Virus record (IMG/VR): IMGVR_UViG_3300022752_000462
Coordinates: 1 to 21,068 of that record
DNA length: 21,068 bases
Reading direction: 5' to 3' (one strand)
DNA from: a virus
Shown: piece after piece, positions 1 to 21,068 of the stretch
Layout of the letters: each line of letters opens with the position of its first letter
Numbering within the stretch: the first letter of the stretch is position 1
Translations under genes and position numbers: made by a program
Notes under the pieces: model-generated
What the model was told of the DNA's origin: nothing
The model's input: the letters and a program-made list of their open reading frames with translations, nothing else
Databases searched by the model: none

Positions 1-2
1 AA

Positions 3-10
3 CATAAATA
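3..10 (+). promoter_or_regulatory. Putative T4-type late promoter box (CATAAATA)
   Basis: The octamer CATAAATA matches seven of eight bases of the T4 late promoter TATAAATA, which in T4 is read by RNA polymerase carrying the phage sigma-like factor gp55. It ends 24 bases before the ATG at 35, so a transcript starting just downstream would have a very short leader, as is usual for late genes. The upstream gene lies outside the window; by analogy with the box at 4505 the TAA at 5-7 could be its stop codon, but this cannot be seen here. Confidence 0.6.
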
Positions 11-34
11 AACAAAAAGGCAGTCTATTAAATA

Positions 35-2203
35 ATGGCGAAACTAGGAATATTTACTGGAACCTCACCAAATGATAGTACTGGAGATACTTTATCTCAA
101 GGTGCTGCAAAGATTAATAGTAATTTTAGTGAAATTTATAATGCGATTGGAGATGGGACAAATATAACAAATAGTATTGCATTTGCAAGTACTGCTGGAA
201 TTGCAACAAATGTAATTGGTGGTATTGCTTCTGTTACTACTTTTCGTGCTTCTGGTATTTCCACAGTACTTTCAAGTAATCTTAAAATTAGAAATCCAGC
301 AAATACTTTTGAATATTCAATTATTGCATCTGCAATTACTGCAGATAGAACTATTACATTACCATTAATTACTGGTTCTGATACGTTTGCAACTTTGGGT
401 CTAGGACAATCTTTTTCTGGAATATCAACATTCAGTAACTTATTTACATTATCTCAAACTACTCAAAATATTGATTTAGGAAGCACCCAAACAACAGGAA
501 CTTGGACTGCTGGTGGAACTAATCAAACTGGTTCGATAACTCTTGGTGTATCCACTAATTCCCAAACAGTTAATATTGCAACTGGAATTGGGTCAACTGG
601 AACTACAAAGACAATAAACATTGGTACTGGCAGTAGTGGAATTACAAGAATTACTGTTGGTTCTGCATCCACTCTTGGTATTGGTACTTTTGTAATCAAT
701 CCTAGAATGAATGTTGGAATTGGTTCTACAATTCCATTATATACTCTTGATGTTTCTGGTGATATTCGTTCAACTGGAACAATTTATGGCAATCTTAATG
801 GTTCAATATCAGCTGCAACAACAGCAACAAATGTCATTGGTGGTATTGGTTCCATCACTAACTTAAATGTATCTGGAATTACAACTCTTGGAATAACAAC
901 AGCATCCCAACTTCAAGTAACTGGTATTACAACATTAGCATCATTAGGTGTTACTGGACTTACTACATCTTTAAATCTTAATATTTCTGGTATTTCTACC
1001 ATAGCATCATTAGGTGTTACTGGACTTACTACATCTTTAAATCTTAATGTTTTTGGTTCTGTTGGTATAGGAACTACAAATCCAGACAAAAAGTTTGTAG
1101 TTTATGGTTCTGGTGGAAATTTTGTTTCAGAATTTTATAATACAAATAATGCTCCAAATAACAATGGAGTTTATATTCGTACACTCAATACTAATTCTAC
1201 AACTTATGTATTGAGTGTTAATAGTGGAACTGATGGTTCAAATCAAATATTGTTAGTTAGAGCAGATGGCAATATTGGAGTAGGAACAACAAATCCAACA
1301 TCTTCACTATCTGTAAATGGTTCAACGGTGATTGGAACAGAAATATTAAATATGACTGGTTTATCCAGCACATTTACAACTGTTGGAAGTAATACTTTTA
1401 TTGTTCCTGCTGGTGTAACAAAAATTTCTGCTGTATTGATTGGTGGTGGTGGAGCAGGTGGTGGTGGTTCTATTGGTGGTTCTGGTGGAGCATCTGGTGG
1501 TCCTGGAGGTCAAGGTGGTGGTGGAGGAGGATTGAGATATGTTAATGATTTCCCAGTAACTCCAGGTCAAACTCTTACTGTTATTGTTGGTGCTGGTGGA
1601 AATGGAGGAACTGGTGCTGGAGGAGATGGTGGAGATAGTTCAATAACAGGAATTGCTACAGCATTTGGTGGAAAAGGTGGTGCAGCAAATAATACAGGAA
1701 CAGCAGTTGGTACTGGTGGTGCTGGTTCTGGTGGTTCTGGTGGAGCAACTGGAGGTTCTGGTGGAACTGCAACTTTAGTTTCTGGTGCTGGTGGAGGTGG
1801 TGCTGCTGGTTATAGTGGAAATGGAGGAACTGGTGGAAATGGGTCAGTAACTAATGGTGGAGATGCTGGATCTGGTGGTGCAGCAGGTGGTGGTGGTGCT
1901 CCGAGTAATTCTGGATCTGGTGGTGGAGGAGTTGGAGTATTGGGACAAGGAACTTCTGGATCATTATCAAATGGTGTTGGAAATGCTGGTTCTGGTGGAT
2001 CAAATGGTTCACTTGGAAATGCAAATGACGGTGCTACTGGTGGATTGTTTGGTGGTGGTGGAGGTGGTGCTGATGGTAATGTTGGTTCAGTTACTAGTGG
2101 CGGAAACGGAGCACAAGGTGTTGTGAGAATTATATGGTCTCCAAGTTCCAAATTCTCAAGATTATTCCCAACAAATCAGGTTGGAAACAATATAAATCAA
2201 TAA
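35..2203 (+). CDS. Tail fibre/adhesin with gp9/gp10-like N-terminus and polyglycine C-terminal domain
   Basis: A 722-residue virion protein, probably a fibre or adhesin attached to the baseplate. Residues 1-45 include STGDTLSQGAAKINSNFSEIY, close to the TGD...GG.KIN..F..IY start shared by T4 baseplate proteins gp9 and gp10, which suggests a baseplate-anchored N-terminus. Residues about 50-450 are Ser/Thr/Gly/Ile-rich beta repeats with three GIGTTNP-like motifs near residues 223, 342 and 413, common in phage fibres, and a 22-residue duplicated unit. Near residue 456, FIVPAGVTKISAVLIGGGG opens a polyglycine domain reaching about residue 705 and closing with GGNGAQGVVRIIW. This layout is known from phage adhesins with packed polyglycine helices. 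The last 20 residues look like a tail peptide. No peptidase S74 chaperone is present. The start is the first ATG after the late box; there is no clear Shine-Dalgarno sequence. Structural role is secure, receptor binding is inferred. Confidence 0.8.
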   Translation: MAKLGIFTGTSPNDSTGDTLSQGAAKINSNFSEIYNAIGDGTNITNSIAFASTAGIATNVIGGIASVTTFRASGISTVLSSNLKIRNPANTFEYSIIASAITADRTITLPLITGSDTFATLGLGQSFSGISTFSNLFTLSQTTQNIDLGSTQTTGTWTAGGTNQTGSITLGVSTNSQTVNIATGIGSTGTTKTINIGTGSSGITRITVGSASTLGIGTFVINPRMNVGIGSTIPLYTLDVSGDIRSTGTIYGNLNGSISAATTATNVIGGIGSITNLNVSGITTLGITTASQLQVTGITTLASLGVTGLTTSLNLNISGISTIASLGVTGLTTSLNLNVFGSVGIGTTNPDKKFVVYGSGGNFVSEFYNTNNAPNNNGVYIRTLNTNSTTYVLSVNSGTDGSNQILLVRADGNIGVGTTNPTSSLSVNGSTVIGTEILNMTGLSSTFTTVGSNTFIVPAGVTKISAVLIGGGGAGGGGSIGGSGGASGGPGGQGGGGGGLRYVNDFPVTPGQTLTVIVGAGGNGGTGAGGDGGDSSITGIATAFGGKGGAANNTGTAVGTGGAGSGGSGGATGGSGGTATLVSGAGGGGAAGYSGNGGTGGNGSVTNGGDAGSGGAAGGGGAPSNSGSGGGGVGVLGQGTSGSLSNGVGNAGSGGSNGSLGNANDGATGGLFGGGGGGADGNVGSVTSGGNGAQGVVRIIWSPSSKFSRLFPTNQVGNNINQ
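936..1048 (+). repeat. 47-bp exact direct repeat within fibre gene
   Basis: Bases 936-982 recur exactly at 1002-1048, a period of 66 bases or 22 codons. The repeat encodes ASLGVTGLTTSLNLN twice and keeps the reading frame, so gain or loss of a unit by recombination would lengthen or shorten the shaft without breaking the protein. Identity at third codon positions points to a recent duplication. Confidence 0.9.
1435..2125 (+). repeat. Glycine-codon-rich, G-skewed low-complexity tract
   Basis: This stretch is dominated by GGT and GGA codons, with short GGTGGTGGT runs, in a window that is otherwise strongly AT-rich. It encodes the polyglycine domain of the fibre protein. The runs are short (about four identical triplets at most) and interrupted by GCT, TCT and AAT codons. 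The complementary strand therefore reads as long proline-rich open frames that are not genes. Confidence 0.85.
2191..2198 (+). promoter_or_regulatory. Possible late promoter box (TATAAATC) inside the end of the preceding gene
   Basis: TATAAATC differs from the T4 late consensus only in its last base and ends 20 bases before the ATG at 2219, the same spacing as the boxes ahead of 9590 and 19422. It lies within the last codons of the 722-residue fibre gene (residues NINQ). It could equally be a chance match in AT-rich coding sequence. Confidence 0.4.
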
Positions 2204-2209
2204 GGGTAT

Positions 2210-2218
2210 TAAAGAAAA
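2210..2218 (+). promoter_or_regulatory. Purine-rich start context TAAAGAAAA abutting ATG
   Basis: The nine bases TAAAGAAAA directly precede the ATG at 2219. The identical nonamer directly precedes the ATG at 11153. It may act as a weak ribosome-binding or A-rich enhancer element, since no GGAG-type Shine-Dalgarno sequence is present at either start. Confidence 0.4.
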
Positions 2219-3364
2219 ATGGCAAACAACACAGGAACATTTTTTAACGTTAATGATAATGATGGAATACCTTTAGTTGGTGTTTCCACTGATGGTAAGG
2301 TGATGATTAATCACCTTTATGGAAATTGTTTGATTGGTTCCACATCAGTTACAGGAACCGCATCACAACCACTTCAAGTCACTGGTGGTGCTTATGTTTC
2401 TGGTAACCTTGGTATAGGAACCATAAATCCAACTGCAACTCTTGAAGTTGTTGGTAGTTTGAAAGTATCAGGAACAATTACTGGTACTGCTACAACAGCA
2501 ACTACTGCTTTTGGGTTCTCTACAACTGCTAGTATAAACACTTCTGGTATTATAACTGCTACTGGAGGTTTTGTAGGAGGTCTTACTGGTACAGCATCAA
2601 CTGCTAATAACGTAAGTTCTACTATTAATATAAACACTAGTGGAATTATAACTGCTACTGGAGGTTTTGTAGGAGGTCTTACTGGTACTGCATCCACAGC
2701 AACGGCAGCAGGAACTGCATATGGATTAACCGGAAGTCCTAATATCACTGTAGGAAACGTGACTGGTTCTGCAGCAACATTCACAAACAACTTGAATGTT
2801 GGTACTGCAATTACAATGTATAGTTCTACTGGTATTATCAGTGCCACCAAGTATTATGGTGATGGTTCCAGTTTATCTGGAATAGATGCAACAAGAATTG
2901 TTTCTGGATTATCAAGTGTAACTGTTGCAACTTCAAGTACCATTTCTGCCTATGTAAATGGTTCTAACATTTTTAATGTAACAGGAACTGGTGTTACGAT
3001 GACTTCTGGTAAGAGACTTGATGTTTCTTCTTATACAGAAAATGTAAATTTCTTGGGTTCAGTAAGTGGTAGTACTGTATTGGATGTTGGAACATATTCA
3101 GTTTTTGTTGCAGATATTTCTGGAACAACGTCAGTTACTTTCACATTAAGTGGAGCAGTTTCTGGAAGATTATCTTCTGCAACCTTAATTTTAAGATTTT
3201 CAGGAAGTGGATCCAGAAGTGTAAATTTAGCATTTAATCCAAAATATGTTGGGGGTGCTGGTCCAATATATTCTACAACAGCAGTCACGGATATTATTTC
3301 ATTCTTTACTGCGGATGCAGGAACAACCACATTTATATCTGTCGTAGGACAAGCTTTTTCATAA
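2219..3364 (+). CDS. Repeat-rich tail fibre protein
   Basis: A 381-residue probable fibre or baseplate appendage protein. After a short N-terminus (MANNTGTFFNVNDNDGIPLV), residues about 63-80 hold LGIGTINPTATLEVVGSL, the GIGT.NP..L.V.G motif of phage fibres. Two copies of SGIITATGGFVGGLTGTAST start near residues 109 and 141, each preceded by INT. Near residue 212, KYYGDGSSLSGIDATRIVSG is a motif met again and again in fibres of marine T4-like phages. Residues about 225-381 are beta-rich without detectable enzyme motifs and may form the distal tip. It lacks the polyglycine domain and the gp9/gp10-like start of its upstream neighbour. The next gene starts two bases after the stop, so the two are likely translated from one transcript. 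Function as a fibre is inferred from motifs; its position in the virion is unknown. Confidence 0.75.
   Translation: MANNTGTFFNVNDNDGIPLVGVSTDGKVMINHLYGNCLIGSTSVTGTASQPLQVTGGAYVSGNLGIGTINPTATLEVVGSLKVSGTITGTATTATTAFGFSTTASINTSGIITATGGFVGGLTGTASTANNVSSTININTSGIITATGGFVGGLTGTASTATAAGTAYGLTGSPNITVGNVTGSAATFTNNLNVGTAITMYSSTGIISATKYYGDGSSLSGIDATRIVSGLSSVTVATSSTISAYVNGSNIFNVTGTGVTMTSGKRLDVSSYTENVNFLGSVSGSTVLDVGTYSVFVADISGTTSVTFTLSGAVSGRLSSATLILRFSGSGSRSVNLAFNPKYVGGAGPIYSTTAVTDIISFFTADAGTTTFISVVGQAFS
2549..2688 (+). repeat. 44-bp exact direct repeat within second fibre gene
   Basis: Bases 2549-2592 recur exactly at 2645-2688, a period of 96 bases or 32 codons, encoding the repeated IITATGGFVGGLTGT segment. 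Similar flanking bases (ATAAACACT) extend the unit imperfectly upstream. The repeat is in frame and could change fibre length by recombination. Confidence 0.9.
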
Positions 3365-3366
3365 TT

Positions 3367-4509
3367 ATGTTTAATAAAGCAACATTATTTGGTGGATCTT
3401 TTACTAAGGTTTATACACCCACAATCACATCACCAACAGCAAGTCAACTTTTAAATACAAGAACACCAACAATTACATCAAGTGCTTTTTCGAAGTATGG
3501 TAATATAACTCATGCATCAACTGATTGGCAAGTTTCTGATTCTTCTGATTTTAATACAATTCGTTGGTTGTCAGTAAATGATTCAACAAATAAAATATCA
3601 ATCACTTCTACTGATTTAAAAGGTGGAAATCGTTACGTAAGAGTTAGACATAAGGCAAGTAATGGAAATTATAGTGATTGGTCTGACCCAATTTTATTTA
3701 CTATTCCAGTACAAACACCAGTGGTTTTATTTACAAGCAACCTTTCGTCAACACATAATCGAACAGCGGGAGATAGTTCGAGTTTTAGTGTTGATGTTGT
3801 AGATGCCGATAATACAAATGCCACTAATACGATTTCATATCAATGGTATTTGAGTACTGATGGTGGTAATAATTATTCTCCAATTTCTGGAAAAACAACT
3901 AATACTTTAGATCGTTATTCAACATTTTATCGTAGTGATAATGGACATAAAATTAAATGCAGAGTATCTATTACGAATTCTGTAGGTAGCAATTCTGCTG
4001 ATTCTGAGGTTTGTACTTTAACAGTTGCAAGAAATTATGATTGCAATAGTTCAACAGTAACGGGAACTCAAAGTTTTGGAAGTGGTTTGAAACCATCTAC
4101 GAATGGAAATGGAGATGAACAATGGTGGGAATGGTCTCCGGGGTATAGTGATATATGTTCTATTGATGGAAACTTAAGTAGCTTTAATGCTAAAGGTAGA
4201 TTTTGTAATTGGAATATGGAACTTGAATTAAGAATTACAAAATCTACTGGTGATGGAGGTAGAGTACATTGGGGGTCTCAACAAAAATCTGGTTCTCAAC
4301 AAAATTATCAAACTTTTGATAACGTTAAAGCAAATGGTGGAGTATGGAATCCAAATAATGATGGAACGCCAACTTATCGACTTATGGTAATTGACAATGG
4401 CACAAATTGTACAAATAATTCTTCGCAAGATATTGGTTGCGAATCTGGTGCTATAACTTTGAATTATTCTTACAAAAGAGCAAATCTTTATTTTGAAACA
4501 CGACCATAA
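3367..4509 (+). CDS. Virion surface protein with FN3-like and Ig-like domains and a Cys-rich C-terminal domain
   Basis: A 380-residue probable virion decoration or adhesin protein. Residues about 20-118 resemble a fibronectin-type domain, with TDWQVSDSSDF near 52-62 and YVRVRHKASNGNYSDWSD near 90-107. Residues about 119-218 look Ig-like, with the buried-Trp strand TISYQWYLSTDGG near 155 and HKIKCRVSITNSVGS near 195-209. Residues about 219-380 form an unrecognised domain containing WWEWSPGY, CNWNMELELRI and RVHWGSQQ. Seven cysteines (198, 216, 226, 264, 280, 348, 358) are far more than in neighbouring virion proteins. No signal peptide or membrane segment is visible. It starts two bases after the preceding stop and probably shares its transcript. 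Ig and FN3 domains on phages often mediate weak carbohydrate binding; that function is inferred here and no close family is recognised. Confidence 0.65.
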   Translation: MFNKATLFGGSFTKVYTPTITSPTASQLLNTRTPTITSSAFSKYGNITHASTDWQVSDSSDFNTIRWLSVNDSTNKISITSTDLKGGNRYVRVRHKASNGNYSDWSDPILFTIPVQTPVVLFTSNLSSTHNRTAGDSSSFSVDVVDADNTNATNTISYQWYLSTDGGNNYSPISGKTTNTLDRYSTFYRSDNGHKIKCRVSITNSVGSNSADSEVCTLTVARNYDCNSSTVTGTQSFGSGLKPSTNGNGDEQWWEWSPGYSDICSIDGNLSSFNAKGRFCNWNMELELRITKSTGDGGRVHWGSQQKSGSQQNYQTFDNVKANGGVWNPNNDGTPTYRLMVIDNGTNCTNNSSQDIGCESGAITLNYSYKRANLYFETRP

Positions 4510-4512
4510 ATA
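4505..4512 (+). promoter_or_regulatory. Putative late promoter box (CATAAATA) overlapping a stop codon
   Basis: CATAAATA includes the TAA stop (4507-4509) of the upstream gene, so the last codons and the promoter share bases. It precedes the ATG at 4553 by 40 bases, the longest leader in the window. The gap 4513-4552 also holds the palindrome ATTTTAAAAT (4512-4521) and two TCATTAAT copies 13 bases apart (4521-4528 and 4534-4541). Confidence 0.6.
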
Positions 4513-4552
4513 TTTTAAAATCATTAATATAATTCATTAATTTAGAGTAATA

Positions 4553-7500
4553 ATGCGAACAGTTCCAGGGTCAGGTGCAGTTCTTAAACCAGAATTTGAA
4601 CTACCGTTTTATTCTGTGTCAAAAATTTATGTAATCGATGGTGGTTCTGGATATGCTTCAACAAATCCACCAAAAATTACAATACAAGATACTGTAACTC
4701 CAGTGATAGAAGGAGTTTTCTATCCTGTAATTTCTGGTAGTTCTATTCAAAGTGTAAAGGTAATTAGTGGTGGATCTGGGTATTATCCAATATCATCAGA
4801 AAGTCAAACAAGAATTGGTATTGGTACAACATCTTTAGTTGAATCACAATTTGTGACTAAAGAATATGGTGCTGGAATTATAATGGGAGTAAGTGGTGGT
4901 ATTGGAAGTGCAATATTTGAGAATGGATATAATGTAGCAATCAGTACTACAATTACTGGTATATCAACTTTAATACCAAATGCGTCAAGTCGCATTTATG
5001 GATTTGGAAATCCAATTCCATCAACTACGTCTGGAATTGGAACTGGAGCAACATTTGAAGTTTGGATTACTTATGATGGTTCGGTAACTGGAAATCCAAT
5101 TTCAACATCTATTATTCTCAAAGATGGTGGAAGAGGATATGGAATAGGAAATACAGTTTCAATTGCTGGAACTTATCTTGGAGGAACAAATCCAACCAAT
5201 ACATTATCATTCAAAGTATCTAAAGTTTCTAGTACATCAATAGTATCGGCAGCAAATTCAACATATACTGGTATTGCTGGTTCTACAATAGTTGGTGTTG
5301 GTTCTGGTGCAAAATTTAATATATCAAGAGATTCTTTGGGAAAAATTAGTTCAGTTGAAATTGCAAATGGAGGAAGATATTATAATGTTGGAAGTCAAAC
5401 TGATGGATCTTTGACGGATATTATCAGTATTGCTGGAACATCTATTGGTGGTTCTACACCAGCAGATAATTTATATCTTTCACCAACACTTTTGGGAACT
5501 GATATTTTACCAAAAATTTTATATGTTGATAAGTTAGATGATAACCAATTTAAAGTATCTGGACTATCTACTTCTTTTGATTTGGATATTAAAAATTATG
5601 GAATTGGAACTCATTCATTTGCATATCCTGAACCAAATTCAAGTTCCTTAATTACGATTGATAATATCATTCAATCACCTTTATATAGAAGAGGAATTAC
5701 ATTATATCCATCAAAAGCAATTGGAATTGGAAATACAATTTACTTAAGATCTGGTATTTCATCATTAACATCTTTGGATGTTTTGATGATAGATTCCGAA
5801 TTAATGAAGGTCAGATCAGTTGGAATTGGTTCAACTAATAGTGTTATTGTAGATAGAGCATATTATGGGACAGTTGCTGCAGCACATACTGTTGGAGCAG
5901 CAGTTACTGTAATGAGAGGTGATTTTAATATTGTTAAAGATACAATTTATTTTACTGATCCACCATATGGAAAAATAGGACAAGAAAGTTTACAAGTAAA
6001 CTCATCATTTCAAGGAAGAATTTTTTCAAGAAGATTTGATCCAGGAAAACCATCAGATAAAAATTTAATTATTGATGATATTTCTAAAGATTTTATTGGA
6101 AAAACAATTTCTGTAGGAATTAAAACAGGAACTCTAAATTCTTCAACCAAAAATATAATTAGTGGAATTGATACAACATCTTTAAGTTTAGGAGATGTTT
6201 TAAATTTACAATATACCGAAAATCAATATATTATAAGAAATACAGTTATTCAATCTATAGGTGTTGGGTCAATTACCATTTCCCCAAATCATAATGTAAA
6301 TACTGGAATTGCTACAACAACATTCAATATTACAAATTTGAACTTTGTATTAAAATCAAATGGTGAAAGTATATCTGGATTATATTCTAACATCAACAGC
6401 AAATCAAGTATAAACAATAATCCATTTATTTTATTAAATAATGTTTCTCAAATATCTGATAGTGATTTTATTATTGATACTGAAGGAAATAATACTATTA
6501 AATTTGTAAGTGGTGTTCCAAATGCTGGAAAAATTGTTAGGGTTGCAATTACTACTGGATATGGTTATCAACCACTTGTAGGTGCTTCTGCAACAGTTTC
6601 TGTATCTGCTGCTGGCACAATATCAAATATTTATTTAACTGGTGCTGGAAGTGGTTATAGAACTGATCCAGTAATTAGTGTCGCATCCACAATTGGTAGT
6701 GGTGCTACGATTACTGCTTCAATTGGATCTGGAGGAACAATCACTTCATTGAGTATTATAAATCCAGGTTCTGGATATACAACTGCTGCAAAACCAATTA
6801 TCAAAATACCAATTCCATCAAATTATAGTAATCTTGGTGTTGCTTATGCTAATGGTTCTAGTGGTGTCGGAGAAGGAGCAAAGGTTTCTGTTATTGTAAG
6901 TAATGGGTCTAGTATTACTGGATTTACGTTAGAAGATCCTGGATATGGTTATAAAGTTGGTGAGGTATTAAAAGTCGTTGGTATTACTACAAATCCATCA
7001 GTTGGAGCAGGATTTAGTGAATTTAGAATGACAGTACAAGAAACATTTACAGACAAATTTAGTGGATTTTATCCAGGTCAATTTGTTAGGATTGATAGTC
7101 TTGCACCATATTTTACTGGGAAAAAACGTAAATTCATATTGACCTTTACATATCTTGGTACAACAGAAACTTTTTCAGTAAGAACAGATCCAAATTCGGA
7201 TTTAAAAGTTGGAAATAACTTTTTTGTTTTTATAAATGATATTTTACAAAAACCAGAAGAATCTTATAAAATAATTGGTTCACGAATAATTTTCAATGAA
7301 GCACCAAAACCAAATTCAAAATGTTTAATTTTATATTATAGAGGATCAGATTTAGATGTAGAACAAGTAGATCCACCAAAAACAATTAAAGAAGGTGATT
7401 CCATTCAAATTGGAGAAAATATATTAGATCCATATGATAGAGAACAATTTGAACGTGTTGTTAAAAAAATTGTTTCTTTTGATAGTTTTGATACATTTCC

Positions 7501-9559
7501 TTACGATAGTATTGGAATTAATACTGACCCCAAAAAAGCAAGACCCCTCAAATGGACCAAACAAACACGAGATAGAGTTATTAATGGTGTTTTGTATTCA
7601 AAAGGAAGACCAGATTTAAAATCAAGAAATACACCAACAACAAGAATTATCAAATCGGTATCAAAAAATGATAATATCATATATGTAAATAATGCTTTTC
7701 CATTATTTGTAGAAGATATTGGAAGAGGATTAACAGAAGAATTGAGAGATATTATTATTCTCGACAATAAAACAGTTGACTCTGCATCTGGAACTACAGT
7801 TATTTCTGCTGCATCAACTGTTTCAAATATAACAATTACAAATTCTGGTTCTGGTTATCAAGTTGCAAATCCAACGGTTGCAATTTCTTCGGCATTTATA
7901 ACAAGAAAGGATCCAATTTATAATTGGAAAGGGACTTCTGGAATAACTACAAATTATGAAATAAAATCAATTACTTATGGAAATATTTTTGTTGGTGTTG
8001 GAACAAGCAGTCTTTTGGTTAAAAGTATAGATGGAACTTCTTGGTCGGATAGCAGTATTGGATATGGAAATTCAATAACATTCAATTCTGTTGCATTTGC
8101 AGGAACAAACACATATGTTGCTGTGGGTCAAACTGGAAAAATCATAACAGCAACTGCAATTGGAACTTCAGTATCTTCTTGGATTGAATGTAAATTGACT
8201 AATAGAACTATTGAATTTGTTAGTGACATCGTAACTGATACACCTAGCACATATAATGGTGAATTTAAAGATATTTCTTATTCTTCATCAAAAAATACTT
8301 TTGTTGTTGTTGGTAAAATTTCAAATTATAACCAAATATCTCCAATTTTTACTGCAGTTGGAATTGGATCTACACAATTTTTTGAAAAAAATAAAACAAA
8401 TATAAAAAATCTAAATTCTATTGCAAATAATAATAATATTTTCATTATAGTTGGTGATGATGGAACAATTTATTATTCATTTGATACTGAAAATTGGTCT
8501 GTTGTTGGGGATTTATCAAAACCAACTACTCAAAAATTGAATAAAATTATTTGGGATGGGACAAACTTTGTTGCAGTTGGAAATAATGCAGCAATTATAA
8601 CATCTCAAAATGGAATAAATTGGGTTTTGCAACCTGGTGTAAACATTACAAATAATTTAACAAATATAAACTACTATGATGGTGTTTATGTTGTATTGGA
8701 TGATAATGGCAATTTATATTATTCATTAGATTTATCAAATTGGGAACAAAGATCAACAAATCAATCAAATGCTATTAAAGATTTAATTTTTGTTCCATCA
8801 CTAAGTTATGAAGGAAGATATATTGTAGTTGGTTCTGCTGCAACAATTATGTATTCAGAACCAATTTATAATAGAGCAACAGCAACATCTTCAACCACAA
8901 ACGGTATTGTAACTTCGGTAACAATTACAAATGGTGGATTTGGTTATTCCCAAACAAATGTTCCTCCTGTTATTTTTGAAAGTCCAAAACCAAATAGAGA
9001 GAAGGTTTATTCAATAAAAGCAAAAGGTGATTTTGGAACTATAATTGGTATTAATACAATAGGAATTGGAGCATCTTCTTTAGAATTTAAATTAAAATCA
9101 GAAACTTATGATAATGCCAATCTTGGTATTGGATATTCATCACTTGATAAGTTTGGAGTAACATATAGTCAATTGGAACAAGGTGATTACTTTGTAATTT
9201 TTGATAGTAATGTAACTTCTGGATATGCTTTAACAGGAATAACAACTACTACTGGAATTAGAGTTGGAACAGCAACTTCATTTATTGATGGTCTCTATAG
9301 AGTAGAAAATGTTACAACTCCATCATCTGGCATAGTAACTGTCAGATGTGATTTTGTTCCTGTTAATGGTGGTATAGATAAAGCATTAAATCTTGGAATC
9401 AATACAACTGGATTTTATGGAAGATATACTTGGAGTAAAATATATGATTATCAAAATAGAGCAAGAGAAAATCCAAAAGACTTTGTTGTAAATACAAATG
9501 ATGGATTGTCTGGATTATCCACAGCAGCAGAAATTTATAGAACTCGTGGTTTAATTTAG
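4553..9559 (+). CDS. Large virion structural protein (gp7 position) with GxGY repeats and beta-propeller
   Basis: A 1668-residue structural protein immediately upstream of gp8, where T4 has wedge gene 7 (1032 residues); I see no clear sequence match to gp7, so equivalence is positional. GxGY modules (for example VIDGGSGYAS near 30, TGAGSGYRTDP near 695, TNSGSGYQVANP near 1095, TNGGFGYSQTN near 1458) recur about ten times. Residues about 382-457 form an IDSELMKV...RAYYGT...H module also found in the 2479-residue protein. Residues about 825-940 (VFINDILQKPEESYKI, then IIFNEAPKPNSKCLILYYRG) resemble a motif common in phage tail fibres. Residues about 1125-1440 contain seven evenly spaced (G/N)xFVxVG strands with Asp-box-like SxDGxxW turns, indicating a beta-propeller. 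The C-terminus is YGRYTWSKIYDYQNRARENP with RTRGLI. A gp7-like wedge, arm or peripheral attachment role is inference. Confidence 0.75.
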   Translation: MRTVPGSGAVLKPEFELPFYSVSKIYVIDGGSGYASTNPPKITIQDTVTPVIEGVFYPVISGSSIQSVKVISGGSGYYPISSESQTRIGIGTTSLVESQFVTKEYGAGIIMGVSGGIGSAIFENGYNVAISTTITGISTLIPNASSRIYGFGNPIPSTTSGIGTGATFEVWITYDGSVTGNPISTSIILKDGGRGYGIGNTVSIAGTYLGGTNPTNTLSFKVSKVSSTSIVSAANSTYTGIAGSTIVGVGSGAKFNISRDSLGKISSVEIANGGRYYNVGSQTDGSLTDIISIAGTSIGGSTPADNLYLSPTLLGTDILPKILYVDKLDDNQFKVSGLSTSFDLDIKNYGIGTHSFAYPEPNSSSLITIDNIIQSPLYRRGITLYPSKAIGIGNTIYLRSGISSLTSLDVLMIDSELMKVRSVGIGSTNSVIVDRAYYGTVAAAHTVGAAVTVMRGDFNIVKDTIYFTDPPYGKIGQESLQVNSSFQGRIFSRRFDPGKPSDKNLIIDDISKDFIGKTISVGIKTGTLNSSTKNIISGIDTTSLSLGDVLNLQYTENQYIIRNTVIQSIGVGSITISPNHNVNTGIATTTFNITNLNFVLKSNGESISGLYSNINSKSSINNNPFILLNNVSQISDSDFIIDTEGNNTIKFVSGVPNAGKIVRVAITTGYGYQPLVGASATVSVSAAGTISNIYLTGAGSGYRTDPVISVASTIGSGATITASIGSGGTITSLSIINPGSGYTTAAKPIIKIPIPSNYSNLGVAYANGSSGVGEGAKVSVIVSNGSSITGFTLEDPGYGYKVGEVLKVVGITTNPSVGAGFSEFRMTVQETFTDKFSGFYPGQFVRIDSLAPYFTGKKRKFILTFTYLGTTETFSVRTDPNSDLKVGNNFFVFINDILQKPEESYKIIGSRIIFNEAPKPNSKCLILYYRGSDLDVEQVDPPKTIKEGDSIQIGENILDPYDREQFERVVKKIVSFDSFDTFPYDSIGINTDPKKARPLKWTKQTRDRVINGVLYSKGRPDLKSRNTPTTRIIKSVSKNDNIIYVNNAFPLFVEDIGRGLTEELRDIIILDNKTVDSASGTTVISAASTVSNITITNSGSGYQVANPTVAISSAFITRKDPIYNWKGTSGITTNYEIKSITYGNIFVGVGTSSLLVKSIDGTSWSDSSIGYGNSITFNSVAFAGTNTYVAVGQTGKIITATAIGTSVSSWIECKLTNRTIEFVSDIVTDTPSTYNGEFKDISYSSSKNTFVVVGKISNYNQISPIFTAVGIGSTQFFEKNKTNIKNLNSIANNNNIFIIVGDDGTIYYSFDTENWSVVGDLSKPTTQKLNKIIWDGTNFVAVGNNAAIITSQNGINWVLQPGVNITNNLTNINYYDGVYVVLDDNGNLYYSLDLSNWEQRSTNQSNAIKDLIFVPSLSYEGRYIVVGSAATIMYSEPIYNRATATSSTTNGIVTSVTITNGGFGYSQTNVPPVIFESPKPNREKVYSIKAKGDFGTIIGINTIGIGASSLEFKLKSETYDNANLGIGYSSLDKFGVTYSQLEQGDYFVIFDSNVTSGYALTGITTTTGIRVGTATSFIDGLYRVENVTTPSSGIVTVRCDFVPVNGGIDKALNLGINTTGFYGRYTWSKIYDYQNRARENPKDFVVNTNDGLSGLSTAAEIYRTRGLI

Positions 9560-9560
9560 T

Positions 9561-9568
9561 AATAAATA
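9561..9568 (+). promoter_or_regulatory. Putative late promoter box (AATAAATA) before gp8
   Basis: AATAAATA begins two bases after the TAG stop (9557-9559) and ends 21 bases before the gp8 ATG at 9590. Spacing matches the boxes before 35 and 19422. AATAAATA also occurs by chance inside coding sequence (10984-10991, 13432-13439), so the match alone is weak; the intergenic position and spacing are the main support. Confidence 0.55.
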
Positions 9569-9589
9569 GAAAAAAAGTATACGATTAAA

Positions 9590-11146
9590 ATGTCTGCAAT
9601 TATATCAGATCAATTTAGGATAATGAATGCCGAGACTTTCATAAAAAGTTTTGTTGGTGTTGGAAGTACAGCAAATACTTATTATACTTTTATAGGGCAA
9701 CCAAATGCTTTAAATTCTCAAGCAAATGGTTCATCATCTTGGGGTGATGGGTTGCCTCCATTGGATGGATTTAAGGAAGAGAATGAAATAAAAGAAACTA
9801 TCATTTCTATGAAAAAAGTCACTACAAGTGACGTAAGAAGAATGATAAGAAAAAAAACTTGGGAAAGTGGTTCTACTTATGAAATGTATAGACATGATTA
9901 TACAATTTATAATTTATCTCCAATCACTAATTCTTCTTCATTATATGATGCAAATTATTATGTAATAAATGATGATTTGAGAGTTTATATTTGTTTGCAA
10001 AATGGAGCAGATCCAGAAAATCCAAAAGGAAAACCATCAGTAGATCAACCAGATTTTGTAGATTTGGAACCAAGACCTGCTGGAACAAGTGGTGATGGAT
10101 ATATTTGGAAATATCTTTATACCATTAAACCATCTGAAATTGTAAAATTTGATTCTATTGAATTTATTCCTGTTCCAGAAGATTGGGGAACAGTTGGAGA
10201 AAGCATTTCGACTAAAAATAATGCTATTAATGGAAAAGTACAAATTTTAACTATAACTAATAGAGGTTCTAGTTATAATCCAATTTCAAAAACATTTACA
10301 AATATTCCAATTCTTGGTGATGGGTCTGGAGGAAAAGCAACTGTTGTTGTCGATTCTTTTGGAAAAGTTTCTGATGCTTATGTAACTGATGGTGGAATTG
10401 GTTACACTAAAGGAATTATTCAATTTGAACCAGGAGCACCAGGAATTCCAGACACATTAACAAATGCTGGAACAATTGCTAGTTTTGATGTAATTATTCC
10501 ACCAAAAGGAGGTCATGGATATGATATTTATAGAGAACTTGGTGCTTATAGAGTTTTAGTTTATTCTCGTTATAATACTGATGAAACAAATCCAGACACT
10601 ATTATTGGAAATGATTTTGCTAGAATTGGAATTATCAAAAATCCAACAAAAATAACAAGTGATGTTGAACCACTTGCAATAGCAGAAGTAAGTGCTTTAA
10701 AAGCATTAAAATTGACTGGTGTTGCTACTACATTAACAACTTATGCAGTTGATTCAACAATTACTCAAACAATTAGTACTGGGACTATTGCAATTGGATT
10801 TGTTGCTTCATGGAACAATGTAACAGGTGTTTTGAAATACTATCAACCAGTTGGATTGGCAACAGTTGGTGTTGGATATAAAATTAATGATTTTAGTTCT
10901 ACTGGTTCATCTTTGGTAATAAATGGTGCTGCCTCTGGAACACCATTAAATATTGATACTTCATTTACTGGTATTAGTACAGTAATAAATAATAGGACAT
11001 ATCAACTGGGAAGCAACTTTGTTGCTGGTATTGCATCTGCAGAATATAATAAAAAGTCTGGTGAAATCATTTATATTGATAACAGACCACCAATACCAAG
11101 AGCAGCAAGTCAAAAAGAAGATATCAAAATCGTTTTGGAGTTCTAA
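9590..11146 (+). CDS. gp8: Baseplate wedge protein gp8
   Basis: Homolog of T4 gp8, which dimerises within each of the six baseplate wedges and binds gp7, gp10 and gp6 during wedge assembly. Key matches: SDQFRIMNAETFIKSF at the N-terminus, GDGYIWKYLYTIKPSE near residue 168 (T4 GDGYVWEYLFEIPP), DFARIGIIKNP near 345 (T4 ITNP strand) and the C-terminal GEIIYIDNRPPIPRA near 491 followed by EDIKIVLEF (T4 GEMIYMENRPPI and EINILFTF). At 518 residues it is well over T4's 334. The extra length lies in two places: about 205-345, containing GxGY modules near 222 and 265, and about 355-485, a Thr/Ile-rich beta insert. It follows its own late box and is separated by six bases from the giant downstream gene, so both are probably made together. 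Identification is firm; the role of the inserts is unknown. Confidence 0.92.
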   Translation: MSAIISDQFRIMNAETFIKSFVGVGSTANTYYTFIGQPNALNSQANGSSSWGDGLPPLDGFKEENEIKETIISMKKVTTSDVRRMIRKKTWESGSTYEMYRHDYTIYNLSPITNSSSLYDANYYVINDDLRVYICLQNGADPENPKGKPSVDQPDFVDLEPRPAGTSGDGYIWKYLYTIKPSEIVKFDSIEFIPVPEDWGTVGESISTKNNAINGKVQILTITNRGSSYNPISKTFTNIPILGDGSGGKATVVVDSFGKVSDAYVTDGGIGYTKGIIQFEPGAPGIPDTLTNAGTIASFDVIIPPKGGHGYDIYRELGAYRVLVYSRYNTDETNPDTIIGNDFARIGIIKNPTKITSDVEPLAIAEVSALKALKLTGVATTLTTYAVDSTITQTISTGTIAIGFVASWNNVTGVLKYYQPVGLATVGVGYKINDFSSTGSSLVINGAASGTPLNIDTSFTGISTVINNRTYQLGSNFVAGIASAEYNKKSGEIIYIDNRPPIPRAASQKEDIKIVLEF

Positions 11147-11152
11147 AGAAAA
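11144..11152 (+). promoter_or_regulatory. Purine-rich start context TAAAGAAAA abutting ATG
   Basis: Identical to the nonamer before 2219. Here its first three bases are the gp8 stop codon (11144-11146), so termination of gp8 and initiation of the next gene are nine bases apart. This favours translational coupling and replaces a standard Shine-Dalgarno sequence. Confidence 0.4.
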
Positions 11153-14100
11153 ATGCCACAGAATACTAACCTAAACGTATCTCCATATTTTGATGACTTT
11201 GATGCAAAAAAGGGTTATCAAAGAGTTTTATTTAAACCAGGAACTCCAATCCAAGCAAGAGAACTGACAACTCTTCAATCAATTTTACAAAATCAAGTTG
11301 AAAAGTTTGGAAAACACTTCTTTAAAGAAGGTTCCATGGTTATTCCAGGTCAAATTGGATACGACTCGGAATATAGTTACGTACAAATTGATGATACGCA
11401 TTTGGGAATTCCAGTATCAGCATATATTGATAAATTTGTAGGCAAAAGCATAAAAGGGGAAACAAGCGGTGTTACTGCGGTAGTAGAAAATTATATTACA
11501 AATACAGAATCAGAAAAAAATAATTATACATTATTTGTAAAATATAAGAGTTCTAGTGATACAAATTTTACAAATAAAACTTTTGTTGATGGTGAAAATC
11601 TAATTTCATTAGAAAATGTAGATTACACATTATCTTCAATTAGGGCAAATACATCCTTTGCAACTTCCATTATTTCTGGTTCTGTTGGCAAAGGATCTGC
11701 TGCAAAAATTGAAGAAGGTATATATTTTATTCGTGGATTTTTTATTACTGTTTCAAAGCAAGTAGCAATTTTAGATCAATACACAAATACTCCAACATAT
11801 CGTATTGGTCTTTTGATTGATGAAGAAATTGCAGTAGCATCAAATAATTATAATGATTTATTTGATAACGCTCAAGGATTTTCAAATTATGCTGCCCCAG
11901 GTGCTGATAGATTAAAAATTTCCACAACTTTAATCAAAAAAGAAATTGATGATTTTAATGATCAAGATTTTGTAGAATTGATGAGAGTTGAAAATGGTAG
12001 ATTAACTAAATTTGTAGATAAAACTGATTATAATTTAATTAGGGACGAATTGGCAAGGAGAACTTATGATGAGTCTGGTGATTATTATGTAAAACCTTTT
12101 GATATTTCAGTAAAAGAATCATTAAATGATAGAGTTGGAAATAATGGAGTTTATTATTCAAATCAAAAAACAAAACAAGGAAATACTCCATCAAAAGATC
12201 TTGCTTGTATTTCAATAAGTCCAGGAAAGGCTTATGTTCGTGGATATGAGATTGAAACCATTAGTAATACTATTGTAGATATAGAAAAACCAAGAACAAC
12301 AGAACGATCAGAAAATGCTTCAATTCCATTTAATGTTGGAAGACAAATATTATTAAACAATGTTTATGGTTCTATTAGTGTTGGTTTAACAACACAAGTA
12401 AGTCTTTATGATACTAGAACAGCAACACCAGGATCTTCTTCTGGAACAAAAATTGGAGTTGCTAGACTTTATGACTTAAAATTAAAAAATGTAGCATATT
12501 CAAATGCTTCCACTCAATTTGAAAGTTCACTCTATGATATTCAGACTTATACAACGTTAACAATTAATACTGCTTTAACACAAACTACACCAGCATATAT
12601 TCAAGGAAAAAATAGTGGTGCTAAAGGATATTTGGTTAGTAATGTATCATCATCTACTACTTTAACCTTATACCAAGTTTCTGGATCATTTATAGCAAAC
12701 GAGCAAATAAAAATAAATGGTTTAGATTTTTCTCGCACAATTACATCAGTAAAAGATTATTCTTTAAACGATGTTCATCAGATATATTCTCCTGGTTTTA
12801 CTGCTGATCCAATTTTATCAAAAACATTATCTGTTGCAGAACCAGGAACTCAATTTACCATTACATCTGGCGGTACAGTAACAACTTCAAATCAAAACTT
12901 TTATGTCGGGATTAATGTGGGAGATATTGTATCATATACAAAACAAGGTGAAAGTGTACCTACTTATAATAAAGTTTCTGTTGTTAGTGGATCTTTAAAG
13001 TCTTTAACTGTTGTAGCAACAACTTCTGTTTCTGGTATTTGTTCTGGTTCTCTTCCAGGTTCAACAATTACTGTAAATGATTTTAAAGTAGTATCTTTAA
13101 ATGTTTTAAATACAAAAAATGCATTTTTATATGCACTTTTAAATAACTCAAAAGTTTCAAATCTTGATTTAACAGGATCTGATGTAGTATTCAAAAAATC
13201 TTATAATATTACTGCTGGTGAATTTAGTGATGGTGCTTGGAGTTCGACATTAGAAACAGATACGTCATTAACATTTGAACCATTCGATGAAGAAGATTAC
13301 AATTTAACCTTTGCTGATGGAACTGTAGCAGTATTGGATAATCAAAAATTGGTTCCAAGTGGAAGAACTATATCAATTCAAAATATTACTACAAATTCAG
13401 GTGCAGCAATATTGACTGCTACTCTTAAAAAAATAAATACAAAAACTCGCAAAAAAACGTATAATAGATGCTCTAGTCTAACTATTAATAAAACTTCTTC
13501 TGGTATTTCTACCTCTATAAGTGGATTAAGTACTAGTACTGTTTATGGTTTAAGAATTGAGGATGATGAAATTTCATTAAATGTATGTGATGTGGAATCA
13601 GTTATTGGAATTTTTGAGTCATCTTCTTCTTCAACTCCAACATTACCATCAATCACAATAATCGGATTGAATTCAAATATTTTAAATTCAATTAAAGGTG
13701 AAAAAATAGTTGGCAAAGATACTGGAGCAGTTGCAAGTTTAGTCTCAAATGATGGGACAAATACAATAAAATTTGTTTATTTAAATGAAAATATTTTTTC
13801 TATTGGTGAAACAGTTACGTTTGAAGAATCTCAAATTTCTGGAATTGTTGACTCAATTCAAATTGGAGATAAAAATATTAGAACCAATTTTATTTTAGAT
13901 GAAGGACAGAGATCAGAATATCTTGATTTTTCAAGAATTATCAGAAAACCACAAATTGCTGCACCAACAAAACAAATAACAATCATTTATAATAATTATA
14001 CTATAGATTCATCTGATACTGGTGATTTTGTTGGAGTAAATTCTTATGATAAAGATAGATATGATAATGATATATCATCGGTAGATGGAATATCTTTGAC

Positions 14101-17100
14101 TGATATTATCGATTTAAGACCAAGAGTTGCTCCATATTCTGGTACAAAATCACCATTTGAGTATGAATCAAGAACATTTACTGGGCAAAATTCTACACAA
14201 AATATCTTTGCACAGAGTAAAGCAATAAATTTATCTTATGATTATTATTTACCAAGAATTGATAGATTATTTTTAACAAAAGAAGGATCATTCATTGTAA
14301 ATAAAGGCATCCCATCACTTAAACCAAAAGTTCCAAATAATTTAGATTCTTGTTTGGAAATAGCAACAATTCGTTTACCTGCTTATTTAAATAATTCAAA
14401 AGATGCATCAACATCTTTAGTGCAACACAAACGATATACAATGAAAGATATTTCCAGATTGGAAGATAGACTTTCTAATGTTGAATATTATACATCACTG
14501 TCTTTGCTTGAAACGGATACTCAAAATTTAACAATAAGAGATAGCACAACAAAATTAGATAGATTTAAATGTGGTTTTTTTGTTGATAATTTTAAATCTT
14601 ATAATGGTGGAGAAATAACAAATCTAAACTATAAATCAAGTATTGATACTGCTAATGGATTATTAAGACCAACCCATTATACAACTTCTATAGACTTACT
14701 TTTAGGGTCTGAAGCAGTTATTGGAATCGGTCAAACATCAAATCCAGATGCCGATTTACGTTTTGTTAGTGATTTGGGTTCTCCAAATATAAAAAAAGTT
14801 GGAGATGTTATATGTTTAAATTATTCAGAAGTTGAATATACAAAAAATCAATTTGCTACAAGAAGTGAAAATGTAAATCCATTTAATGTAATTAATTGGA
14901 TTGGTTCAATTCAATTAAATCCATCGAGTGATACTTGGATTGATACAAAAAGATCTGAAAGAACTTATGATATTGAAGGTTCTTATAATTCAAAAATGCA
15001 AGAACTTGGTGTAGATAGCAATACTGGACTTTCACCAATTGATTGGAATTCTTGGGAAAATAACTGGACTGGAACTAATATTTCTAATGGACCATCTTTG
15101 GGAAAAATAGAAACTGGAAATACATCTTCTACAGTAACAAATGATCCAGGCAGTGGTAGAAGATTAGTAACTGACACAACGACAACTGTAACTGATTTTA
15201 TAGAATTTAATGATCAAACAGTAACGACAACAACAAATCAATCCAGACAAGGAATTCAGTTTGGTGTTACTGAAAGATTTGATTCCACCAATCTTGGAGA
15301 TAAAATTATTTCTAGAGAAATTATAAAAACGATGAGATCTAGAAATATTGAAATTATTGCTAAAAGATTAAAACCATCATCAAGAGTTTATGCATTTTTT
15401 GATAATGTTGATGTGACTTCATATGTTGTACCAAAATTAATTGAAGTAACAATGTCCAGTGGAACTTTTACTGCTGGAGAAACAGTAGTTGGATCTTTGG
15501 GTTCAAAAACTATTAGATTTAGACTTGCAACACAAAATCACAAATATGGCCCATATAATTCACCAGAACAAACATTTTCAATAAATCCATATTTACCAGA
15601 AAATTCTTTATCCGATTCATATTCATCAACAACTACAGTATTAAATGTAGATACTGCAAGTTTAGAGTTACAAGCATCATCTGGTTTTTATGGTAGTATT
15701 GCAAAAAATATGCAATTGGTTGGGCAAACCAGTAAAGCAGTCGCAACTATTTCTGATTTACGATTAATCGCAGATGGATCTGGTGTTTTTATTGGTTCAT
15801 TATTTATTCCCGATCCAACAGTTCCATCGACACCATCGTTTAGAACTGGAACAAAAACTTTTGTTTTGACATCAAGTTCAACAAATTCTACAGTAGTTAC
15901 TTCAGATGAAACAACAGCAGAGGTTAATTTTACTTCTGCTGGAACTTTGGATAATGTTGAAAATTCTACACTTAGAATTAGAAATGCAAATGTTGAAAGA
16001 ATTCCACAAACAGATTCTCAAACACTTACTTCATCTACAACTAATTTAGTTTCATCAAATACTTCCACAACAACAACATCAGAATCAAGCAGATGGGTAG
16101 ACCCATTGGCACAATCATTTGAAGTTGCAGATAATAATGGAGTTTATATTACAAAATGTGATATTTTCTTTAAAACAAAAGATACTAAAGGAATTCCAGT
16201 AACACTTCAAATCAGAACGATGCAAACTGGTCTTCCAACGCAAACAATTTTACCATTTGCGGAAGTAACATTAGATCCAAAAGATGTTAAAACATCCGAA
16301 GATGGTACTGTTGCAACTACATTTACTTTCCCCTCCCCAGTTTATCTTGAAAAAACTGGTTCTGGATATTCAATTGTATTGGTTTCTTCTTCTGATTCTT
16401 ATAACGTATGGATTTCAAGAATGGGAGAAACAGATGTATCAACTGTAAATAAACCAGATTCGCAAAAAATTATTGTTTCTAAACAACCAACTCTTGGAGC
16501 ATTATTCAAATCACAAAATGGAGCAACCTGGACTCCATCGGATTTGGAAGATTTGAAGTTTACTTTATATAGAGCAGACTTTGTAACTTCACCAGCATCA
16601 TTTAGATTCTACAATCCAGACTTGAATATTGGCAATAATCAAATTGTAACATTAAGAAAAAATCCATTAAATGCATATTCAAATTCAGCATTAATTGGTT
16701 TAGGTAAGAGTTTATCTTCTTCCGAACAAACTTCATTGGTTATTGGAAATACAATTAGTCAATCATCTAATACTAACTTTACTTCAAATCTTAAATCTCT
16801 TGTTGGTGCAGTTGGAATTGGTTCGACATTAACATTATCAAATGTTGGGTCTGGATTTACAAGTGGAGCAACAGTATATTCAAATATAAGTTTAATCTCA
16901 TTAACAGGATTCGGTCAAAATGCAAAGGTGAATCTTTCTGTTTCTTCTGGTGTAGCAGTTGCTGCAACTATTACTGACGGTGGTTCTGGATATGCTGCTG
17001 GTGATACATTGACTGTAAGTTCTACGGATACAAATAATCTTGGGAAAAATCTTATTTTAACTATTCCAAATAATGTTGGAATTATTTCGGCAGTTAATTC

Positions 17101-18592
17101 TATTGTTGTTGATAATATCCAAGGAAAAGTAGATACAACAGGAACAAAGACAATTACTAATAATGGGTCTTCCATATCTGGAGCAACAGTAAATAGCAAT
17201 ACCAATATTTCTGATGGATTACACTTTAAAGTCAATCATCAAAATCACGGAATGTATTCTCCAGTCAATCAAGTTACTTTGAGTGGAATTGAATCAGATA
17301 TTTCTCCAGTTAAATTAACTGCTGATTATTCTTCCACTTCTACTAGTGATATTACATTAGATTCAATTGGTACTTTAGCAACATTTGAAAATATTGCTGT
17401 TGGTGCAAATAATCCAGGATATATTATCATTGATAGTGAAATTATCAAGTATACGGGAACTAATGGAAATACTTTAACAGGTATTAGTGGTGGAAGAGGA
17501 ATTGATAATACAGTTGCAACATTGCATTTAGCAAATGCTTCTGTATTTAAATATGAATTCAATGGAATTTCACTTAGAAGAATTAACAAAACTCATAAAC
17601 TTGCAGATGTTGATTTGGTTAAATATCCAATTGAACTTGATTCTTATCATATAAAAATAAATCAAACACAATCAGGAACTGATAGAAGCACTGGAAATAC
17701 TAACTCTTATCCAGAATTATTCTTCAAACAATCCAAATCTGGTGGAACATATACATCAATACCAATGCTTGGATCTTATAATGTACCAAGAGCAACACAA
17801 AATATCACATTCAATAATATTAGACCAAACATACAAACATTATTACCAGAAACAACATCAGTTGAAGCAAGAATTAGAACAATAACTGGAACAAGTGTAA
17901 ATGGAACTGAAATTTCGTTTGCAGATAGAGGATTTGAAGATATATCTTTAAATTCTACCAATCAATTAAGTGAAACTTCTGCGATTTATTCCAAAGTCAA
18001 TGAACTTTCAAATTTAACTACTTTGCCAGGAAATAGATCATTTACTATGGAACTCTTATTATCCACAGGTGATAAAAAAGTATCTCCAATGATTGATTTA
18101 CATAGAGTAAATATAATCACAACAATGAATAGAATTAATAATCCTGTTTCTGATTTTGTTTTAGAACCAAGAGTCAACCAATTAAGTGGTGACCCAAATG
18201 CGGCAATTTATGTTTCAAAAATTGTAAAATTACAAAAATCAGCAGATAGTTTGAAAGTTCTTTTTGATGCTTATAGGCATTCCACAAATGATATTAGAGT
18301 TATGTATAGATTGCTTAGAAATGATACTCCAGATTCACAACAATTGTATGAATTCTTCCCAGGATATGACAATCTTGACGAAAATGGAAATGTAATCAAT
18401 TCTTCAAAAAATAATGGAAAATCTGATAGATTCGTTCAAGCATCAAATACCTTAAATGATTTTGGTAATTATGAATTTACTGGAAAAAATATAACTCCAT
18501 TCAATGGGTTCCAAATTAAAATCATTATGACTGGAACAAATCAATCATATGTTCCTCTTATTAGAGACCTAAGAGCAATTGCATCAATATGA
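11153..18592 (+). CDS. Giant DUF4815-type virion structural protein
   Basis: A 2479-residue structural protein occupying a third of the window. The N-terminus (SPYFDDFDAKKGYQRVLFKPG, then ARELTTLQSILQNQVEKFG) is the hallmark of DUF4815 proteins of T4-like marine phages. KRLKPSSRVYAFFDNVDVT near residue 1400 and PLAQSFEVADNNGVYITKCD near 1648, continuing to LGALFKSQNGATWTP near 1783, are further conserved blocks. At least three modules of the type G..SGA.a.V...F..GE.I occur near 98, 482 and 850, with a related strand near 1438. A GxGY pair lies near 1900-1945, an IDSEIIKY...RGIDNTVATLH module near 2091-2130, and the C-terminus ends FNGFQIKIIMTGTNQ with VPLIRDLRAIASI. It sits between gp8 and the neck genes, the interval of T4 genes 9 to wac, so a peripheral baseplate or proximal fibre role is plausible but unproven. 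Its stop overlaps the next start (ATGA). Confidence 0.85.
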   Translation: MPQNTNLNVSPYFDDFDAKKGYQRVLFKPGTPIQARELTTLQSILQNQVEKFGKHFFKEGSMVIPGQIGYDSEYSYVQIDDTHLGIPVSAYIDKFVGKSIKGETSGVTAVVENYITNTESEKNNYTLFVKYKSSSDTNFTNKTFVDGENLISLENVDYTLSSIRANTSFATSIISGSVGKGSAAKIEEGIYFIRGFFITVSKQVAILDQYTNTPTYRIGLLIDEEIAVASNNYNDLFDNAQGFSNYAAPGADRLKISTTLIKKEIDDFNDQDFVELMRVENGRLTKFVDKTDYNLIRDELARRTYDESGDYYVKPFDISVKESLNDRVGNNGVYYSNQKTKQGNTPSKDLACISISPGKAYVRGYEIETISNTIVDIEKPRTTERSENASIPFNVGRQILLNNVYGSISVGLTTQVSLYDTRTATPGSSSGTKIGVARLYDLKLKNVAYSNASTQFESSLYDIQTYTTLTINTALTQTTPAYIQGKNSGAKGYLVSNVSSSTTLTLYQVSGSFIANEQIKINGLDFSRTITSVKDYSLNDVHQIYSPGFTADPILSKTLSVAEPGTQFTITSGGTVTTSNQNFYVGINVGDIVSYTKQGESVPTYNKVSVVSGSLKSLTVVATTSVSGICSGSLPGSTITVNDFKVVSLNVLNTKNAFLYALLNNSKVSNLDLTGSDVVFKKSYNITAGEFSDGAWSSTLETDTSLTFEPFDEEDYNLTFADGTVAVLDNQKLVPSGRTISIQNITTNSGAAILTATLKKINTKTRKKTYNRCSSLTINKTSSGISTSISGLSTSTVYGLRIEDDEISLNVCDVESVIGIFESSSSSTPTLPSITIIGLNSNILNSIKGEKIVGKDTGAVASLVSNDGTNTIKFVYLNENIFSIGETVTFEESQISGIVDSIQIGDKNIRTNFILDEGQRSEYLDFSRIIRKPQIAAPTKQITIIYNNYTIDSSDTGDFVGVNSYDKDRYDNDISSVDGISLTDIIDLRPRVAPYSGTKSPFEYESRTFTGQNSTQNIFAQSKAINLSYDYYLPRIDRLFLTKEGSFIVNKGIPSLKPKVPNNLDSCLEIATIRLPAYLNNSKDASTSLVQHKRYTMKDISRLEDRLSNVEYYTSLSLLETDTQNLTIRDSTTKLDRFKCGFFVDNFKSYNGGEITNLNYKSSIDTANGLLRPTHYTTSIDLLLGSEAVIGIGQTSNPDADLRFVSDLGSPNIKKVGDVICLNYSEVEYTKNQFATRSENVNPFNVINWIGSIQLNPSSDTWIDTKRSERTYDIEGSYNSKMQELGVDSNTGLSPIDWNSWENNWTGTNISNGPSLGKIETGNTSSTVTNDPGSGRRLVTDTTTTVTDFIEFNDQTVTTTTNQSRQGIQFGVTERFDSTNLGDKIISREIIKTMRSRNIEIIAKRLKPSSRVYAFFDNVDVTSYVVPKLIEVTMSSGTFTAGETVVGSLGSKTIRFRLATQNHKYGPYNSPEQTFSINPYLPENSLSDSYSSTTTVLNVDTASLELQASSGFYGSIAKNMQLVGQTSKAVATISDLRLIADGSGVFIGSLFIPDPTVPSTPSFRTGTKTFVLTSSSTNSTVVTSDETTAEVNFTSAGTLDNVENSTLRIRNANVERIPQTDSQTLTSSTTNLVSSNTSTTTTSESSRWVDPLAQSFEVADNNGVYITKCDIFFKTKDTKGIPVTLQIRTMQTGLPTQTILPFAEVTLDPKDVKTSEDGTVATTFTFPSPVYLEKTGSGYSIVLVSSSDSYNVWISRMGETDVSTVNKPDSQKIIVSKQPTLGALFKSQNGATWTPSDLEDLKFTLYRADFVTSPASFRFYNPDLNIGNNQIVTLRKNPLNAYSNSALIGLGKSLSSSEQTSLVIGNTISQSSNTNFTSNLKSLVGAVGIGSTLTLSNVGSGFTSGATVYSNISLISLTGFGQNAKVNLSVSSGVAVAATITDGGSGYAAGDTLTVSSTDTNNLGKNLILTIPNNVGIISAVNSIVVDNIQGKVDTTGTKTITNNGSSISGATVNSNTNISDGLHFKVNHQNHGMYSPVNQVTLSGIESDISPVKLTADYSSTSTSDITLDSIGTLATFENIAVGANNPGYIIIDSEIIKYTGTNGNTLTGISGGRGIDNTVATLHLANASVFKYEFNGISLRRINKTHKLADVDLVKYPIELDSYHIKINQTQSGTDRSTGNTNSYPELFFKQSKSGGTYTSIPMLGSYNVPRATQNITFNNIRPNIQTLLPETTSVEARIRTITGTSVNGTEISFADRGFEDISLNSTNQLSETSAIYSKVNELSNLTTLPGNRSFTMELLLSTGDKKVSPMIDLHRVNIITTMNRINNPVSDFVLEPRVNQLSGDPNAAIYVSKIVKLQKSADSLKVLFDAYRHSTNDIRVMYRLLRNDTPDSQQLYEFFPGYDNLDENGNVINSSKNNGKSDRFVQASNTLNDFGNYEFTGKNITPFNGFQIKIIMTGTNQSYVPLIRDLRAIASI

Positions 18593-18789
18593 TACCAGTA
18601 GAAGGACACAAAGGTTTATATCGTGATGAAAAATCAAATGCAATTGTAAATTGTAATGATTATGAATATCAAGAATATTTGAGAGCCAAAAACTCATCAC
18701 TAAATGAAAAAACTGAAATTGAAAATTTAAAAACTGAATTAACAGAAATAAAATCATTACTATTAAAACTCTTAGAAAACAAATCCTAA
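18589..18789 (+). CDS. Small conserved coiled-coil protein, function unknown
   Basis: A 66-residue protein whose ATG overlaps the stop of the giant upstream gene (ATGA, 18589-18592), a layout that usually couples translation and keeps products in proportion. The N-terminus MIPVEGHKGLYRDEKSNAIV resembles a small hypothetical protein that I recall at this spot in marine T4-like phages. Residues about 38-65 (EKTEIENLKTELTEIKSLLL and on) have a leucine/isoleucine heptad pattern typical of a short coiled coil. No signal peptide or membrane segment is visible. It could be a chaperone or linker for the giant protein, since many phage fibre genes are followed by a small helper, but nothing in the sequence proves that. 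Confidence 0.75.
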   Translation: MIPVEGHKGLYRDEKSNAIVNCNDYEYQEYLRAKNSSLNEKTEIENLKTELTEIKSLLLKLLENKS

Positions 18790-18792
18790 ATA
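18785..18792 (+). promoter_or_regulatory. Degenerate late-box candidate (CCTAAATA) in short gap
   Basis: CCTAAATA overlaps the TAA stop at 18787-18789 as the CATAAATA box does at 4505, and lies 30 bases before the ATG at 18823, but matches only six of eight late-promoter bases. The same bases form the left arm of a weak hairpin, CCTAA-ATATA-TTAGG (18785-18799). Either reading is tentative. Confidence 0.25.
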
Positions 18793-18822
18793 TATTAGGA
18801 AAGATTTTATCTAGTTCTCATA

Positions 18823-19161
18823 ATGGCAATATATGTAGCTAATATAACAATTCCAGGAGGTGCTGATTTTCAGCAAACATTTTTTCTTGAATCGACAGCA
18901 AATACTCCATTGGATTTGACTGGATATACTGGATATGCAAAATTAAAAAAATCACCAGCATCATTAAATACAGCAGCTACGTTTGCAGTTTCCTTTCCCA
19001 GTCCAATTTCTGGAAGAGTTAAAATATCTTTAGGTTCAACAATTACAGCATCATTAAGACCAGGAAGATATTGTTATGACATATTATTAGATAATGGAAC
19101 GGCAAAGACAAGAGTTGTTGAAGGGAGTGCATTAGTTACTGCTGGAATTACCACTGCATAA
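18823..19161 (+). CDS. Small beta-rich virion protein resembling BppU N-terminal domain
   Basis: A 112-residue protein, probably a structural component. The pattern ITIPGGADFQQTFFLES, then NTPLDLTGYTGYAKLKKS, then RPGRYCYDILLDNGTAKTRV with EGSALVTAGIT recalls the N-terminal domain of phage baseplate upper protein BppU and related small beta-sandwich proteins (start with a 'gdd..f.l.l', then 'DLTG', then 'Y.YD....g....v..G...V'). That similarity is a judgement from memory. No signal peptide or transmembrane segment is present. It follows a 33-base gap and is five bases ahead of the 75-residue gene, so the pair is likely cotranscribed. The location just before gp13 is where T4 encodes fibritin, but this protein has no long coiled coil and is not a fibritin. 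Confidence 0.7.
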   Translation: MAIYVANITIPGGADFQQTFFLESTANTPLDLTGYTGYAKLKKSPASLNTAATFAVSFPSPISGRVKISLGSTITASLRPGRYCYDILLDNGTAKTRVVEGSALVTAGITTA

Positions 19162-19166
19162 AAACC

Positions 19167-19394
19167 ATGTCAGACATTAGAGTAAGAACCAATTCGGACA
19201 ATTTAATAAAAGTAAGACTTGGTGCGGATAATGCAAACAGAGTAGTTTCTGCTGTTGCAAATTTAAAAATGAATCTTACTGATTTAAATGACATTAACGC
19301 TCCTTCTGGAATACCAAACAACTCTGTACTTGTCTACAATTCATCAACAGAACAATGGAACCCATATCCATTTATTGATGGCGGTACATACTGA
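19167..19394 (+). CDS. Small putative virion protein, function unknown
   Basis: A 75-residue protein. The N-terminal half (RVRTNSDNLIKVRLGADNAN and RVVSA) looks like a short beta unit; the second half has LTDLNDINAPSGIPNNSVLV followed by YNSSTEQWNPYPF. This 'L.D.ND...P.N..VLVYN..T.QW.P' pattern is a common short motif in tail fibres and head decoration proteins of marine phages, which suggests a virion component. It begins five bases after the preceding stop and its own TGA overlaps the late box ahead of gp13. There is no visible Shine-Dalgarno sequence. A specific role cannot be assigned. Confidence 0.65.
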   Translation: MSDIRVRTNSDNLIKVRLGADNANRVVSAVANLKMNLTDLNDINAPSGIPNNSVLVYNSSTEQWNPYPFIDGGTY

Positions 19395-19400
19395 TAAATA
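19393..19400 (+). promoter_or_regulatory. Putative late promoter box (GATAAATA) overlapping a stop codon, before gp13
   Basis: GATAAATA shares two bases with the TGA stop at 19392-19394 and ends 21 bases before the gp13 ATG. The start site that follows reads ATTAAATAATGGC, identical over 13 bases to the sequence around the ATG at 35. It would drive the neck genes as a separate late unit. Confidence 0.6.
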
Positions 19401-19421
19401 ATTAGAGTTTTCAATTAAATA

Positions 19422-20237
19422 ATGGCTCAACCATCAACTCGTCAGGGATTAATTGATTACTGTTTAAGAAAACTTGGATATCCTGTTTTAGAAATCAATG
19501 TCGATGACGACCAAATTGACGATTTGGTGGATGATGCTATTCAATTTTTTAATGAAAGGCATTACGATGGTGCAGCAAGAGTATATTTAAAGCATAAACT
19601 TCTTTCTGGAGAAAGAGAGACTATAAGAACAGATAAGACAACATCTACAACAAATTCTCCCGTTGGAGTAACAACAGTTACTTATGAAGAAACAAATAAT
19701 TTTATTCAACTTCCAGATACAGTTATTGGAGTAAATAACGTATTTAAATCAGATGCAAATACCATATCATCTGGTTTGTTTAATATTAAATATCAAATAT
19801 TTTTGAATGATTTGTATTATTATGGTGCTCTTGATTTGTTAAATTATGCAATGGTGAAGACCCATTTAGAAGATATTAGTAGAATTATAACTCCAGACGT
19901 TCAATTGAGATTCAATAAAAAACAACATAGATTATATTTGGATATTGATTGGGCAATGGTAAATGAAAATAGTTATATTATTGTTGATTGTATTCGAATT
20001 GTAGACCCATCAGACTTTTCGGCAATATATAATGATTGGTGGTTGAAAAGATATTTAACAGCAATCATTAAAAGACAATGGGGACAAAATTTAATTAAAT
20101 TTAATGGAGTTCAACTTCCTGGTGGAATTACGATGAATGGTGAAAGAATATTAAATGACGCAATTAGAGAAATTGAAGAACTTGAAAGAGAACTTAAGAC
20201 AGAATACGAATTACCTCCAATGGATATGATAGGATAA
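19422..20237 (+). CDS. gp13: Neck protein gp13
   Basis: Homolog of T4 gp13, which with gp14 closes the portal after DNA packaging and makes the head competent to bind the tail. The N-terminus MAQPSTRQGLIDYCLRKLGY with VLEINVDDDQIDDLVDDAIQ and FFNERHYDGA is strongly characteristic of gp13 in T4-like phages. NDWWLKRYLTAIIKRQWGQN followed by LIKFNGVQLPGGITMNGERI near residues 205-245 is the second conserved block, and the protein ends in a charged helix with ELPPMDMIG. At 271 residues it is slightly shorter than T4 gp13 (309). The only start consistent with homology is the ATG at 19422. Its last base is shared with the gp14 ATG (TAATG), so the two neck proteins are translationally linked, fitting their joint assembly. 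Confidence 0.95.
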   Translation: MAQPSTRQGLIDYCLRKLGYPVLEINVDDDQIDDLVDDAIQFFNERHYDGAARVYLKHKLLSGERETIRTDKTTSTTNSPVGVTTVTYEETNNFIQLPDTVIGVNNVFKSDANTISSGLFNIKYQIFLNDLYYYGALDLLNYAMVKTHLEDISRIITPDVQLRFNKKQHRLYLDIDWAMVNENSYIIVDCIRIVDPSDFSAIYNDWWLKRYLTAIIKRQWGQNLIKFNGVQLPGGITMNGERILNDAIREIEELERELKTEYELPPMDMIG

Positions 20238-21068
20238 TGTCTCCACTAAATCCCTATTTTTTACAAGGTTCTTCAAGCGAACAAAGACTCGTTCAAGATT
20301 TAATCAACGAACAATTGAAAATGTACGGGCAAGATGTTGTTTATATGCCTAGACAGTTGATTAATGAAAAAACGATTATCAAAGAAGTTTTAATATCAAA
20401 ATTTGATGATAGTTTTAGAATTGAAGCATATATTTCAAATTTTAATGGATTTGGAGGACAAGGAGATATTTTATCAAAGTTTGGTGTAAAAACAAGTGAT
20501 GAACTAACTCTTATTATTTCAAAAGAAAGATATGAAGATTTTATATCTCCATTTTTGTTAGATGACCCAGATATTAAAGTTGCAACAAGACCACAAGAAG
20601 GAGATTTAATTTATCTTCCAATCGATAATGGTCTTTTTGAAATCAAGTATGTTGAAGGAAAAGTTCCATTTTATCAGTTAAATAATCTTTATGTTTATGA
20701 ATTAAGATGCGAAATCTTTAGATATGAAGATGAACTTATCGATACAAGTATCGATGAAGTCGATAAGTCAGTTCAAGATTTTGGTTATATTCAAACCATT
20801 ACTATGGTTGGAGATACTGCAACTAGAGCAACTGCTACCGTTTCGATTGCTTCTACGATGAACAAATCAGTTCAATATATTGATTTAATTAACGATGGAA
20901 CTGGTTATCTATCCACACCAACAATTCAAATTTCAAAGGCACCAGCAGGTGGAATAGATGCAACTGCTGTTGCTATTATGACTAGTAAAACAGGAAGAAC
21001 TGGAGATTCGATTAGTAGAATTCTTGTAGTTAATCCTGGTGCTGGATATACACAAGTACCATCAGTTA
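20237..21068 (+). CDS. gp14: Neck protein gp14 (3' end outside window)
   Basis: N-terminal 277 residues of a gp14 homolog, the partner of gp13 in the head-completion neck complex; the frame is still open at the window edge. It begins MSPLNPYFLQGSSSEQRLVQ and contains LINEQLKMYGQDVVYMPRQL, DDSFRIEAYISNFNGFGGQG, SKFGVKTSDELTLIISKERY and FYQLNNLYVYELRCEIFRYE, the expected gp14 blocks of T4-like phages. By residue about 205 it has reached the usual end of the T4-like body (T4 gp14 is 256 residues), after which GxGY modules appear: INDGTGYLSTPTIQIS near 218 and VNPGAGYTQVPS near 265. It therefore carries a C-terminal extension of the same type found in gp8 and the large structural proteins. The ATG overlaps the gp13 stop by one base. 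Confidence 0.93.
   Translation, partial: MSPLNPYFLQGSSSEQRLVQDLINEQLKMYGQDVVYMPRQLINEKTIIKEVLISKFDDSFRIEAYISNFNGFGGQGDILSKFGVKTSDELTLIISKERYEDFISPFLLDDPDIKVATRPQEGDLIYLPIDNGLFEIKYVEGKVPFYQLNNLYVYELRCEIFRYEDELIDTSIDEVDKSVQDFGYIQTITMVGDTATRATATVSIASTMNKSVQYIDLINDGTGYLSTPTIQISKAPAGGIDATAVAIMTSKTGRTGDSISRILVVNPGAGYTQVPSV

Follow-up and report, generated by a model that had tools for sequence, protein, structure and literature searches.

Results

A cysteine-rich protein between fibre and baseplate genes

We wondered what a small, cysteine-rich protein encoded between the fibre and baseplate genes of a virus might contribute, given that the other proteins of this virus hold little cysteine. The window analyzed here comprises positions 1 to 21,068 of the IMG/VR record IMGVR_UViG_3300022752_000462, and the protein in question, ORF3, is encoded on the plus strand at positions 3367-4509 (380 aa). 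A preliminary description had proposed that its cysteines might stabilize a host-binding tip through disulfides formed after lysis or might bind a metal. Translation and counting confirmed seven cysteines at residues 198, 216, 226, 264, 280, 348 and 358, five of them within residues 222-380, as well as the counts reported for two other proteins, none in ORF1 (722 aa) and three in a protein of 1668 aa. The motifs WWEWSPGY, CNWN and VHWG were likewise all found in the ORF3 translation. The window as a whole is poor in cysteine: excluding the gene cut by its end, the nine other complete ORFs counted hold 17 cysteines in 6292 aa (0.27%). At this level about 1.0 cysteine is expected in the 380 aa of ORF3 (Poisson P for at least seven = 1e-4) and 0.43 in its 159-aa C-terminal domain (P for at least five = 9e-5, for a domain picked post hoc). 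In 58 gp7-family loci, 52 non-redundant ORFs measured 150 aa or more, and none reached the 1.84% cysteine of ORF3. Relatives of ORF3 are adjoined in their own contigs by genes that are also rich in cysteine (5-6 in 262 aa and 14 in 949 aa), so the content of ORF3 is not clearly exceptional.

The genes around ORF3 belong to a tail and baseplate module. Upstream, ORF1 (35..2203, plus strand) encodes a Gly-rich fibre- or connector-like protein (phrog_4474, E 1.7e-27; phrog_677, E 9.7e-14). Downstream lies the gene for a gp7-like baseplate wedge protein (4553..9559, plus strand; phrog_2885, E 1.1e-158), for which there are 58 related loci. Further flank genes encode a gp8-like wedge protein (phrog_438, PF09215) and the head-tail adaptor Ad2 (phrog_211). 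Of 11 records with DNA matches, 10 are Synechococcus phages, and none covers more than 8% of the window; a cyanophage-like virus is therefore likely, host assignment aside.

The stretch between ORF1 and gp7, here called the slot, was tabulated for 23 of the 58 gp7-family loci. Homologs of ORF1 sit upstream of it in related loci, and its content varies widely among the 23: six contain only an ORF2 stub of 90-118 aa, and others carry long versions of ORF2, ORF2 together with a gene of about 144 aa, or subtilase-family genes. The latter take the same position before gp7 as ORF3 (L019:2678-4348, L020:6729-8399, L021:847-2517 and L027:5625-8735). Pfam scans of L019 and L027 found Peptidase_S8 in both (E 5.4e-27 and 5e-17, respectively); L020 is near-identical to L019, and L021 was assigned to the L019/L020 type by its identical length and its cysteine and tryptophan counts. 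This setting of ORF3 fits the hypervariable host recognition cluster of cyano- and pelagimyophages, described in PMC7029224 as a tail-fibre island among the structural genes of T4-like aquatic phages. The published island lies between VrlC and gp14 and the slot between ORF1 and gp7, the two being likened by description.

The C-terminal domain of ORF3 has no family of its own in the collections searched

From its first domain to its last, ORF3 is built of an FN3-like, an Ig-like and an orphan domain. The FN3/Ig-like N-terminal domain (residues 1-116; 3367..3714, plus strand) gave a weak Pfam match to PF25788 below the cut-off (E 0.022) and aligned to a domain in the peptidase S8 gene of S-BM3 (37% over 90 aa). 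The Ig-like domain (residues 117-221; 3715..4029, plus strand), which contains C198 and C216, matches phrog_25852 (E 9.8e-08), phrog_27200 (E 6e-07) and the Ig-like domains of cyanophages; PF19081 (Ig_7) scored 17.3 bits (E 0.0059), under its cut-off of 27.3. The S-BM3 gene (L066, 1-6092) is very large, carries repeated Ig/FN3-like domains related to the N-terminal and Ig-like domains of ORF3 and has a tail-fibre-like gene nearby; in contrast to its product, ORF3 has no protease domain detectable with Pfam. The third domain (residues 222-380; 4030..4506, plus strand), with C226, C264, C280, C348 and C358, matched nothing in Pfam, PDB sequences or the phage collection. An NCBIfam scan of the whole of ORF3 returned nothing, and the copy of the domain in L002, a related contig, had no PHROGs match; its single phage-collection row (E 7) was taken as chance. 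Calling this domain unrecognised was correct as far as Pfam, PDB and the phage collection are concerned, apart from the phrog_27200 match, which covers residues 148-253 and extends about 30 residues into it.

The Ig-like domain raises the possibility that ORF3 is a Hoc-like decoration protein, serving general glycan adhesion and not the binding of a specific receptor. The match to phrog_25852, a head/virion structural family, points in this direction, as does a match of the L002 relative to the Hoc-like phrog_4069 (E 0.021). However, ORF3 is flanked by a fibre gene on one side and a baseplate gene on the other and co-occurs with a particular fibre end (see below), and the Pfam and PHROGs scans revealed no capsid-binding domain. 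We consider a Hoc-like role unlikely.

Conserved cysteines are compatible with disulfides

Among 62 loci, of which L001 is the window itself, only L002, L003 and L004 matched ORF3 (E up to 0.01). The only relatives found for the C-terminal domain come from three IMG/VR contigs and are about 62% identical. The orphan domain drew no match in genome contigs or, when used as a single sequence, in viral contigs; a back-translated motif found the three known contigs and two other matches, both in short frames and put down to chance. L004 has the same metagenome number, 3300023174, as L010, a contig of the gp7 family, which may point to a common habitat of the two lineages. The relatives of ORF3 are 605 aa long, and L002 is 71, 65 and 63% identical to ORF3 in the N-terminal, Ig-like and C-terminal domains, respectively. 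They carry about 225 extra residues between the FN3 and Ig domains, an insert (231 residues opposite gaps, 36% Gly) that the window copy lacks and because of which the family resembles a modular adhesin.

Six of the seven cysteines are kept in the relatives, two in the Ig-like and four in the orphan domain, and C358 is replaced by Ala. At 62% identity this is not significant (P 0.19). Nine of ten tryptophans are kept in L002 (P 0.06), W254 being replaced by Gly. As L002-L004 are nearly identical, residue conservation effectively represents one comparison. A related Ig-like domain was identified in six phage loci. Both C198 and C216 are present in one of them, Escherichia phage KMB41; as aligned, L067, L068 and L070 have C198 only and L066 and L069 have neither. 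The KMB41 pair makes a C198-C216 bond within the Ig-like domain plausible, and cysteine conservation lends mild support to disulfides in ORF3, which likewise appear plausible from the alignments. The tail and baseplate context, the even number of conserved cysteines and the lack of a CxxC motif are in favor of an adhesin with disulfides. We propose that, once the virion has left the cell, the conserved cysteines most probably pair in structural disulfides, C198 with C216 and the other four, C226, C264, C280 and C348, in two further bonds. According to PMC11821841, disulfides link the fibres and baseplate of Pam3; the main text of the Pam3 fibre paper PMC9608196 does not contain the terms disulfide, cysteine or Cys.

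Two other explanations concern the cysteines only. They may be ordinary core residues of beta folds without any special role, a view to which the non-significant conservation lends itself and which we rate as possible but rather improbable, since the cysteine content of ORF3 lies far above the window's own level. Metal binding, the other option of the preliminary description, is not favored: four cysteines are kept in the C-terminal domain, but ORF3 contains no CxxC motif or close pair, the nearest two cysteines being 10 residues apart and all spacings at least that wide. We regard coordination of a metal ion as very improbable.

A low-confidence model points to a beta jelly-roll

Single-sequence AF2 prediction of the whole of ORF3 gave a mean pLDDT of 32.9. 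Prediction of residues 222-380 from four sequences gave a weak model consisting mostly of strands (pLDDT 61.6, pTM 0.56). When this model was ranked with VIA-align, TNF-like lectins came first (Z 8.2-8.6; rmsd 3.2-4.6 with 115-121 aligned residues and 5-13% identity), including the N-terminal domain of BC2L-C and PLTL, at Z values that barely exceed what the tool regards as common. Chains from capsids, furin-type proteins and phage spikes came next at Z 7-8, a range rated as common. Many of these chains are jelly-rolls, and on this low-confidence model the C-terminal domain is likely a beta jelly-roll. That it might be a lectin is a lead from the fold, and sugar binding is a lead that draws on the kept tryptophans together with the weak resemblance to TNF-like lectins. 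Several candidates were set aside: Pgp3 rows at the top of the Foldseek results had rmsd above 10 and TM 0.15-0.29; BFVD rows were mixed (collagen-like, capsid, tail and tail-spike; best TM 0.55 among the 50 matches listed) and were not used; and a link to the P-domain of subtilases, prompted by Furin- and Kex2-type rows (Z 7.1-7.8), was dropped because P_proprotein has no match in the window.

The end of the upstream fibre co-occurs with ORF3

ORF2, the gene directly before ORF3, has two parts. Residues 1-200 (2219..2818, plus strand) form a fibre base, the first 113 aa, and a repeat shaft, and are common to phages that lack ORF3; the base is 66-81% identical in the closer gp7-family loci and less so elsewhere. 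The shaft region contains direct repeats of 80 nt, 96 bp apart and 89% identical (window 2525-2700). A 72-bp stretch of ORF2 (window 2350-2421) is 95.8% identical to the tail fibre gene of Synechococcus phage S-SRM01; short near-identical stretches of this kind could be recombination sites. Residues 201-381 (2819..3361, plus strand) form a terminal domain that the ORF3-bearing contigs have in common. The last ~180 aa (residues 205-381) strongly match L002, L003 and L004 only (52-55%), matches to other loci being weak (E 6e-07 or worse). In all three contigs the relative of the ORF2 end lies directly upstream of the ORF3 relative and its stop overlaps the ORF3 start; in the window the two genes are 2 bp apart.

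Scanning with an alignment of the fibre end produced 121 pattern matches, among which L002, L003 and L004 were the only relatives, and it found no contig that carries the fibre end without ORF3. Because the alignments of the fibre end and of ORF3 both derive from the window and L002-L004, recovering these contigs is by construction, and only the absence of further ones informs. A single-sequence scan with the ORF2 terminal domain returned nothing and missed even L002-L004, so absence in scans of this kind is weak evidence. The gene setting of ORF3 in L002-L004 differs from that in the window: in the ORF3-bearing contigs it is clustered with genes for a gp5-like hub (identified in L064) and a phrog_529 fibre (identified in L063), and no gp7 adjoins ORF3 in their available stretches. 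We infer from the sequence comparison that the fibre end and ORF3 have moved together, the junction lying within ORF2 close to the repeats. Such joint transfer would ensure that the fibre keeps a fitting tip.

A gene directly downstream of a fibre gene often encodes a chaperone (T4 gp38, Tfa). The position of ORF3 immediately after the fibre gene and its occurrence together with the fibre end would also be expected of a chaperone that is specific to this fibre, helps it fold or assemble and remains bound at its end. We judge this improbable, to the same degree as a Hoc-like role, as the multidomain FN3-Ig build with its variable Gly-rich insert resembles a surface adhesin more closely, and Pfam and PHROGs scans of ORF3 and L002 found no chaperone family.

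Similar fibre ends in other phages are directly followed by another gene

The ORF2 end matches the tail fibre family phrog_7760 (E 3.3e-05, profile positions 90-218 of 223). The corresponding L002 fibre (L002:5282-5980) matched no PHROG family at E up to 1, so this link rests on the window copy. Residues ~235-376 of ORF2 also aligned to the fibre end of Salmonella phage KE23 (pairwise E 8e-08 in a single comparison). We inspected eight phages, namely KE23, SP40 and six chosen as diverse among the matches listed (40 of 510 records); some of the eight, namely KE23 and SP40, are closely related. Without exception, the gene that follows begins within -4 to +5 bp of the phrog_7760-type fibre end. 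Its product is annotated as a tail protein in five phages and as hypothetical in two; in SP40, it is a structural protein of 345 aa. The position of the next gene, together with the coupling, suggests that phrog_7760-type fibre ends are sockets for a separately encoded tip protein. The KE23 gene after the fibre encodes 929 aa (phrog_2871) and is unrelated to ORF3 by BLASTP (best E 1.2), so the likeness is one of arrangement only. This KE23 tail protein (L080:4315-7101) matched a GH127 catalytic domain below the cut-off (E 0.021).

Discussion

Our preferred reading, to which we give roughly an even chance of being right, is that ORF3 serves as an adhesin at the tip of the fibre, docked on ORF2 and encoded in a hypervariable host-recognition slot. 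Gene order, inheritance shared with the fibre end and the hypervariable slot lend indirect support to the host-binding tip proposed in the preliminary description. Separately encoded, ORF3 would dock on the terminal domain of ORF2, probably via its FN3-like N-terminus, while the Ig-like spacer and the predicted beta jelly-roll head would face the host surface; the ORF2 terminal domain and ORF3 would pass between phages as one cassette. Counting against an adhesin are the weak structure model and the gene following the fibre in SP40, which encodes just 345 aa. We would go further only tentatively: the C-terminal domain may found a new family of disulfide-stabilized, sugar-binding jelly-roll fibre heads in cyanophage-like viruses that are exchanged together with the fibre socket domain, an extension we find doubtful.

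Known systems offer partial parallels. In phages with phrog_7760-type fibres (Vequintavirinae and others, such as KE23), the fibre end is like that of ORF2 and the next gene follows immediately; that gene usually encodes a large tail protein. In T-even phages, gp37 is the distal fibre and gp38 the adhesin. Like ORF3 in our reading, gp38 is modular, exchanged and encoded by a separate gene directly after the fibre. It is not known to contain FN3 or Ig domains, and its polyglycine-II sandwich has a possible counterpart only in the Gly-rich insert of the ORF3 relatives, which is absent from the window copy. No gp38-named family was found for ORF3 or its L002 relative in Pfam or PHROGs, libraries that presumably hold the gp38 family. 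According to PMC3797505, gp37 and gp38 are shuffled often. Taken together, the C-terminal domain of ORF3 is an orphan in the collections searched, and its setting looks like that of known exchangeable fibre-tip adhesins.

In T4-like aquatic phages, the tips that bind the receptor are difficult to spot by sequence. If our reading is true, looking for a fibre-terminal domain and the next gene as a cassette would be a simple rule for finding tip adhesins, and it would reach adhesins such as ORF3, whose head domain is missed by the family models used here.

Follow-up and report, generated by a model that had tools for sequence, protein, structure and literature searches.

Beta-propellers are an already known kind of baseplate domain. 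In phage phi11, Gp45 carries a five-bladed propeller with a GlcNAc-sized cavity and has been proposed as a receptor-binding protein, and in phiKZ, gp131C forms a seven-bladed baseplate propeller for which receptor binding has been speculated (PMC4901313). In T4, gp7 contacts gp8, gp9, gp10, and gp6 (PMC3004832), and in the seven-bladed photosystem II assembly factor Ycf48, a conserved Arg patch binds D1 (PMC10403576). Large cyanophage gp7 proteins (3000-4400 residues) occur commonly in water and are mostly unexplained beyond their name; a propeller placed within them was not found described in the openly accessible part of the literature. The window analyzed here is a stretch of 21,068 nucleotides from IMG/VR record IMGVR_UViG_3300022752_000462; the virus has cyanobacteria of the ocean or a lake as its host, and the hosts of its named relatives are cyanobacteria.

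A gp7-family protein beside gp8

The protein under study and the elements that frame its propeller are the following:

4553-9559, + strand: 1668-aa baseplate wedge protein, putatively the C-terminal half of a split cyanophage gp7, directly 5' of gp8, matching phrog_2885
7100-7822, + strand: conserved gp7 core, used as propeller-independent bait and as tree input (alignments A4 and A5)
7781-7891, + strand: GxGY module 5' of the propeller (residues ~1077-1113), from the sequence and from model strands (residues 640-1668)
8873-8983, + strand: GxGY module 3' of the propeller (residues ~1441-1477), from the sequence and from strands in the models
9590-11146, + strand: gp8 baseplate wedge protein (PF09215, E 2.7e-12; phrog_438, E 5.5e-158; BLASTP to T4 gp8, E 2e-07)

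The 1668-aa protein matches the phrog_2885 profile (baseplate wedge subunit) with E 1.1e-158, the best stretch being positions 3545-4079 of 4179, and belongs to this family by its match to the C-terminal part of the profile together with the adjoining gp8; tblastn searches with it matched gp7 of S-SSM7 and others. Similarity between the 1668-aa protein and T4 gp7 is not detectable (hhalign probability 0.1%; BLASTP E 1.6). T4 gp7 residues 730-758 match phrog_2885 near the N-terminus of the profile, and the stretch 727-757 matches an ORF of 2781-2816 aa in the records of the window's nearest relatives. In three near-relative contigs, two to four ORFs, partly related to the 722-aa and 381-aa proteins of the window, lie between the ~2790-aa ORF and the downstream propeller-bearing ORF, and in contig L054 both halves of gp7 are fused in one 4379-aa ORF. 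Since the T4-gp7 motif resides in a separate upstream ORF in the relatives and both halves form a single ORF in L054, the window protein is, by sequence comparison, most likely the C-terminal portion of a gp7 whose gene has been split, with fibre-like genes occupying the space between the two parts; the upstream portion falls outside the window. The wedge gene 7 position named in the original prediction is therefore most likely filled by one half of gp7, and not by a whole gene-7 product. The propeller is also present in the L054 lineage, which has a continuous gp7 and no fibre cassette, and is therefore not tied to that cassette.

Split gene 7 recurs in the window's lineage (L315 710-17552; L316, reverse complement, 2031-19904; L318 721-19904; L317 644-13783), and the interrupting fibre-like ORFs vary between relatives. 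Within the window, the first 87 residues of the 722-aa protein (35-2203) match phrog_677 (baseplate wedge tail fibre connector), and its C-terminal part is glycine-rich. Contigs L020 (1-10722) and L021 (3208-10686) hold gp7-like proteins with the propeller despite the labels "large exoprotein" and "YHYH domain-containing protein", and in S-SCSM1 a 2OG-Fe(II) oxygenase gene (L122 5613-6164) lies directly 3' of gp7, before the annotated baseplate wedge genes.

Repeats, blades, and predicted fold

The earlier sequence reading of seven FVxVG-type strands and four Asp-box-like turns ending in Trp (S-x-[DN]-x-x-x-W) is confirmed, each being present once in the ORF at 4553-9559. The strand motifs start at residues 1143, 1186, 1248, 1295, 1338, 1378, and 1422, the later of the positions first given being 1-3 residues too low, and the B strands are spaced by 42, 62, 47, 42, 40, and 44 residues, with the gap of 62 due to a long variable insert in blade 2. 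Both patterns lie far above chance: the propeller region has 7 occurrences of the strand pattern, where 2000 shuffles average 0.07 and never exceed 2, and 4 of the W-turn, where they average 0.12; the remainder of the 1668-aa protein contains the strand pattern once and the W-turn never. The usual Asp box is S-x-D-x-G-x-x-W; turns of the SIDGTSW type (S-x-D-G-x-x-W) are one residue short of it, and the usual spacing occurs in one blade each of S-CAM9 (SSDNGLTW) and DSL-LC03 (SIDGGAVW). When single blades were held out, the profile of the other six scored blades 1, 2, 4, 5, and 7 above all of 2000 shuffles, and the weakest blades, 3 and 6, were equalled by very few. The original span of 7920-8870 was right; including the N-terminal closing strand, the domain covers about 7904-8872 (residues ~1118-1440):

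7904-7942, + strand: N-terminal strand with D1120 and W1125, probably completing blade 7 (DSSP strands near 1120-1129; conservation)
7952-8074, + strand: blade 1 (1134-1174; model strands, held-out profile)
8075-8251, + strand: blade 2 (1175-1233), with the long variable insert (model strands, held-out profile)
8252-8404, + strand: blade 3 (1234-1284; model strands, held-out profile, 2 of 2000 shuffles as high)
8405-8530, + strand: blade 4 (1285-1326; model strands, held-out profile)
8531-8653, + strand: blade 5 (1327-1367; model strands, held-out profile)
8654-8776, + strand: blade 6 (1368-1408; model strands, held-out profile, 1 of 2000 shuffles as high)
8777-8872, + strand: blade 7 (1409-1440), three strands, with a fourth probably from the N-terminal segment (model strands, held-out profile)

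An AlphaFold model of residues 1094-1480, computed from an alignment (A2) of 53 sequences comprising the window and IMG/VR relatives, reached a pLDDT of 92.6 and a pTM of 0.89, and its DSSP string follows an A-B-C-D strand rhythm across seven blades. Among solved structures, the top Foldseek match in the PDB is the seven-bladed, D1 peptide-bound Ycf48 5ojr_D (E 1.6e-10, TM by target 0.74); the seven-bladed designed protein v13WRAP-T reaches a TM by target of 0.77 versus 0.57-0.61 for the eight-bladed Tako8, and the best viral model is gp7 of S-SSM7 (E 2.5e-35). Sequence searches of the PDB with the domain and its profile returned nothing relevant, and matches came from fold comparison alone. 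The structure prediction and Foldseek comparison that had been proposed as a check confirm residues ~1118-1440, at the level of the model, as a closed seven-bladed Asp-box/Ycf48-type beta-propeller, and this reading stands because neither open stacked sandwiches nor missing periodic blades were found. The wording "sialidase- or YCF48-like" is correct for the Asp-box/Ycf48-type fold, and "sialidase-like" applies at the fold level only. The ring is probably closed, as judged from the fold matches, the DSSP string, and the N-terminal W; D1120 and W1125 are invariant in the 53 rows, W or F occupies the W1125 position in 4 of 5 divergent rows, and from DSSP and conservation we infer that this segment closes blade 7. 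For a larger model (residues 640-1668), the best 50 Foldseek matches listed were mostly propellers, so that this search is uninformative on the rest of gp7.

Distribution and inheritance of the propeller

The propeller is found in the isolates S-SSM7/S-SSM6a, S-SCSM2R, Sf-FS3, S-CAM9, S-8S53/55/56, and DSL-LC03, and by eye in DSL-LC02. It is absent from S-SM2, Bellamy, S-SCSM1, S-B05, SynMITS9220M01, P-TIM68, S-CAM7, S-T4, and S-SRM01, none of which is matched by the propeller-only profile and in which the GxGY modules adjoin or are missing. The insertion between two GxGY modules is borne out, and some related phages have the insert while others do not. To keep the choice of loci independent of the propeller, two contig sets were collected by searching with the gp7 core, and set 1 also includes L151-L153, which came from scanning with the gp7 core of the window itself; each search comprised the best 80 matches, and the counts are not population frequencies. 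Among the matches listed, 56 of 77 complete tails in set 1 carry the propeller and extend 566-637 aa beyond the core, the other 21 lack it and extend 163-435 aa, and in set 2 (the S-SM2 side) it is present in 0 of 77. The lengths of the 154 full tails form two separate groups, with one 435-aa tail without a match between them, and the propeller has been gained or lost as a single block of ~300 aa, all or nothing. Presence was called with the propeller-only profile; a profile extending into the GxGY modules on either side scored tails of ~250-350 aa as positive and was set aside.

Presence and absence also follow descent. A quick tree of 100 gp7 cores requires two label changes versus ~32 for shuffled labels, none of the core clusters at 80% identity is mixed for the propeller, and the two most similar cores that differ in their label share 50% identity. 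Two changes are likewise needed on a gp8 tree with 75 rows, most of which were collected through the propeller. Since the gp7-core tree needs only these two changes, the propeller is, on the evidence of the sequences, an old lineage trait and not a swapped module, and its clean presence or absence is a marker dividing Kyanoviridae lineages. Across divergence down to ~29% identity (domain and flanks), the full seven-blade size is kept.

Proposed role and comparison with known systems

From the predicted fold, the boundaries, the distribution, the vertical inheritance, and the lack of conserved catalytic residues, the simplest reading is that the propeller in the C-terminal half of the split gp7 acts as a peripheral contact platform of the baseplate and not as an enzyme, a putative holder of a fibre, a wedge neighbor, or the host, to which we give a probability of about 0.6. 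The domain would be a rigid, solvent-exposed ring on the outer edge of all six baseplate wedges, and its partner would more likely be a protein (such as a fibre, a fibre connector, or a neighboring wedge part) than a cleaved sugar. Its position in the virion is deduced from the order of the genes and from where gp7 sits in T4, synteny and annotation being used because no similarity of the propeller half to T4 gp7 was detected, and exposure and binding are likewise proposals. If one gp7 is present per wedge, as in T4, the virion would carry six rings. A tentative history, somewhat short of even odds, is that an old T4-like cyanophage lineage gained the whole propeller in gp7 and has retained it as an additional ring for docking or adhesion, and that a fibre cassette split gene 7 in part of the lineage, leaving the propeller half as a separate wedge protein. 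As a conserved and confidently predicted domain, the propeller offers a testable handle on the role of the extra mass of gp7.

A host-surface (glycan) binding domain that aids attachment of the baseplate to the cyanobacterial envelope is an unlikely alternative. Baseplate propellers have been proposed as receptor-binding sites in phi11 Gp45 and, by speculation, in phiKZ gp131C (PMC4901313), and the domain evolves faster than the adjoining parts of gp7 (dN/dS among 11 near relatives of 0.36 versus 0.17-0.21 for residues 320-1090 and 1470-1668). A ratio of 0.36 is still purifying, however, host-range domains are usually swapped and the even vertical inheritance (two changes in 100 rows) argues against an often-exchanged host-range module, and no family-wide conserved set of polar surface residues marks a sugar pocket. 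Being faster than its neighbors and well below 1, the rate fits exposure and relaxed constraint alike and does not distinguish them; taken with the variation, which falls mostly outside the A and B strands, it is consistent with exposure and some freedom, and it offers positive evidence neither for an arms race with a receptor nor for docking. The N-terminal 320 residues (4553-5512) match the propeller in evolutionary rate (dN/dS 0.39) and contain many indels.

A little less credible still is an inert structural spacer that binds nothing in particular and is tolerated in the linker between the GxGY modules. With its two ends near each other, a closed propeller is well suited to being placed in a linker; entire gp7 lineages do without the domain, and the conserved polar sites, few of which persist in divergent rows, chiefly serve the fold (S and W of the Asp box, Y and N of the blades). 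An inert insertion accords poorly, however, with the full seven-blade size kept over a large divergence and with tail lengths that fall into two separate groups with a single 435-aa tail between them.

That the domain is a captured copy of Ycf48, the photosystem II assembly factor of the host, is very improbable, although Ycf48 is the best solved fold match, 10 of 14 members give a weak PSII_BNR match, and the named relatives infect cyanobacteria. The PF14870 (PSII_BNR) score is 25.4 bits for the domain and 21.5 for the whole protein, below the curated cut-off of 27; Ycf48 structures align at 13-16% identity, below the 23-39% reached in the best segments by propeller relatives on bacterial contigs (Clostridia, Paenibacillus, Opitutales, and others), a rough comparison only, as the methods differ; and the Arg patch is absent, since among three Arg in the window's propeller a single position, R1400, is conserved in A2 and is K or V in 3 of 5 divergent rows. 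An active sialidase or other glycoside hydrolase, to which the Asp-box-like turns and the propeller fold might point, is the least probable reading, as no catalytic set (Arg triad, Tyr/Glu pair, acidic residues) is conserved and R1400, the only Arg conserved in A2, is replaced in three of the five divergent rows, in agreement with the original prediction, which had recognized no catalytic residues. With neither the Arg triad and acidic set nor the Arg patch conserved, an enzymatic role and a Ycf48 function both appear unlikely. In the Actinomycetia phage DSL-LC01, a free-standing propeller-type protein (L130 7860-8732) near collagen-like genes is labelled "photosynthesis system II assembly factor", although it is probably a protein of the virion or of a fibre and not a photosystem II factor.

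Set beside the described systems, the locus shares with T4 the gene order 7-8, and a counterpart of T4 gp7 residues 727-757 is present in the upstream part of cyanophage gp7, whereas the propeller-carrying half has no detectable similarity to T4 gp7. Ycf48 (PF14870; PDB 5ojr, 2xbg) has the same seven blades of the BNR/Asp-box type, but it is a free assembly factor, whereas the phage domain is distant in sequence, lacks the Arg patch, and is embedded in a baseplate protein. Gp45 of phi11 also places a propeller on a host-adhesion device, although with five blades, as a trimer, and in a Staphylococcus siphophage (PMC4901313). The C-terminal domain of phiKZ gp131 (PDB 4GBF) is seven-bladed and belongs to a baseplate-peripheral protein of a contractile phage (PMC4901313), but it comes from another phage, sits at the C-terminus instead of being inserted between GxGY modules, and is absent among the 50 best Foldseek matches listed. 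In gp7 of S-SSM7 (ADO98169.1, E3SL21), the propeller is 35% identical, forms part of a 3001-aa protein, and is not annotated as a propeller, yet it is the same domain in the same place beside gp8.
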